Assembly: GCF_000617925.1 (NCBI RefSeq) | Contig: NZ_BAMT01000014.1 | Span: 1 to 64,000, forward strand | Source: Methylobacillus glycogenes JCM 2850 | GTDB taxonomy: Bacteria; Pseudomonadota; Gammaproteobacteria; Burkholderiales; Methylophilaceae | Length of the DNA: 64,000 nucleotides | Reading direction: 5' to 3' | Shown here: one piece after another, positions 1 to 64,000 of the stretch | Layout of the letters: each line of letters begins with the position of its first letter | Position numbering within the stretch: position 1 is the first letter of the stretch | Position numbers and translations under genes: made by a program | Notes under the pieces: model-generated | What the model was told of the DNA's origin: nothing | The model's database searches: none | The model's input: the letters and a program-made list of their open reading frames with translations, nothing else

Positions 1-1
1 C

Positions 2-142
2 TTAAAAATTTCCAAGAGCAGCAAATTGGTGTTTATCCAAGATGAAGGCAGGGAATTTCTTTTTGTCCGGAGTGGTTGCTCGTCCATACCTTTGAACCGT
101 GAAGAGCAAAGTGAATACGAGAGAAGCTTATGGGGTAAGTAG
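2..142 (+). CDS. C-terminal fragment of an unknown protein
   Basis: An open frame enters from the left edge and runs 46 codons to a TAG. The translated tail (ending EYERSLWGK) has ordinary amino acid composition, so it may be the end of a real gene, but no family is recognisable. From here to the next supported gene (143-376) I see only a short GCCGG/CCGGC inverted repeat near 172-192 and no convincing coding sequence. Confidence 0.3.
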   Translation, partial: LKISKSSKLVFIQDEGREFLFVRSGCSSIPLNREEQSEYERSLWGK

Positions 143-376
143 ATGATAACGGGAGGACTAAACGAAAGGCACTGCCGGATTTCATCTAGCCGGCGAGAAT
201 TGAATTAAAGGTTAAGCGTGCTAAGAGAGACAGGGGAAAGCTTGACCTGTGATGGGTTCTTAATAAATGTGTCCGAGCTCCTGTATGGGGAACTGCATTT
301 TGCGGTTAAGATTGAAGGGCAAGGTGGTAGTTTTTAGTATCTAATATTTGGAATCCTTGCTCTTTCCCTGCAAGGG

Positions 377-583
377 TCATAGTAGCTGCTGCTCCAACAT
401 GTAAGCCAGCAGCCTGCTCTCCGCACAGTCCACCGATTCCCAATAGCTAATTGCTTCCTGTATTGCACGGTTATGTTCTGTGACTGTTCGTGGCAGAGAG
501 CAGCGCCCCGTCATGCTTTTGAACGCGCTTGCACAGTCGCCGGTCAGGCGAAGCTGATTACCCGATCGCAGCATGCCCATCAT
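377..583 (-). CDS. Small hypothetical protein, last of three coupled genes
   Basis: This encodes 68 aa with no recognised domain, a mostly helical composition and two or three Cys. Its ATG overlaps the stop of the upstream gene as ATGA, and an AAAGGAA Shine-Dalgarno-like stretch lies just before it. The coupling is the main evidence that it is a gene. It forms a mini-operon with the two genes upstream, at the outer end of the island beside the tRNA-Arg. Function unknown. Confidence 0.4.
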   Translation of the reverse strand: MMGMLRSGNQLRLTGDCASAFKSMTGRCSLPRTVTEHNRAIQEAISYWESVDCAESRLLAYMLEQQLL

Positions 584-804
584 TCATTTCCTTTGGTTGT
601 CTTTCTGCTGTTGATCAAGACTTCCTGAGCCTGCGTTCCATCCTTGCGCTTGCGGTTCTCCCTTCTCAAGCGCCAATAGAAAAGAATGGCCCCTGCCATG
701 GGAACGGCCAGCAAACACAACAGGAATTGAGCCGCCTCAATCGAGAATCCGTGGCCACGGCCTGCGCCGTAACCCAAGACTGCCCCAACAATGAATCCGA
801 TCAT
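580..804 (-). CDS. Small membrane protein, unknown
   Basis: This encodes 74 aa. The N-terminal 45 residues hold a glycine-rich hydrophobic stretch (MIGFIVGAVLGYGAGRG) and a second hydrophobic segment (FLLCLLAVPMAGAILFYW), followed by a very basic tail (RLRRENRKRK), so an inner-membrane protein with a cytoplasmic positive tail is likely. An AAAGGA Shine-Dalgarno sits about six bases before the ATG. It starts four bases after the preceding gene and overlaps the next by four, so the three are probably co-transcribed. No family recognised; the layout fits accessory genes of a mobile element. Confidence 0.5.
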   Translation of the reverse strand: MIGFIVGAVLGYGAGRGHGFSIEAAQFLLCLLAVPMAGAILFYWRLRRENRKRKDGTQAQEVLINSRKTTKGNE

Positions 805-807
805 GGC

Positions 808-1080
808 TTATCCTTTCTTGCCTGAAATCAATGGAAGATGGTGGGTTGTACTCAAGGATGTCTGAGGTGGCATGCTCAACTTTACCGGAATTTCCTCCAG
901 CAGGCCTTTCAGTCGCTGGCTAATCCTCCAGAACATCCGGACATCCTTAAGCACCATCAGCACATGCAGTGATATCGCCCAGGTCAGAACCAGGCATCCC
1001 AGATGATGAAGACTGGAAAACATCAGGGCAGGGAGCGGTATACCTTCGGTCAGCAATTGCAACAACACAAACTGCAACAT
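808..1080 (-). CDS. Small hydrophobic protein, unknown, possibly truncated
   Basis: This encodes 90 aa with hydrophobic stretches near residues 1-45 and a polar Ser/Thr-rich tail. It is the first gene of a tight three-gene minus-strand group. Its ATG lies on a CATG palindrome shared with the start of the truncated integrase remnant on the other strand, so this is a recombination junction and the original 5' part of this gene may be missing. No domain recognised. Confidence 0.35.
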   Translation of the reverse strand: MLQFVLLQLLTEGIPLPALMFSSLHHLGCLVLTWAISLHVLMVLKDVRMFWRISQRLKGLLEEIPVKLSMPPQTSLSTTHHLPLISGKKG

Positions 1081-1636
1081 GAAACCGGCTTTGAGGTTGC
1101 TGGAATTTTTGCCGGAGCATCAACGACCGATGATGTGCTTCGATCTTGAAGTGGGATTGCGCCGAAATAATGTCACGCACATGGATTGGAACCAGGTTGA
1201 TCTTGAGCGACGTATGGCGTGGGTTTACCCAGATCAAGCCAAAGCTGGAAAGGCGATTGGGGTACCACTGTCGGATGAGGCTATCAATATTCTGAAAGGG
1301 CAGATTGGAAAGCACCCTGTGTGGGTCTTTCCATACAAAGGTAAACCCGTCAAACAAACGTCTACCAAGGCGTGGCGGAAAGCAGTTGCAGCAGCTGGAA
1401 TCGCCCCAGGTTTCCGCTGGCACGATTTAAGGCACACATGGGCAAGTTGGCATGCCCAAGATGGAACGCCATTGAACGTGCTGCAGGAGCTTGGAGGATG
1501 GGCAACGGCAGAGATGGTTCAGCGTTACGCACACCTCTCAACCGAGCATCTGGCACAGTGGGTGAATCGTCGTGTAGGTCTACGCTCTGCGGAAACCCCT
1601 GACGTTTTTACTACGGAAAAGGAAAAGGCCACCTAA
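1079..1636 (+). pseudogene. Tyrosine recombinase (integrase), catalytic domain only
   Basis: The 185 aa correspond to the C-terminal catalytic domain of a phage/ICE-type tyrosine integrase. The visible active-site set is R28 (VGLRRNN), a Lys near 55-58, H115 and R118 (HDLRHTW), W141 (LGGW) and the nucleophile Y150 (RYAHLS). The arm-binding and core-binding domains, normally about 150-200 residues, are absent: homology begins almost at the first codon and the DNA upstream belongs to opposite-strand genes. It therefore looks like a remnant cut by a later rearrangement. No frame upstream supplies the missing part, so this is not one of the single-base breaks seen elsewhere. A hairpin and an att-like sequence follow immediately. 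Confidence 0.8.
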
Positions 1637-1645
1637 TTGGTGGCC
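1627..1645 (+). terminator. Hairpin at the end of the integrase remnant
   Basis: A perfect 7-bp stem, GGCCACC / GGTGGCC, has a 5-base loop that contains the integrase stop codon. No long T-run follows, so it is a weak or Rho-assisted terminator at best. Hairpins in this position are common at the ends of phage integrase genes next to att sites. Confidence 0.5.
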
Positions 1646-1660
1646 TATGTCCTTGATTAT

Positions 1661-1690
1661 TTGGCGCGCCCAAGAAGATGAATCTGGGCA
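1661..1690. other. Degenerate attachment-site-like sequence
   Basis: The stretch beginning TTGGCGCGCCCAAGA resembles the 3' end of the tRNA-Arg gene at 7580-7600 (TTGGTGCGCCCGAAGA), with shared TTGG, GCGCCC and AAGA blocks. In both places the match follows a recombinase gene and its hairpin. I infer an old attL/attR footprint at the same tRNA target; the match is short and imperfect. Confidence 0.4.
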
Positions 1691-1751
1691 CTGGAAAGAA
1701 AAATTCTCAGTGATATAACTTTATAAATATTCAAATTGTTGTTAATCGAAA

Positions 1752-2087
1752 TTACTTAGTAAACCATCTATGGTTATTGCCATCCCAGCCGTGGTATTTT
1801 TGTTTGAATGCTTGCATCGCAGCAACATACTGAGAGAGTATTAACGCAACATCACTTAATTGAGGTATGTCATCTTCATCTAGTAAATCTAAATAATTTT
1901 TTGTATCCTCATTCTCCAAGGCTTCAAGGATTTTATTGAGTAATCGGTTAACAATGGTAATTTTTTGTTTACTTATGGCAGATGTAGGTGTTTTTTTAGA
2001 TAATTCTTTGAATTCACCGAACATTGCTAGAAGCAAGGGCATTGTTGTTTCATATGTTTTAACTTTATCTTTGTCTGTTATTTCCAT
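1752..2087 (-). CDS. Small acidic protein, paralogue of the gene at 2089-2499
   Basis: This encodes 111 aa with no known domain. It aligns with its upstream neighbour: LSKKTPTSAISKQKI against LSKKNPNDAINKFKL near residue 30, and the acidic block DEDDIPQ at residues 70-76 in both, followed by SDV..IL.QY. The C-terminus is Trp-rich (GWDGNNHRWF). It starts one base after the neighbour ends, so the two are translated together downstream of the nuclease-like gene. Base composition is far more AT-rich than in the chromosomal genes further right. Possible roles are immunity or regulatory partner of the nuclease, but this is inference from the operon only. Confidence 0.7.
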   Translation of the reverse strand: MEITDKDKVKTYETTMPLLLAMFGEFKELSKKTPTSAISKQKITIVNRLLNKILEALENEDTKNYLDLLDEDDIPQLSDVALILSQYVAAMQAFKQKYHGWDGNNHRWFTK

Positions 2088-2088
2088 G

Positions 2089-2499
2089 CTACTCTCTCAG
2101 TCCTTTTGGTTTTATGGTTTGTAAATATATAAATCCTTTGTCATCAGGGGTGTCGTTCTCATCAGGGGTTAATTTCCAAAACCAAATCCCATTTCTTTTA
2201 GTGACATTGTCTGCTCTTAATTTTTCAAGGCATTGTAAGTATTGAGCCAAAATAAAAACAACATCACTATTTTGGGGTATATCGTCTTCATCAAATGAAG
2301 TGAAGTCATCATAAGGTAAATAGTTACCATTTGAAGATATAAATAAATTTGATTCGGCAATGATTGTGTTAATAAATTTTAATTTGAATTTATTGATTGC
2401 GTCGTTAGGGTTTTTTTTGGAAAGCAAAGATATTTCTTCGTAAATACTTAGCAGCTGTCCAGATATTTTTTCGAAGTTGTTAACGTCATTTCTATTCAT
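2089..2499 (-). CDS. Small acidic protein, paralogue of the gene at 1752-2087
   Basis: This encodes 136 aa with no recognised domain. It shares with the next gene the LSKK.P..AI.K.K region (about residues 27-41), the DEDDIPQ block at residues 70-76, and an aromatic C-terminal motif (GIWFWK). It begins 9 bases after the nuclease-like gene ends and runs to within 1 base of its paralogue, giving a three-gene operon. The short DEDIP sequence near the nuclease N-terminus resembles DEDDIP here. A tandem pair of paralogues behind a nuclease suggests sensors, adaptors or antitoxin-like partners, but nothing in the sequence decides this. Confidence 0.7.
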   Translation of the reverse strand: MNRNDVNNFEKISGQLLSIYEEISLLSKKNPNDAINKFKLKFINTIIAESNLFISSNGNYLPYDDFTSFDEDDIPQNSDVVFILAQYLQCLEKLRADNVTKRNGIWFWKLTPDENDTPDDKGFIYLQTIKPKGLRE

Positions 2500-2508
2500 A
2501 AAAAATCC

Positions 2509-3882
2509 TCATGAAGGGCAATGTCTACGGAATTCAATAAATTTTTTCTTCAATACATCAATAGGTGATCGTTGTTTACTTTCAAAAATGTCAACCATCA
2601 ATCTAAGATCATCATCAGTTAAAGCGATGATGCACTTTCTTTGTGAGCTCCAGAGGTCAATTGTATTTTGATACATGGCTCTTTTTAGCGGGTTTCTTGT
2701 TAAGAAAACACCAAAATTTCCTATTCCACCTTGCAAATACCTATTTAATTGATTGATGTGATCTCGATCGATTTCTTTAACATTTTTCATTTCTACTACT
2801 AACTGACTATTTCCAAATTCCTGATGTATGTCTTGCAGAAAATCAATATCTCGATTGTTGTAAAAAATTAAATCTCGAATATGTCTGTTTGACTCTGTGC
2901 GACTTTGAGCAGCAGCAAAATCTAAACTGGGATAGAACATCGAAGATAGTAATTCAGTTGCCAAATCCTCATATTTCCAGTCAGCGCCATCTTCTTTTCC
3001 GGTTGGTAGTTTAAGTATTTCATTAAACTTTCTCTTGGCTGATATAACAGGAATTTGCGTGAATAATGGATCATTCGCACAATCCTCTGAATGTCTTAAT
3101 TTTTCTCTAACATAATTTTCCACAACCCCATAATTTTCCCTATTAAACATTAAAACTTTACTTCTATCTTCAGGATCATCTTTATTAAAGATTTCATCTT
3201 TAGGGCAATATGATTTGAAATAATCATCATAATTCAACCATGGCGTATAACGTAACCATCGTTTAGGTGTGAAAATTAAAGGTAACTTAGTTATGGGATT
3301 GATGGGTAAATTAACCTCTATTTTCTTGATGCTGTATGTTTTAGGGTCGTAATAGTTTTCTAGAAAGACTTTTGAGAGCGGAATGCCTAATGTTTGGCAT
3401 TGATCAATTGTATAGTCAATCAGGAAGGATTTGAGATAGTTACAAGAAATGTCACTAATTCTATCTTTTGAAATTCCGGAGATAAATAATTGAATTATTT
3501 CAAAGTGGTGAAAGCCAAATTGACTAAATTCACTGATGTTTTCAAACAGGCTCAAAATATCATTGGCTTGTACTTTTCCAATTCTACTGCCAACCCTTTT
3601 TTTCGATAATCCTAACCCTACTTCACCGCACTCTGATATCGAAATTAAGATGTTTGCAGCTTCATCTTTTTTATTTTTCTTAATTAAGTAGTTCAGATGG
3701 TTAAAACTATTTGTAATCGAGCCATGCAAAGCATTGTCCTGCTGAGATGGTGATTTAAATAATAAAAATGGGTCGACATAAAGAGGGATGTCTTCATCAA
3801 AAAACTGTATTGCGAAATCTAGATCTGCTTGGCTTTTGTTGATGCCATGATAGTCAGTTATGCGTGGACGGATTATTTCCAT
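2509..3882 (-). CDS. Putative PD-(D/E)xK nuclease of a candidate defence operon
   Basis: This encodes 457 aa. The last 160 residues fit a restriction-endonuclease-like fold: E305/E310 in a helix, D337 (HIRDLIF), E364-x-K366 (VVEMKN) and Q378/Y382 (NQLNRYL, the QxxxY helix motif), followed by FGVFLTR. The N-terminal part has no known domain but carries DEDIPLYVDP (residues 29-38), EVGLGLSKKR (87-96) and GISKDRISDI (136-145), which look like conserved sensor or effector motifs. There is no helicase, methyltransferase or Walker motif. It leads an AT-rich operon with two small paralogues, inside an island bounded by recombinases and a tRNA. I infer anti-phage or element-competition activity; the nuclease call is motif-based. 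Confidence 0.65.
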   Translation of the reverse strand: MEIIRPRITDYHGINKSQADLDFAIQFFDEDIPLYVDPFLLFKSPSQQDNALHGSITNSFNHLNYLIKKNKKDEAANILISISECGEVGLGLSKKRVGSRIGKVQANDILSLFENISEFSQFGFHHFEIIQLFISGISKDRISDISCNYLKSFLIDYTIDQCQTLGIPLSKVFLENYYDPKTYSIKKIEVNLPINPITKLPLIFTPKRWLRYTPWLNYDDYFKSYCPKDEIFNKDDPEDRSKVLMFNRENYGVVENYVREKLRHSEDCANDPLFTQIPVISAKRKFNEILKLPTGKEDGADWKYEDLATELLSSMFYPSLDFAAAQSRTESNRHIRDLIFYNNRDIDFLQDIHQEFGNSQLVVEMKNVKEIDRDHINQLNRYLQGGIGNFGVFLTRNPLKRAMYQNTIDLWSSQRKCIIALTDDDLRLMVDIFESKQRSPIDVLKKKFIEFRRHCPS

Positions 3883-3902
3883 GAATTAACTTTTCTGTTT
3901 TT

Positions 3903-3921
3903 CCCGTGTATGTAACACGGG
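3903..3921. promoter_or_regulatory. Inverted repeat upstream of the nuclease operon
   Basis: CCCGTGT and ACACGGG form a perfect 7-bp inverted repeat around a 5-base spacer, 20-40 bases upstream of the nuclease start, in a region where a promoter is expected. It could be an operator or a leader hairpin. No cognate regulator is evident. Confidence 0.35.
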
Positions 3922-4013
3922 GGGGTATAAATACATAAAACCAGATAATAAACCTGAATCTGAAAAAAGTGGCAATGAATTGCTGTGATTGAGTTGCTGC
4001 TAATGAGGGACGG

Positions 4014-4042
4014 TTGCAGAATACCCCTGTATTTGCTAATGT
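4014..4042 (+). promoter_or_regulatory. Candidate sigma-70 promoter for 4072-4470
   Basis: TTGCAG and TAATGT hexamers are separated by 17 bases, 30 bases before the next start codon. The match to consensus is moderate (4 of 6 in each box). It diverges from the nuclease operon, so the two transcription units share this intergenic region. Confidence 0.35.
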
Positions 4043-4071
4043 GATTGTTCTTTTAGTGCTAAGGAATCAAC

Positions 4072-4470
4072 ATGGGCGTGAATCCCCATAAGGCTGCAAA
4101 TCTCATCAAAATGCCCCAGCGGACACTAGAGCGCGAATCTGAAATGCTACAGATTGAGCGTGAGGCGGTTGCCAATTTTAGTGGCCAGTTGGATGACCTT
4201 CTGGCTGCTCTTGGTATGCTGCGTATGGGTGACCATTTTGGCTGGCGTGTATTAGTGCTGATACATAACAAGCGCACTATTCGTAAGTATGAAGATATTC
4301 TCAATATCAAGATCAAAGAGTTCTTCCCCGCCGAAGGATCGCAGTCCCATAGATCATGGGGTTACAAGATAGCCAGCACCCTGAGTAACTTCTGGAAGGC
4401 AGTTAGCGGTGACATCAAAATTGAAAATCGTCGCTTGATTACGGAGTCCGATCAAGATAACCCTAACTAA
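4072..4470 (+). CDS. Hypothetical protein of the Rep module
   Basis: This encodes 132 aa, starting with a short polar segment and a likely coiled region (QRTLERESEMLQIEREAVANF, about residues 16-36), followed by a mixed C-terminal half. No domain is recognised. It precedes the Rep-like gene in the same orientation with a 43-base gap and probably belongs to the same transfer or replication module. A DNA-binding or regulatory role would fit the position but is not shown by the sequence. Confidence 0.55.
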   Translation: MGVNPHKAANLIKMPQRTLERESEMLQIEREAVANFSGQLDDLLAALGMLRMGDHFGWRVLVLIHNKRTIRKYEDILNIKIKEFFPAEGSQSHRSWGYKIASTLSNFWKAVSGDIKIENRRLITESDQDNPN

Positions 4471-4513
4471 GGGGTGTTGCGTATCTTTTAGTTGTAATGC
4501 TAAGGTAGAGGGT

Positions 4514-5602
4514 ATGAATCCACCCTCTTTTGCTTTTAGTCTTTTGCTCTCCGGATTAGACACTGTCGAGTGCGCCTACTACTTGATTCCTAAGTCGAGT
4601 AGTCATTTAGATTTTATCGGTCTGGCTGTCGAACGAGATTCGATGAAGCAGGCAAAAATCAAAGCAGGTCGTGAGATTCAACTAGGCTCTGAATCCTTCC
4701 TTCTTGCCCCGCATGGCACAGGCAGTGGCTATCCGTTCTTAATCGAGAATGAAGCCTTCATTATTCAGTTCGGCGAATTCAACCGTCCTAACTTCTTTGT
4801 CAAATTTCGCAGTATTGCGCTATGGCACCATGGTGCTGTGCAACTTCATCAGCGGTTTCTGGCTTGGGCTGACTCTGTTGGCATGATGCAGTCTCAACCT
4901 GAACGGTTATCACGCGTGGACTTTGCATTTGATTATCAGCTTCCTCAGATTGATTTCGATGAGGATCACTTTGTTTCAGTGACTACCAGTGATAACCAGC
5001 ATCGCAAAAACCGCAAGGTGCAGACATTCACCTTTGGAGCTGGTGAGGTGGTGCTGCGGGTTTATGACAAATCAGCTGAGATCACCGAAGCCAGCAATAA
5101 AACATGGTTCTATCCACTATGGGGTCAAGACAAAGATGTATGGCGCATTGAGTGGCAAATCAGAAAAGAGCCGTTACGCAAAATTGGCATTACCACCTTT
5201 GACAGCTTGCTAGAGCGGCAAGCTGATTTATTGCGACCTCTAGTTACGGCCCACACCACGTTGCGCATTCCTAATCAGGACAGCAACCGCTCTAGGTGGC
5301 CATTGCATCCGCTCTGGCAAGACCTCATCACAAAAGTGAATCAAATGCAGGGATTAGGTTTAGTTCAAGAGCTAGACCACAAGACGTTATTGGAAGAGCG
5401 ACTTTATCGCATAGCTATTAGTGTTTATGGCTACGTCAAACGAGTAGCTGCGATTGATGCTCTCTATACCGGAGCAGATAAAGTGTATATGGATGAGTCC
5501 TTGCAACATCTGTGGAATGTGATTTCAGAAGTTCATGATCCGCTGACTTGGCAAAACGATGTCAATAAGAAAATCACACAGATGAGGCTGGGCGAATGGT
5601 GA
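4514..5602 (+). CDS. Replication-initiation-factor-like protein
   Basis: This encodes 362 aa resembling the replication initiation factor (Rep_trans) type of rolling-circle initiator found in small plasmids, filamentous phages and integrative elements. Matching features are SRVDFAFDY (residues 133-141), the LRVYDKSAEI segment carrying a tyrosine (181-190), and WRIEWQIRKE (210-219), in the usual order. It would nick or bind the element origin and allow replication after excision. It overlaps the next small gene by 7 bases and sits two genes upstream of the serine recombinase, so element replication and integration genes are clustered. No capsid or conjugation genes accompany it. The family assignment is by motif only. 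Confidence 0.6.
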   Translation: MNPPSFAFSLLLSGLDTVECAYYLIPKSSSHLDFIGLAVERDSMKQAKIKAGREIQLGSESFLLAPHGTGSGYPFLIENEAFIIQFGEFNRPNFFVKFRSIALWHHGAVQLHQRFLAWADSVGMMQSQPERLSRVDFAFDYQLPQIDFDEDHFVSVTTSDNQHRKNRKVQTFTFGAGEVVLRVYDKSAEITEASNKTWFYPLWGQDKDVWRIEWQIRKEPLRKIGITTFDSLLERQADLLRPLVTAHTTLRIPNQDSNRSRWPLHPLWQDLITKVNQMQGLGLVQELDHKTLLEERLYRIAISVYGYVKRVAAIDALYTGADKVYMDESLQHLWNVISEVHDPLTWQNDVNKKITQMRLGEW

Positions 5603-5802
5603 TTGCACTCAACATCCTGATTCAAATGATCAATGCCAGAAATCGAAAAGTGCTGACTATCGCTGAGGCGAGTATGCACCCAAGCCAATTCAAGGCATTC
5701 AGAAAGCTATTTTTTAATGAGTACGGTGAGAAGGGCTTGGAAGGGGAGTTGCAAAAGATTTACACCGATGCTCATAAGCAGCAAGGGAAGGGGCGGGAAT
5801 AG
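5596..5802 (+). CDS. Small basic protein coupled to the Rep gene
   Basis: This encodes 68 aa, rich in Lys and Arg at the C-terminus, and its start lies inside the last codons of the Rep-like gene. This overlap implies translational coupling. No domain is recognised. Accessory proteins of this size behind Rep genes often control copy number or excision, but no motif supports a particular role here. Confidence 0.5.
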   Translation: MVIALNILIQMINARNRKVLTIAEASMHPSQFKAFRKLFFNEYGEKGLEGELQKIYTDAHKQQGKGRE

Positions 5803-5831
5803 ATTATGCAGGAAAGGAGGTGCCATCATGA

Positions 5832-5975
5832 GTGGAAACACAAACCGACTTCGAACTTCGCTTTGCAATGCCACTGGACTTAGCTATTTCGCCGGACGAG
5901 CTAGCCCTGATTGAAACCGTTATGCCTGAATTGCTAATGAGCATATTGCAATCCAGTGAAACCGAGAAAGACTAA
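5832..5975 (+). CDS. Possible 47-aa acidic protein with a GTG start
   Basis: A strong AAAGGAGG Shine-Dalgarno at 5813-5820 is followed by a GTG frame that reads METQTDFELRFAMPLDLA and continues to a TAA 18 bases before the serine recombinase. Composition is protein-like, acidic and Leu-rich. A competing ATG four bases upstream (5828) in another frame gives only 28 aa. The spacing (11 bases) is long for the GTG. It may couple Rep-module translation to the recombinase. Confidence 0.4.
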   Translation: METQTDFELRFAMPLDLAISPDELALIETVMPELLMSILQSSETEKD

Positions 5976-5993
5976 TCCTTAGGAGTAAACCTC

Positions 5994-7610
5994 ATGCACG
6001 TTGCTATTTACGCCCGTGTTTCCACCACGCGCCAGGCTGACAATGATCTATCAATACCCGATCAACTTCGGCAGCTAAAAGAGTGGGCAACAGCCAATGG
6101 GCATTTAGTCGTGCATGAGTATATTGAACCTGGCGCATCTGCTACTGATGACAAGCGTCCTGTATTTCAACAAATGATCCATGATGCGCTGCAAAAGCCT
6201 CAAATGGTTGAAGCCATCATCATTCACAGCCTGTCCCGCTTCTTCCGAGATGGGATTCAGTTTGGCGTGTATGAGCGCAAATTGCTTAAGAACAAAGTCA
6301 AAGTCATTTCCATCACTCAGCCTACAAGTGACGATGCAGGTGGAGAGATGATGCGCCGCATTATTAACCTATTTGACGAGCACCAATCCAAAGAAAATTC
6401 CAAGCATACCTCCCGCGCCATGAAAGAGAACGCACGGCAGGGCTACTTCAATGGCTCTCGTCCGCCATTTGGTTATATAGCAGTGGCGACTGAAACGACT
6501 GGTAGTCATGGTCGCAAGAAAAAGAAGCTAGCTATCAATGAGGCTGAGGCAGGAATCGTCAAAATGATCTATGACTTATACCTGCATGGCGACAAAGGCC
6601 GCTCACTTGGTTGTAAAGAAATCGCCAAGCTCCTGACAGATCGGGGTTTGCTCATGCGTGGTGGTGCATGGGGTATCCAGAAAGTGCATAAACTCCTTTC
6701 GGACAGCTTGTATATGGGAGATTACTATTTCAACGTCATCAATTCACAGACTGGAGAAAGGCGCTCTCCTAGTGAGTGGGTTAAAACCAGCATCCCGGTC
6801 ATAGTTGATCCAGCGGTGTTTGAGCAGGTGCGCCGCAAGCGCGAGCTGCGGGCACCTGCTCAAACACCGCCGAGGATCACCTCATCACCGACTCTGCTGA
6901 CCGGCCTGCTCAAATGCGGGGAGTGCGGGGGCGCCTTAACTTTGGTGACAGGCAAAAGTGGCAAATACAAATACTACAAATGTACTAGCCGCCAGAACAA
7001 AGGCAACCATGCATGCACTAGCGGCAATATTCCAATGGAAAAGTTGGATCAGCTTGTACTTTCGCAATTAGCAGATCGGGTGTTTGCGAAAGATCGGCTC
7101 AACGCAATGATGGTGGCACTTCGTAAACGCATCAAAGAATCTGCAACTACACAACAAACTCGTGTTAATGAACTGAGCAAGCAGCTAAAGCAGGTGGAAG
7201 AGCGCCGTAATCGCCTCATGGATGCTATAGAAAGCGGTATTCTCGATCTGGATGAAACCGTGCAACGGAGAGCGCAACACTTAAAAGCGTCCAGAGAGGC
7301 TCTGTTAGTTGAAATGGCAGTTGCGCGGAGAGAGGTATCTCTTCCTGTAGACCAAATAAAGACCAGTCAAGTTGAGCTGTTCGGTCAATCATTGCGCCAG
7401 CGTCTCATGTCCAATGACAAAGGCTTTGCCAAAAGCTACCTTAATTTACTGGTCAATGAAATTACTATTAAGGGAAAAGAAGCCACGATCAAAGGCAGCT
7501 ACAGTGCCTTAGCCTACGCGGCTTCGATAGACAATAAAAAAGTGGGTCACTTATTACAAGTGCCCACTTCTTTATCTGATTGGTGCGCCCGAAGAGATTC
7601 GAACTCCTGA
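5994..7610 (+). CDS. Large serine recombinase (site-specific integrase)
   Basis: This encodes 538 aa. The N-terminal resolvase domain (about 1-150) has the catalytic Ser10 in YARVSTTRQ. A recombinase domain follows (about 155-290), then a zinc ribbon with C308-x2-C311 and C330-x10-C341, then a coiled coil (about 370-440). It catalyses integration and excision of the element through a covalent serine-DNA intermediate. The reading frame passes through a hairpin and ends inside the tRNA-Arg gene on the other strand, so its last nine residues (WCARRDSNS) are encoded by tRNA sequence. That is the expected signature of an integrase next to its tRNA attachment site. After excision the protein would get a different C-terminus. 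Confidence 0.93.
   Translation: MHVAIYARVSTTRQADNDLSIPDQLRQLKEWATANGHLVVHEYIEPGASATDDKRPVFQQMIHDALQKPQMVEAIIIHSLSRFFRDGIQFGVYERKLLKNKVKVISITQPTSDDAGGEMMRRIINLFDEHQSKENSKHTSRAMKENARQGYFNGSRPPFGYIAVATETTGSHGRKKKKLAINEAEAGIVKMIYDLYLHGDKGRSLGCKEIAKLLTDRGLLMRGGAWGIQKVHKLLSDSLYMGDYYFNVINSQTGERRSPSEWVKTSIPVIVDPAVFEQVRRKRELRAPAQTPPRITSSPTLLTGLLKCGECGGALTLVTGKSGKYKYYKCTSRQNKGNHACTSGNIPMEKLDQLVLSQLADRVFAKDRLNAMMVALRKRIKESATTQQTRVNELSKQLKQVEERRNRLMDAIESGILDLDETVQRRAQHLKASREALLVEMAVARREVSLPVDQIKTSQVELFGQSLRQRLMSNDKGFAKSYLNLLVNEITIKGKEATIKGSYSALAYAASIDNKKVGHLLQVPTSLSDWCARRDSNS
7540..7569 (+). terminator. Hairpin inside the 3' end of the recombinase gene
   Basis: AAGTGGGTCACTT and AAGTGCCCACTT pair over 12 bases with one bulge and a 5-base loop. 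It lies 41 bases before the stop codon, within the coding frame, which suggests that the functional end of the transcript is before the tRNA and that the final codons are dispensable. Confidence 0.55.
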
Positions 7611-7657
7611 CCCCTTGGTTCGTAGCCAAGTACTCTATCCAGCTGAGCTACGGGCGC
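7581..7657 (-). tRNA. tRNA-Arg (anticodon ACG)
   Basis: The reverse strand gives a 77-base tRNA with encoded CCA. It has a 7-bp acceptor GCGCCCG/CGGGCGC, a standard D-loop (AGCTGGATAG), anticodon loop CTACGAA with ACG, and a T-loop GTTCGAATC. The A discriminator is present. The 3' end is the integration target of the serine recombinase element, which overlaps it on the opposite strand and leaves the tRNA intact. A perfect TATAAT box lies at 7671-7676 upstream. Confidence 0.97.
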
Positions 7658-8033
7658 GTTTGAGGCGTGCATTATACGTGAAGATGAAATTTATACCAGC
7701 AGAAATTCATTTCATTGCACACCGATGAAACTGGTGGAAAATTCGGGGCGTTGTGGCCGCCTAGCTTTCTGCAAGCGGGTAAGACTGCGGAATATCTATG
7801 CTGTCTAGCCTAGGCTTGCTGGTAACTGCCTCGTTACCAAGGGCGCTATTATAGCCATGCGTGTTGCTAGTTACAACCATTGGTTTGCTTCTTTTGTGAT
7901 TGGCCGGGCAATTTTTTGCCTCAGGCTGAGGAAGGTTGGATATTGGCGCAGCTAAAGGCGTGGGGGATCATGGGCTTAGCTTATTTTCATCTGTCATACC
8001 CTTGATGCCAGGCAAGGCTTTGCAGCGAGGGCG
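7658..8033. other. Intergenic region between tRNA-Arg and tam
   Basis: It holds the tRNA promoter -10 box (TATAAT on the minus strand, 7671-7676); the -35 box is not clear. Beyond that I see no coding frame, repeat or RNA motif I can support. Confidence 0.5.
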
Positions 8034-8798
8034 CTAGCGCGTCGCCAGTACAAACAGTCTGGGGAAGGGCAGCAGGACGCTGCCAGTTTGGTCAACGGGG
8101 TAGGCGCTGGCGATGGCTTGGGTGTAGGCCTGCAAAAACTGCTGCTGCTCATCTGGCGTTAGGTTGGCTAGATAAGGCCTCAGCGCCGTGCTCTTGAACA
8201 TATCTACAATCGCGGTGGCACCAGCGGGCAAGGCGTGAAAGTAGGTGGTGCGCCAGATGTTGAGTTGTTGGCTTAGCGGCTTGAGCAGTTGATGGTAGTA
8301 CTGCGCATCATGCCGTGCCGGATGCTGCACGGTGCCGATTTTGCTGCGCCAGCGCGGGTCTTGGGCGATTTCATGCATTAATACATGCGAGGGTTCTTGC
8401 AGGTTGTCCGGGGTTTGTACGGCCAGGCTGCCGCCTGCTGTCAGTTTGCTTGCCAGATGCGGGTAAAGCGTCTGATGGTCAGTTAGCCATTGCAAAGAGG
8501 CATTGGCGAGTATTACGTCATAGTGCTGTGTTGGGTTCCAGCTGGCGATATCGGTCAGGCTGAAGTTGACTGCAGGCAGGCGCTGGCGTGCGGCTTTTAG
8601 CATGTCTGCTGCGCTATCAAGCCCGGTGATTTGGACGCTGGGGTAGCGCTGCAACAACACTTCTGTGGAATTTCCGGGGCCGCAGCCCAGGTCTACGGCA
8701 TGGGTCACGGTTTGGGTGGGGATGGCCGCGACCAGATCGCGTACCGGACGGGTGCGCTCTTGTTCAAACTGGGTGTATTGCTGTGCTGACCACGACAC
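8034..8798 (-). CDS. tam: Trans-aconitate 2-methyltransferase
   Basis: This encodes 254 aa, the usual length for Tam. It is a class I SAM-dependent methyltransferase with motif I DLGCGPGNS at about residues 37-45 and the Tam-type features MSWSAQQYTQFEQERTRP at the N-terminus, NASLQWL near 100 and QTPDN near 130. It methylates trans-aconitate, a damage product of the citrate cycle, in the cytoplasm. It stands alone between the tRNA-Arg and the VOC gene. Confidence 0.9.
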   Translation of the reverse strand: MSWSAQQYTQFEQERTRPVRDLVAAIPTQTVTHAVDLGCGPGNSTEVLLQRYPSVQITGLDSAADMLKAARQRLPAVNFSLTDIASWNPTQHYDVILANASLQWLTDHQTLYPHLASKLTAGGSLAVQTPDNLQEPSHVLMHEIAQDPRWRSKIGTVQHPARHDAQYYHQLLKPLSQQLNIWRTTYFHALPAGATAIVDMFKSTALRPYLANLTPDEQQQFLQAYTQAIASAYPVDQTGSVLLPFPRLFVLATR

Positions 8799-8870
8799 GG
8801 CGGCTCCTACGCTAGTGATGTTCTGCTGATGAATTTATGGTCTTGTCTGAGCTAATAATCTAGCCTGGAC

Positions 8871-9224
8871 TTATGCCGCCGACCACACCGCCAGCTCATA
8901 ACCATCAGGGTCTATAAAGTGAAAACGCCTGCCGCCGGGAAAGGCAAACACCGCGCGGCTGATGCGTGCCCCGGCGGCTTCAATACGTGCCTGGGTCTGC
9001 GCCAGGTCATCGGCATACAGAATGATGAGTGGGCCGCCGGGGCGCACTTCTTCGCCCACGGTAAAGCCGCCTTTCAGTCTGCCATCGCTGAATTCGGTGT
9101 AGGTCGGGCCGTAATCCGTGAAATTCCAGTCAAATACCTGCCCGTAAAACGCCTTGCTGCGGGCGATGTCGCTGACATTGAATTCGATGTTGTCTATCTG
9201 TCTGTCATGGCCAGTGTTTGCCAT
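8871..9224 (-). CDS. VOC (glyoxalase/bleomycin-resistance-fold) protein
   Basis: This encodes 117 aa forming one VOC domain: IEFNVSDIARSKAFYGQVFDW at the start and FIDPDGYELAVW at the end, typical of small dioxygenase/glyoxalase-like proteins. The start is set by AAGGAG seven bases before the ATG, although the frame stays open upstream. The two-domain or dimeric enzyme function cannot be told from sequence; the metal ligands are not all the classical His/Glu set. Confidence 0.8.
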   Translation of the reverse strand: MANTGHDRQIDNIEFNVSDIARSKAFYGQVFDWNFTDYGPTYTEFSDGRLKGGFTVGEEVRPGGPLIILYADDLAQTQARIEAAGARISRAVFAFPGGRRFHFIDPDGYELAVWSAA

Positions 9225-9294
9225 TGCGGTCTCCTTGGTATGAAGCTGGTGATATGGACGTGGCACTGAGAGGATATGACCCTGCCTGCCATTG

Positions 9295-9729
9295 TTAGAA
9301 CAAGCTGCCCTGCTTTTCCACAATAACAGGCGCGGTGTAGTTGAGCGGGTCGAAAACCAGATCAAACAGGCCGGGTTTGCCACGGCAGGGGATAAATTCA
9401 ATCGGCCTGACATTGGCAAACACCAAACCATAATGGCCGGGGCCGCTATAAGCGCGCTGCTCTATGGGGAAGCCGCCAGATTCTCCCGGTTGCAACACAT
9501 CCACCAATTCACCAATGCCCACTATGCCTCCGCGCGCAAGGTCGGCCATATCTGGCACTTCCACCCCGGCCACATGGCGACAATAGAGAATATAGTCTTC
9601 CAGCCCGGTTTTGCTGGCGTGGATGGCAATAGGCCCACGGTAATAGGGTATCCAGGTGCGGTCATCCACCACAAAGTGGCCGTGTGCCAACATCCAGGCA
9701 ATAGGTTGGTAAAAAGATAAAGCCTTCAT
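9295..9729 (-). CDS. ASCH-domain-like protein
   Basis: This encodes 144 aa beginning MKALSFYQPIAWMLAHG with RTWIPYYRGPIAIHASK next, the usual opening of ASCH/PUA-like domains (Q-P-W/A..., E/D-x-R-x-W, RGP-I-IHA). The family is thought to bind RNA or modified nucleotides. A later GIVGIGELVDV strand supports the fold. No operon partners are evident apart from the VOC gene downstream. Confidence 0.65.
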   Translation of the reverse strand: MKALSFYQPIAWMLAHGHFVVDDRTWIPYYRGPIAIHASKTGLEDYILYCRHVAGVEVPDMADLARGGIVGIGELVDVLQPGESGGFPIEQRAYSGPGHYGLVFANVRPIEFIPCRGKPGLFDLVFDPLNYTAPVIVEKQGSLF

Positions 9730-9791
9730 GGTGCTTAAACTGCTTCAAGTGTTTTAGTTAGGGGAGGCCCTGCCATCGTTCCAGGCATGCG

Positions 9792-11370
9792 CTATTGGTG
9801 TGCTGCCTCTGGTGCGGGCGTGCGGCGGGCAGTTTCTGCTGCCAGCAGGGTAAACAGGCTGCTGATATCCACGGGTTTGATCAAGTAATGGTCAAACCCG
9901 GCCTGTAGCGAGGTTTCCTTATCCCCAGGCTGGCCGTAGCCTGTCACGGCAATCAGCAGCGCATTGGCTGTCTCGGGCTGGGCGCGCAGGCGTCTTGCCA
10001 GTTCGTTGCCGTCCATATCCGGCAGGCCGATATCCAGAATGCAGATTTGCGGCTGGGCCTCACGTGCGGTATTGAGCGCGCTGTGAGAGCCATTTTCCAC
10101 CAGGGTGACATAACCCATCATATTCATCAGGCTGGCCAGCATTTCTGCGCCATCGGCATTGTCGTCCACCACCATTATCGTGGGCAAACCAGATTTTGGC
10201 ATGGCAGGCGCAATGATATTGGGTTCTGCGCGCTTTTCCTGTGGTAGCACCGAGGGCAGGCTGACGCTGAAGCGTGTGCCTTGGCCTATGCCTGCGCTAT
10301 GACAATGAATGCTGCCACCATGCAGTTCTACCATTTTTCTTGCCACGGCCAGGCCTATGCCCAGCCCACCCTCGGAGCGGTCCAGATCACGCTTGGCCTG
10401 GGCAAACAGTTCAAAGATATGCTGCTGTTCTTCTGCCGCAATGCCTATACCGTTATCGCTGACGCTGATGTGCGCCTGGCCATCTTGCACACTCAATTGC
10501 AGTTCTATATGGCCTTTTGCGGGGTGTACTTGGCGGCATTGTTAAGCAGGTTGGTGACAATCTGCACCAGCCGTTTCTGATCGCCACGGATGCTGACAGG
10601 CTCTTCGCACATATTCAGGCTGAAGTGGTGCTGTCTGGACTCCAGCAAGGGTTTCACTTGTTCAATCGAGTCGGCAATCACGGCTTTCAAATCCTGCGGC
10701 AGCTGATCTATGCTGACCAGCCCGCGTGTCACGCGAGAAACATCCAGCAAATCATCGACCAGGCCCACCATATGCTTCACCTGGCGATTGATGATATCGA
10801 TGGAATGCTGCAAGCGTTCAGGCGAAAGCTCATGCATGGCCACCAGTTGCGCCGCCGCGCTAATGGGTGCCAGAGGATTGCGCAGCTCATGCGCCAGCAT
10901 GGCGAGAAATTCATCCTTGCGCTGATTGGCCATCTGCAAGGCCTGCTCGGCCTGTTGCCGCTCTGTGGTATCGCGCGTAGTGCCTGCCACGGCTTCAACC
11001 TCGCCGTCCGGGCCCAGCACCGGGACAAAAATATAATCGTAGATACGGCGGCCAAAGGTGCCAGCAAATGGCACCTCACCACGGATAGGCTGCTTGGTGG
11101 CCACCACCTGATCAATTTCGCGGCTATGCATATCGGCATGCCAGGTTCATAACCCAATTCCAGGCAGGTTTTGCCTATGGCTTCATCCCAGGTTTTACCC
11201 CACATCTTGAGCAGCACGTTGTTGGCGTAAATAAAGCGGTATTGCAAGTCAAAAACATAGGCCAGATCTGGCGTGTTATTGAGAAAAGACTCATAGAGCC
11301 GGGTGCGCCGCTCAGAATCTGCGACCACTTGTGACAGCTGTGTCGGGGGGGAGTTGGGGGTGGATGTCAA
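9792..11370 (-). CDS. Hybrid sensor histidine kinase (two single-base breaks)
   Basis: When two missing bases are restored (near 11144 and near 10514) this is one protein of about 526 aa. It has an N-terminal PAS domain (about 20-150), a histidine kinase with H-box FLAMLAHELRNPLAP, N-box NLLNNAAKYTP, G boxes DNGIGI and GGLGIGLAV, and a C-terminal receiver with acidic DD pair (VVDDNADGAE), phospho-Asp (CILDIGLPDMDG) and Lys (LIKPVD). Without correction the frame stops after the PAS domain. The two breaks fit lost bases in runs, as in many genes here, so I regard it as probably intact. No output domain or partner regulator is adjacent; PAS suggests a soluble sensor. Confidence 0.8.
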
Positions 11371-11752
11371 TGCGTAAGACCTCGAACTGGTTGCCTACGT
11401 CTAGCCTGCCCAATGCGGCATAACAATGTATTCATGTTTTACACCAGGCCTGGGGTTGAGGTTGAGACCGCTGGTGAATGTGCCAGCAATCCATATGATT
11501 AATTACTGTTACCGCTTGGTATTACCTCTTGGTATGACCTTGCCAGAGATGCAATAGCCACAAGCACTTGAGAGCTCAGGCATTTTAGCGAGTTGTCATA
11601 GTCTATGACAATCAGCATAGTGGACATTAGCTAGCTGGCTAGAGTTGCATGCTGACGGGCTTGTATTTTCAAGCCCGGGCTAAGCGCCCCGCGTGCAATA
11701 AAAAACCCGCCGCAGCGGGTTTTTTATTGCAGTGTTTTTGTTGCAGTTCTGC
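11371..11752. other. Intergenic region upstream of the hybrid kinase
   Basis: Contains the promoter region of the kinase (no clear consensus boxes found) and, at its right end, the terminator of the neighbouring PEP-CTERM gene. No further coding frame or RNA is supported. Confidence 0.4.
11694..11731 (-). terminator. Strong intrinsic terminator, possibly bidirectional
   Basis: A 17-bp inverted repeat whose GC core is AACCCGC/GCGGGTT, with A-run and T-run on both sides, so it can act on either strand. It sits just downstream of the PEP-CTERM gene ending at 11753. A near-identical copy follows the next PEP-CTERM gene (12865-12898). Confidence 0.9.
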
Positions 11753-12646
11753 TTACTTGAACTTGGCATTGCCACGACGACGTGCGGCAAAGCCCAGCAT
11801 GCCCAAGCCAGCCAGCAACATGGCATAAGTGCCTGGCTCTGGAACAGCCGCAACGGTCAGGCCGTTGATAGTGCCTATGAACAAGCTGGTTTGTGTGGCT
11901 GCACCAGTGGCCAGGTCTATTGAGAACAGGCCAGTCTTCAGCAAGCCATCATCCCAGTTGAAAGCAGCATAAGCGCTGCCATCAGCCAGAATCTCAAAGC
12001 CATTGCCACTCAACACATCCACGCCCAATGGGCCAACATTGCTCAATGTTGGGTTGTTGAAACCAGTGCCAGTGAAGGACAAAGAGTTGTCAGTGCTGTT
12101 GACGTAATACAAGCCAGTGCTACCTGGGGCAGAGGCAGAGCTAGGGTCTGAATTGGTGTAAGCCACGCCAGAGAAACCAGCAGAGATGGAAGTAGCCACG
12201 GTTACCGCGCCAGTCAACACGTTGATAGCGTAATTGTCACCCGTGTTGCTCACCAGACGCAGCGAAGCGTTAGGAGTGCGATCTGCCACTGGGTTGAAAT
12301 CCAGGCCATAACCCTTGCTGGAGGAGATGATGTCGCTGGATAAGGCTGCAACAAAGGTGCTGGCGCCAGTGCTGGCGTCTATGGTGTAAATCTTGTTGCT
12401 GGTGCTGATGCCGTAGATCTGGTTGTTGGATGGACGCAGATCTATGCCAATGAAGGACTCACCTGCCGCAGCACCAGTAATGGTCTTGAAGGAGGTGGTG
12501 TCTATCAGAGTGCTTGAGCTATCAAAAATGCCGATCTGGTTATTGCTGTTAAGAGCAACTAGGCTGGCAGCGTTAGCGGAAATGCTCACCAGGCCTAGTG
12601 CCAGGGTGGCGGTAATAGCAGAAAACAGGGGGGTACGCTTGAACAT
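11753..12646 (-). CDS. PEP-CTERM protein with DUF4394-like repeats
   Basis: This encodes 297 aa with a signal peptide (LALGLVSISANA) and a propeller-like extracellular region with recurring NNQIYGI, TNKIYTID, GLYYVNSTDN and GLFSIDLATG strands, the pattern of DUF4394. The tail is a complete PEP-CTERM sorting signal: VPEPGTYAMLLAG, hydrophobic helix, then ARRRG. Proteins of this type are processed by exosortase at the cell envelope and are linked to exopolysaccharide. The start is the ATG with AAGGAA just upstream rather than the earlier in-frame ATG. It forms its own unit with a dedicated terminator. Confidence 0.88.
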   Translation of the reverse strand: MFKRTPLFSAITATLALGLVSISANAASLVALNSNNQIGIFDSSSTLIDTTSFKTITGAAAGESFIGIDLRPSNNQIYGISTSNKIYTIDASTGASTFVAALSSDIISSSKGYGLDFNPVADRTPNASLRLVSNTGDNYAINVLTGAVTVATSISAGFSGVAYTNSDPSSASAPGSTGLYYVNSTDNSLSFTGTGFNNPTLSNVGPLGVDVLSGNGFEILADGSAYAAFNWDDGLLKTGLFSIDLATGAATQTSLFIGTINGLTVAAVPEPGTYAMLLAGLGMLGFAARRRGNAKFK

Positions 12647-12864
12647 AATATTTCCTTGATATTGGGTTGGTAAGGACATGCTCATACGCCTAGCTTATAG
12701 GTCTAGGTGTTAGCTATTATGTATATGTTAAGGAATGTTAGCACTAGGCCAATTGGACTAAGTGTACAGTTGAACTATTTTTAAAATCAGTCACCTAGTG
12801 TTGCTATACAGACAAAATCTGACATCAAAAAGTCACAAATGCTGTATACGCAGCAAGCTGTAGA

Positions 12865-12898
12865 CAATAAAAAACCCGCCGAAGCGGGTTTTTTATTG
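12865..12898 (-). terminator. Intrinsic terminator, near-identical to 11694-11731
   Basis: A 15-bp inverted repeat with ACCCGC/GCGGGT core, GAA-type loop and flanking A/T runs. It is 45 bases downstream of the PEP-CTERM gene that ends at 12943 and shares almost the entire sequence with the terminator of the other PEP-CTERM gene. Confidence 0.9.
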
Positions 12899-12942
12899 AC
12901 ATGAACCTGACACAGGCTCAAATCATAGTCTTTGCTTAAATA

Positions 12943-13473
12943 TTAAGCAGAAAACTTGGAGCGGCTACGTGCAGCGAAGCCAACCAGGCCAAGGCCCAGT
13001 GCCAGCATGCCGTATGTGCTTGGCTCAGGGACTGCAGCGGTCAGTGCGATGCTGCCGTTGTAGTTGCTGGAAGCAGTGTTGGTGCCAACAATGTTGATCC
13101 AGTAAGTAGTAGGAGCAATAGCTTGAGCTGTCAGACCACCGAAAGCCAGCTTAGGCAAGAAGTTATTCACTTCGCCAGCAGCTACCAATGTAGTTTGGTC
13201 AGCTGCGTACAGGTCGAAAGCAGAGAAGGAAATACCAGTGGTGCTAGTTGCGCTGATGCTGGCAACCAGGTCACGGTAACCGTCGATGGTGAAAGAGATC
13301 CAGTGGCTGAAGTCGCCAGGTGCTGGGGACTGATGTTCGAAAGTGTAGTTTTCGTTGTTGGCAGCAGGATTGGTGTCGCCAGAGATTACTGGGTTAGCTT
13401 GTGCAGTTGCTGCAGCACCGATCAAGGAAACTGCCAGCAGAATGGCCTTCAAATTCATTGCGTTCATATTCAT
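12943..13473 (-). CDS. PEP-CTERM exported protein
   Basis: This encodes 176 aa with an N-terminal signal peptide (ILLAVSLIGAAATAQA), a beta-rich body with the FSAFDLY motif near residue 90 that recalls the FxDxF PEP-CTERM family, and a sorting tail VPEPSTYGMLALGLGLVGFAARSRS. It is expected to be exported and cut by exosortase. Three ATG codons lie near the start (codons 1, 3, 6); which is used is undecided. The gene has its own terminator. Confidence 0.85.
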   Translation of the reverse strand: MNMNAMNLKAILLAVSLIGAAATAQANPVISGDTNPAANNENYTFEHQSPAPGDFSHWISFTIDGYRDLVASISATSTTGISFSAFDLYAADQTTLVAAGEVNNFLPKLAFGGLTAQAIAPTTYWINIVGTNTASSNYNGSIALTAAVPEPSTYGMLALGLGLVGFAARSRSKFSA

Positions 13474-13891
13474 TACCCCGGGGAAAGTTAGTTTAGTTGG
13501 TCAAGCTTCAGCTTGTCTCTTAATGTTGCTTGCTGCATGAGCCTAGATGAACTTGCAGGTGGAGAATAAGAGATGGGTCAGATAACCACAATAGCCCGGA
13601 TAGACTAATGCCCGTATTGAACTAAACCTCGGTGTTGTTGAGCCATCACTACCTGTGTTGATGAGCCATCAGTATGTTATTCATTTTGCTACGTGGGCAG
13701 CACTTATACCTGCCGCAGTACCTACAACACTTTGCCGCAGTTTGCCGCAATAGGCGTATGAGAATCAATCAAAGTCATTATTTCATTGTTTACTGGCAAA
13801 GCAGTTTAGTTAATTACAAACAATCACTTATTTCACTTGCCTTTGGCGGGCTAAACGCCTAAATTCACAGCCCTTAAGGGGGGAATTCATC
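13474..13891. other. Intergenic region with a 23-base duplicated segment
   Basis: This divergent spacer serves the PEP-CTERM gene on the left and the MEDS gene on the right. It contains a tandem duplication (13632-13677) and several TGCCGCA repeats around 13711-13749. A strong AAGGGGGG Shine-Dalgarno lies before the MEDS start. No coding frame is convincing. Confidence 0.45.
13632..13677 (+). repeat. Two-copy tandem repeat, period 23
   Basis: GTGTTG-T/A-TGAGCCATCA occurs twice, 23 bases apart, differing at few positions. It could be a paired binding site for a regulator of the divergent genes. Confidence 0.5.
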
Positions 13892-14518
13892 ATGACAGGC
13901 TTTACACTCGCAGGCACGCCGCTGACGGAACATTTTCATGTCTGCGCCTTTTTCAACAGCAAGGCCGATGAATATGATGTTTTGCTGCCGTTTTACGCCG
14001 AAGCGCACGGCCAGGGTGAGAAAACCCTGCATCTGGTGAACCCGGAAAACTTCAACGCCCACAAGCAAAAACTAGCGGATTTTGGCATGCCAGTGGATGC
14101 GCTGGAACAAGCCGGGCAGCTGGAAATCCAGACCTGGGAACACTCCTACCTAGCGGCCGAGGGCAAGTTTGAGCGCAATAGCATGCTGACCAATCTGATA
14201 GATTCGCGCAATGCCGCTATTGAGAACGGCTTTCCACGTTTGCGCGTGGTGGGCGATATGGATTGGGTGTTTTTGCAGGATATGGATTTACGCGGCATAT
14301 TGTCTTACGAGGCCGAGGTGAACGAGTTTCTCATGGTCAACAAGCAGCCTGCAGTCTGCGTTTACGATATCGCCAAGCTCTCAGGCTCTATGATGATGGA
14401 CCTGTTGCGCACCCATCCCCTGACTCTGGTCAACGGTGTGGTGCAGGAAAACCCCTTCTACACGCCAGCCTTGGAAATGCTTGAGGAACTGCGTACCCGC
14501 TCACCAGAATACGTATAG
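13892..14518 (+). CDS. MEDS-domain sensor protein
   Basis: This encodes 208 aa matching the MEDS (methanogen/methylotroph, DcmR sensory) domain: an N-terminal HFHVCAFFNSKADEYDVLLPF block, a RecA/KaiC-like core, GDMDWVF near 130, and VCVYDI near 160. In DcmR the domain senses C1 compounds such as dichloromethane. There is no DNA-binding domain here. The gene is directly followed, with 2 intervening bases, by a hybrid histidine kinase, so it probably feeds a signal to that kinase. A very strong Shine-Dalgarno precedes it. Confidence 0.82.
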   Translation: MTGFTLAGTPLTEHFHVCAFFNSKADEYDVLLPFYAEAHGQGEKTLHLVNPENFNAHKQKLADFGMPVDALEQAGQLEIQTWEHSYLAAEGKFERNSMLTNLIDSRNAAIENGFPRLRVVGDMDWVFLQDMDLRGILSYEAEVNEFLMVNKQPAVCVYDIAKLSGSMMMDLLRTHPLTLVNGVVQENPFYTPALEMLEELRTRSPEYV

Positions 14519-14520
14519 GC

Positions 14521-16152
14521 ATGGACGGGATATTCCCACCACTCAAGCTGGTCACAGCCTCCGTGCCTAAGCCGGAGGCTGACCTCAACAGCGATTTTGC
14601 CAAGAGCCTGCGTGACCTGATGGGCCTGATGGCCTTGCCTGGCTTATGGATAGGCCGCGATGGTCAGGGCATTTTGCAACTCACCTTTGAGGCCATAGAG
14701 CGCACCCTGCCTTTACGTTTTATCTATTCCCAGGTGCTGCTGGAAGCCCCCAGCCCCGTCAACTTATTGATGTGGGATAGACGTTGGGAGTCAGGCGAAC
14801 AAGCCTGGGCCCAGGGGCTACAGGCCGTAGTAGACACCCAAGTATTTGAGGGCAAGCCTTATGAGCAAATAGTCCGGGGTGAAAAGCTCAATATCATCAG
14901 GCTTAGCCTGGGCTATGGAGCAAGCGCGGGTAAAATCTGGTTTGGCTCAGACCAGCCTGGTTTTCCTACTATTGCCAACCTGGCGTTTATCCGTGCCGCC
15001 ATCACCCTGGCAGGCACAGGCATACTCACTGCCAAGGCCCATCAGGAGGCAGAGCGTGCCAATCGCGCCAAGGATGAGTTTATGGCCATCCTCGGCCATG
15101 AGCTGCGCAACCCGCTGGCGCCCATCATGATGTCGCTGGATATCATGCGCTTTAAAAACAATGGTGAACTGCCCAAGGAATTGAACGTTATCGACAGGCA
15201 GTCCAAGCATTTGTCCCGGCTGGTGGATGACCTGCTGGATATCTCACGCATCACCAGTGGCAAGGTGCATCTTAAATCTGAACTGGTCAGCCTCAATGAT
15301 GTGCTGGCCAGGGCCATAGAAAACTGCACGCCCCTGCTCAATGAAAAACGCCACCATCTCTCCAAGTCTTTGCTCGCTGATGATCAAAGCTATGTGCAAG
15401 GCGATGAATATCGCTTGATCCAGATTTTCACCAACCTGCTCAACAATGCTGCCAAATTCATGGGCGCAGGCGGTGCCATCGTCATCACCTCAAGACGCAG
15501 TGGCAATTTCATCGAGATTGATATTCACGATCAAGGGCCGGGCATTGCTGCGGCACTGCTGCCTACCGTATTCAATATGTTTGAGCAGGGCAGGCAAACG
15601 CTGGAACGCTCCAAGGGTGGCCTGGGCATAGGCCTGGCCGTGGTCAAAAGCCTGGTGGAATTGCATCAGGGCAGGGTGCAGGTAGAAAGTGTGGAGGGGC
15701 AGGGCGCCACATTCTCCGTAATACTGCCATTACCAGCGCAGCGCATACCCACACCCTCAGCCGCCAGAGTTACCCCGCTGCAACGCAGTGAGCGCACCCT
15801 GCTGATTGTGGATGATAATGAAGATGCCTTGCTGGCCCTGGCAGCATATCTGGGCCTGATTGGCTACCACATCCTCACCGCCACAACGCCAGAAGCGGCC
15901 TTGCAGCATGTGGCGAAAAGCCAGCCAGAAGTAGTGATACTGGATATTGGCCTGCCCGGCATGTCAGGCTATGAACTGGCGCAGGAAATCCAGCTACGCA
16001 CACGGGTCAAACCCTATCTGATTGCGCTCACAGGCTACGGCCAGGAAAGTGACAAACTCAAGTCCAGGCAGTATGGCTTTGACGCCCATCTGACCAAACC
16101 CATCTCTTTCGACCTGCTCAATACTGCACTGGCCCAGGCAGTTTCAGACTGA
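14521..16152 (+). CDS. Hybrid histidine kinase partnered with the MEDS protein
   Basis: This encodes 543 aa. The N-terminal 175 residues have no clear domain and are probably the input module. Then come the H-box FMAILGHELRNPLAP (about 190), the DDLLDISRITSG helix, N-box NLLNNAAKF, G boxes DQGPGIA and GGLGIGLAV, and a C-terminal receiver with DDNEDA, phospho-Asp in VVILDIGLPGMSG and a Lys near LTKPIS. No transmembrane segment is visible, so it is soluble. It shares architecture and sequence blocks with the kinase at 9792-11370, suggesting duplication. Its output partner is not in the window. Confidence 0.88.
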   Translation: MDGIFPPLKLVTASVPKPEADLNSDFAKSLRDLMGLMALPGLWIGRDGQGILQLTFEAIERTLPLRFIYSQVLLEAPSPVNLLMWDRRWESGEQAWAQGLQAVVDTQVFEGKPYEQIVRGEKLNIIRLSLGYGASAGKIWFGSDQPGFPTIANLAFIRAAITLAGTGILTAKAHQEAERANRAKDEFMAILGHELRNPLAPIMMSLDIMRFKNNGELPKELNVIDRQSKHLSRLVDDLLDISRITSGKVHLKSELVSLNDVLARAIENCTPLLNEKRHHLSKSLLADDQSYVQGDEYRLIQIFTNLLNNAAKFMGAGGAIVITSRRSGNFIEIDIHDQGPGIAAALLPTVFNMFEQGRQTLERSKGGLGIGLAVVKSLVELHQGRVQVESVEGQGATFSVILPLPAQRIPTPSAARVTPLQRSERTLLIVDDNEDALLALAAYLGLIGYHILTATTPEAALQHVAKSQPEVVILDIGLPGMSGYELAQEIQLRTRVKPYLIALTGYGQESDKLKSRQYGFDAHLTKPISFDLLNTALAQAVSD

Positions 16153-16194
16153 AGCCAGTGCCAGGCGTGCAAGTGCCTGCTATATAGCCAGAGA

Positions 16195-16629
16195 CTAAGT
16201 TCTCCAGGGGTGCTTGGGTAAATCGCGACTATCGCAGGCTTCCGCACCCGCCAGTGCCACCAGATGGTCGTTATCCACCGTATCGCCGCTAACGCCTATG
16301 GCACCTACCAGCATGCCTGCCTCATCCACAATCGGTAAACCACCAGGGAAGGTAATCAGGCCATCATTGGAGTGCTCAATGCCATAAAGCGGCTGGCCGG
16401 GTTGAGAAAGTTTGCCTATCTCGCCCGAGGGCATGGCAAAGAAACAGGCGGTCTTGGCTTTCTTGATGGCCACATCAATGCTGCCTACCCAGGCATCATC
16501 CATGCGCGAGAAGGCCTTGATATTGGCACCGGAATCCAGCACGGCGATACAGCTTTTTACACCTAGCGCCTCGGCCTTGAGGATGGCTTTTTCAATAATA
16601 TTGATGGCTTGTTGATGACTGACGTGCAT
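16195..16629 (-). CDS. GlcG/HbpS (DUF336) family protein
   Basis: This encodes 144 aa with the family pattern: [54 protein letters not shown], and [20 protein letters not shown]. Members bind haem or small organic molecules and are often encoded beside PQQ or glycolate dehydrogenases. An AAGGAG Shine-Dalgarno precedes the start. It lies about 100 bases behind ctaG on the same strand, so it is likely the last gene of the quinoprotein/oxidase operon, perhaps handling haem or PQQ-linked products. The precise role is unknown. Confidence 0.82.
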
Positions 16630-16733
16630 GGCAAATCTCCTTAGGGTTTAAACAACATGGTGGAAACAACAGGGTTTGAACAACTTGATCACTGAAATAC
16701 ACCCTGAAAAGCACACTGAAAAACAAAACAGCA

Positions 16734-17705
16734 TCATTGCAGGCGCTTACGCGCCAGTAAGGCCGAGGCGCTATTAATGCTGTCGTCATGCGCATAGTGA
16801 CCATGGGTCTTGTGCAGCAGCTTGTAGCACAGCAGCAGGGTCACGATCAGGTAAGACAAACCACCGGGTATCCACATGATGAGCCCCCCCAGTTGCTGAT
16901 CCTGCAAAGCGGCTTGCAGGCCACCGCTGGTGATGATGTAGCTGTGATACCAGACCTGGCTGGAAAACGTCAGCAATGCCCCGAGCAAAGCAGTGTGTAC
17001 CGCGGTGGTAAACAGCGATATCAGGCCGAGGATTGCCGGGCTGCGCTGGCTATTCATGCGCAGCAGCGACCACCAGAACAGCAGGGCAGAAAAGAAAAAG
17101 CTCAAATGCTGCAAGTCATGCAGCCAGCTACGATGCAAGGCATTTTCAAACATGGTGGGTACATGCCAGCCCCACAACACCAGCGCATGGATGGCCCAGG
17201 CACTGAATGGGTGAGTAATGCCTTGCCAGATACGGGCAAACAGCGGATAGCGCGTTAGTTTATGCAAGCGGGTCACGCGCCTTCCAGGCATGGCCCAGGC
17301 CCACACCGCCAGTGGCCGCGCCAGCACCAGCAAGGGGGCTGCCACTATCATCAGCAATTCGTGCTGCACCATGTGCATGGAGAAATACTCATTGCCCAGG
17401 CTATCCACTGGCGTAAGCAGGGCAAGCACCAGACTGGCCCAGCCCGCGAGAAACAGCTGTAGGCGCTTGCGCGTATTGCCGCTGAGTTGCGGGCGTTTCT
17501 GCCGCATGCGCTGTATGCCCAAGAGGTAAGCCAGCAGGCTGATCAACAGTGGCAGCCCTACCCAGTAATCCAAGGCAAATTGCAGCCAGGGGTTGCCATG
17601 CTCATGCCTGACAGCGGCATGCGCCCAAGCCAAGCCCGGTAGCCACGCCAGCGCAAAGAGCAAGCTGAGACGCACGCCAATAGCCAGACTAGGCCAGCGC
17701 TTCAT
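16734..17705 (-). CDS. ctaG: Cytochrome c oxidase assembly protein, caa3-type CtaG
   Basis: This encodes 323 aa with about seven membrane helices and conserved His residues (HMVQHELLM, WHVP, HDLQHLSFF, HTALLG, YHSYI), typical of the caa3_CtaG family that helps insert copper into the oxidase. The ATG at 17705 is chosen because it overlaps the stop of the preceding gene as ATGA; a longer in-frame start exists but has no support. It sits at the end of the oxidase genes, which fits an assembly role. Confidence 0.88.
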   Translation of the reverse strand: MKRWPSLAIGVRLSLLFALAWLPGLAWAHAAVRHEHGNPWLQFALDYWVGLPLLISLLAYLLGIQRMRQKRPQLSGNTRKRLQLFLAGWASLVLALLTPVDSLGNEYFSMHMVQHELLMIVAAPLLVLARPLAVWAWAMPGRRVTRLHKLTRYPLFARIWQGITHPFSAWAIHALVLWGWHVPTMFENALHRSWLHDLQHLSFFFSALLFWWSLLRMNSQRSPAILGLISLFTTAVHTALLGALLTFSSQVWYHSYIITSGGLQAALQDQQLGGLIMWIPGGLSYLIVTLLLCYKLLHKTHGHYAHDDSINSASALLARKRLQ

Positions 17706-18112
17706 ATGCAGGCATCCAGCAACAGCACGGGCAACCACTGAATCACAATTACCAGCAGAAAAAATAGGCTCAGCATCAGCCCTGCCAGCGCCATGAATTG
17801 CCGTGGCGGCATTTCGCTTTCGCCCTCGCTGCCGCGTTTCTGGCTATTGGGGTTTTCGTTAATGCGCTCCAGCGTGCGGTGCAACTTTAGGTTGTGCCAG
17901 CTCAGATAAGCACTGACCGCACTGAAAACAAATGCAATGGCGGTGGCAAGGTGCACGGGCAGCAAGTGCTCAGCGCGGCAAGACCAGTCCAGCAGCGGGT
18001 AAGCCACCGCCAATTGCATGCTCCAGCTTAAGGGGCCAGCCAGTATGCATAGCCACAGCAGCGCCAGCGCAAAAGCCGGGTCATGCTCGGCCATTTTTAT
18101 CGGGTCGCGCAT
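17702..18112 (-). CDS. Small membrane protein of the oxidase operon
   Basis: This encodes 136 aa with three to four hydrophobic helices: about 12-38, 52-72 and 108-132. No named family is recognised. It lies between coxC and ctaG, overlapping ctaG by four bases, 18 bases after coxC. Possible roles are a small oxidase subunit or an assembly factor. The central loop is charged and glutamate-rich (SQKRGSEGESE). Confidence 0.75.
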   Translation of the reverse strand: MRDPIKMAEHDPAFALALLWLCILAGPLSWSMQLAVAYPLLDWSCRAEHLLPVHLATAIAFVFSAVSAYLSWHNLKLHRTLERINENPNSQKRGSEGESEMPPRQFMALAGLMLSLFFLLVIVIQWLPVLLLDACI

Positions 18113-18130
18113 AGGGCTTCCTTTGCGGGT

Positions 18131-18769
18131 TTATTCATTCCATATCCTTGAACCCAGGTAGATGGTCATGAACAGCGGAATCCACGCAGCGGCGACAAAA
18201 TACCAGTACAAACCGTTGACCGTGACCGCAATGCGTTTGTCCGGGGTGAAATAGCCTTGGCGTGCCAGGATAATCACCACCAAGGTTTTGAGAATAACGG
18301 CGATGACATGCGTGCTATGAAAACCAATCATGAGCCAGACCATGGAGCCGTAGGCATGGCTATCCCAGCGGAAATCCACATGCAGGGCGTACTCATAAGC
18401 CTTGATGCCCAAGAACACCAGCGCCAGCGCAATGCTGAGGATGGGCAGGGTGGCCAGCGGTTTGGCATTGCCACGCTTGAACGCGCGGTCAGTGAGGTAG
18501 ACCGGCACCATGCTCAGCATCAGCACAAAGGTAGAGAGTATGGGCAGCATTAAATCGGGTGGCGTGGTGCCAGAAGGTGGCCACACTGCATGGTTGCCTT
18601 GCAGGTAGAAAAAGCTGGCGATCAGGGTGGCCACTACCGTACCTTCCACCGTCATCAAGCCGACTATGCCCCACCATAATGGCGAGCGTGACTCAAAGCT
18701 GTAATCCGGCAACTGGCTGACATCAATATCGTGCGGGGTACGCGGTGTTGTCTTGTGAGCCACACTCAT
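18131..18769 (-). CDS. coxC: Cytochrome c oxidase subunit III
   Basis: This encodes 212 aa with five or more membrane helices and the COX3 pattern WWGIVGLMTVEGTVVATLIASFFYL, GFHSTHVIAVI and NGLYWYFVAAAWIPLFMTIYL. Its ATG overlaps the coxA stop as ATGA, so the longer open frame upstream is ignored. It packs against subunit I and supports proton uptake. It is shorter than the classical 260-aa form because the first two helices are missing, as in many caa3 enzymes. Confidence 0.92.
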   Translation of the reverse strand: MSVAHKTTPRTPHDIDVSQLPDYSFESRSPLWWGIVGLMTVEGTVVATLIASFFYLQGNHAVWPPSGTTPPDLMLPILSTFVLMLSMVPVYLTDRAFKRGNAKPLATLPILSIALALVFLGIKAYEYALHVDFRWDSHAYGSMVWLMIGFHSTHVIAVILKTLVVIILARQGYFTPDKRIAVTVNGLYWYFVAAAWIPLFMTIYLGSRIWNE

Positions 18770-20679
18770 GCTGCCGCCCTCCCTGATCTGGGCCATATCC
18801 AGCCTGTGATGGCAGCAAAGCACAGCAGAAAGCCGATCAGGGGAATGGCCAGATGCAGCATCATGCCAGCAAAGGTCAGCGCCACGGCCACTGCCAGCCA
18901 GAACGGCCAGGGTGAAGGCCCGGGCAGGGGCTGGCGTGCTTCGGGGTGAGATTCGAGTATGGAGGTGAGCAATATCTCTCTGCGGTCTGAACGTATGCCG
19001 TGCACCACGGCGTTCTGTTCCAGCCCGCCAGTGCCAGACCACAGCGGGTAGCGGCTATCGACAATGCGGATATGGCGGAAATTATAAGAGGGAGGTGGCG
19101 AGCTGGTGGCCCACTCCAGGGTGTCTGCATTCCAGGGGTTGTCACCTGCGCTTTTGCCACGCTTGAGGCTGATCAGGGCATTCAATAATGTCATAACAAA
19201 GCCCAAGGCCAAGATCACGGCACTAAGGCTGACAAACAGGTTGAGCTGGTTCCAGCCCAGGCCGTCGATATAGGTATAGACCCGGCGCGGCATGCCCTGC
19301 AGGCCAAGCTGGTGCATGGGGAAGAAGGTCAGGTTGAAACCGATGAAGGTGACCCAGAACGTCCACTTGCCCAGACGCTCACTCATCATGCGGCCCGTGA
19401 ATTTGGGGTACCAGTAATGCACGCCGCCTATGAGCGGGAACAGCGCACCGCCCACCAGCACATAGTGAAAATGCGCCACCACAAAGTAAGTGTCGTGCGC
19501 CTGCATATCAAATGGCACCGACGCCACCATCACCCCGCTAAGCCCGCCTATGATGAAGATCAGGAAAAAGCCCATGACGTAGAGCATGGGGGTATCCATG
19601 CGTGGCTTGCTGCCCCATAGCGTGGCAATCCAGCAAAAAATCTGCACGCCGCTGGGGATGGCAATCATGGCGCTGGAGGCGGTGAAGAAGTTGGCCCCCA
19701 GCTGCGGCAGCCCGGCGGTAAACATATGGTGCACCCAGAGGCCGAAGCCGATAAACCCTATGGAGACAATGGAGAGGACGATAGGGATATAGCCGAAGAT
19801 GGGCCGTTGGGTGAAGGTGATGATGATGCTGGAAATCATGCCCAGCGCCGGGATGAAGATGATGTAGACCTCGGGGTGGCCGAAAAACCAGAACAAATGC
19901 TGCCACAGCACCGGGTCACCCGAGGCGGCCGTGAAAAACTGCATGCCTGCCATGCGGTCCAGCGCCAGCATCAGGCTGGCGATCACCAGCGGCGGTAGCG
20001 CAAACACAATCATGAACGACATCACTAGGATCGACCAGACGAAGATAGGCATGCGGTTGAGCGACATGCCAGGCACCTTGCACTTGAAGATGGTGGCGAT
20101 GAGTTCTATGGCGGCCACCAGGGCGGAGATTTCCATAAAGGTGATCACCGTGGTGTAGAAATCCAGCCCCAGCCCCGGCGAGAAGGCCGCCCCGGCCAGC
20201 GGCGGATAGCTGAACCAGCCAGCATCAGGCGCGATATTCAAAAACAACGCGATATACATCATGATGCCGGCGATCAGGTAGATCCAGTAACCAAAGGCAT
20301 TGAGCCTGGGGAAAGTCATATCGCGCGTGCCCAGCATCAAGGGAATGATGTAGACCGCCACCCCTTCCATCACCGGGATGGCAAATAAAAACATCATGGT
20401 GATGCCGTGCATGGAGAAAATCTGGTTGTATAACTCCGGGCCCATCACGGTGTTTTCCGGCACCGCCAGTTGCCAGCGCATCAGCAGCGCGAGGATGACG
20501 CCCAGCAAAAAGAACACAAAGCCCGTGACAATAAAGCGCATGCCGATATTGGTTTGATTGACATGGGTAAACCAGGCAAAAAAACCGGGGGGCGAGGCCC
20601 AGGTCTGCTCCAGTTGCCGGGTTTCGGCGTCATAAGCCGGGTCTGGTATGGCGGAAGAATGAGGTGGGTGCATGGACAT
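18766..20679 (-). CDS. coxA: Cytochrome c oxidase subunit I
   Basis: This encodes 637 aa with 12 core helices and an extended C-terminal part with extra hydrophobic segments. Haem-copper ligands are visible: H91 (SMHG) for haem a, H268 and Y272 (GHPEVY, the cross-linked His-Tyr), H317-H318 (WVHHMF) for CuB, and H403/H405 (AHFHYV) for haems a3 and a. It reduces oxygen to water and pumps protons. The C-terminus carries a soluble stretch and a final helix pair (about 570-630). It starts 4 bases after coxB and overlaps coxC by 4. Confidence 0.95.
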   Translation of the reverse strand: MSMHPPHSSAIPDPAYDAETRQLEQTWASPPGFFAWFTHVNQTNIGMRFIVTGFVFFLLGVILALLMRWQLAVPENTVMGPELYNQIFSMHGITMMFLFAIPVMEGVAVYIIPLMLGTRDMTFPRLNAFGYWIYLIAGIMMYIALFLNIAPDAGWFSYPPLAGAAFSPGLGLDFYTTVITFMEISALVAAIELIATIFKCKVPGMSLNRMPIFVWSILVMSFMIVFALPPLVIASLMLALDRMAGMQFFTAASGDPVLWQHLFWFFGHPEVYIIFIPALGMISSIIITFTQRPIFGYIPIVLSIVSIGFIGFGLWVHHMFTAGLPQLGANFFTASSAMIAIPSGVQIFCWIATLWGSKPRMDTPMLYVMGFFLIFIIGGLSGVMVASVPFDMQAHDTYFVVAHFHYVLVGGALFPLIGGVHYWYPKFTGRMMSERLGKWTFWVTFIGFNLTFFPMHQLGLQGMPRRVYTYIDGLGWNQLNLFVSLSAVILALGFVMTLLNALISLKRGKSAGDNPWNADTLEWATSSPPPSYNFRHIRIVDSRYPLWSGTGGLEQNAVVHGIRSDRREILLTSILESHPEARQPLPGPSPWPFWLAVAVALTFAGMMLHLAIPLIGFLLCFAAITGWIWPRSGRAAA

Positions 20680-20683
20680 GGGC

Positions 20684-21759
20684 TTATTCCAGACTGAGCA
20701 GATATTCCACCAGGTCAGCCAGATCTTCCCCGGCCATCATGGTGGCGGGCATATGGCTGCCAGGCTTGATACTCTGCGGACTTAAAATCCACGAGGCGAG
20801 ATAGCTGCATTGTTTTCTATGGAGCCCGCAGCCAGGGATTTGCGCGAACCGATATGTGTAAGGTCGGGGGCTACGCTCGCCATGGCGGTGGTGCCACGTA
20901 TGCTGTGGCACATGACGCAGCTAGACTTGAGAAACACTGCACGGCCACGTTGCTGGGCCTCAGTGCTGGGCTCACGCGCCGGGCTGGCTTGTTGCTGCAG
21001 CCAGCCCGCGTAATCATCCTGGGTCATGGCCTCAACATGAAACGCCATCTTGGCGTGCTGCTTGCCGCAGAACTCGGTGCATTGCCCACGGTAACGCCCG
21101 GGCTTGCTGGCTTGTACCCAGGTGATATTGGTTTTGCCGGGAATCATGTCGGTCTTGCCGTTCAACTGCGGTATCCAGAAGCTATGGATGACATCGCTGG
21201 CTTCCAGCGCAAACTTCACCGGGGTATCTACAGGAATACGGACTTCATTGGCGGTTTTGGCGATGATATTGCCAGCCTGGTCGAGGTAATCAATTTCCCA
21301 CCACCATTGATGCCCGGTCACGCGTATGGTCATGGCGTCCTCAGGCATGGGCGCTACCAATTCGCGGTTGATACCAGCACTGGAGATAACAAACACCGTG
21401 AGTATCAGCGCCGGAATCACCACGCCGGAAACCAGCACCAGATTGCGGCTCTGCCTGAAGGTCAACGGCTGGGGTTCAGCGGCTATTTTGCCTTTGTACA
21501 GCGCTATGAAAATCAGCACTGCCACCGCTGCCAGAATCAGCCCGCCGCCTATCAGCATGCCCCAGAATAATTTGGCAATGCTGCCTGCCAAAGGGCCTTG
21601 CGGGTCCAGGCTGGACTGGCTGCTGGCATTGGCGTGCACCGCAGTTGAGGCCAGCAGCGCCCAGCCTGCCAACAGGGTTTTGTTGATGCCATGGCGTATG
21701 GCAGCCCATGGCTGGCTGGCATGCGCCTGTAATGGCCTGAGGCTAGTGCGCAAGCTCAT
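20684..21759 (-). CDS. coxB: Cytochrome c oxidase subunit II fused to cytochrome c (one break)
   Basis: This encodes 358 aa after restoring one missing base near 20804. It has a signal sequence, two membrane helices (about 55-90 and 105-130), a CuA domain with H192, C227, C231, H235 and M238 (GQCTEFCGKQHAKM), and a C-terminal haem c domain with CVMCH at 281-285 and a later Met (SHMPATM). The fusion defines a caa3-type oxidase that accepts electrons from membrane-linked cytochrome c. The break falls after the haem site, in AGGCT read as AGCT, and would remove the last 40 residues. It overlaps the cytochrome c gene as ATGA. Confidence 0.93.
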
Positions 21760-22415
21760 TGCCTGGCCGCCGCTGGCTCATCAGCATGGTTTTCTTCATG
21801 CGTATCCGCATTCTGGTCATCATGCCTAGCGGCATCATGCTCAATATGTTCTGTATGGCTGGCTTCATCCTGCAAGGGCTTGCTGGTGGCACCTTGCGGC
21901 AGGGCATCATCCAGCCCGCCTAGTGAACGGACATAGGCCACAATCTTCCAGACTTCTTGCTCAGGTATTTTGCCGTGGAAGGCGGGCATGCCATTGGGCC
22001 TGCCTTCCATAATGGTGGTGAAGATATTCTCGGGTGCGCTGCCATAAATCCAGGCGGCATCTATCAGTGGTGGGCCCATGCCACCACCGCCATTGGCGTG
22101 GCAACCCGCGCAATTAAACCAGGCATACAAGCGCTTGCCCTCGTTGATGGCATGGCGGCTATTGATATAAGGGTGGTCGCCCGTGCGGGCGTCCTCGGTG
22201 CCGGGGCCAAACTCCGTCATCCGCGTCACTGCTTGTGCGGATGCGGGCGGCTGATCGCGCAGGGCAGCTTGATCCTCGCAGCCCGCGAGCAACATGAGGG
22301 CCAGACCTAGCGTACCAAGCTCTGCCAGCCTGCGCTGCCAGGTGCATGCTTGGGTGCATGCTGGGGTGGATAATTGAACGCCTGCTGGTAAGGCCTTAAG
22401 GAAGCTTGAATACAT
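21756..22415 (-). CDS. Lipoprotein cytochrome c with His/acidic tail
   Basis: This encodes 219 aa with a lipobox at about 43-46 (LAGC, lipid-modified C46), one haem c site CAGCH at 102-106 and a likely Met ligand (GMPAF, M143). The tail (about 185-213) holds six His and many Asp/Glu, an unusual metal-binding-like extension. It overlaps the quinoprotein gene upstream by 20 bases and coxB downstream by 4. Position and haem suggest that it takes electrons from the PQQ dehydrogenase and passes them to the caa3 oxidase at the outer face of the inner membrane. Confidence 0.9.
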   Translation of the reverse strand: MYSSFLKALPAGVQLSTPACTQACTWQRRLAELGTLGLALMLLAGCEDQAALRDQPPASAQAVTRMTEFGPGTEDARTGDHPYINSRHAINEGKRLYAWFNCAGCHANGGGGMGPPLIDAAWIYGSAPENIFTTIMEGRPNGMPAFHGKIPEQEVWKIVAYVRSLGGLDDALPQGATSKPLQDEASHTEHIEHDAARHDDQNADTHEENHADEPAAARQ

Positions 22416-24300
22416 ACAACTGTCCTCCCTTGTCGGTATGCGCGGGCAAATCTTTCATGGCGTTGGCAAAGCCCAGCGCGGCTGTGCCATCACGCGCATC
22501 CAGCCCGCCAGAGACGATGGCCCCTGACCAGCCGCCCACTCCGGCAAAAATCGCCACATATTGCTGGCCCTGTTTATCGCGGAAGGTCACAGGCTGGCCG
22601 ACAATGCCCGAGCCCAGGCGAAACTGCCACAGCAGCTTGCCGTCATTGGCATCCAGCGCCTTGAACCATCTATCCATGGTGCCGTAGAACACCACATCGC
22701 CCGCGGTGGCCAAAGTGCCGCTCCACACCGGGAAGCGTTCATTGATGCTCCAGGCTTTTTTGCCTGCCACCGGATCCCAGGCGCTGTAAACCCCACGATG
22801 GCCGCCCGGCCCGGCAAACATTTTCACGTCCGAGCCCACATAAGGCGTGCCAGCAATGTAATTGGCCTGGGTGCCCAGCATGTCCATGCACAGGTTGTTA
22901 TGCGGCATGTAGATCAGCCCGGTTCTGGGCGAGAAGGCCGAAGGCTGCCAATCCTTGCCGCCGGGGGCAGCGGGGCAGATGTTGTGTACGGTTTTATTGG
23001 TGCCCGGGCGTTTTTCCTTGATCTTGCGCAGTTGCCCGGTGTTGAGGTCTACGCCATCGGTAACATTGACCGGAACATAAGTATTGGCAGACAGTACTTC
23101 GCCCGTGCCCCTGTCCATGACATATACATGGCCGTTTCTTTCTGGCCGTACCAGCGTCTTGCGCTGCTTGCCGTTGACGGGCAGGTCCAGCAGCAGGCTT
23201 TCGTTGACGCCATCGTAATCATAGAGATCATGCGGCTCTACCTGATAGGCCCACATGGCGCGGCCATCAGCCGGGCGGCGCGCAAATACCGTCAGCGTCC
23301 ACTTGTTGTCGCCGGGGCGTATATCCGGGTTCCAGGGGCCGGGGTTGCCTGTGCCGTAATAAATCAAATCCAGTTCCGGGTCATAGGAAAGCCAGCCCCA
23401 CACCGTGCCGCCGCCTATTTTCCACAGGTCGGGCGGCCAACTGCTCACGCCTAAGTCCTTGCCTTGATCCTGCTTGTAAAAAGGCTTGAATTCCTCACCT
23501 ATCAGCACTTCCTTATCTGGCCCGGTGCTGTAGGCGGTCCAGAGCAGGGTGCCATCCCGAATATCCAGTGCCTTGAGCCAGCCGCGCACGCCCATTTCAC
23601 CACCGCTATTACCCACCAGCATTTTGCCCTTGACCACCAGCGGTGCCATGGTCATGGTTTCGCCGCGCTTGAGGTCACCCACGCGGGTTTTCCAGATTTC
23701 CTCGCCTGTCTTGGCATTGAGGGCAATGGCGTGGTTATCCAGCGTGTTGAAAAACAGCCTGCCATCCTGATACACCAGCCCACGGTTGACCACATCGCAA
23801 CAGGCCATGCCTTGTGATTCCTGGTGCGTGGTGGGTTTATATTCCCACTTCTTGCTGCCATCCAGCGCCAGTGCCACCACGGTATTGGGGTAGGGGGTAA
23901 TGATATACACCGTCTCGTCGACAAACAGCGGTGCACCTTCGTGGCCTGGCGTCAGGCCAGTGGCGTAGCTCCAGGCCAGTTGCAGTTGCTGCACATTGTC
24001 TTTGTTGATCTGCTGCAGGCTGCTGTAACGCGTGCTTGCGTAGTTTTTGGCGGGCATGGTCCAGGTGTCATCATCGCCTTGCGGCAGCCATTCGGGCAGG
24101 GTGGCTTTGCCATCTATGCGTTTTTGCTCACTAGCTTGTGGGCTGGTGCTAGCTTGTACCCGGCTGTCATGTTGCAACAGCTCCTGCCTGGGGTTTTCGC
24201 TGTCCGGCCCCGAGCAGGCTGACACCATCAGCAGTAGCATGGCCCCGCTGATGCCAACACGAAAATGATTGATGCAACAGTCAATATCCCACACCGGCAT
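22396..24300 (-). CDS. PQQ-dependent alcohol dehydrogenase, lanthanide-type signature
   Basis: This encodes 634 aa: a lipoprotein-type signal (MLLLMVSAC, C29) and an eight-bladed quinoprotein propeller. The adjacent-Cys pair is C167-C168 (GMACCDV). The metal ligands are E235 (GGEMG), N319 (GTGNP) and D361 (YDYDGVN). The spacings of 84 and 42 residues are those of MxaF. The residue two after the catalytic Asp is D363, the extra acidic ligand of lanthanide-dependent XoxF/ExaF enzymes; calcium MxaF has Ala there. It oxidises an alcohol in the periplasm and here passes electrons to the next gene's cytochrome. AAGGGGGG precedes the ATG. The substrate (methanol, ethanol or another) cannot be told. 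Confidence 0.9.
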   Translation of the reverse strand: MPVWDIDCCINHFRVGISGAMLLLMVSACSGPDSENPRQELLQHDSRVQASTSPQASEQKRIDGKATLPEWLPQGDDDTWTMPAKNYASTRYSSLQQINKDNVQQLQLAWSYATGLTPGHEGAPLFVDETVYIITPYPNTVVALALDGSKKWEYKPTTHQESQGMACCDVVNRGLVYQDGRLFFNTLDNHAIALNAKTGEEIWKTRVGDLKRGETMTMAPLVVKGKMLVGNSGGEMGVRGWLKALDIRDGTLLWTAYSTGPDKEVLIGEEFKPFYKQDQGKDLGVSSWPPDLWKIGGGTVWGWLSYDPELDLIYYGTGNPGPWNPDIRPGDNKWTLTVFARRPADGRAMWAYQVEPHDLYDYDGVNESLLLDLPVNGKQRKTLVRPERNGHVYVMDRGTGEVLSANTYVPVNVTDGVDLNTGQLRKIKEKRPGTNKTVHNICPAAPGGKDWQPSAFSPRTGLIYMPHNNLCMDMLGTQANYIAGTPYVGSDVKMFAGPGGHRGVYSAWDPVAGKKAWSINERFPVWSGTLATAGDVVFYGTMDRWFKALDANDGKLLWQFRLGSGIVGQPVTFRDKQGQQYVAIFAGVGGWSGAIVSGGLDARDGTAALGFANAMKDLPAHTDKGGQLYVFKLP

Positions 24301-24819
24301 AGCCCCCCTTGGCTGAATAAGCTGCGACAGAATGCATCGCGTGCTGGCAAGCTACTGCCGGCAAGTATTTTGAATGAGGGTTGGTGGCGAGATACAGGCT
24401 TAAGTTGCAGAAATATTTTTATTGATATTTCAATGTAAGGAAATGTTAAGATTTTTTGCGCTTATGATGAGGTTATGCAAGTGGCTGTAATAAAAAAGGA
24501 AAATCCAGCTGGGAATTTTCCATGTTCTATTCTTGAGGTTTTTCCTAGGTATCTTTCACTGACAGGCATTTCAGCGCAGGTCTGACAGGGAGAAAGTGCC
24601 AGACTCGCCAAAACGATAGCTCTTTTGCATGCAGGCTACAGGTTTATAGATGATAAAATCCAGGCAATTTCAGGCCTTGCCTATCCCGTCCCAGCAGTTG
24701 ACACCCATGTACACCATTCACTTTTTTGGTGGTGGTTTTATTGATATCACCCTGGTTTTACGCCTGATGCCATGTCATGTGTGATGCCGCATTAAGCCTG
24801 AGTTTTGGAGCGCCCCATT
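24301..24819. other. Divergent intergenic region, quinoprotein operon / sulP
   Basis: This 519-base spacer must hold the promoters of both the quinoprotein operon and the SulP gene. I see a hairpin (24498-24521) but no clear consensus promoter and no coding frame. Confidence 0.45.
24498..24521. other. Inverted repeat in the divergent spacer
   Basis: GGAAAAT and ATTTTCC enclose an inner CCAGCTGG palindrome, giving a symmetrical 24-base element. It lacks a T-run, so an operator or RNA hairpin is more likely than a terminator. Confidence 0.4.
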
Positions 24820-26359
24820 TTGTTTTCAGCTTTTAGCCGTTTAAACCGTTTTAACTTCCACGAAATCAAAACCAATCTTTTAAGTGGCTTGACGGTCGCC
24901 TTGGCCATGGTGCCCGAGGCCATTGCCTTTGCCTTGATCGCGCATGTTTCACCGCTGACGGGCTTATATGCTGCGGTGCTGGTTTGTTTTATCACCGCTG
25001 CCTTTGGTGGCCGACCCGGCATGATCTCTGGTGCGGCGGGAGCGCTGGCGGTGGTCATGGTGGCGCTGGTGGTGCAGCATGGTGTGGAATATCTATTTGC
25101 CACCGTGGTGCTGATGGGGCTGCTGCAAATGCTGTTTGCGGTGGCCAAGCTAGGTAAATTCATACGCATGGTGCCGCATCCGGTGATGCTGGGCTTTGTT
25201 AACGGCCTGGCCATTGTCATTTTTCTGGCGCAATTCAATCATTTCAAAGTGCTGGATGAAACAGGCGCCAGAGTCTGGATGCCTAGCAATGCACTCTATG
25301 TGATGGGCGGGCTGATAGTGTTGACCATGGCCATCATTTATCTGTTGCCACGCCTGACCAAAGCCATCCCTGCCACACTGATTGCCATTTTGCTGGTATC
25401 TGCGCTGGTGGCGGGTTTCAATATCGATACCAAAACCGTGGGTGATTTGGGCTCTATCGCCGGCGGCTTGCCCAGCCTGCATATTCCGCAGTTGCCACTG
25501 AACTGGGAAACCCTGCGCATTATTGTGCCCTATGCCTTGATTCTGGCGGCCATAGGCCTGATAGAAACGCTGCTGACGCTGAACCTGATTGATGAAATGA
25601 CCAATACCCGTGGCCGCCCCAACCGTGAAGCCTTGGCACAGGGCGCGGCTAATGTGGTGACGGGGTTTTTTGGCGGCATGGGCGGTTGCGCATGATAGGG
25701 CAGAGCATGATTAACATTGGCAACCAGGCCAGGCTGCGTTTGTCCGGCATTGCCACTGCCGTGTTCTTGCTGGGTTTTATTCTGTTTGCTTCGCGCTGGA
25801 TAGAGATGATTCCCCTGGCGGCGCTGATAGGCGTGATGTTTGTGGTTTCGCAAAAAACCTTTGCCTGGGGCAGCTTCAGGTTATTCGGCCAAGTGCCCAA
25901 GGCTGACATTTTTGTGGGTTTGTTGGTGGCAGGCATTACCGTGATTTCTGACCTCGCCATTGCGGTGATCACAGGCGTGATCATTTCCGCGCTGGTGTTT
26001 GCCTGGGAGCATGCCAAGAAAATCCAGGCCAAGACCACGCTGGATGTAGATGGCAAAAAAATCTATGCGCTGGAGGGCACACTGTTTTTTGCCTCAACGT
26101 CAGCTTTTCAATCCCTGTTCTCTCCCGCGGATGATCCGCAGCAGGTGGTGATTGATTTCAAAGCCGCCAGGGTGGTCGATCACTCGGCGCTGGCGGCGAT
26201 AGACACGCTGGCAATGAAATACCAGGCAGCTGGCAAAACCCTGCGCCTCAGGCATTTAAGCAGGATTGCCGGGAGTTGCTGCACAATGCCCAGGGCATTA
26301 TTGAGATAGATTTGCTGGAAGACCCGCAATACCGCGTGGCAGATAACGCCCAGAGTTAA
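24820..26359 (+). CDS. SulP-family anion transporter with STAS domain (two breaks)
   Basis: This encodes about 513 aa after restoring two missing bases (near 25690 and 26261). It has ten or more membrane helices with the SulP pattern (GLTVALAMVPEAIAFALIA, GRPGMISGAAGA, GMGGCAMIGQSMINI), then a STAS domain (about 415-500) with FASTSAFQSLF and VIDFKAARVVDHSALAAID. It would import sulfate, bicarbonate or a dicarboxylate across the inner membrane. The start is a TTG preceded by GGAG at 9 bases; an upstream TTG at 24805 is the alternative. The first break falls inside a highly conserved helix, so this is probably an error and not a pseudogene. Confidence 0.83.
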
Positions 26360-26401
26360 GCCTCTAAGTTAAACCCCAGGGCTAAGCCTCTGAGTTAAGC
26401 C

Positions 26402-27286
26402 TTAGCTTTTACGCATGGATAGCCAGCACAAAATAGAGCCTGCGCTGACCATGGCAACACCCTGCCAGAAAGTCAGCGTCAGGCTGGTGTGCAGCATCCA
26501 CGCGGCCAGCGCGGCTGAGAGCACAGGGGTGAAATAAGAAGCCCCCGCCAGTATGGTCATATTGCCGTGCAGTATGCCCACATTCCAGGCGGCATATCCC
26601 AGACCCATGGCCGCAGCGGCCAGGCCCAGCTTGAGCAGAGCGGGTGCATCAAACACCAGCGGGCTGGCACCCCAGGCAAAATATTGCAGCCAGAACACCG
26701 CCGCGCTGAGCATGAAAAACAAGGTAATGCCATTGCTGCCCTTGGCGATTCTGGCGGTGAGGGTGCAATAAGCGGCCCAAAGCACAGCGCCGAGCAAGGC
26801 CAGCCCGTAGCTATAAGGGTTATCTGCAATATTCTCTACCATGCCTGCCAGCTGCAAGCCTGCATCACCTGCCAGTACATAGCCTATGCCCGTGAGGGAA
26901 ACCATCAAACCAGGCACGATCAGCCAATTGGCGCGCTGGCCATTGAACACAATAGCGCAGAGCATGGTGAACGCTGGCCACAGGTAATTGACCATGCCAA
27001 CTTCTATGGCTTGCTGGTGGCTATGAGCCCAGCCTATGGAAAGCGCCAGGCACAGCTCGTAACACACAAACAACACGCTACCCCACAGCAGATAAGGCCG
27101 GGGAAACGTGCGGAGATTGCCCAAGCCCACGCTCAGCCACAGCAAGATGGAGGCCAGGGTGTAAATCAAAGCGGCGCCGCCTGTGGCACCAAAGTGCTCA
27201 GCAACCCCGCGTATCAAGCCCACAATGGCACTCCACAGCACTATGGCCAGCAGGCCGATGAGGGTGGATTGTGTGCGGGTTTTCAT
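26402..27286 (-). CDS. yddG: YddG-like DMT-family exporter
   Basis: This encodes 294 aa with ten membrane helices in two EamA-type halves. The sequence near the start (TLIGLLAIVLWSAIVGLIRGVAE) and AIEVGMVNYLWPAFTML resemble YddG, the aromatic amino acid exporter, rather than other DMT members. It exports aromatic amino acids in enterobacteria; the substrate here is not certain. It is convergent with the SulP gene and stands alone. Confidence 0.8.
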   Translation of the reverse strand: MKTRTQSTLIGLLAIVLWSAIVGLIRGVAEHFGATGGAALIYTLASILLWLSVGLGNLRTFPRPYLLWGSVLFVCYELCLALSIGWAHSHQQAIEVGMVNYLWPAFTMLCAIVFNGQRANWLIVPGLMVSLTGIGYVLAGDAGLQLAGMVENIADNPYSYGLALLGAVLWAAYCTLTARIAKGSNGITLFFMLSAAVFWLQYFAWGASPLVFDAPALLKLGLAAAAMGLGYAAWNVGILHGNMTILAGASYFTPVLSAALAAWMLHTSLTLTFWQGVAMVSAGSILCWLSMRKS

Positions 27287-27510
27287 ATCAGGGCTGGGGC
27301 AAAAGGCATGGCAAAGGCAGACATTTTAAAACAGAGGCGGGCGCGACAGTGCGCCAAGGCGGGGGAGATATTGGTGGCAGGGCATGGTTTTAATCTGGCA
27401 AGGCCCATATTTTTTAATGACTGAGTGGGCAAGGGGTAGGGAGAGTTTCCCTGAAAAAAAACAGGGTTTTTTTGCGGTTGTCATCTGTATAAAACCACTG
27501 CTAAGCTATA

Positions 27511-27555
27511 TTCACGCAGCTAGAGTTCACGCAGCTGGGGTTCACGCAGCTGGGT
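27511..27555 (+). repeat. Three-copy 15-base tandem repeat
   Basis: TTCACGCAGCT followed by four variable bases occurs three times in direct order, 57 bases before the next start codon. It may be a set of regulator sites or a slippage product. Confidence 0.7.
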
Positions 27556-27611
27556 AATTGTCATCGATCAATTTGCACAAGCGTGGCTTGTGCTTCAGCC
27601 TGAGGGTGTCT

Positions 27612-27890
27612 ATGCCGCTTTCCAATCTGGTTCAAGCTCACCAAGAAGCCATCAAGAAAATCATTGCCAGTCACAAGGGTCGCAACCCTCTGGATTTGGG
27701 TAATTACACGGGTGGCCGTGATGCGCGCAACACCGTAAACCTGTTTGTAGAGCCACTGCCTGCAGCAGGCTGGAAAGACCTGGTGGCCATGGAAACCGAA
27801 CTCTCGCATTTGCTCGATGCCAAGGTCGTTATTTATGCCAATGCCGAAGCGGTGCCTGCGACGGTGATGGCCGCAGCCTCCCCAATATAG
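27612..27890 (+). CDS. Small nucleotidyltransferase-like protein, degenerate
   Basis: This encodes 92 aa starting at an ATG with GAGGG just upstream. Its layout (helix, short strand, FVEPLPAAGWKDLVAMETELSHLLDAKVVIY) recalls MNT-type minimal nucleotidyltransferase antitoxins, but the GSxARG and DxD catalytic motifs are missing: the region reads LDLGNYTGGRDARNTVNLFVEP. I therefore call it degenerate or a fold relative. No HEPN partner is adjacent. A strong terminator follows. Confidence 0.5.
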   Translation: MPLSNLVQAHQEAIKKIIASHKGRNPLDLGNYTGGRDARNTVNLFVEPLPAAGWKDLVAMETELSHLLDAKVVIYANAEAVPATVMAAASPI

Positions 27891-27915
27891 GGCCGCATTC
27901 AGCGCGCCAGAGAAT

Positions 27916-27943
27916 AAAAAAGCCTGCATCTGCAGGCTTTTTT
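27916..27943. terminator. Intrinsic terminator
   Basis: AAAAAAGCCTGCA and TGCAGGCTTTTTT form a 13-bp stem with a 2-base loop and flanking A/T runs. It ends the small nucleotidyltransferase-like gene and, from the other side, the receptor cassette whose last gene stops at 27972. Confidence 0.92.
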
Positions 27944-27971
27944 GGCTGAATTCTGCAAGGGGTTTACGGGC

Positions 27972-28112
27972 TCAAAGCAGGTGATTCAAGAGTATCAGCA
28001 AATACATGGATAGCAAGACGAAGAACATCAAGGGGATCAGCCATAGGGCGTGTTCATGTTCAAGCCATCTGGTAATGGACTGTTTTAATTTGCTCATGCG
28101 TGCACGCGGCAT
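27972..28112 (-). CDS. Tiny single-pass membrane protein of receptor cassette 1
   Basis: This encodes 46 aa. An amphipathic N-terminus with WLEHEHALW is followed by one hydrophobic helix (LIPLMFFVLLSMYLLILL) and NHLL. It aligns over its whole length with the 47-aa protein at 34452-34595: MP at the start, RWLEHE/QWLEHE, WLIPLMFF/WILPLTFF, LLNHLL/MLNRLY. The ATG at 28112 is preferred because it matches the paralogue start and has GAGG upstream; a second in-frame ATG is at 28097. It lies 9 bases after the corrected stop of the TonB receptor. Such a conserved tail gene could link the receptor to the ExbB/TonB machinery; function unknown. Confidence 0.7.
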   Translation of the reverse strand: MPRARMSKLKQSITRWLEHEHALWLIPLMFFVLLSMYLLILLNHLL

Positions 28113-28121
28113 GACATGGCC

Positions 28122-31100
28122 TCACTGTGGCCTGAACTCATAACGCAAGGTAAACCATGCTGCTCTAGGAGCCCTGGTGCAACAAATGTGGAATCAAGCC
28201 AATCAAGAGAGTTGTGGTTATACCCGTCAGGACCACGCGTCCCATAAGTCGAGGGCGAGAACGGATTGACACCCAAGCGTCCTGCTGTGAAATATTCCTT
28301 TCCAAGTAGATTCATCACCATCAGGCTTGCAGACCATTCAGATGTGAATTGATACTTGGTATTGAAGTTTAGCGTTGCATAGCCAGGGACTTTGCCGGGG
28401 TTGTTGGACGCAGGCCTTGCTTCAGTGCGTTGACTCTGGGTAGTGGGGTCGTCGAAGGTGATATATTTAGGTACGCCCGGCCTGTGTTCGTTATTTTCGT
28501 TACCTCGCAGATAACTTTCTGAATGCACTACAGCACTCAAGCCCACCGACCACTTGTCACTGACCTGATACTGCACACTGGCGTTGAGATTATGTAGTGG
28601 CACCCCAGGCATTCGATTGCCGGGCTTGACGGTGATGGAGCGTGGAGGCCGCTCCCCGGCCTCGATTCTCCCGCGGAAAACATTTTCTACCGAGCTGCTG
28701 TTATGGTCGCTCGCCATGGTGAATGTATCCTGGAAGGTTGCATCCGTCAGGGAGTAATTCAGGTGGAAGGTAGCCTTGCCAATTCGTCCGGATATGCCCG
28801 CTTCAATACCCTGCCTGCGTGTATCGCCTATGGTGTCAAAAAAGCTACGGTTGCCTGGCAAAGTTACCATGTAGATATCGTCCTTCAGATCGGTACGATA
28901 CACGCCCAGGTTCCAGATCAAGTCTGGACCCCAGCTACCGCGTAATCCCAAGTCATAAGAGGTTGCCTTGATCTGAGGTAGATAAGGGTCTCCTGAGAGC
29001 GTAGTCGGCATGGAACATGAGCGATTCTCAACCACACTTTTATAACCCGCAGGACGCGAAAGATCAGGAGAACCATCTGGATTACTGTCGTAAACCATGG
29101 TTTTATCAAGAGCACAGCCCAGTTCAATAACGCTGGGAGTTCGAGTGCCGCGTGAAAGATTACCGAATACGTTCACTTCGTTAGTGACTTGCCAGCTTGC
29201 ACCCAAGGAAGGATTAAGGGAGTAATAGGAAAACTTCTCGGTCTCCGAAGGGTTAAGCACACGAGAAAAGTCGGGTATTTTATAGCCGGTTTCGCAAGGG
29301 TCACCTGGCCTGCAAATATTGTATTCATCCGGCTGGGAGACAAACTGGTGAAGGTTGATGACGACCCCCCCGTGTTCCCTGGCAGCCAGCTTATTCTTGA
29401 CGCTGGTCGCGTTGTACCGCATGGCACCAGTGAGATGTAAGGTGTCAACCGGACTCCAGGTTTCGCTCAGATATACGCTTTTGGTGACCGATGTACCGTC
29501 AAAATCATTACTACGTACTTCAACATCCGCAGCCGTAATGGCATCCAGTGCGCGCGCGGGGTCAAGATAAGCATGCCGCTTGGCATCAAAAAATCCCATA
29601 CGCTGTCCGCTGCCATATGCCGCACTTGCAGAATCTATGGAAGCACCCACCATGAATTTATGATGCTCGAGATTCCAGTTAAACTGTACTGACGCACCAT
29701 CAACAATCTGGTCGATTTCGGTGTTTGTGATAACCGCAGTTGGAACGCCCTCCACCATGCCGCCACTACCATTGATAGCACCATCGTAATATAGCGGGGC
29801 CCCCGTGATGGGGTCTTTTGCCAGGATTCCGCCCATAGGGTTACCTTGGTATTTGGCACGGGCAGCAGCGCAGGCAGCGGCATTCTGAGGAGTCTTGAAA
29901 ATCAGCCGGTAAGTACTGTAATTACCATTGCCTTCATCCTGCATGTAATAGGTGTTCTCTCCTGATCCAAAATCAATAGGGTCAGACATAGCACCGGTCA
30001 CCATGCCCATGCCGAAGGCACTATAGGCTTGCTTCCCATTAATCGTGGGAGGCACTGGTGGTGCAAGAGGCGGGCCACCCGCCTGCGGCACATAGACATT
30101 TTTCTGCCGATAATTCTTGTATAAGTCGAACTGGTATTTAGCGTAATCAAGGAAGTAGTCAGGCAGTTCCTGATTGAATGCAGTGGGTGCCAGAATGCCA
30201 GGGTCTGCACCGAAGCCGACCATGCCATTCACCAGAAACGTTACTTCAGGATTATTCAGGTATTCCTGATACAGAGGATGATTAGCAGGATCCTCGCCAT
30301 TGCCCAGTACCGCGAACACGGCATCAATAATTCCGGGCATATTGCTGGGTTCCTTCACCAGATAATAATCCGGCAGCCCATACTCGTTATTGCTGTCATA
30401 TAGCAAGTATACTGATCGCCTTCATCCAGATTCATGGTGCCTGGAGAGTTACCATACTCAGTGTACACATCTGAATTGACAGATTTTCTTTTACTATTTC
30501 TACGATACACCTGAGCCGTGATCGTAAAATTGTCATTCACAAAGTAACTACCAGATAGTTGAGCCTGCCATAACCGATTGTCAGTTTCGTCGGGAGACGT
30601 AAAAACGCCACTATTATTCTGCTGGTACATCTGAGTGGGGACCAAGCCATTCCCTACCAGATCATTCCATGCCACCAATCCGGTGAGGTTGAGATCGAGC
30701 TTGTCGCCGCGATAACTGCCTTTACCGAATACTTGATTGACTTTGCTGGGGGAGTTGTCACGCCAGCCATCTTCAAGAAAGATATTGGCAGCGGCAAAAG
30801 CTGCCACTGTTCCGTTGTTCCAGCCACCTTCGGCTTGCAACTGTTTTCTGCCAAACGCCCCTGTCAGGATATTGGCATCCACGCCCACATTGCTGAAACC
30901 ATCCTTGGTTTTGATAGTGAATGCGCCACCCAGGGTGTTGAGTCCAAACAAGGGGTTGGAGCCTGGGAACACATCGAAGTTAGCAATGGCATTCATGGGA
31001 ATCATGTCCCAGTTCACCACGTCACCAAACGGTTCATTGACGCGTATGCCGTCAAAGAACACAGACAAGCCTTGTGGTGTGCCTATCTGTGGGCCTGCAG

Positions 31101-31791
31101 TAAAGCCGCGGTACTGCACATCCATCTGGAAAGGGTTGCCTTGGTAGTCGTTGACGGTGACCGATTGCAGTTTGCGGTTGAGCAGGTCGGCGATGCTGAG
31201 TGCGTTGGTTTCCTTGATTTCCTTGGCTGTAATGCTTTGCACATTGCCCGGTATCTGATCCTTGGTCAGCCCCAGCCCAGGCAAAGGCCCAACTTCATAA
31301 AAACGTTTGCCGCGTACCAGCACTTCATCCACACGTAATTGTTCTGATTTCGGCCCCAGGGCAGGCAGGGTTTTGTCTTCAATGGGGGCGGGGCGTAATT
31401 CGTAATTGCCCTGGCGGTCTGAGACCAGCTCCAGCCCTGTGCCTTGCAGCAGTTTGTCAAACGCCTCGTCTGGGCTGTAAACGCCTTTTAATGCGGCTGA
31501 GTTTTTGCCTTTGGTGATGTTGGGGTCATACACCAGGGGTTTGCCAGTTTTTTGCGAGAGTTTGTTGAGTGCTGCGCCCAGGCTGCCCGCAGGGATATCG
31601 TACTCCTTGCGGTTGCTGGGCAGGGTGGTGTTAAGGTCAGCGGCAGTGGCTATGCCATTAGCCAACAGCAGGCTACTAGCCAGCAGCAGGCTATTAATGC
31701 GCAGCATGTTAGTAGTGCGCAGCAGATTATTGCTCAGGCTGATGTGTGTGATTGATTGCGGATGTGCGCTCCGCTTGTGTTGATTGCCCAT
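28122..31791 (-). CDS. TonB-dependent receptor with STN domain, copy 1 (two breaks)
   Basis: This encodes about 1223 aa after restoring one base near 30403 and one near 28173. It has a signal peptide (about 29-51), an STN domain (about 65-115) that signals to FecR, the plug with GPLPGLGLTKDQIPGNVQSI and GGAFTIKTKDGF, and a long barrel ending in YEFRPQ. Uncorrected, it splits into two frames and the end is misread. It imports an unknown ligand across the outer membrane and controls its ECF sigma factor. It closely resembles the receptor at 34603-38105. GGGGAGAG lies before the start. The barrel contains large insertions relative to ordinary ferric receptors. Confidence 0.88.
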
Positions 31792-31865
31792 GAATCTCTC
31801 CCCGGAAATTGGATGCTTTGGGCAATGACGAACCAGAATGTAAAAGTGCTAGGTAAACCTGCTTA

Positions 31866-32848
31866 TTATTTTGTCTGCGTATCCTGTGATGTATTGCTCA
31901 GCTTTACCACAGCCAGGTAAGGGTATTGCTCAACGCGTATAGGCAGCAGTTTGCTCAGCATGGCATAGGCTTTATCCATATCGGTCACCGGAATCACGCC
32001 GGAGACCTGCAAGGTATTCATCTCCTTGGCATCAAAATAAATTTTGCCTGGGGTGTAGCGCTCCAGTGCCTTGAGCACTTCGGATAAAGGGGTGGCTTCA
32101 AAGCTGAGATAGCCGCCTGTCCAGGCGGTGAGTTCATCAATGTTCACAGGCTGAGCCACCATGCCGGGTTTCAGCGCGGTAACGCCGCTGCCCGCTTGCA
32201 GGGTCAGGCATTCAGGCTGCGCGCTGCGGAATATGCCGCTGGCAGGGCAGACCTTGACGCTGGATTCAATCACCGCCACCGCAGTGTTGCCACCCAGGTG
32301 CTGCACTTGATACTGCGTGCCCAGTGCTTCTGCCGTGCCGTTGCTGGTGGCAACGATCATGGGGCGTTGCGGGTTTTTGGCCACATTGATGATGATTTCG
32401 CCCTGGCGCAGCTTGATCAGGCGTTGGCTGTCGCTGTAAGTCACATCAATGGCTGAGCCAGTGTTGAGCTTGATCACGCTGCCATCTTCCAGCGCAATTT
32501 CGCGGATTTCGCCCGCTGCCGTGCTGTAATCTGCCAGGTAATGATCACCCCACGGGCTTTGCAGCAGCGCAAAACTGCCTATGCTGAGCGCCGCAATGGC
32601 AAGATAAGCCTTGGTGTTGCGCATGATGGCCCTGCCGGATGGCAGGCTTTGCAACGCCGATCTGGCCCCCTGCGCCTGTAGCCCATCAAGAGAACCCCAG
32701 AACTCCTCCACCGTGGCATAGGCGCTTCTGTGATCCGGGCTGGCATGCAGCCAGGCGCTGAAAGCCGCTTGTTCCTCGGCGCTGATGGCGTCTGAAGTCA
32801 TGATGGCTTTCCAGTGGCTGCCGCCTCTATATGCATGGCCTTGTTCAT
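31866..32848 (-). CDS. fecR: FecR-type anti-sigma regulator, copy 1 (one break)
   Basis: This encodes about 327 aa after restoring one base near 32816, which adds the N-terminal MNKAMHIEAAAHWKAIM and completes the DUF4880 helix (EEQAAFSAWLHASPDHRSAY). A transmembrane segment (AYLAIAALSIGSFALL) follows, then a periplasmic FecR domain (GEIREIALEDGSVIKLNTGSAIDVTYS) and a C-terminal STN-like part. It relays the receptor signal across the inner membrane to the sigma factor encoded 15 bases upstream. Confidence 0.87.
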
Positions 32849-32863
32849 GCGTAACTGCTTAGC

Positions 32864-33358
32864 CTAAGTCCTGGCGACGCAACAAGCCGCAATCACCTGC
32901 GCCAGATATTGCCGCACACGCGCCACCGAAATGCCAAAGTGCGCGGCAATTTCTGCATGCTTCAAGCCATCCAGGCGGTTCATGAGAAAAATCTCCCTGG
33001 CCTTGGGTGTAACGCCATCCAGCACATTGGCAATGTGCAGCAGTGACTCTACTGCCATGGCCAATTGCTCGGGGGAATCAACAAACTGCTCAGACTGGGA
33101 AAGCTGGAGAAACTGCAGATAAGTCTGCTCAAGGTGACGGCGGCGTATAAGGTCAATCAGAATGCGCTTGGCCGTGGTGGTGAGAAACGCGCGAGGCTGG
33201 GTCAGCTCATCCAGATGTTGGTGATCAATCAGCTTAACAAAAGTATCTTGCGTGATATCTGCCGCCTGATGCTGGCAGCGCAGCTTGCGGATCAAATAAG
33301 CGTAAAGCCAGCTTTGATGCGATGAGTAAAACAGCTCAAACCTATTGTAATGACTCAT
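32864..33358 (-). CDS. ECF sigma factor, FecI type, copy 1
   Basis: This encodes 164 aa with sigma region 2 (ADITQDTFVKLI) and region 4 (AREIFLMNRLDGLKHAEIAAHFGISVARVRQYLAQ). FecI-like factors direct RNA polymerase to their receptor gene when the ligand binds. It is the first gene of the sigma, FecR, receptor, small protein cassette. Confidence 0.93.
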   Translation of the reverse strand: MSHYNRFELFYSSHQSWLYAYLIRKLRCQHQAADITQDTFVKLIDHQHLDELTQPRAFLTTTAKRILIDLIRRRHLEQTYLQFLQLSQSEQFVDSPEQLAMAVESLLHIANVLDGVTPKAREIFLMNRLDGLKHAEIAAHFGISVARVRQYLAQVIAACCVART

Positions 33359-33479
33359 CCCCAGCGCCCCTGCCTGTTTCTGACGAAAATGCTAAAAACA
33401 TGCAATAAAGATGCCCGGCAACCGCCAGGCATTAAGCTAATGAATGCATTGAGTTTTGTGCAAATGTGATGTTGAGTGA

Positions 33480-33529
33480 TTGGTTCAATATAGCCAATTG
33501 GTGATTTGTTGGTGGCTATATTGAACCAA
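33480..33529. terminator. Long perfect inverted repeat, 17-bp arms
   Basis: TTGGTTCAATATAGCCA and its exact reverse complement are separated by 16 bases. It lies 20 bases after the PEP-CTERM gene that ends at 33550 and about 120 bases upstream of the sigma gene. AT-rich arms and the absence of a T-run make it a hairpin or a dyad binding site rather than a textbook terminator. Confidence 0.55.
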
Positions 33530-33549
33530 AAATGAAGATTTACTGGGAT

Positions 33550-34257
33550 TCAGGCGCGGCGGCGACGGCCATGCAGCCCCAGCAAACCCAGCCCCGCCAG
33601 CAACATGCCCAGCATTTCTGGCTCTGGCACCGCTGCCACCTCAAATTGCAGATAAACACTATCTACAGAAAGCCTGGTGTAAGACGTGACATCGAGATAA
33701 GGGAAAGTGGCTGCCACGCCGCTAAGCTGCAACTCGCCGCTAAACGCCCGGAACAACGCTAATTCACCCCAAGCGCCCAATGCCTGTTCACGATTGAAGC
33801 TATCACTGATCACCTGCGGATAACCCTGCTCGCCCAGTACCGTGGTATCAAAGCTCGTGCCCACCGCATAAAAATAGTTAGGCACTTCCAGCCCAGGGTT
33901 GCTGGTGCGATAAGCCACCAGGGCAGAGCTGAACACCACATTGGCAAGGTAGAGGCCATCGGTTTCAATCCCATTAATTTCATAACTGCCCGTGATGCCT
34001 GCTGTTATGTTTTTCAGCACATAGCCAGGCTTTAAAATCAGGGTGAAATTTCCCAGGCTGTCATTGAATTCCTGCACATCAAAGGCATAAGCCGTGCGGG
34101 TGTATTGGCCGCCAAGCTGTAGCTCTATCTTGTCATTGGCAAAGCTGCCAGTGCCAGGTGCAAGGTAAAGCGAGTAAGCATCGCGCTCATAAGTATTGGC
34201 ATGGGCGCTCATGCTTGCCATCAGCAAAAGCGCAGTCCCCATCAGTGTTTTCAGCAT
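33550..34257 (-). CDS. PEP-CTERM exported protein
   Basis: This encodes 235 aa with signal peptide (LLLMASMSAHA), a beta-rich body of unknown type and a C-terminal VPEPEMLGMLLAGLGLLGLHGRRRR sorting signal, near the standard PEP-CTERM form. It is inserted between the two receptor cassettes, in the same orientation, with its own hairpin. The body matches no family I recognise. Confidence 0.83.
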   Translation of the reverse strand: MLKTLMGTALLLMASMSAHANTYERDAYSLYLAPGTGSFANDKIELQLGGQYTRTAYAFDVQEFNDSLGNFTLILKPGYVLKNITAGITGSYEINGIETDGLYLANVVFSSALVAYRTSNPGLEVPNYFYAVGTSFDTTVLGEQGYPQVISDSFNREQALGAWGELALFRAFSGELQLSGVAATFPYLDVTSYTRLSVDSVYLQFEVAAVPEPEMLGMLLAGLGLLGLHGRRRRA

Positions 34258-34451
34258 GTTTTCCCCTGGGTTATTTATTGTTGAGTTACAGATTTAATCG
34301 TTGAATTCAAGCGCTAAACCCATGCAGCGCCAATAGTCCAAACGTACTATCAGGGTTTTGCCTGCTAAACAGTTATATCTAGGCAGGGCATGGCTGTTCA
34401 CCACGGCGCAACATTGCCGCCACATGCATGTGGTTGCAGTACAAAGCGGCT

Positions 34452-34595
34452 TCAATACAAACGGTTCAACATCACCACCAGCTCCAGCGCCAGCAGTAGA
34501 AAAAAGGTCAAAGGCAAAATCCAGAACAGACTTTCATGCTCAAGCCACTGGGCGAACCAGCGCTTGAGTTTTTGCAGGGTCTGGGGGGCTGGCAT
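34452..34595 (-). CDS. Tiny single-pass membrane protein of receptor cassette 2
   Basis: This encodes 47 aa: an amphipathic start (TLQKLKRWFAQWLEHESLF), one helix (WILPLTFFLLLALELVVML) and NRLY. It is the paralogue of the protein at 27972-28112. The ATG is 7 bases after the receptor stop, so it is translated as part of the cassette. It is below the size normally annotated. Conservation of the pair behind two duplicated receptors argues for a real function in ligand uptake or signalling, not yet named. Confidence 0.72.
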   Translation of the reverse strand: MPAPQTLQKLKRWFAQWLEHESLFWILPLTFFLLLALELVVMLNRLY

Positions 34596-34602
34596 GATGG
34601 GT

Positions 34603-37600
34603 TTATTTCGCAGGGTCAAATTCATAACTCAGGCTGACCCAGGCAGCTCTTGGTGCACCAGGCGCCAGGAAATTAGTCGTCAGCCAATCATTGGAATTAT
34701 GGTTGTAGCCATCAGGGCCAATTGCGCCATAGACGGAAGGCGAGAATGGATTGCGCCCCAGCCTGCCCGCATTGAAATATTCCTTATCGAGGATATTGTT
34801 GACGCGTAGTCCCAGCGTCCACTCGGAGTTGAGCTTGTAGCTGGTCTGCAGATTGAGCACCATATAGCCATCCACAGTGCCAGGATTGCTGGTTGGGCGG
34901 CGAGGCCTTAACTCTCCACTGGGTGAGAAGGTTTCATAAATGGTTACCCCTTCTTCATGCTTGTTGTTTTCATTGCCGCGCACATAAGCAAATGAATGTG
35001 CAACTGCGGTCATGCCGATTTGCCACTTGGGAGTGACCTGATAGCTGAGGGTGGCATTAAGGTTGTGCAAAGGCACACCAGGCATGCGATTGCCGGGGTT
35101 CACCTGTATGCGTCGGCTGTAGTTGAGGTTGCCGATAAACTCTTCCACCGCGCTGCTGTTGTCATTGGCAGGCATCCAGAAACTGTTCTGGAAGGTGGCT
35201 TCGGTCAGCGCATAGTTAAGTCGCAAGCGCCATTTATCAAAAGCGGCATTGATACCAGCTTCCAGACCCTGGCGGCGTGTCTCGCCTATGGTGTCAAAGA
35301 AGTTGCGGTTGCCCGGATACCCAATCATGTAGATATCGTCCTTGAGGTCGGTGCGGTATACCCCCAAATTCCATTCGATATTGTCATTGAAGCGTCCGCG
35401 CATACCAAAGTCCCAAGTCTGGGCCTTGATCTGGGGCAGGTAGGGATCACCTGAGAGTGTGGTCGGCAAGGAGCAAGAACGATTTTCTGCCAGACTGCGC
35501 GGCACATTGCCGATGCCCCCGCCTATGAAGACAGGCGTGTCATCAAATGCGCAACCCAACTCAATGACAGAAGGAGTTCTGGTTCCCTGTGCCCAGTTGC
35601 CATAGACGTTGAGTTTAGGCGTAGCCTGCCACGTAGCACCCAAGGAGGGATTCAGCGAGTAATAACTGAATTTTTCCGTCTCTGCAGGGTTCATCAGCCT
35701 GCTGAGGTCTGGGACTTGATAGCCGGTGGTGGGGCAAACGCCGTTGACGCAGAGATCATACTCATCGGGCACTGCCTCAAAATCGGATAGGTCAAATACA
35801 CGGCTGCCCCAGGTGCGTGAAGCGATTTTGTTTTTGCCGCGAGTTTCGTTATAGCGCAAGGCACCGGTGAAATTCAGTGTTTCTATCGGGCTCCAGGTTT
35901 CACTGGCATAGATGCTCTTGGTGATTTGATGGCCTTTGAAATCGTTGTTATTGACTTCTAGGCTGGCGGCCGCATATTGCTCGCGTATTTGATCAGGTGC
36001 CAGATAGCCTCTGCGTTGTGCATCCAGAAGACCCAACATTTGGCCGCTGGTGTAGTTGGCAGATGGCATATCCACCGAGGCACCCACCATGAATTTATGC
36101 TTGTCAAAGTTCCAGTTGAACTGGATAGACGCGCCATCGGTTTCCTGATCTATCTGAGTATCGGTAAAGATTGCAGTGGGAGTGCCATCTACCACCCCAG
36201 GTCGTTGCCCAGTGAAGGTATTGGCCCCATCTACTGCAAGTGGGGCATTCGTAACAGGATCTAAAACCCCTAAGGCACCTGGATCATTACCGACGTTTGT
36301 GGCTTGGGTAGCCACACAGTTAGCCAGATTGGTGGGAGGAGCCAACAAAATGACGTGCTTGGTGCCATCATCGGTGTAGTAGTAGTTGGAAATGACCGCA
36401 TTGAATGGATCACTGACACCTGTAAGACCAAATGTGCTATCGGCGTTCATGGAGTTATATACATTGGCAAGCCAATTGGCTTCACCAGTTATCGAGTTAG
36501 CGGGGCCTTGTTCGATTTCAGGGGGCATATAATTACCCTGAGATTGATAATTCATTGCCTGCCTATAGTTTTTCCATGTATCAAATACGCTCTTGGCATG
36601 TGCCAAATATGCTTGTCCTTCAGGACTACCAGTTAGCGATGGGTTCAAGCCTGCACCTATCGTATTGAGGGCTGCCTGAGCATCCATGCCGTTTGTAAAG
36701 TACTCATTGAAAAAGGCACTTTGTGACCAGTCATTGTTGGGGACGTCAAACACGTAATAATCAGGCAACCCCAGGCCATTGGTGCTGTTAAACAGGCAGG
36801 TGTATTGTTCCCCGGTGTTGAGCGCTCTTCTGACATAACCGTTGTGCTCAGTGTAGACATCTGCGCCTCTGGTAGTACGCTTGCTGTTACGTCTGTACAC
36901 CTGGCTGGTAATCGTGAAATTGTCATTGACAAAATAACTACCTGAAAGCTGGAATTGCAAGAGGCGGTTATCCGTGGTGTCTGGAGAGGTGAACACACCG
37001 TTCCTGTCCTGCTTGTACATTTCGCTCGGCAACATGCCATTGCCCACCAGGTCATTCCAAACTACTAGCGTACTCAGGTTTAAATCCAGCTTGTCACCGC
37101 GATAACTGCCCTTGCCGAATACCTGATTAACGCGGCTGGGCGAGTTGTCACGCCAGCCGTCTTCAAGAAAGATATTAGCCGCGGCAAAACCCGCGACCGT
37201 GCCATTGTTCCACCCACCTTCTGCCTGTAATTGCCTGCGACCAAATGAGCCGGTAAGAATTTCTGCATTCACAGCGGTGTTGTTGAACCCATCCTTGGTT
37301 TTCATGGATAGTGCGCCACCCAAGGTACCCAAACCAAAAATAGGATTGGAGCCTGGGAACACATCAAAACTGGCCAGCGCATTAAGTGGCAACATGTCCC
37401 AGTTCACCACATCACCAAACGGTTCATTAACACGTATACCGTCAAAAAACACGGACAAGCCTTGTGGCGTGCCTATCTGAGGCCCAGCGGTAAAGCCACG
37501 GTACTGCACATCCATCTGGAAAGGGTTGCCCTGGTAATCGTTGACATTGACCGATTGCAGCTTGGAGTTCATGAGGTCGGTGATGCTTAAGGAGTGCGCT

Positions 37601-38105
37601 TCCTTGATGTCCTTGGCGCTCAGGCTTTGTACATTACCGGGTATCTGTTCCTTGGTCAGGCCCAGCCCAGGTAGCGGCCCAATCTCATAAAACCGTTTAG
37701 AGCGCACTTCAATCGCATCCACTTTCAAATCCAGCGGCAGCGCCGAGTGGTCATCCTTGAGTATGAGTTTCTCTAGCGTATAGCCGCCCTGACCATCGCT
37801 GACCGCAGTCAGGCCGCTGCCTTTGAGTATGGCTTTGAAGCTTCATTCAGGTTGAAATGGCCTTGCAGGCCGGGGGAGGTTTTGCCCTGGGTCAGGCTGG
37901 GGTCAAAAGAAACCGAAACCCCGGATTTGCCTGCAAAGCTGGAAAGGGCCGGGCCTAAAGGGCCAGCCGGAATGGTGTAAGGTTTGCCTGTGAAGCTGCT
38001 TTCATCTGCCAGTGCAGGCAGGCTGAGCGCGGCGGGCAAGGCCAGGCTGGTGATCAGGCACAGCAGGCCGATATTGGCGATGGCTCGCCTATTGTTTAAT
38101 CTCAT
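34603..38105 (-). CDS. TonB-dependent receptor with STN domain, copy 2 (one break)
   Basis: This encodes about 1167 aa after restoring one base near 37840. A signal peptide (about 8-35), an STN domain (YTIPAGPLGPALSSFAGKSGVSVSFDPSLTQG), a plug (GPLPGLGLTKEQIPGNVQSL, GGALSMKTKDGF) and a barrel ending in LSYEFDPAK are visible. The start at 38105 has GGGGAG upstream; a start 7 codons earlier lacks support. It is highly similar to copy 1 through the plug and much of the barrel, with differences concentrated in the long loops. It is probably controlled by the sigma/FecR pair upstream. Ligand unknown. Confidence 0.88.
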
Positions 38106-38179
38106 TATTCTCCCCTTATTACACAATCTGACTGTTTGCGCTCTATGTCAGGCGAGGAGTCAAAAAGGGACAGAAATAA

Positions 38180-39174
38180 TTAAATTTTGTAGAAAGTGCC
38201 CCAGTAACGCGTTTTCCACTCTATGCTTAGCGGGCGGGTGCGCTGCAGGGTGGCGAGTATTTGCTCTGGGTCTTTCAGCTGAAAGGCACCGGAAATGCGA
38301 ATATCCCGCGCGGCTGCATCACAGCGCAAAATGCCGGAGCGGTAACGGCTCAATAGTTTGATAAAGTCTTCCAGCGGCATGTTCTCGGCATACAGCACGC
38401 CATCCACCCAGGCAATTTCGTTGTTATCCAGCACGCCTAGCGAGCTAATGCCGCTCGCAGTGAAGAAGGACTGCTGGTTATGCTGTACCACAGTGGGTAT
38501 GTGTGTGATATCGGATTGAGTGATATCGGCCGGGGTGATCTCCACCGCGCCTTCAAGCACGGCCAGGTAACTGCTGTTATCAGCCAGGCTGGCAACAAAC
38601 TTGGTGCCCAGCGCACGTAATCTGCCGTGCGGGGTTTGTACAATCAAGGGCCGTTGCTGGGCATCGTGCGCGGTTTCTATATAAATATCGCCCTGACGCA
38701 AATGCAGGGTGCGGCTGCTGGGTGAGTAGGCCACATCTACCGCGCTGCGAGAGTTAAGCAGCAGGCTGGTGCCATCTGCCAGCACATAGCGCTCACGCCC
38801 CCCCACGGCGGTGCTGTAATCCGCCACCCAGGCCTGCCAGGGCAGCAGGCGGTAAGCCAGGCCACCAGCGGGCAACACCACGGCCAGCCCAAGCAGGGGC
38901 TTGATAAAGGCGCGGCGGTCAAACAGGGCGGGCCTGTCCAGCACCTGCCTGCCAGCGGGGCGGGGATGTGCTCAAACTTGCCCGCCAGGCTGGCGGCTTG
39001 TGACCAGATATGCGCGTGCTGCGGGCTTTGCGCCTGCCAATGTTGCAAGGCTGCTTGGTCACTGGCGCTCAGCGTGCCCTGGTGCAGTTTGGCCAGCCAG
39101 GCGGCGGCCTGGCTGATGATGGCTTTGCGCTCGTTTTCAGTTGCCTGGGCTGTTGCGTGCAGTGGCTGGCTCAT
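38180..39174 (-). CDS. fecR: FecR-type anti-sigma regulator, copy 2 (one break)
   Basis: This encodes about 331 aa after restoring one base near 38950 (GCCAGG read as GCAGG). The N-terminal part has ISQAAAWLAKLHQGTLSASDQAALQHWQAQSPQHAHIWSQA, then a membrane segment (FIKPLLGLAVVLPAGGLAY), a FecR domain (GGRERYVLADGTSLLLNSRSAVDVAYS) and a C-terminal domain. It overlaps the sigma gene by four bases and sits upstream of receptor copy 2. Confidence 0.87.
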
Positions 39175-39767
39175 AGCATGAAGTGCAGGCAGTGTTCGTA
39201 GGCGCTGGCGATATAGCGTTTGACCGTGCGCTCAGAGACTTGAAGCTCACTGGCAATCTCGGCATATTTCATATGCTCAAGATGCAGCAGCAAAAAAGCC
39301 AGGCGGGTTTTATGCGGCAGGCTGCCCAGCATCTGGTCTATGTCATGCAGGGTTTGCAGCAATATCACTTGGTCTTCTGCGGAAAGGGCATGGGCAGTGC
39401 CCAAGTCGCCCAGCGCTTGCAGATAGGCACTTTCCAGTGATTGGCGCTGATAATAATTGCAGAGAATGCGCTTGGCGATGGTGGTGAGATAGGCGCGCGG
39501 CTCATGGATGGCGCTGATGGTATCCGTGGGGTGCTTAAGCACGGAGACAAAAGTATCCTGCGCCAGATCAGCGGCGGTATCTCTGGAAGACAGGCGCTTG
39601 TTGAGCCAGGATTGCAGCCAGCCATGATGGGCCTCGTACATAGTCTGCACTAATCTTTGAGAATGTAGCGTCTGAGAATGCAGCTTTCCTGAATCAGGCT
39701 TTTGCGCGTGAAGCTTTGCGTAATCCGGCATTACAGAGTCAAGCACTGCAGCATCAAGCTTGGTCAT
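39171..39767 (-). CDS. ECF sigma factor, FecI type, copy 2
   Basis: This encodes about 198 aa with region 2 (AADLAQDTFVSVL) and region 4 (TRLAFLLLHLEHMKYAEIASELQVSERTVKRYIASAYEHCL). The N-terminal 35 residues are unusual, with repeated KLH/LHSQ units (AKLHAQ, GKLHSQTLHSQ) absent from copy 1. The start is uncertain: an in-frame ATG at 39845 adds 26 residues and the domain itself begins near MYEAHHGW. The stop overlaps the fecR start by four bases. Confidence 0.88.
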   Translation of the reverse strand: MTKLDAAVLDSVMPDYAKLHAQKPDSGKLHSQTLHSQRLVQTMYEAHHGWLQSWLNKRLSSRDTAADLAQDTFVSVLKHPTDTISAIHEPRAYLTTIAKRILCNYYQRQSLESAYLQALGDLGTAHALSAEDQVILLQTLHDIDQMLGSLPHKTRLAFLLLHLEHMKYAEIASELQVSERTVKRYIASAYEHCLHFML

Positions 39768-39971
39768 TATTCGCAGCCATATCATCAAGTTGTGGCTCAA
39801 AGCTGCAAAAATAGTGCCACGGCGTGGTATGGCACTTAAGTGCATGAATTGATAGTCATTTCACGGAATGGCTGTGCAGGCTGGTGGTTGATATCAGCCA
39901 CCATTGGCTGTTTATAGCCAGTTTGCCCAGTCATTATTCAAGAGCGGGGATTTTAAGGTCTGACCAACAAA

Positions 39972-39997
39972 ACAAAGCCCCATGCATGGGGCTTTGT
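39972..39997 (-). terminator. Intrinsic terminator of the ABC transporter operon
   Basis: ACAAAGCCCCATG and CATGGGGCTTTGT form a perfect 26-base palindrome with A/T-rich ends, 26 bases after the last ABC gene on the minus strand. Confidence 0.88.
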
Positions 39998-40022
39998 TGT
40001 CTGCGCTCTAAATTCACTAGAG

Positions 40023-41413
40023 TCAGTGTTGGATGCGGAACGTTCTTAAACGCCACAGCCCGAGCAACAATACTATCCAGGCGATGGCCAACATGGCCCA
40101 GGCATGCGCGGGCGCTGATGCGCTATGTTCACGCGCGGTGAATGTGGGCTGTTTGGCGAAATCTGCCGTGCCAAACGCCTGATCCTGGAACAGGTAAGGG
40201 TAGTAAAACTCCCTTATCTGGCGGTGGAAGTCGCTATTTGATCCTGATAGGCCAGTTGCGCCAGCAGGTCGGTATCCGCAATACGGTGCAATATGGCTTG
40301 CGCCGCCACCCCAGGCAGCAGCCAGCCCAGGCGGTTGCTCCACTCCTGCCTTTGCAGCAAGCCTGCTCTATAGGCCTGAGCTTGAGGGGCCACGCTTTCA
40401 TCACCCAGTTGATGGAAGGCAAAATACCATTTCCAGTGGAACACCTGGGGTAGCGGGGCGGAGTTGCTCCACTCAGGGTAGTGCGCATAAAAACGCTGCA
40501 TGGTGTCTTCCCTCGGCACTTCCCAGGCACCATGCACAGCCTGCCTTTGCGCCAGCATCAGGTCTACCCCCTGATGCACAGGCACGGCGCGCAGTATGGC
40601 CACATTGGCCAGCGTGGGCAGCACCAAGGTGAGCAACACCCATACGCTCATCAAGGCCGTGGCATTGGTGACTGAGCGCCAGCCGCGCACGATAAGCAGC
40701 AGGGATAAACCAAACCAGAACGCCACATAGCTGGCGATTACCGCCAGAATGACGGCCAATGCGCCTGGTGAGGTGTCCGCATAGACTGCTCCCAGCAACA
40801 CCGGAATAATCAAACTTAACAACACCAGCATGAAGCGCAAGCTGGTTCTTCTGAACCAGACCTGCCTACCCTGCGGCAAGGAAGCCAGCAGGCGCAATCT
40901 GCCTGTTTGTTGCTCGCCTGAAATCAAATCGTGCATCAGGGCAATGATGAATAGCGGCGTTAGATAAATTAAGACAAAGGCAAAATCAAAGCGGCCAGGC
41001 AGCGCCAGCTCGGGGTTGAAAATTTCACCTTCATACAGTTGCGCCTGCAAGCCCAGCGCACGCACGCGCAGCACATAAGGCGCTGAGTCACGGGTGCCTA
41101 TGGCCAGAAATGCCGCGTCCGAAGGGGCATCCCAGGTGCTGTAAAAGGTGTAGTAGGCGGGGTAACCCGCGTCAGGCGCGTCGGCATAGGTGTGGGCCAC
41201 TGCGGCTAAATCCTCAGCTTGCAGCGGAGCCAGCCTTGCTATGGTGGTTTGCTGGTGGCGGATTTCCTGCAAGCCTGACCATACGGCCAGGCCACTCAAG
41301 GCCAACAGCAGCAGCAAGGCCAGGATGGAAAGGTAAGCGCGTTGCAGCAGTTTTAATTCATGCGTGATCCAGCTCATATGATGGCTTTTGCTCATTTGAT
41401 TGCCCGTGCTCAT
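40023..41413 (-). CDS. ABC-2 type permease, DUF3526-like (one break)
   Basis: This encodes about 463 aa after restoring one base near 40233 (TCGCCTAT read as TCGCTAT). It has six membrane helices: one N-terminal (AYLSILALLLLLALSGLAVW), a large periplasmic loop, and five more, ending in AWAMLAIAWIVLLLGLWRL. Uncorrected, the last 60 residues are lost. It overlaps the next permease by 4 bases. The family is associated with exporters of unclear substrate beside TonB receptors. Confidence 0.8.
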
Positions 41414-42843
41414 TTAATGGCCCTTGCTAGGCGTAGACTCTGTAATAGCGTTAACGCACCTAGCAGCATGACCCAAAGCACCAGTGTGCCCAAGGCGGGC
41501 AGGGCGGTTTTCAGGGTGCTCCAGCTTGAGCTGGGTTTGAAGCTGAACTCTGGGAAGGTCTGCCAGTTGGAACGATCTATGCGGTTTTCCTTGCCTTTGG
41601 TGGTGTCGTCCACATAGCTCAATTTCTCGGTTTGTAGCTTGTTCAGGCCTTGCACCAGGTTGTAGCGATATTGCTCACCCTGCTCCAGAAAACTTCTGAA
41701 ATTCTGCAAATCAGTACCCGCGGCGCTCATAGAAAGCCGCTTGAGTGCAAACAAAGGGCTGAGCCAGGCAAAGTCATCCACAAAGCCATTTTGGGCGGTC
41801 TGCAGATCAAAGGCTTTTTTGGCATAGCGGTTGAACAGGGCGCTGGCCTTGCGCTCACCTTCCATGCCCACCAGGCCTTTGAAGTTGACGGGCAAATCTT
41901 CAATCCGGCTCACGCCATATTGCTTGAGCACTTGATCGCGGAATTCAGCAAACTTGGGGTCGTTGGGGTTATGCGAATCACCTAGTGCCAGATATTCTTT
42001 TTGGATGGTGATTTCGTTTTCAAAACGCGTGGGCAGGCTGATGGCCGCATTGGCCAAATCCGGCACCCAGCGCGGCAGCAGAATAATCGCCACCACCCAT
42101 ATTGCCAGCAAGCCCAGCAAGGCATCACGGCTACGCTGGCACAGGCTGGAAATAAACACCACCATCAATGACCACAGCAACAGCCAGACCGCATAACCCG
42201 CGATTAATACCAAGCTCATGCCCCAGGCAGATTCACGTGTGAGGGCTAACACCCCCAGCATGAGCACGGCAGGCAGCAATATCAGGCCAGTAAACGCTGA
42301 AAGTGCTGCCAGCTTGCCCAATACCAGTTGCTGGCTACTCACGCCCTGGGTCAGCAGCAGGCGCAGCGTGCCTGATTCGCGCTCACGCGCAATGCCGGAA
42401 AAGCCGACAAAAACCAGCAGCAGCGGTGCCAGCACCTGCAACACAAAAGCCGGGGTTAATTGCCCAAAGCGCAGCAAGAGTGAGGATTGCCTGACATCGC
42501 CAAAATTGGCGCTGTTCTGGCGGTGCGCCTCCAGAAACAGGGTGTTGCCGGTATAAGCACTGATGCCGGGGTCAAAGGCCGCCAGTGCGTTCAGGGGCCG
42601 AAACAGAAAATGGCCATAATGCGCCATTCTATGCGGGTGGCGATCTGGCTGGGATTCAAACTCATGGTTGGATTGCGTTTGGTAACGCGCTATTTCTGCG
42701 GCGCTGTTGCGCTGGTGTTCCCAGGCATTGAGTGAAGCAATCAGCATCAGCACCGTGAGCAAAAGGGTGCCTAGCACAGCCACATGGTTTCTCAGCAGGG
42801 AGCGGCATTCTTCCCGTGCAATTCTTAACACAATCTTCATCAT
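41410..42843 (-). CDS. ABC-2 type permease, second subunit
   Basis: This encodes 477 aa with an N-terminal helix (LRNHVAVLGTLLLTVLMLIASL), a large periplasmic loop, and a membrane core with SGIARERESGTLRLLLTQGVSSQQLVLGK, the ABC-2 permease signature. It is related to the other permease and forms a heterodimer with it in my reading. Overlaps by 4 bases both the upstream ATPase and the downstream permease. Confidence 0.85.
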   Translation of the reverse strand: MMKIVLRIAREECRSLLRNHVAVLGTLLLTVLMLIASLNAWEHQRNSAAEIARYQTQSNHEFESQPDRHPHRMAHYGHFLFRPLNALAAFDPGISAYTGNTLFLEAHRQNSANFGDVRQSSLLLRFGQLTPAFVLQVLAPLLLVFVGFSGIARERESGTLRLLLTQGVSSQQLVLGKLAALSAFTGLILLPAVLMLGVLALTRESAWGMSLVLIAGYAVWLLLWSLMVVFISSLCQRSRDALLGLLAIWVVAIILLPRWVPDLANAAISLPTRFENEITIQKEYLALGDSHNPNDPKFAEFRDQVLKQYGVSRIEDLPVNFKGLVGMEGERKASALFNRYAKKAFDLQTAQNGFVDDFAWLSPLFALKRLSMSAAGTDLQNFRSFLEQGEQYRYNLVQGLNKLQTEKLSYVDDTTKGKENRIDRSNWQTFPEFSFKPSSSWSTLKTALPALGTLVLWVMLLGALTLLQSLRLARAIK

Positions 42844-43592
42844 GCCTGCCCTGCATAGCGACGATGCAGCAAGCGCACGTCAAACCTATCCTGACCTTCT
42901 GCTGCCACTTCTTCCACCAGGCGGCCAGCCTCGAGGAAGCCTATGCGGTCAGCCACGTCCGCCGCGCTGAGTAGATCATGCGTCACCATGAGAATGGCAA
43001 CATTTTGCTGCCTGAGCAGGCTTAACAGGCGGTTGAATTCTGTAGTGGCCTGCGGGTCCAGGCCAGAGGTAGGCTCATCCAACAACAGAGCCGGGACTTT
43101 ACGCGCCAGGGCCAAGCCTATGGCCACTTTTTGCCGCATGCCCTTGGAAAAACCGCTGACACGGCGATCAAACGCGGCAGGGGCCAGGCCCGCTGCGGCG
43201 AGTGAATTGGCGATGGTGTCGGCAGTTTCACGCTGGCCTGCAAGGTCTAGCAGATATTCCACATTTTCACGCGCAGTCAGGTGCTCATACAAGGCAACAT
43301 TCTCGGGAATATAGGCAAACTGCTTGCGTGCCTCTGCCGGGTGGGTGCCAGGGTCTATGCCATTGACACGTATGCTGCCTGATTGCGGTGCAAGAAAGCC
43401 GAGAAACAGGCTTAAAGTGGTGGTTTTGCCTGCACCATTGGCACCGAGCAAGGCATAAATCTCGCCGGGGCGTATATGCAGATTAAGTTGGTGCAAGATG
43501 GTTTTGCTGCCATAAGCGGCAACGGCATTGACGGCATCCAGTACATATTCGACGCTGGTGGCCGCGGGTGAAAGCGCTTGATTGTTGACCAT
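42840..43592 (-). CDS. ABC transporter ATPase
   Basis: This encodes 250 aa with Walker A (GANGAGKTT), Q-loop (YIPENVALYEHL), signature (VSGFSKGMRQKVAIG), Walker B (ALLLDEP) and His switch (VTHD). It powers the ABC-2 permease pair encoded directly downstream. The ATG at 43592 is used rather than the earlier frame extension because homology begins there; no good Shine-Dalgarno is seen. The three-gene operon is linked by ATGA overlaps. The substrate is unknown; the NosF type (copper-linked) is one comparison. Confidence 0.93.
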   Translation of the reverse strand: MVNNQALSPAATSVEYVLDAVNAVAAYGSKTILHQLNLHIRPGEIYALLGANGAGKTTTLSLFLGFLAPQSGSIRVNGIDPGTHPAEARKQFAYIPENVALYEHLTARENVEYLLDLAGQRETADTIANSLAAAGLAPAAFDRRVSGFSKGMRQKVAIGLALARKVPALLLDEPTSGLDPQATTEFNRLLSLLRQQNVAILMVTHDLLSAADVADRIGFLEAGRLVEEVAAEGQDRFDVRLLHRRYAGQA

Positions 43593-43898
43593 GATGTTGA
43601 AGCTCGAAAATCCAAATCTGTATTCAGGCTGAAGGAGTAAGCAAGGATTACTCCAGATGGATATGCAACACGGTTGCACGTAAATGCAAAATGATATCAT
43701 TCACTGGCTGAATGCACCACCCAGCTGAGCAGAAGCAGCGTTGCTAGCTTGCAGAATGCTGGATTGAACCAGCTGCCAAGCTAGTCATGCTGATAAACTA
43801 GCGCGCACATGGCTGTTAGCATGTGCTGCAAATTAACTCGCTAATACAACTTCTAATTCACTCATTTAAACCATACCTTCAATCCAGACTAACCCTGC

Positions 43899-44505
43899 AT
43901 GAACGAGACCCTGTTGTTATTCGGTTGCTGCAAACCACCTGGCTGGAAATCATTTCCTTCCTGCTGGCCATGCCATGGTGCTGCTCAATATCCGCCAGTC
44001 TGCCTGGGCCTGGCTGTTTGCCATTGCCTCATCCGCGCTGTATGCCATGGTGTTTTACGATGCGCGCATTTATGGTGATATGGCTTTGCAGTTTGTCTTT
44101 ATTGCGGTGTCTGTGTGGGGGCTGTATCAGTGGCTGTTTGGCGGGCCGGATCATCAAGGGGTGGCGGTGTCACGCTTATCACGCCGAGGGTGGGGCCTAG
44201 TGGCAGTGACCTGGCTAGCAGCCTACGCCAGCATTGCCCTGCTGCTGCATGCTTTTACCGATAGTGATGTGGTGCATATTGATGCGTTTTTGACTGCTGG
44301 CAGCCTGGTGGCGCAGTTTCTGCTGACACGCAAGACGCTGGAAAGCTGGCATTTGTGGATACTGATCGATAGTCTGTATGTGGGCTTGTATCTCTATAAG
44401 CACTTGTACCTGACGGCCGGGCTGTATGCCTTGTTTACCGTGTTGGCCGTGCTGGGTTTACGCGTCTGGAAAAACTCCCTGGCTAAAAATACGGCAATGG
44501 CATGA
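43899..44505 (+). CDS. pnuC: PnuC-type transporter (two breaks likely)
   Basis: This encodes about 202 aa with seven hydrophobic helices and PnuC motifs WAWLFAIASSALYAMVFYDARIYGDMALQFVFI and WHLWILIDSLYVGLYLYKHLYLTAGLYALF. One base is missing near 43972 (ATGGCCATGG read as ATGCCATGG), and to use the ATG at 43899 a second is needed near 43922. PnuC proteins move nicotinamide riboside, riboflavin or thiamine. The neighbouring TPP-riboswitch receptor makes thiamine (PnuT) the likeliest substrate here. It overlaps the next gene by 4 bases. Confidence 0.78.
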
Positions 44506-45125
44506 GCGGCAAAGGCATGAGCAAGCCGGTCAGCACTGCAAGCATTCTGCGCATAGCCATCTTGGGTGCGGAGGCCACAGGCAAATCCACCCTGGCCGCC
44601 GCGTTGGCCGCGCATTACCACACGCTATGGGTGCCGGAATATCTGCGTGAATTTGTAGAGATCACCCAGCGTCCGCCCGTGGCTGCAGAACAACTGCTGA
44701 TTGCAACGACCCAGCTTCAGCGTGAGGCCGAAAGCGCAAAGCGCGTGCTGGAGAACGCGGCGCAAGGAATGGAGCAAGGAATGGAGCAAGGAATGGTACA
44801 AACCAGTAGCTTATTGTTCTGCGACACCACGCCGCTGATGACGGCGATTTACAGCGAGCATTATTTTGTTGAGGCAGATTCTGCGCTGGCGAGGTTGGCA
44901 GCAGAACATGACTATGCCGCCACCATAGTTACCGCCCCCAGCATGCCCTGGGTGGCCGATGGCATGCAGCGCGACTCTGACGCGGTGCGGCAGAAAGTGC
45001 ACCAAACCCTGCTGCATAAGCTGCAACAGGCGGGTATTCAATATCAATTGGTAGATGGCAGCCTGCAACAGCGTGTGCTGCAAAGTGTGGAATATCTCGG
45101 CGCATTGCTGGCTCAAACCGACTAG
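44502..45125 (+). CDS. NadR-like P-loop kinase
   Basis: This encodes 207 aa with Walker A (GAEATGKST, about 23-31), LREFVE lid and CDTTPLMTAIYSEHYF motif, as in ribosylnicotinamide kinase domains of NadR. Coupled to a PnuC gene, it would trap the imported vitamin by phosphorylation. Given the TPP riboswitch beside it, a thiamine kinase role is as plausible as nicotinamide riboside. An insert repeat, GMEQGMEQGM (ATGGAGCAAGGA repeated), at about residues 88-97 looks like slippage growth in a loop. Confidence 0.8.
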   Translation: MSGKGMSKPVSTASILRIAILGAEATGKSTLAAALAAHYHTLWVPEYLREFVEITQRPPVAAEQLLIATTQLQREAESAKRVLENAAQGMEQGMEQGMVQTSSLLFCDTTPLMTAIYSEHYFVEADSALARLAAEHDYAATIVTAPSMPWVADGMQRDSDAVRQKVHQTLLHKLQQAGIQYQLVDGSLQQRVLQSVEYLGALLAQTD

Positions 45126-45134
45126 TACAAATAG

Positions 45135-45184
45135 TGAGGGGCAAGACTCCACCACAAAAAAATGCGGTTAAGTCTTGCCCCTCA
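45135..45184. terminator. Hairpin between convergent operons
   Basis: TGAGGGGCAAGACT and AGTCTTGCCCCTCA, 14-bp arms, are 22 bases apart. It serves the end of the pnuC/kinase operon and may also act on the receptor from the other side. Confidence 0.7.
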
Positions 45185-45200
45185 TGAGGACTTGTCCTTC

Positions 45201-45250
45201 ATTAGGACTAGCCTCTAATTAGGACTAGCCTCTAATTAGGACTAGCCCCC
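45201..45250 (+). repeat. 17-base tandem repeat, nearly three copies
   Basis: ATTAGGACTAGCCTCTA is repeated head to tail at 45201 and 45218, with a third copy from 45235 differing at its end. It is too short and too few to be a CRISPR array and has no spacers. Probable slippage repeat between convergent genes. Confidence 0.8.
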
Positions 45251-45280
45251 TGGGATGTGCGTGTTGCTAACTAAAATCTA

Positions 45281-47431
45281 TCAAAAATCGATCTGCGCCG
45301 ATACCCTGAATACGCGCGGCGCACCTGGAATCAAATAGCCACCAAAGGCACTGGAAGCATCGCCCCAATAGAACTTGTTGAACACATTATCCACGCCAAA
45401 ACGGAAAGTCGTTGCAGTGTCGCCAATCTTGGCGATATAACGTCCGCCCAGATTCAGCACGTGGTAGCCATCCACTTTTCTGTTTAAACCAGCAATTTCA
45501 TTATTGGGCGCAAAAGCCTTGCTGCTGGAATAAAGCCAGGTGGCATTGAGCTTGAGTGCGGGCAGGCCAGGCCAGCTGTATTCACTGTAAACAGCAGATT
45601 TATACCTGGGCACGTTGCCCACCTGCTTGCCTTCAATGCGCGCATCGTCCGTGTCTTGTGCCTTGGCTTGCAGCGCGGTGAAACTGCCGCCCAGCATCCA
45701 GTCACGTGTCACACGGCCCTGTGCTGCAAACTCAATACCACGGTTGATCTGCTTGCCTGCCATGACATAAGTTGAACTGGCATCCACATATTCATTCTGA
45801 CGCTTGATCTGGAAAATCGCCGCCGACAGGCTGAGATCCGGGGTGACATCGGTTTTGACGCCCAGCTCCAGCTGTCTGGACTTGTTAGGTCCATGATGAC
45901 TTCTGCATTGGTGGTGCCAGTGGGGGCTTCGCCGCCTGGCTCCAGGCCTTGCGCGTAAGAGCCATACACAGAAAGCGTGGGCTGCGGGCTATATACCAGC
46001 GCCACATTTGGCAGCACAAAATTGTCATCGGTTTGGCGCGTGAGCGCACCAGAGGAATTGTACTGATCACGCTTGAGCTGCACGTAGCGTACACCTGCGT
46101 GAAGTTTCAGCTGCTCGGTCAAGGCCATGATGTCCTGCACAAACACCGCGCGTTCTTCATCCTTGCGGCGCAGGCTCACCGGGTTAACGCCGGGCAGCGC
46201 AAAATCGTAATACACCGGGTTGTAGATATTGCCCTCGCCTACATAATTGAAGACGTAATCGGCAAATTTGTCCTGGCGATTCAGGGTAGAAACGCCAGTG
46301 CTCAGCTCATGCTGCACATTGCCAGTGGCAAAGCTGCCTTGCAGCAAGGCCTGTTTGGTGGTGATGCTGCGCTTGTCGTTTTTGCGGCGCAGATCGTACA
46401 GCGAGTAATCACCATTGCTGCAATAACCCGTGATCAGCCCCTGGCCCTGACAGCCAGAAGGCAAGGCCACGGCATCATCCCGGTTAAGGTGGACTGGTTG
46501 GCCTGCAACACGGTGCGCCATTGATCATTCAGGGTGTAGTTGAACTTCACGCCCAGGTTGTAGCTGTCATCCACCACTGGGCGGCTCCAGGTTGATCATT
46601 CAGCATCTGCTTGGCGCGTATGCCAGTGGGAATGCGCTGCTCAGGCCCCAGCAACTGGAAGCCAGGCACTGTCAATTGCGATTTGTGCTGATAGTCGAGA
46701 TCAAACTGCAACAGCGCACGTGGGCTGAAATGGAAATCAAACGCACCAGAAATAAAATTGCGGTTGCCAGTCGAGCCATCGATATAGGACTTGATATCTT
46801 CTGCCGCCACGTTGATGCGGTAACCAAACACGCCATCATCTGAACGTCCACCCAGATCCACCGCAGCATACTTGGTGCCGCGCTCACGCACTTCAAACGT
46901 GGCAGTGCGCAGCGGAGTATCGGTAGGGCGCTTGGTTACATAGTTGAGCACACCACCAGAAGCGGCAATGCCGGACTGCAAGCCCGCCAGACCCTTGAGG
47001 ATTTCGAGGCGCTCCTTGTTCTCCATGGGCACCATGGCCTGAGCCAGAATCACCAGGCCATCCTTGCGGTAGTTGGCCCCTTGATCCAGCACAAAGCCAC
47101 GGATGGCAAACCAGTCTGCCAGACCCACTGCGTTATAGGAGTTCTGCACACTGGCATCCCACTTCACTGCATCCGTGGCAGAACGCACACTGCGATCCTG
47201 CATTTGCTCTTGCGTGATCACGGTGATAGAGGCCGGGGTTTGCTGCAGCGAGGTTTCACTAAAACCACCCACGGCGGCAGTGCGCGCAGCTTTGGATTGA
47301 GAGGACGATGAAACCGTGATTTCTGGCAAGGCGTTATCGGCAGGTGCGGCAGTGTCTGCCAGGGCCATAGGTGCAAATGCGCAACTGATGGCCAGTGCAG
47401 TAAGTTTGGGGCTAAAGGAAAAAGCAGGCAT
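45281..47431 (-). CDS. TonB-dependent receptor under a TPP riboswitch (three breaks)
   Basis: This encodes about 717 aa after restoring bases near 46590, 46482 and 45889. Signal peptide (LTALAISCAFAPMALA), plug (ITVITQEQMQDRS...DAVKWDASVQN, GGVLNYVTKRPT) and barrel ending in RVSAQIDF are of the siderophore-receptor type, without an STN domain. The three breaks are single lost bases in CCC runs. A TPP aptamer about 100 bases upstream indicates repression by thiamine pyrophosphate, so the ligand is probably thiamine or a precursor. An ATG 9 codons earlier (47458) is the alternative start. Confidence 0.85.
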
Positions 47432-47530
47432 TGTGGTGTTCACTCGCGTTAAGGACATGCATGCGAGGAACGGACAAAGGACGAATTTCGGTAAGAAGGA
47501 ATCTAACCTTGATGGGCTTTGCGCTTTCCT

Positions 47531-47602
47531 ACGCTGGCATTATCCAGGTCAGGTTCAAGGGTATATCTCACCGGAAGATTGGCTCTTCAGGACCCCTAGC
47601 GT
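47531..47602 (-). ncRNA. TPP riboswitch (THI element)
   Basis: On the minus strand the sequence has the TPP aptamer hallmarks: ACGCT...AGCGT P1 pairing, AGGGGT, CGGTGAGA, ACCCTTGAACCTG, and TCTGGATAATGCCAGCGTAGGAAA at the 3' side (here CCTGGATAATGCCAGCGTAGG). It is about 100 bases before the receptor start. When TPP binds it would reduce expression; the off-state hairpin is not worked out here. Confidence 0.92.
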
Positions 47603-47693
47603 GGGCCGTATGGTAACAAAAAATGGGTGGAATGGGCCAGTTTTCCACTCTGTGTAGCGTGTTTAGCTGCGAATAACCAAGCGCATAAGCAGG

Positions 47694-48116
47694 CTAAATA
47701 AATACATTAACTGCAACATTGAATCTGCTGGCGAGGGCCTTGGCTTGGCGAATGTTGAGTTGGCGACGACCATGCAATATATCGCTCACAACAGACTGGC
47801 CACCCAACTCTTTGGATAAGTCCGATTGTGTGAGCGCGTTTGATTCCATCAGAAACTGTAAAACATCCTTAGGCTCTCCTTCTGGAATATTGTGATGTTC
47901 AGCATCGTAGTCTTCGATTAACTTCCCAGCGACTTCAAGCAGGGATGCCAATGGATGAGTTTCGTTGTCTCCCACAATATCAATCAGGGCATTTAATTGC
48001 TCAACAAGCTTGTCGTAGTGTTCTTCATTGCGGATGCGGCCCAAGGCTGGCATGGCCTGATGAAAAGAATTCCAAGCTGGTGCAATTTGCTCAATGTTAA
48101 AGGCTAGCGCGCTCAT
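47694..48116 (-). CDS. higA: HigA-type antitoxin
   Basis: This encodes 140 aa. The N-terminal half is acidic and the C-terminal half is a helix-turn-helix (LTQSDLSKELGGQSVVSDILHGRRQLNIRQAKALASRFNV). This is the layout of HigA antitoxins in the HigB2-HigA2 order (toxin first). Its start codon overlaps the toxin stop (TAATG). It would bind the toxin and repress the shared promoter. The toxin gene beside it is broken, so it may be an orphan antitoxin. Confidence 0.85.
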   Translation of the reverse strand: MSALAFNIEQIAPAWNSFHQAMPALGRIRNEEHYDKLVEQLNALIDIVGDNETHPLASLLEVAGKLIEDYDAEHHNIPEGEPKDVLQFLMESNALTQSDLSKELGGQSVVSDILHGRRQLNIRQAKALASRFNVAVNVFI

Positions 48117-48421
48117 TATTTTTTCCTCTGCTTTCTATGTTCCTCAGTCCACTGATCATATTCAGGGTGAGTCATGACTGCCCTGATGTAAATAATTTGC
48201 GTGTTGTAATGAATCGCTGTTTTGACTCTTACATTATTTCCACCAACATCAAATATCGTAAATGGCGCTACATAATCAGCAGAGTTGAAGCTTTTTTTGA
48301 TCTCACTGAAGGTGGCATAAGAGGTTTTGCTGATGACATGATGCCAGGTCTATAACGGCGCTTTTGCAGTAGGATGCTTTTGCCAAAAGCTTTCCAGTGC
48401 TTTCTTAGAAATTACCCTCAT
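48116..48421 (-). pseudogene. higB: HigB-type toxin with in-frame amber stop
   Basis: Codon 24 is TAG, and the same frame continues to a normal stop over 101 codons: MRVISKKALESFWQKHPTAKAPL, stop, TWHHVISKTSYATFSEIKKSFNSADYVAPFTIFDVGGNNVRVKTAIHYNTQIIYIRAVMTHPEYDQW. This is the complete HigB_toxin (RelE-like mRNA interferase) pattern. A single C-to-T change (CAG to TAG) would explain it. Unlike the other breaks here this is a substitution, so it may be real loss of toxin. ATG context and the antitoxin overlap are normal. Confidence 0.85.
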
Positions 48422-48506
48422 GATTCAATTTATAGCATTTTGCGATAAATTGAAAAGGTTGGCTAAGTGATTAATTTATCGGGGGAATGCTCAATCAAAG
48501 GTAGGT

Positions 48507-48548
48507 ATAAATGAACAAGCCCTGACAGGTCAGGGCTTGTTCATTTAT
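48507..48548. terminator. 20-bp perfect hairpin
   Basis: ATAAATGAACAAGCCCTGAC and its exact complement are separated by 2 bases. It lies 89 bases after the PEP-CTERM gene and upstream of higB. The stem is long and the ends are A/T-rich, so it works as a terminator on either strand. Confidence 0.85.
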
Positions 48549-48636
48549 GTGGGATTTGAATCGTGTTAGGTTTAGAACAATCACTTACGTTGCAATCGCT
48601 GATTCGATACACAACAATTGCTTTTACACGCTCCAC

Positions 48637-49389
48637 TTAAAGTGATGCAACAGCCTTGCGTCTGGCTGCAGCTCCCAATACACCCAAACCAATCCCAAGC
48701 AGCGCATAGCTTGAAGGCTCAGGCACAGCCGTGACACTAAAGCCGAAGTTATCCAGACCCGAGACCAGGGTAGCCGCTCTACATGCGGTGGGGCAATTCA
48801 ACCTGAGGCCAACGCGCACACCAAATGTGATCTTGGAGCCCGCAATGCTGAAGTCGGGCTTGTCAGCCGAGATGGTGCTGATCCAGTTGTCAGAGGCGCT
48901 GAAGTCGAATGAGTAGTGTGTCCAGTCGCCCAGAGTGACAGTTGCAAATTGGCTGTCCGCTACCGAATAAATAATGCCATCTTGCACAATGACCGGACGC
49001 ATGAAAGCGGTGACCGAATCAGGAATTGTGCTGCTCACGCCCCTGGCAGAAAAACTGATGCTCAGCTTGTCTACCGCACCATAAAACGCAGGGTCATAAA
49101 AGTGCGTGATTAACACCGCAGATTTGACGGCATTGTCTGTATAGGGGGCACTGCTGGCACTATGGTTATAGATAATGCGATACCAAGGGTCAAAATCCCC
49201 CTCAGAGTTGAAAGCGCTACGCTGAAAGTTGATGACATATTCCGGGCCGGATTGTTCTGTATAAAACTTCCAGTCGGGCAGGACAAAATCGTCTTGGGTA
49301 AAGCCATAGGTTTCTGCCTGGCTTGTCGCAGCAGACATTGCCAGTGCTGCGCTCAGCAACAACTGAGCAACAATGACGGGGGATTTCAT
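48637..49389 (-). CDS. PEP-CTERM exported protein
   Basis: This encodes 250 aa with signal peptide (LLLSAALAMSAATSQA), a beta-sandwich-like body with two Cys near 208-214, and the sorting tail VPEPSSYALLGIGLGVLGAAARRK. It is the fourth PEP-CTERM protein in the window. A hairpin follows. The body is not a family I recognise. Confidence 0.85.
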   Translation of the reverse strand: MKSPVIVAQLLLSAALAMSAATSQAETYGFTQDDFVLPDWKFYTEQSGPEYVINFQRSAFNSEGDFDPWYRIIYNHSASSAPYTDNAVKSAVLITHFYDPAFYGAVDKLSISFSARGVSSTIPDSVTAFMRPVIVQDGIIYSVADSQFATVTLGDWTHYSFDFSASDNWISTISADKPDFSIAGSKITFGVRVGLRLNCPTACRAATLVSGLDNFGFSVTAVPEPSSYALLGIGLGVLGAAARRKAVASL

Positions 49390-49592
49390 GGGGTGTCCTT
49401 TGGATGAGGTTTTGTATTATTTACACCTGATGGCGCGACGCAATCACAGCCATCTTGAGCATTATGTGCTTGCTGATATTTAAGAAAAATAGTCTAAATA
49501 GACTATTTGAATGACGCGGGTGGAATAGAGGGAATTGCGGAAAGATGGTGAGCTATTTTTGACCGAGGTTTGAAGGTAAAGATACGCCTTTT

Positions 49593-49808
49593 CTAACCCT
49601 TATCTTGGTTTTTGCGATCTACGACTACGGTTTGATCAGTGAGAGTATTCCGAGTTGGTTGCCGAGTCACAATCTTACCGTCACGCATTGTATAGGTCTC
49701 ACGGCCAGCTTTATTGTGTTCATGGATGGCTTTAGCTACCGCCAAATTTGCAGCAGTTTCAAAACGGGATGCCACTTGATCAGGGGCTACTTTAATAACT
49801 TTTCTCAT
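49593..49808 (-). CDS. Small partner of the zeta-like protein
   Basis: This encodes 71 aa, basic, with no named domain; the segment VIKVAPDQVASRFETAANLAVAKAIHEHNKAG looks helical. Its ATG overlaps the zeta-like stop as ATGA. Small genes coupled to zeta-type kinases are often antitoxins, but they usually come before the toxin; here it is second. Function unproven. Confidence 0.6.
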   Translation of the reverse strand: MRKVIKVAPDQVASRFETAANLAVAKAIHEHNKAGRETYTMRDGKIVTRQPTRNTLTDQTVVVDRKNQDKG

Positions 49809-50440
49809 AATTCACCTCCAAATGATTCAAGGAAGCTCTCTAATAATGCTGGATCAACGATAGACATATGCTCAGCAGGGCCATCTTTGTTTACCACTAG
49901 CTCTGCAATGGCCACGTTCTGTACTCCAGCCATAAACCTATCTTCATTGGGAGAATTGTAGATTAACTCCCAATGATCTGCTAACGGTCGGTAGATTTCC
50001 CAAAAATTCTTTCTTGACCGTGGAAATCTGCGGCGTACGTATGCTTCAGGAACATCATGGCCTCCAGCGTGGACTCTAGTGGCAATACGGAGCAGGGATA
50101 GTTCTACCGATGATATGAAGACATAGATGATAGTGATTCTATAACCATGCTTTTTAGCATAAATCAGGTGATTCTTTAGAGTCAGCCCGGACAAGGTGGA
50201 TTCAACGATGACAGAGGCTTGAGTCTGGATGATAGCCTTGAACTCAGTACTGAAAACTCTGGCAGCCTCAGTCTCTATATTGTCATATTCAGCAGGGTCT
50301 TGTTGCGCTGCAATAGCATCAGCCCCCAAGTAATTCACTCCAGTGTCTTCCTGCAACTGCATGGCAATAGTGGTTTTGCCACTTCCGTTGCCGCCGCCTA
50401 TCAATATGATGTGAGGAGAGCTATCGTTTATATACATCAA
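49805..50440 (-). CDS. Zeta-toxin-like P-loop kinase
   Basis: This encodes 211 aa with Walker A GGGNGSGKTT (about 15-24), LGADAIAAQ, VIVESTLSG and the arginine-rich RRRFPRSRKNF motif typical of zeta toxin/UDP-GlcNAc kinase relatives. Zeta toxins phosphorylate cell-wall precursors; chromosomal relatives can have other substrates. It forms a two-gene unit with the 71-aa partner. AT-rich composition relative to neighbours suggests acquisition. Confidence 0.75.
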   Translation of the reverse strand: MMYINDSSPHIILIGGGNGSGKTTIAMQLQEDTGVNYLGADAIAAQQDPAEYDNIETEAARVFSTEFKAIIQTQASVIVESTLSGLTLKNHLIYAKKHGYRITIIYVFISSVELSLLRIATRVHAGGHDVPEAYVRRRFPRSRKNFWEIYRPLADHWELIYNSPNEDRFMAGVQNVAIAELVVNKDGPAEHMSIVDPALLESFLESFGGEL

Positions 50441-50680
50441 TGTAACCTGCCAATTTCGCGAGTTGTATAACGATTTTACGTAGCACAGTATGCCTTAAGG
50501 CTAGCATCTTACGGGGGTAGACAAAAATACTCGGGCATATTGAAGTGCATGTGGTCAGGCTTTGGTGCGTACAGCTTCCAAGGTGAATATGACTCACTTG
50601 GCGCGCATAGATTAGATGCAATTGCTGTAAGAAGCGGGAATATTGTGCTGCGCACTAGCATTCATACCCCAGAAAATGAA

Positions 50681-50713
50681 AAAGCCCCGATATATTCAAT
50701 ATATCGGGGCTTT
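50681..50713. terminator. Strong intrinsic terminator by tRNA-Ser
   Basis: AAAGCCCCGATATAT and ATATATCGGGGCTTT form a 15-bp stem with a 3-base loop, then TCATCATTTTT on the right. It is directly after the tRNA-Ser on the minus strand. Confidence 0.9.
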
Positions 50714-50722
50714 CATCATTTT

Positions 50723-50816
50723 TGGCGGAGAGCGAGGGATTCGAACCCTCGATACAGGTTTAAGCCCGTATGCTTCCTTAGCAGGGAAGTGCCTTCGACC
50801 ACTCGGCCAGCTCTCC
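50723..50816 (-). tRNA. tRNA-Ser (anticodon GCT)
   Basis: The reverse strand gives a class II tRNA of 94 bases with encoded CCA: acceptor GGAGAGC/GCTCTCC, G discriminator, anticodon loop with GCT (CTGCTAA), a long variable arm (TACGGGCTTAAACCTGTA) and T-loop GTTCGAATC. It reads AGC/AGU serine codons. It lies 60 bases downstream of lysC, a common betaproteobacterial order. Confidence 0.97.
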
Positions 50817-50876
50817 GCACGAGGGCGTAACAATACTTGAATACGCCGCAAAAATCAACGCTGACTCAGCTTATAT

Positions 50877-52102
50877 TTAAACTTCTTCCAGGCCGAAAGC
50901 CTTGTGCAGAACCCTTACCGCGAGTTCCATGTACTTTTCGTCTATGACCACGGAGATTTTGATCTCGGAAGTGGAGATCATCTGGATGTTGATGCCTTCT
51001 TCAACCAGGGTGCGGAACATCTGGCTGGCGATGCCTACATGCGAGCGCATGCCTACGCCTACACGGAAACCTTGGCAGTTTTGTCGTCGCCTATGATTTC
51101 ACGTGCGCCGATATGGCCTTGTACCTTGTCACGCAGGATGTCCAGCGCACGGCTGAGATCGTTCTTGTGCACGGTGAAGGTGAAGTCGGTGGTGCCGTCT
51201 GCGCCTACGTTTTGGATGATGATGTCCACATCGATATTGGCATCGGCCACCGGGCCCAGAATCTGGTAGGCGATACCAGGACGGTCAGGCACGCCCAGTA
51301 CGGTGATTTTGGCTTCGTCGCGGTTGAATGCGATGCCGGAGATGATGGGTTGTTCCATTTGCTTGTCGTCCTCAAAAGTAATCAGCGTGCCTTCGCCTTC
51401 TTCTTCAAAGCTGGAAAGCACGCGCAGTTTGACCTTGTATTTGCCTGCAAACTCGACCGAGCGGATTTGCAGCACCTTGGAGCCCAGGCTGGCCATTTCC
51501 AGCATTTCTTCAAAGGTGACGGATTTCAGGCGGCGTGCCTCGGGCACGACGCGTGGGTCTGTGGTGTATACACCATCAACATCGGTGTAAATCTGGCATT
51601 CATCGGCCTTGAGGGCTGCTGCCAGCGCCACGCCTGTGGTATCTGAGCCGCCACGGCCCAGGGTGGTGATGTTGCCTGCCTCGTCCACGCCCTGGAAGCC
51701 AGCCACTACTACAACGTAGCCTTGATCCAGGTCAGCACGCATGCGCTCCTCATCTATCTTGAGGATGCGCGCCTTGGTGTGGGCGTTGTCGGTGAGTATG
51801 CGTACCTGGCTGCCGGTGTAGCTCTTGGCTTTAACGCCAAGTTCTTGCAGGGCCATGGCCAAGAGGGCAATGGTAACTTGCTCGCCTGTGGAAACCAGCA
51901 CGTCAAGTTCACGCGGGCTGGGGTTGGGCATGACTTCCTTGGCCAGGCCTATCAGGCGGTTGGTTTCGCCCGACATGGCGGAGACCACGACGACGACCTG
52001 TTGCCCCAGTGCCTTGTGGCGGGCAACACGGCGCGCCACATTGCCTATGCGTTCGGGGTTGGCGACCGAGGTGCCGCCGTATTTCTGTACGATGAGTGCC
52101 AT
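50877..52102 (-). CDS. lysC: Aspartate kinase (one break)
   Basis: This encodes 408 aa after restoring one base near 51062 (GTNGTAGGC read as GTGTAGGC). The N-terminal kinase domain has [15 protein letters not shown] and [16 protein letters not shown]. Two ACT domains (about 260-405) follow, the second completed only in the restored frame ([38 protein letters not shown]). It is the first step of lysine, threonine and methionine synthesis, usually inhibited by lysine and threonine. Read uncorrected, the second ACT domain would be lost. Confidence 0.93.
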
Positions 52103-52139
52103 ATTTCTATCTAATCAAATGTGCTGCATCAATAAAACA

Positions 52140-52163
52140 CTGGCGTTTGTGTGTAGACGCCAG
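52140..52163 (-). terminator. Hairpin after alaS
   Basis: CTGGCGT and ACGCCAG pair over 7 bases with a 10-base loop between alaS and lysC. On the minus strand AAAACA-type A-run precedes rather than a T-run; probably a weak terminator. Confidence 0.45.
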
Positions 52164-52200
52164 CGACTTAATTCAATGTGGTTAACCTGATTTTGCCCGG

Positions 52201-54824
<2,624 letters not shown>

Positions 54825-54894
54825 TTAGCTGTTTTCTTGCTCATAATGTTGTTAAATCACTGCAGCCTGGGCTGCAGTCGAATATATCTCTTGC

Positions 54895-55362
54895 CTAATC
54901 ATGCTCATCCGGGCTGTCACGCAGCACCTGGCGGATAATATCAAAGCCAAAGCCACGCCCCTGCAAAAACCTGGCCTGTTTGGCCCATTCCTCACGGGTT
55001 TGCGGCGCGCCTGCAAATTTCTTGCCATGCACCTGGCGCGCGGTTTCAAGCTCATTGGCCTCAACTTCAGCCACGGCCTTGCCGATTAATTCATCGGCCA
55101 CGCCATGTTCGCGTAGCTCATGTGCCACGCGCAGGCTGCCGTAGCGGCTGCGGCGTGCATGCACTATCTGCTCGGCAAACCTGGCATCAGATAACCAGCC
55201 GCGCTGCTTGAAATCTTCCAGCAGCGCAGGGATGTCATCCTCTTCAGTGGCATAGGCGCGCAGTTTTTGCTGCAATTCCTGATAGGCGTATTCACGCCGT
55301 GTCAGAAAAGCCAAAGCCCGCTCGCGCAGGCTGATGGCAGGTTTATTCGTCGTCTTCTTCAT
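54895..55362 (-). CDS. recX: Regulatory protein RecX
   Basis: This encodes 155 aa with three RecX repeats: [59 protein letters not shown] and [24 protein letters not shown]. It modulates RecA filaments. It overlaps the recA end by 20 bases, giving coupled translation. Confidence 0.95.
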
Positions 55363-56377
55363 CCGGCGCCGTGGTCATCGCGGCGTTGGCCAGGTTAGAG
55401 TTGGCGCGTATCTTGGCGTCGATTTCATTGGCAATCGCAGGGTTGGCCTTGAGAAACTCGCGGGCGTTATCCTTGCCCTGGCCTATCTTCTCGCCGTTGT
55501 AGCTATACCAGGCACCCGCCTTCTCAACAAACTTGAGGTTGACACCCATTTCGACAATTTCGCCTTCACGCGAAATACCTTCGCCGTAAAGAATATCGAA
55601 CTCGGCTTGCTTGAACGGCGGCGAAACCTTGTTCTTGACTACCTTGACGCGGGTTTCGGAGCCAGTGATTTCATCACCCTTCTTGATCGCGCCAGTGCGG
55701 CGGATATCCAGACGCACAGAAGCGTAGAACTTCAGCGCATTACCACCAGTGGTGGTTTCAGGGTTGCCGAACATCACGCCTATCTTCATACGAATCTGGT
55801 TGATGAAAATCACTAGGGTGTTGGTGCGCTTGATGTTGGCGGTGAGCTTGCGCAGTGCTTGTGACATCAAGCGGGCTTGCAGACCCATGTGCGAGTCACC
55901 CATTTCGCCTTCAATTTCAGCCTTGGGGGTCAGCGCGGCTACCGAGTCAACCACCACAATATCCACCGAGCCAGAACGTACCAGCATATCGGCAATTTCC
56001 AGCGCCTGTTCGCCAGTGTCAGGCTGGGAAATCAGCAATTCGGAAACATTCACACCCAGCTTCTGGGCGTATTGTGGGTCCAGCGCGTGCTCAGCATCGA
56101 TAAAGGCTGCCGTGCCACCCAGCTTTTGCATTTGCGCGATGACAGATAGCGTCAGCGTGGTTTTACCGGAAGATTCCGGGCCATAAATCTCAACAATACG
56201 GCCGCGTGGCAAACCGCCTATGCCCAGCGCGATATCCAGCCCCAGCGAGCCTGTGGAAACAGCCTGGATGTCAGAGGCAACATCGGTGTCACCCATGCGC
56301 ATGATGGAGCCTTTGCCAAACTGTTTCTCGATTTGCGAGAGGGCTGCGGCCAGCGCTTTGCTTCTATTTTCATCCAT
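55343..56377 (-). CDS. recA: Recombinase RecA
   Basis: This encodes 344 aa with Walker A (GPESSGKTT), [25 protein letters not shown] and [37 protein letters not shown], full-length RecA. The start [10 protein letters not shown] is preferred over a frame extension of 13 codons; AAAAAGGTA lies before it. No clear LexA box is visible in the 39 bases before it. The acidic C-terminus (APDEEDDE) is typical. Confidence 0.97.
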
Positions 56378-56416
56378 CTGTGAGTACCTTTTTGAGTTGC
56401 CTGCTAAAGCCTGCAA

Positions 56417-56926
56417 TTATTTCATAAATTCAGTGCCTAGGGTAAGGTGCAGCAGACCTTGCAATGCGGTTTTTACCGCCTGCCTGCGTACGGCCTCCCG
56501 GTCTCCGGCAAACTGCAGCCTGCGTGTCCATAGTCGGCCATCCCTATGCGCCCAGCCAAAGCACACCGTACCCACGGGTTTTTCTGCCGAGCCACCCTCT
56601 GGCCCGGCAATGCCAGTGATGGCAGCACTGAGGTCAGCATGGCTGTAGGCCAGGGCACCCAGCGCCATTTCCTTGGCGGTGGCCTCGCTCACTGCACCAA
56701 AGGCCTGCAGGGTATCGGCACCCACGCCCAGCATTTCCTGCTTGGCGGCATTGCTATAAGTCACAAAGCCGCGTTCCAGCCAGGCTGAACTGCCCGGTAT
56801 GGCGGTAGCACACTGCGCTACCCAGCCGCCAGTGCAGGATTCAGCCAGCGATAACTGACTGCTCTGCTGCGCCAGGGCCGCGCCCAGTTGTTGCGCCAGG
56901 CTTAAAAGCTCTGCATCATCCACCAT
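56417..56926 (-). CDS. pncC: Nicotinamide-nucleotide amidase, CinA C-terminal type
   Basis: This encodes 169 aa: SLAESCTGGWV near the start, ERGFVTYSNAAKQEMLGV, VSEATAKEMALGA and ITGIAGPEGGSAEKPVGTVCFGWA. It recycles NMN to nicotinic acid mononucleotide. It overlaps pgpA by 25 bases and lies 39 bases upstream of recA, the usual order. Confidence 0.95.
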   Translation of the reverse strand: MVDDAELLSLAQQLGAALAQQSSQLSLAESCTGGWVAQCATAIPGSSAWLERGFVTYSNAAKQEMLGVGADTLQAFGAVSEATAKEMALGALAYSHADLSAAITGIAGPEGGSAEKPVGTVCFGWAHRDGRLWTRRLQFAGDREAVRRQAVKTALQGLLHLTLGTEFMK

Positions 56927-57399
56927 TGCAATCCTTTCAATACAGCGATGGCATAAATGGCGGCCAGCAAGTCATCCAGCATCACGCCAAAGCCACCATG
57001 AATTTTTCTATCCAGGGTACGGATAGGGAAGGGTTTCCAGATATCGAATAACCGGAACAACAGGAAGGCATATAACCACCACTCCCATGACTTAGGGGTG
57101 AACTCCAGCACCAGCATATAAGCGACAATTTCATCCCAGACTATGCTGCCATGATCATTCACCCCCAGATTGCGCCCGGTGATGCCGCAAAGCGGAATAC
57201 CAATCAGGAAAAGCGCTGCCAGTATCGGCAGGTGGCTGACTTCAGGTAAATACATCAACACAGCAAACAGCGGCAGGGCTGCCAGCGTGCCACTGGTGCC
57301 GGGTGCCCTGGGCATGAGGCCGCTACCAAAACCCAAAGCCAGGAAATGTGCCGGGTGTTGCAGCAGAAATTGTCTATTTGGCAAAGTGGTCAAAACCAT
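56902..57399 (-). CDS. pgpA: Phosphatidylglycerophosphatase A
   Basis: This encodes 165 aa with four membrane segments and motifs [44 protein letters not shown] and [16 protein letters not shown]. It makes phosphatidylglycerol at the inner membrane. It overlaps thiL by 26 bases and pncC by 25, so the block is one operon. Confidence 0.95.
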
Positions 57400-58348
57400 G
57401 CTCCTTGATCTTTAATGCTGTGCCATCCTGGCCCAGCACCTGTAATTTTCTTCCCGCCACAACGCGGCCTATGCGGCTCAGGCTAAGGCCTAGTTGCTGG
57501 CCTATGTGTTGAATGTGTTCACGTGCCGAGGCCGGGGCTGTGAAACAGAGTTCATAATCATCACCGCCAGATAAAATCCACTGCTGTACTAAGCTATCAT
57601 GAGAGTAGGTGCTTACGGTGGGCGTCAGTGGGATGGCGGAAAAATCGATTTCTGCCCCTAGTTGTGAGCGGTCTAGAATATGGGTCAAATCCGCCAGCAG
57701 TCCATCAGAGATATCCAGCGCCGCATGCGCCACCCCACGCAAGGCCAGACCAAGTTCCACCCTGGGTTGCGGTTGGTGTAGGGCGCGGCTGCACAGCTCC
57801 TGCTCAGCTTCTGTCAGGCTAAAACGCTGCTGTAAACCTGCCAGGGCCAGAGCAGCGGCCCCCAGCGGGCCAGAAACCCAAATGTCATCATCCAGCTGGG
57901 CGTGGCTACGCAAGAGTGAAGCCCCAGGTGGCACTTCACCCATGATTTGCACACAGATATTCAATGGCCCACGCGTGGTATCACCGCCTATAAGCTGAAT
58001 GCCGAATTGATCCGCACAGGCAAAAAAGCCTGTAGCAAAACCTGCAACCCAGGCTTCATTGGCTTCTGGCAATGCCAGCGCCAGTGTCACCCAGCGAGGT
58101 TGTGCGCCCATGGCGGCCATGTCGGAAACATTCACCGCCAGCGATTTCCAGCCTATGAGCCAGGGGTCTATATGTTCAAAAAAGTGAGTGCCTGCTACTA
58201 GCATATCCGCTGAAATGGCAAGCTCCATGCCTGTAGTTACTTGCAATAGAGCAGCATCGTCACCCACGCCCAATATTACGCCAGACTGTGCGTCATTGGC
58301 TGCGCTGCGGGTAAAGTAACGCTGGATCAGATCAAATTCAGACGCCAT
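57374..58348 (-). CDS. thiL: Thiamine-monophosphate kinase
   Basis: This encodes 324 aa. The start [12 protein letters not shown] is used; a longer frame upstream is mog sequence out of frame. The AIRS-like N-terminal domain has [40 protein letters not shown] and [11 protein letters not shown]. ThiL phosphorylates thiamine monophosphate to TPP, the ligand of the riboswitch at 47531-47602. Confidence 0.95.
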
Positions 58349-58362
58349 GGAATAGCACCGCC

Positions 58363-58955
58363 TCAGACACTGATGGGCTTGATTGCGGATTTGGGGCGGA
58401 AGGCCTGCACCACGGCGGGGTCGGTTTCGATATAGGGCGCACCTATCAAATCCAGGCAATAAGGCACAGCGGCAAAAATGCCAGGCACCTTGCTGTTCCC
58501 AGCCTCGTCCTTAAGACTTCCAGGGTTTGGGCGATGGCTTTGGGCTGACCAGGCAGGTTGATAATCAGGCAGCGCTTGCGTATGACGGCAACCTGTCTTG
58601 AAAGAATGGCAGTAGGCACAAATTGCAGGCTGATCTGGCGCATTTGTTCGCCAAAGCCAGGCATGATCTTGTCGGCCACAGCCAGTGTAGCCTCAGGCGT
58701 GACATCACGTATTGCCGGGCCAGTGCCGCCTGTTGTCAGCACCAAGTGACATCCATCGTAGTCCACGAGATCGCGCAGATTGGATTCGATTTCTTCTTGC
58801 TCATCAGGAATCAGGCGTACCGTGCTCTCCCAAGGGGTGGTGAGCGCGCGCGCCAGCCATTCTTGCAAAGAGGGAATGCCCTGATCGGTATAAACGCCAC
58901 TGGAGGCACGGTCACTGATGGAGACCAGGCCTATGCGTAAAGTTTCTGCTGACAT
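58363..58955 (-). CDS. mog: Molybdopterin adenylyltransferase (one break)
   Basis: This encodes 197 aa after restoring one base near 58516. It has [75 protein letters not shown], then the restored tail [29 protein letters not shown]. It adenylates molybdopterin before molybdenum insertion. Uncorrected, the last 50 residues are misread. Its corrected stop lies 14 bases before thiL. Confidence 0.92.
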
Positions 58956-59084
58956 AGTGTGTATTTTATGGAATTTGAAGAAGTGTGGGCTAGTCCTAAC
59001 ATCAGTCTATGCGCGACTAGCCATGAAAAAACTCTGGATTCATCATACCATTAGATGTCTGTCGTCAATTCAAGCGGAGGAATG

Positions 59085-59837
59085 ATGCGCCATTATTATC
59101 TTGTGTTACTGGTGGCCCTGTTGGCGGCCTGTACCCAGCCTGTGGTGAGGGATTCTGTGCCTTCCAAACCAGCAACGCCTGCCGCCAAGGTAGAAAAGCC
59201 AGTTGATGACAACCCTTATAGTCAGCACTATGTTGCGCGTGATCTGCATGGCGTAAAGCTGCAAGCAGGCTCTGCCAGCCCGCAGTTGTTCCGTGGTGTG
59301 AACGAAACTGCCGATTACCAGCGCATGCTCAATGATGGCTATGAAATGCTGGGTTATTCGCGCTTTGAGCAGGCCGATGTGCCACCTTCACGGGCAGAGG
59401 CACAGGCCGTAAAGGTCAAGGCCGACGCCGTGGTGATCTACACCCAGACCGTGGCTACACCGACCACGGCCATGCGCATGAAGCAGATTAAGGAGCAGGC
59501 CCAGCAAAGCAGCAAGGCTGCCCCCACCCAGATGTATAGCTATATGGCAACTTATTGGGCCAAGCTGCAACCGCCAGTACTGGGCGTGCATGTGATGCAG
59601 CGTATGGAAAAGGATGATCCCGGCCTGACGGTGTTGGCGGTGATTAGCGGCTCACCTGCCGCGCAGGCGGGTGTGGTAATAGGCGATGTGTTGCTGAGCA
59701 TCAACGGGCAAAAACTGGATTCTGCCCAGGGCCTGCAAGCCCTGAGTTTGCAGCATGCCGGGCAAGAGGTAGAGCTGACACTGAAGCGCGTAGCCTTAGA
59801 AAAACATGTACAGGTCAAACTCAATGCCGCGCCTTGA
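59085..59837 (+). CDS. PDZ-domain lipoprotein
   Basis: This encodes 250 aa with a lipobox (LLAAC near residue 17), a Pro/Lys-rich linker, a middle region ending in TQMYSYMATYWAKLQPPVLGVHV and a C-terminal PDZ-like domain (LTVLAVISGSPAAQAGVVIGDVLLSINGQKL). GGAGG lies before the ATG at 59085, so upstream ATGs are ignored. It is likely a periplasmic or outer-membrane-anchored scaffold; no protease domain. Confidence 0.82.
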   Translation: MRHYYLVLLVALLAACTQPVVRDSVPSKPATPAAKVEKPVDDNPYSQHYVARDLHGVKLQAGSASPQLFRGVNETADYQRMLNDGYEMLGYSRFEQADVPPSRAEAQAVKVKADAVVIYTQTVATPTTAMRMKQIKEQAQQSSKAAPTQMYSYMATYWAKLQPPVLGVHVMQRMEKDDPGLTVLAVISGSPAAQAGVVIGDVLLSINGQKLDSAQGLQALSLQHAGQEVELTLKRVALEKHVQVKLNAAP

Positions 59838-59927
59838 GTCTGAGGCTGGGGTAGCGTTGTGCATTATTGATGCAAGTATTGCAATTGAATCTGAATTTAA
59901 GCTAGAACAGGATAGATAACTTTAAAA

Positions 59928-62039
59928 ATGCTGATGGAAAAAATCCTGCAAGCGCATGCTGCGCACAATATCCCTGCCGCCAAGCTGATTGCCGAGCTGG
60001 TGGCCGAAATCCGTCCCAATAGTGTCACTGCCTCAGACCAGGCTGCGCATGCGGTGCAAGCGCTATGCCATATTCTTGAGAACGATGCAGAAAAAGCCCG
60101 TTTGCTGCGTGAAGCCGTGCTTAGCCTGCTGGCAGGGCGTAAGCCGCTTTCTTTGTATGTGGATTCCGGCATACAACCTAATAGTGGGTTTTTTACCGAA
60201 CTCTCACGCCGTATCGGCCACAAGCTGCTGCCAGATGCGATCAACCCCGCTTATCTCAAGGATTTGTTTGCGCAGATATTCCCGCGTGCTGGCGATGAAA
60301 TCTGGGTGGCGGCAGTGCCGGACGAAGTCTGGCTACAGTTGTTGCAGGCACTACGTTTTGACCTAGCAACCCCGGCGCAAAGAGCCGCCTGCCAGCAAAG
60401 CCTGCTGGATGCAGCCCAGGTGCTGTCTTACCGACTGACGGCTTCCGGTTTGGAGCCTGAGCTGATACGCAACCACCCCGAGATTGAATATCACGATTCG
60501 CCCTTCATCACGCAAAACCTGGAGTTGCAGGCCTTGCTGGCAGTTAATCCAGCAAGCAAGCTGGAATCGGCAGACGAGCAAACGAGCGCTAACCCGCCGC
60601 AAGATGTAGGGCATATGCTGGTGATGCTGGATCAATGCCGTGAGGTGATTGCCAAAATACGGCGCAACTCCTCACAAACCGGCACCAGCGTGCGCCTCAC
60701 CTTTCTGCTGCAACGCATGAGCCAGCAGATCAGCCGTCTGGAAAGCCTGCTGGGCATTATGCGACTAGTAAGTGCCCAACAGGATGCCGGGCTGGCGCTG
60801 GTGCAATTATTCAAGCGCCTGGTTTCAGCAGAGCGGCATAAAAATGATGTGCGCCAGCATTTCCGCGAAAACGTGGAACTCATGGCCTTGCGCGTGACTG
60901 AAAACGCCAGCCGCACTGGTGAACACTACATCACAGAAACGCGCAGCGAATATTTCCGTTTGATGCGCTCGGCCATGGGGGCCGGGGTCATTATCGCCAT
61001 CATGAGCATGCTCAAAATCCTGGCGGCCAAGCACCACTATGCGCCACTGACCGAGGCCATATTATTCAGCCTCAACTACGGCCTGGGCTTTGTGCTGATT
61101 CATATCCTGCATTTCACCGTGGCCACCAAGCAGCCAGCGATGACAGCCGCCGCTATCGCGGCGAGCATTGATGCCAGTGACCGCAAAAATCGTAACCTGG
61201 ACAAGCTGGTCAACATCATCGCCCAGACTTTCCGCAGCCAGACCATCGCCATACTCGGCAATGTCATGCTGGCAGTGCCCATGGCCATGCTGGTGGGTTG
61301 GGTGATTCTCAGCGTCACTGGCGAGCATTTCATCAGCCCAGAAAAAGCCCATGCCTTGCTGGCCTCCAATGATCCCATCCATAGTGGCGCGGTGTTTTAT
61401 GCGGCCATCGCCGGGGTTTGCCTGTTCCTCTCTGGCTTGATTGCGGGTTATCACGATAATCTGGCGGTCTATAACCAGATTCCGCAACGCCTGCGCGCCC
61501 TGCGCTGGCTGGAACGCCTGCTGGGCACAGCGAGATTAGATAGAGTGGCGCGCTATGTAGAAAACAACCTGGGTGCGCTGGCAGGTAATTTCTACTTCGG
61601 TTGCATGCTGGGCGGCATGACCGGGCTGGGCGTGTTGCTTGGTGCCCCTATTGATATCCGCCATATCGCCTTTGTCTCGGCCTTTACCGGCTATTCCTTT
61701 ATGGCGCTGGATTTCATGATTTCATGGCAGGTGCTGCTGACGGCGATTTTGGGTATCTGGCTCATAGGCACGACCAATCTGGTGGTGAGCTTTAGCCTGG
61801 CCTTGTATGTGGCAATGAAGTCGCGCAAGGTGAGTTTTGCGCAGTGGCGCTTGTTGTTGCGCACCTTGCTGACGCGCTTTGTGCAGAACCCGGCGCTGTT
61901 CCTCTTGCCACCGCGTAGGCAGCAGGTTGTGTTGGAACCAGGCTTGGATGTAGAGCTACATCCCAAGCAAACGCAGACAGCGGCAGCGGATAAGCCCAAC
62001 ACGGTGGTGACACCGCCAGGGCCGCAGTCTGGGGTCTAA
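59928..62039 (+). CDS. Gcr-type large membrane protein (PF10136-like)
   Basis: This encodes 703 aa. The N-terminal 350 residues are soluble helical; then at least six membrane helices (about 345-640), including AILGNVMLAVPMAMLVGWVILSVTG and YFGCMLGGMTGLGVLLG. It matches the family named site-specific recombinase Gcr, but it has no recombinase active site, and the name is probably historical. It stands alone. Function unknown. Confidence 0.72.
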   Translation: MLMEKILQAHAAHNIPAAKLIAELVAEIRPNSVTASDQAAHAVQALCHILENDAEKARLLREAVLSLLAGRKPLSLYVDSGIQPNSGFFTELSRRIGHKLLPDAINPAYLKDLFAQIFPRAGDEIWVAAVPDEVWLQLLQALRFDLATPAQRAACQQSLLDAAQVLSYRLTASGLEPELIRNHPEIEYHDSPFITQNLELQALLAVNPASKLESADEQTSANPPQDVGHMLVMLDQCREVIAKIRRNSSQTGTSVRLTFLLQRMSQQISRLESLLGIMRLVSAQQDAGLALVQLFKRLVSAERHKNDVRQHFRENVELMALRVTENASRTGEHYITETRSEYFRLMRSAMGAGVIIAIMSMLKILAAKHHYAPLTEAILFSLNYGLGFVLIHILHFTVATKQPAMTAAAIAASIDASDRKNRNLDKLVNIIAQTFRSQTIAILGNVMLAVPMAMLVGWVILSVTGEHFISPEKAHALLASNDPIHSGAVFYAAIAGVCLFLSGLIAGYHDNLAVYNQIPQRLRALRWLERLLGTARLDRVARYVENNLGALAGNFYFGCMLGGMTGLGVLLGAPIDIRHIAFVSAFTGYSFMALDFMISWQVLLTAILGIWLIGTTNLVVSFSLALYVAMKSRKVSFAQWRLLLRTLLTRFVQNPALFLLPPRRQQVVLEPGLDVELHPKQTQTAAADKPNTVVTPPGPQSGV

Positions 62040-62095
62040 GCTGGAGCTGCTGTATTGCTGATGAGCAGGCTGGCGGAAGCGATGACATCTCGAAC

Positions 62096-62129
62096 TCACG
62101 AACCCTGATCCTCAAGTCTGGGTTCGTGA
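62096..62129. terminator. Hairpin between convergent genes
   Basis: TCACGAACCC and GGGTTCGTGA, 10-bp arms, with a 14-base loop, between the Gcr-type gene and the antiporter operon that ends at 62142. Confidence 0.65.
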
Positions 62130-62141
62130 CAGTCTTGCTGG

Positions 62142-62510
62142 CTAGTCCAGGGACTGATAATCCCGATGCTGGCTGTTTTTGCGTGCGATAGCCTCATCTG
62201 GCAGCGGCACCAGAGATTCCACCTTCAAATGCAGTGCCGCCTTGGCCAGCAGGTGGGCGCTGATAGGCGCGGTGATGAAGAGGAAGAGGGTGATCAGTAC
62301 TTCATGCAGGCTGATGCCTTCGCCTTGCACGCTGAAAAATACCGAAGAAGCGATGAGCAGACTGCCTACGCCTAGCGTGGTGCCCTTGGTTGGGCCGTGC
62401 AGACGCGTATAAAAATCACGCAGACGTGCTAGCCCCAGCGAGCCTATAAAAGTCAGCAGTGCACCCAGCACGATGAGGAAAGACAGCAGTGCTTCAAGCC
62501 ATGGACTCAT
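62142..62510 (-). CDS. mnhG: Mrp-type Na+/H+ antiporter subunit G
   Basis: This encodes 122 aa with three membrane helices and the MnhG pattern LGALLTFIGSLGLARLRDFYTRLHGPTKGTTLG. The start at 62510 overlaps the F subunit stop (ATGA). It is a small subunit needed for complex assembly. Confidence 0.88.
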   Translation of the reverse strand: MSPWLEALLSFLIVLGALLTFIGSLGLARLRDFYTRLHGPTKGTTLGVGSLLIASSVFFSVQGEGISLHEVLITLFLFITAPISAHLLAKAALHLKVESLVPLPDEAIARKNSQHRDYQSLD

Positions 62511-62776
62511 TCTATGATGTCTCCGCGCAGCAAGTATTTGCACATGGCCACCGTGCCTATAAAGCCCATGAGGGCAATCAGCAGGGCAGCCTCGAAATAA
62601 AGCGCGCTTTTGATATGAATACCAAACAGCACCAACAGGGCAATGGTGTTGATATACAGCGTATCCAGCGCCAGGATACGGTCAGGCGCGCTAGGGCCGC
62701 GCAGCAGGCGCCAGGCGTTGAGGGCCAGCGCGGAAGACACCAGCACAAAGGCAATATGAATCGCGATTTCTATCAT
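62507..62776 (-). CDS. mnhF: Mrp-type Na+/H+ antiporter subunit F
   Basis: This encodes 89 aa with three helices and LLRGPSAPDRILALDTLYINTIALLVLFGI, the MnhF signature. It lies 10 bases downstream of subunit E and overlaps G. Confidence 0.9.
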   Translation of the reverse strand: MIEIAIHIAFVLVSSALALNAWRLLRGPSAPDRILALDTLYINTIALLVLFGIHIKSALYFEAALLIALMGFIGTVAMCKYLLRGDIIE

Positions 62777-62786
62777 GGCTTAGTAC

Positions 62787-63338
62787 TCATGGCTTGATAT
62801 TCTCCTGCGCGTGCTTGTCATCATCCCCCTCGAAGATTTCCTTGAGCGGCTGTTCGTAGCGGGTCTTGATGGTGTGGATGAAAGCAGCTTCATCGTCCAC
62901 ATCCATGGCATGTACCAATATGCTTTTGCGATCTGGTGCCAGCAGGGCAGAAAGCGAGCCTGGTGTCAGGCAGGTGGTGTTGGCCAGGATGCTCATCGCA
63001 AAATCGGAATTGAGGTCTATGGGCACCACAATAAAGGCCGGGCGTAGTTTTTCTGGCCTACCCAGAATCCGCAATGCCACGATAAAGTTGGCCTCTATGA
63101 TGTCGTGCAGCAGAATGTAGGCAAACTTGAGCAGGGTTATGGGTTTGTGCACATAGAGCTTGTCTGGCCAGAACTGCAGCGCAAAGAAGGGAATGGCCCA
63201 GCCCAGCAGCAAGCCAACCACCACTTCGCCAGCGGCAATATTATTGGCGAGCAATAGCCAGATCACCGCCAGCAGCAGTGTCAGCAGGGGGTGGGGGAGT
63301 AGTCTTAGCAGCACACGCTGCATTACGCTCTTGATCAT
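62787..63338 (-). CDS. mnhE: Mrp-type Na+/H+ antiporter subunit E
   Basis: This encodes 183 aa with four helices in the first half and the soluble MnhE tail (ANTTCLTPGSLSALL, LVHAMDVDDEAAF). The start MIKSVMQRVLLR overlaps the D subunit stop by four bases; the longer open frame upstream is out-of-frame D sequence. Confidence 0.9.
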   Translation of the reverse strand: MIKSVMQRVLLRLLPHPLLTLLLAVIWLLLANNIAAGEVVVGLLLGWAIPFFALQFWPDKLYVHKPITLLKFAYILLHDIIEANFIVALRILGRPEKLRPAFIVVPIDLNSDFAMSILANTTCLTPGSLSALLAPDRKSILVHAMDVDDEAAFIHTIKTRYEQPLKEIFEGDDDKHAQENIKP

Positions 63339-64000
63339 GGCTGTGCTCCATGGCCGAGTACGGCGCTGATATAAGCCTGGGTATCCAGCACCTGTTGCGC
63401 GGTGGCCAGGCAATAGGCATTGATGCTGCCCGCCTTGAAGGTCATGAGTATGCATAGCCCTAGCAGCGCAAAGACAGGCAGTAATTCACGGGTCTGTAAT
63501 GGTTCTGGTTCAACTTGCTTGACTGAGGTGTTGGTGGATTTATCTACCGCATTGGCCTCGAAGAAGATCAGGCTGCCTGAGCGTGCCAGGGCAATAATGG
63601 TGAGTAGGCTGCTGGTGAGTACAAAGCCCATGATGTAAGGCAGGGCGGCATGATCCAGCGCCGCACGCAGCAACATAAATTTACCCAAAAAACCAGACAG
63701 CGGCGGCAAACCTGCCGCCAGAATTGCCAGAGCGAAGAACACGCCACCGAGGAATTTCTGCTGGGTGATGACATAGCCAGCCTCTAGCCTGTCTTCCATC
63801 TGCCCACGACGCTGCACGATTAAATCCGCCAGCAGGAATAATGCTGCGGTGGCAAAGGTGGTGTGTGGCAGATAGTAAAGCCCGGCCGCAATGCCAGTGG
63901 TGGATTCCAGGCTAAAGCCAGTCAGCAGGGTGCCTGCTGATATGACGACCAGATAGGCCACTTGCTGACGCAAACGCTTGCTGCCCAGCAGGCCAAAGCT
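63335..64000 (-). CDS. mnhD: Mrp-type Na+/H+ antiporter subunit D, 3' part
   Basis: The frame runs off the right edge, so the first half is missing. About 222 residues remain, with several helices and LPPLSGFLGKFMLLRAAL, the conserved proton-channel segment of NuoN/MnhD-type proteins. It is the upstream gene of the E-F-G run; A, B and C are presumably beyond the edge. Confidence 0.9.
   Translation of the reverse strand, partial: SFGLLGSKRLRQQVAYLVVISAGTLLTGFSLESTTGIAAGLYYLPHTTFATAALFLLADLIVQRRGQMEDRLEAGYVITQQKFLGGVFFALAILAAGLPPLSGFLGKFMLLRAALDHAALPYIMGFVLTSSLLTIIALARSGSLIFFEANAVDKSTNTSVKQVEPEPLQTRELLPVFALLGLCILMTFKAGSINAYCLATAQQVLDTQAYISAVLGHGAQP

Follow-up and report, generated by a model that had tools for sequence, protein, structure and literature searches.

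A probable methanol-to-oxygen respiration module ending in an EfgA-type gene in Methylobacillus

An eight-gene operon in the window (the whole 64,000-nucleotide stretch of Methylobacillus glycogenes DNA analysed here) probably encodes a self-contained module for methanol respiration, running from methanol to oxygen and ending in the formaldehyde sensor EfgA. Gene content, gene order, conservation, correlated inheritance, the clade of the dehydrogenase and the identity of the last gene product to EfgA form the observed basis of this reading. In the proposed scheme, a lanthanide-type XoxF3 dehydrogenase, lipid-tethered to a membrane, would oxidise methanol in the periplasm. Electrons would pass to a lipoprotein cytochrome c, on to the haem c and CuA centre of CoxB, and from there to CoxA, which would reduce oxygen and pump protons with no need for quinone or bc1. 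CtaG and a three-helix, double-cysteine protein would mature the oxidase. The last gene would yield the cytoplasmic sensor EfgA, and, if the operon is co-transcribed, as we infer, the amount of this brake would track the amount of the formaldehyde source. The toxic product formaldehyde and its alarm may in this way be made together.

Gene content and layout

The eight genes all lie on the minus strand, from 24300 to 16195. Their products are, in order, a PQQ dehydrogenase, a cytochrome c lipoprotein, CoxB, CoxA, CoxC, a small protein of the membrane, CtaG and a member of DUF336. The initial annotation had described this same-strand set as overlapping or nearly touching; its coordinates, families (seven of the eight genes match the families it named) and junctions were confirmed, with two corrections, a frameshift in coxB and the start of coxC. 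The dehydrogenase and cytochrome genes overlap by 20 bp. Overlaps of 4 bp join the cytochrome gene to coxB, coxA to coxC (coxC ATG at 18769), and the small gene to ctaG, given a ctaG start at the internal ATG 17705. The coxB stop (20686–20684, in the shifted frame) lies 4 bp from the coxA ATG (20679), and gaps of 18 bp and 104 bp follow coxC and ctaG, respectively. The same gene order, which the initial annotation had proposed to look for in other methylotrophs, is kept in three sister Methylobacillus genomes and indicates that the arrangement is not accidental; together with the trees described below, it rules out chance clustering.

Alignment of the regions upstream of the dehydrogenase gene in the window and the three sisters highlights a conserved block with repeated TTACAT-like words (24401..24449, minus strand), which is probably a promoter region or a site of regulation. 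In front of efgA, conservation among the same four genomes looks confined to the ribosome-binding site. Sigma-70-like sites, 5 in number, are not in excess over a shuffle mean of 5.5. Terminator-like sites do exceed shuffles (22 on both strands against a mean of 8.5, sd 3.2), with ten on the minus strand within operon genes and none on that strand in the ctaG–efgA gap; their excess counts against the module. At 24521–24498, the minus strand carries a hairpin with a run of T. It was rejected as a leader RNA, as it has no Rfam match (E up to 1) and no matching sequence in the aligned sister upstream regions.

The first gene (22396..24300, minus strand) encodes a PQQ enzyme and predicted lipoprotein whose sequence places it in the XoxF3 group of lanthanide-type methanol dehydrogenases. 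It scores 629 bits against TIGR03075, above the cut-off, and its top PDB match is XoxF2 of Methylacidiphilum fumariolicum (4mae). The two share 52.2 percent identity and a lanthanide ligand set (E/N/D/D here), but the window enzyme falls in a separate tree clade. The extra aspartate two residues past the catalytic aspartate, together with the glutamate and asparagine metal ligands, occurs in all 37 clade members examined, window included, and is consistent with lanthanide use; an MxaF-like paralogue of the same genome has alanine at the lanthanide-aspartate position. The genome holds six further PQQ dehydrogenase genes. Our tree took 38 of 57 loci, two of which (L072 and L084) grouped with XoxF2; the window and 36 loci form a clade apart from XoxF1, XoxF2, XoxF5 and MxaF, with no intruders (support 0.612 alone, 0.998 with G022b). 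We borrow the name XoxF3 from the literature on the basis of gene order and taxa, the tree having been built without any labelled XoxF3 sequence. XoxF3 counts given below leave out L072 and L084, as well as L076, which lies outside the tree and has a similar identity (52 percent).

The second gene (21756..22415, minus strand) encodes a single-haem cytochrome c lipoprotein (Cytochrome_CBB3, 3.9e-17; LAGC lipobox). We call it XoxG-like by gene position only, its match to the MoxG-type cytochrome cL equivalog being weak (44 bits, below the cut-off of 147.8). Four oxidase genes on the same strand follow the cytochrome, the small gene standing before the last of them: coxB (20684..21759), a CuA subunit with a fused cytochrome c domain (TIGR02866, above cut-off); coxA, or ctaD (18766..20679), haem-copper oxidase subunit I (TIGR02891, 702 bits against a cut-off of 670.75; COX1, 506 bits); coxC (18131..18769), subunit III; and ctaG (Caa3_CtaG; 16734..17705), a putative CuB assembly factor (PF09678, 2.7e-59). 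The coxC reading frame opens at 19042 (COX3, 3.3e-17 for 18131–19042), with the likely start at 18769, and that of ctaG reaches 17738, the start at 17705 being chosen by comparison with a sister sequence. The CtaD-type subunit I and the CuA subunit with its fused cytochrome c domain are both caa3 features. Four other COX1-family genes are found in the genome, one of them NorB-like; these and the six further PQQ dehydrogenase genes weigh against a self-contained module.

The coxB reading frame ends early at 20782 through a frameshift within the fused cytochrome c domain, leaving the CuA motif and CxxCH in frame and the remainder of the domain in the shifted frame. This is likely an assembly error, because other genes of the window (SulP, TonB receptors, a histidine kinase and alaS) also look split by eye. 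True gene loss is disfavoured by these split genes and by the domain being whole in all three sister genomes, though an assembly error is unproven.

Between coxC and ctaG lies a gene (17702..18112, minus strand) for a small three-helix membrane protein of an unnamed family, with two nearly invariant cysteines, C45 and C135, in the alignment and an AlphaFold2 model of pLDDT 86.6. It has no Pfam or NCBIfam match at E 0.001. Across 25 members of the family, matches are weak and scattered: no family is matched by more than two of the 25, the best match is 8.8e-4 (DUF4395, one member), and DUF420 is absent among the 25 families listed of 29. Structure searches led only to helical bundles of a common sort (Foldseek E 0.62 and VIA-align Z 10.3 at best), and we claim no fold relation. 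The protein is perhaps an oxidase assembly factor, and offers a concrete candidate for an assembly step without an assigned factor.

Linkage of dehydrogenase and oxidase

The initial annotation suggested that the dehydrogenase has a dedicated chain rather than use of a shared oxidase pool. Beside the conserved upstream block, several lines of evidence point the same way. A coxA-like gene lies within 10 kb in 24 of the 28 fully flanked XoxF3-type loci (24 of 31 when all full-flank loci are counted), and in most mapped loci a cytochrome c gene stands between the dehydrogenase and coxB. Six genomes of the same genus were searched; four have orthologues of both the dehydrogenase and CoxA, and two have neither. 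Tree distances for the two proteins correlate (r 0.54 for 33 sequences; r 0.39 for a thinned set of 26), with none of 9999 permutations reaching r for either set. They also agree in one case that contradicts species relations, which together with the correlation argues that the pair moved together.

The strongest alternative, to which we give a little less than an even chance, is that the oxidase is of the ordinary caa3 type and works for the bc1/cytochrome c pool as well, its linkage to XoxF3 reflecting co-regulation and joint transfer with no private electron path. Joint presence and absence within the genus, the correlated trees and the intervening cytochrome c gene count against it. It draws on the oxidase itself: the coxBAC–small protein–ctaG cassette occurs in G138 and G204 with no dehydrogenase match in the 12–14 kb fetched, and the two trees are correlated but not identical. 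Within the CoxA tree, sequences with no linkage to XoxF3 branch among the others, close to L053 and L069, which points to repeated recruitment of the oxidase. Unlinked oxidases were the case that the initial annotation named as refuting a dedicated chain, and they exist in part, in this cassette and in the four of 28 XoxF3-type full-flank loci with no coxA nearby.

EfgA, membrane anchoring and substrate

The last gene (16195..16629, minus strand), proposed in the initial annotation as a new GlcG/HbpS accessory, instead encodes an EfgA orthologue. EfgA belongs to the DUF336/HbpS-like family and serves methylotrophs as a formaldehyde sensor. The window protein matches EfgA (6bws) at E 5.3e-57 over residues 1–144, with 94 of 144 residues identical. 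Four Methylobacillus proteins share 65 to 69 percent identity with EfgA, and EfgA-type proteins share 42 to 50 percent with three generic DUF336 proteins encoded at the loci; the published value for HbpS and EfgA is 23 percent. The EfgA ligand residues K57, S114 and D121 are present in the window protein. They also occur in 10 of 11 generic DUF336 proteins and hence do not discriminate EfgA. Formaldehyde binding and growth arrest by EfgA are published for M. extorquens (PMC8153426), and Methylobacillus flagellatus EfgA (Mfla_1444) is published as functional by complementation. PMC8153426 reports no conserved genomic context for EfgA.

An EfgA-type gene lies in or beside the cluster in all five Methylophilaceae carriers and, arranged differently, in L045 and L070; EfgA-type genes adjoin the cluster in two XoxF3 subclades. 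The efgA genes of L043, L045 and L070 form a subclade (98.1/88), and the dehydrogenases of these loci are also close together. These patterns speak against placement of efgA by chance or history alone, under its own promoter, an explanation we regard as unlikely. In its favour are the 104 bp gap to ctaG, copies away from the operon in three Methylophilaceae (G023, G026 and G033), the presence of an EfgA-type gene in only 5 of the 57 loci, and the poorly supported deep branching of the efgA tree (15.8/42), which by itself does not show independent origin of the links. EfgA was found in none of 115 genomes of relatives of G331, an uninformative set that holds no known positive. The fullest form of the proposal is doubtful. 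In it, XoxF3 on its lipid tether, the lipoprotein cytochrome and the caa3 oxidase would act as one membrane-bound electron path, the dose of co-expressed EfgA would track the formaldehyde source, this coupling would have arisen at least twice, and the three-helix protein would be a new copper or thiol assembly factor for this oxidase type.

Lipid anchoring also bears on whether the dehydrogenase, the lipoprotein cytochrome and the oxidase form a stable physical supercomplex, an idea of the initial annotation that we consider improbable. Both the dehydrogenase (VSAC, Cys29, by eye) and the cytochrome have a lipobox in the window and the three sister genomes, and overlapping genes would be expected to have similar translation. 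However, the dehydrogenase lipobox is not general: it is matched by regular expression in at least 8 of 57 loci and convincing by eye in at least 5, lower bounds because some N-termini are cut off or missed (L079 has a lipobox; L044 apparently does). Moreover, serine follows the lipid cysteine of the dehydrogenase, and under the sorting rule of E. coli a serine there could direct a lipoprotein to the outer membrane. About equally improbable is that the enzyme has another alcohol, or formaldehyde, as its main substrate in place of methanol, given that its best-scoring solved relatives are methanol dehydrogenases and that the adjoining efgA is of a type that senses formaldehyde. This reading is left room by XoxF3 having no biochemistry in print, according to PMC10875860.

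Comparison with known systems

Through the methanol respiration module proposed here, Methylobacillus, a genus already in culture, would offer the XoxF3 system in compact form. PMC10875860 assigns 340 of 411 methanol dehydrogenase sequences at its granite and soil site to XoxF3. The efgA link gives the formaldehyde sensor a genomic context, and raises the testable idea that methylotrophs set the level of the sensor together with that of the formaldehyde-making enzyme.

Finding the entire chain in a single cluster has precedent. XoxF3–cox–ctaG clusters are already in print (PMC10875860, crediting Keltjens 2014), and the arrangement apart from efgA is among them. The published clusters, from Acidobacteria, Gemmatimonadetes and others, share with the window an XoxF3-type dehydrogenase, cytochrome c, coxI/II/III and ctaG, with a protein of 110–130 aa between coxIII and ctaG, and here too the cox genes, small protein and ctaG lie beside xoxF3. 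As described in that source, they include xoxG and xoxJ, whereas in the window the dehydrogenase and cytochrome genes overlap, with no xoxJ between them. We did not count xoxJ as defining the cluster, because some published clusters lack it; an XoxJ-like motif lies within 600 bp after the dehydrogenase in 32 of 57 loci, six of these XoxF2-like. The window further differs in its predicted lipoprotein dehydrogenase and in the efgA that follows the cluster.

The Bacillus caa3 locus (PMC9145763) likewise has ctaG at the end of the oxidase genes, but here a dehydrogenase and a cytochrome precede the oxidase and the three-helix protein stands before ctaG. The assembly protein CtaM, reviewed in the same source, belongs to DUF420 and spans the membrane four or five times. 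EfgA of Methylorubrum extorquens (6bws, 6c0z) and the window protein are of equal length, align without gaps, start directly at the DUF336 domain and share the ligand residues; what sets the window apart is that its efgA closes a methanol dehydrogenase–oxidase cluster.

Gene order and the dehydrogenase group

The genome is Methylobacillus-like, and its nearest named loci in our scan are those of M. arboreus and M. caricis. Eight co-directional genes run on the minus strand (24300–16195), encoding in order a PQQ dehydrogenase, a lipoprotein cytochrome c, CoxB, CoxA, CoxC, a small membrane protein, CtaG, and a DUF336 (HbpS-like) protein. The same-strand row described in the initial annotation is confirmed: the seven leading genes overlap or lie within 20 bp of one another (coxB through a frameshift, ctaG from an internal ATG), and the DUF336 gene stands last, 104 bp beyond ctaG. 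The coxB reading frame is broken within its fused cytochrome c domain, and the other half of the domain lies in another frame; the domain is unbroken in all three sister Methylobacillus genomes that share the gene order. An assembly error is the likely cause, because several other window genes seem split alike. These genes, recognized by eye from overlapping frames at 9792–11370, 24805–26309, 28094–31791, 45281–47458, and 52201–54630, encode a histidine kinase, SulP, two TonB receptors, and AlaS, and point to an indel-prone assembly.

One promoter for the row is favoured, since a block of repeated TTACAT-like words precedes the dehydrogenase in the window as in its three sisters, and before the last gene the ribosome-binding site alone seems conserved. 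Terminator-like sites count against a single unit, being commoner than in shuffled sequence (22 versus a mean of 8.5), with 10 on the minus strand inside genes; the gap before the last gene holds none on that strand. A minus-strand hairpin followed by a T run (24498–24521) lies ∼200 bp upstream of the dehydrogenase; the sister regions in the alignment contain nothing that matches it. Also before the operon are two similar STN/TonB-type receptor regions (28094–39845), each followed by genes that resemble, by eye, those for FecR and sigma factors; a role in metal or lanthanophore uptake is possible. Elsewhere in the window, a large serine recombinase gene (5994–7657) overlaps a tRNA-Arg at its end; low G+C and a Rep-like gene that scores below cut-off lie to its left, and the whole resembles an element inserted at that tRNA.

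The best solved relative of the dehydrogenase is the lanthanide XoxF of Methylacidiphilum (4mae). We built a tree from 38 of the 57 loci with related dehydrogenases, the paralogues encoded in the window's genome, and reference sequences for XoxF1, XoxF2, XoxF5, and MxaF. A single group free of intruders unites the window with 36 loci (support 0.612 alone, 0.998 with the deeper sequence G022b), and the remaining two loci group with XoxF2. One paralogue falls with MxaF and four form a separate group; a sixth, distant, served as outgroup. All 37 group members have the extra lanthanide aspartate, where the MxaF-like paralogue has alanine. We call the group XoxF3 by transfer of the name, in a tree without a labelled XoxF3 sequence, because published XoxF3 clusters share its gene content and host phyla and because of the Methylophilaceae survey of Huang (2018), which reports mainly XoxF4 and MxaF, with three sequences classed as XoxF3 and a small number of divergent ones. 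In Methylosinus, XoxF3 protein increases with cerium (PMC12482762).

The dehydrogenases of the window and its three sisters carry a lipobox, which is uncommon elsewhere (8 of 57 rows by regular expression, five convincing by eye; a lower bound, as some N-termini are cut off). A XoxJ-like protein follows the dehydrogenase in 32 of the 57 rows and is absent in the window. Six Vicinamibacteria/Acidobacteria loci (L072–L076 and L084; 52 to 53 percent identity), of which the two in the tree, L072 and L084, group with XoxF2, all have the XoxJ-like motif and show no coxA match, some on short contigs. One MAG contig (L055, 10001–13626) encodes two XoxF3-type copies in tandem, 59 and 57 percent identical to the window's.

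An EfgA-type gene at the end of the operon

The last gene, initially proposed as a GlcG/HbpS-type new accessory, proves to be of EfgA type. Its best solved match is EfgA, which senses formaldehyde in Methylorubrum extorquens, across all 144 residues (E 5.3e-57; 94/144 identical, no gaps); published identity between HbpS and EfgA is 23 percent, according to the EfgA paper. The DUF336 domain starts right at the N-terminus, leaving no room for a signal peptide. The ligand residues K57, S114, and D121 are present here but are shared by 10 of the 11 generic DUF336 rows, so we dropped them as a marker; the assignment therefore rests on overall identity and the tree.

According to the EfgA paper, an efgA mutant can be complemented by Mfla_1444 of M. 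flagellatus, whose identity is 67 percent. The Methylobacillus genome G004 has an efgA with 97/144 identities (67 percent) at the end of the same cluster. We infer that G004 is M. flagellatus KT; the cluster's eight genes, with efgA first and the dehydrogenase last, would then be Mfla_1444 to Mfla_1451, the last of which is listed as a PQQ-dependent enzyme (PMC3023750). If so, the efgA already proven functional is the efgA of this operon.

EfgA-type matches (E 1e-20) occur in eight of 61 genomes searched, in or beside the XoxF3 cluster in all five that have one and elsewhere in G023, G026, and G033. Such a gene, at least 70 percent identical to the window's, is found in five of the 57 loci (L031, L043, L045, L070, and L079); in 10 others the flanks contain just a DUF336 gene of lower identity (27 to 45 percent). 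The efgA gene of Novimethylophilus (L043) separates coxC from ctaG, and those of Methylomicrobium sp. RS1 (L045) and the MAG locus L070 follow ctaG on the opposite strand. These three efgA genes form a subclade (support 98.1/88), and their dehydrogenases and CoxAs share one part of the trees with L047 and L080, neither of which has an EfgA-type gene. Methylobacillus efgA is 76 to 81 percent identical to unlinked Methylophilaceae copies and 70 to 76 percent to the subclade. Two separate associations of efgA with the cluster are likely, though not proven, because of this subclade, the nearness of Methylobacillus efgA to unlinked copies, and the lack of a DUF336 match in those Methylobacter loci that the dehydrogenase tree places closest; the efgA tree itself, with poorly supported deep branches (15.8/42), does not resolve two origins. 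Two genes (13892–16152) converge on efgA from the other side, 42 bp off, one with a MEDS domain (DcmR-type sensory) and one for a hybrid histidine kinase; they may be a C1-responsive sensor pair.

Linkage and joint inheritance of dehydrogenase and oxidase

The 57 loci were collected by scanning one genome per species with seed patterns, and the set is biased towards the window's own peptides. Flanks of 8.5 kb or more on either side are available for 31 loci; a coxA-like gene is present in 24 of these, coxB in 23, coxC in 22, ctaG in 21, and a cytochrome c gene in 30. Order and strand vary: the dehydrogenase follows the oxidase genes in L033 and is divergent in L069 and L080. Three of the seven loci lacking coxA are XoxF2-like (L072 and L084 by the tree, L076 by identity only). 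With these removed, the anticipated linkage of oxidase to dehydrogenase in other genomes holds in 24 of 28 loci and fails in L048, L051, L062, and L063. Among 120 relatives, G001, G002, G004, and G022 resemble the window's genome in having close orthologues of both the dehydrogenase and CoxA; at the cut-offs used, neither is present in the same-genus G003 and G005. A distant pair lies on separate contigs in G096, and G076 has a distant CoxA with no dehydrogenase match. The gammaproteobacterial genome G331 contains a pair of XoxF3-type loci (L137 and L138), both with a coxA of their own alongside, in one case divergent.

Across 33 sequences with both genes, dehydrogenase and CoxA tree distances are correlated (r 0.54), as they are in a thinned set of 26 (r 0.39); in each case 0 of 9999 permutations reach r. 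The two trees differ. The window and Novimethylophilus (L043, on the same contig as G022) belong to one family, and Methylobacter (L032) and Methylomicrobium (L045) are closely related. Both genes nonetheless pair the window with Methylobacter (distances 0.46 and 0.46) and Novimethylophilus with Methylomicrobium (0.52 and 0.51), with greater distances within families (0.90/1.63 and 0.73/1.50). Such pairings contrary to taxonomy show that dehydrogenase and CoxA genes moved jointly, in this case at least. The correlated trees and this joint move support the earlier proposal of a dedicated oxidase; counting against exclusivity, oxidases unlinked to XoxF3 fall inside the CoxA tree, beside L053 and L069, and two genomes (G138 and G204) carry a coxBAC–small protein–ctaG cassette with no dehydrogenase match in the stretches fetched. 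The oxidase type is broader than the XoxF3 partnership and has been recruited more than once. A supercomplex of dehydrogenase and oxidase is a possibility.

The small membrane protein and known xoxF3 clusters

Between coxC and ctaG, on the minus strand, lies a gene for a membrane protein of 136 residues. A strict motif finds a small protein after coxC in 27 of 32 loci, and a looser scan gives candidates in the five missed. C45 and C135 are each nearly invariant in an alignment of the window and 24 of 35 listed loci, L033 lacking both; outside the alignment, the short ORFs of L064 and L070 stop before the second cysteine. The AlphaFold2 model (pLDDT 86.6) consists of three long helices; both cysteines lie close to ends of helices that should be on the same side of the membrane; we infer that this side is the periplasm. 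No Pfam family is matched by more than two of the 25 members (best 8.8e-4, in one member). Of 274 genomes in the class searched with a profile, eight encode the protein, including G138 and G204, where it sits beside the oxidase genes. A role in oxidase assembly, perhaps copper or thiol handling, is suggested because the gene precedes ctaG. A protein at the same place is described in PMC10875860, where its model is likened to vesicle-transport proteins.

The whole chain in one cluster is already known. PMC10875860 describes XoxF3 clustered with CoxI–III, CtaG, CytC, XoxG, and XoxJ and credits Keltjens (2014) for cox and ctaG beside xoxF3, and the xox cluster map legend of a 2024 review includes cox and CtaG. 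For efgA, the EfgA paper reports no conserved genomic context, and the open-licence passages retrieved by protein names or Mfla locus tags make no mention of a link to a methanol dehydrogenase cluster. The xoxJ gene, which PMC10875860 describes though not for every cluster, is absent from the window's cluster. New here are the predicted lipoprotein form of the dehydrogenase in a cluster lacking xoxJ, the linkage to efgA, the evidence that dehydrogenase and oxidase genes were transferred jointly, and the cysteine pair in the small protein.
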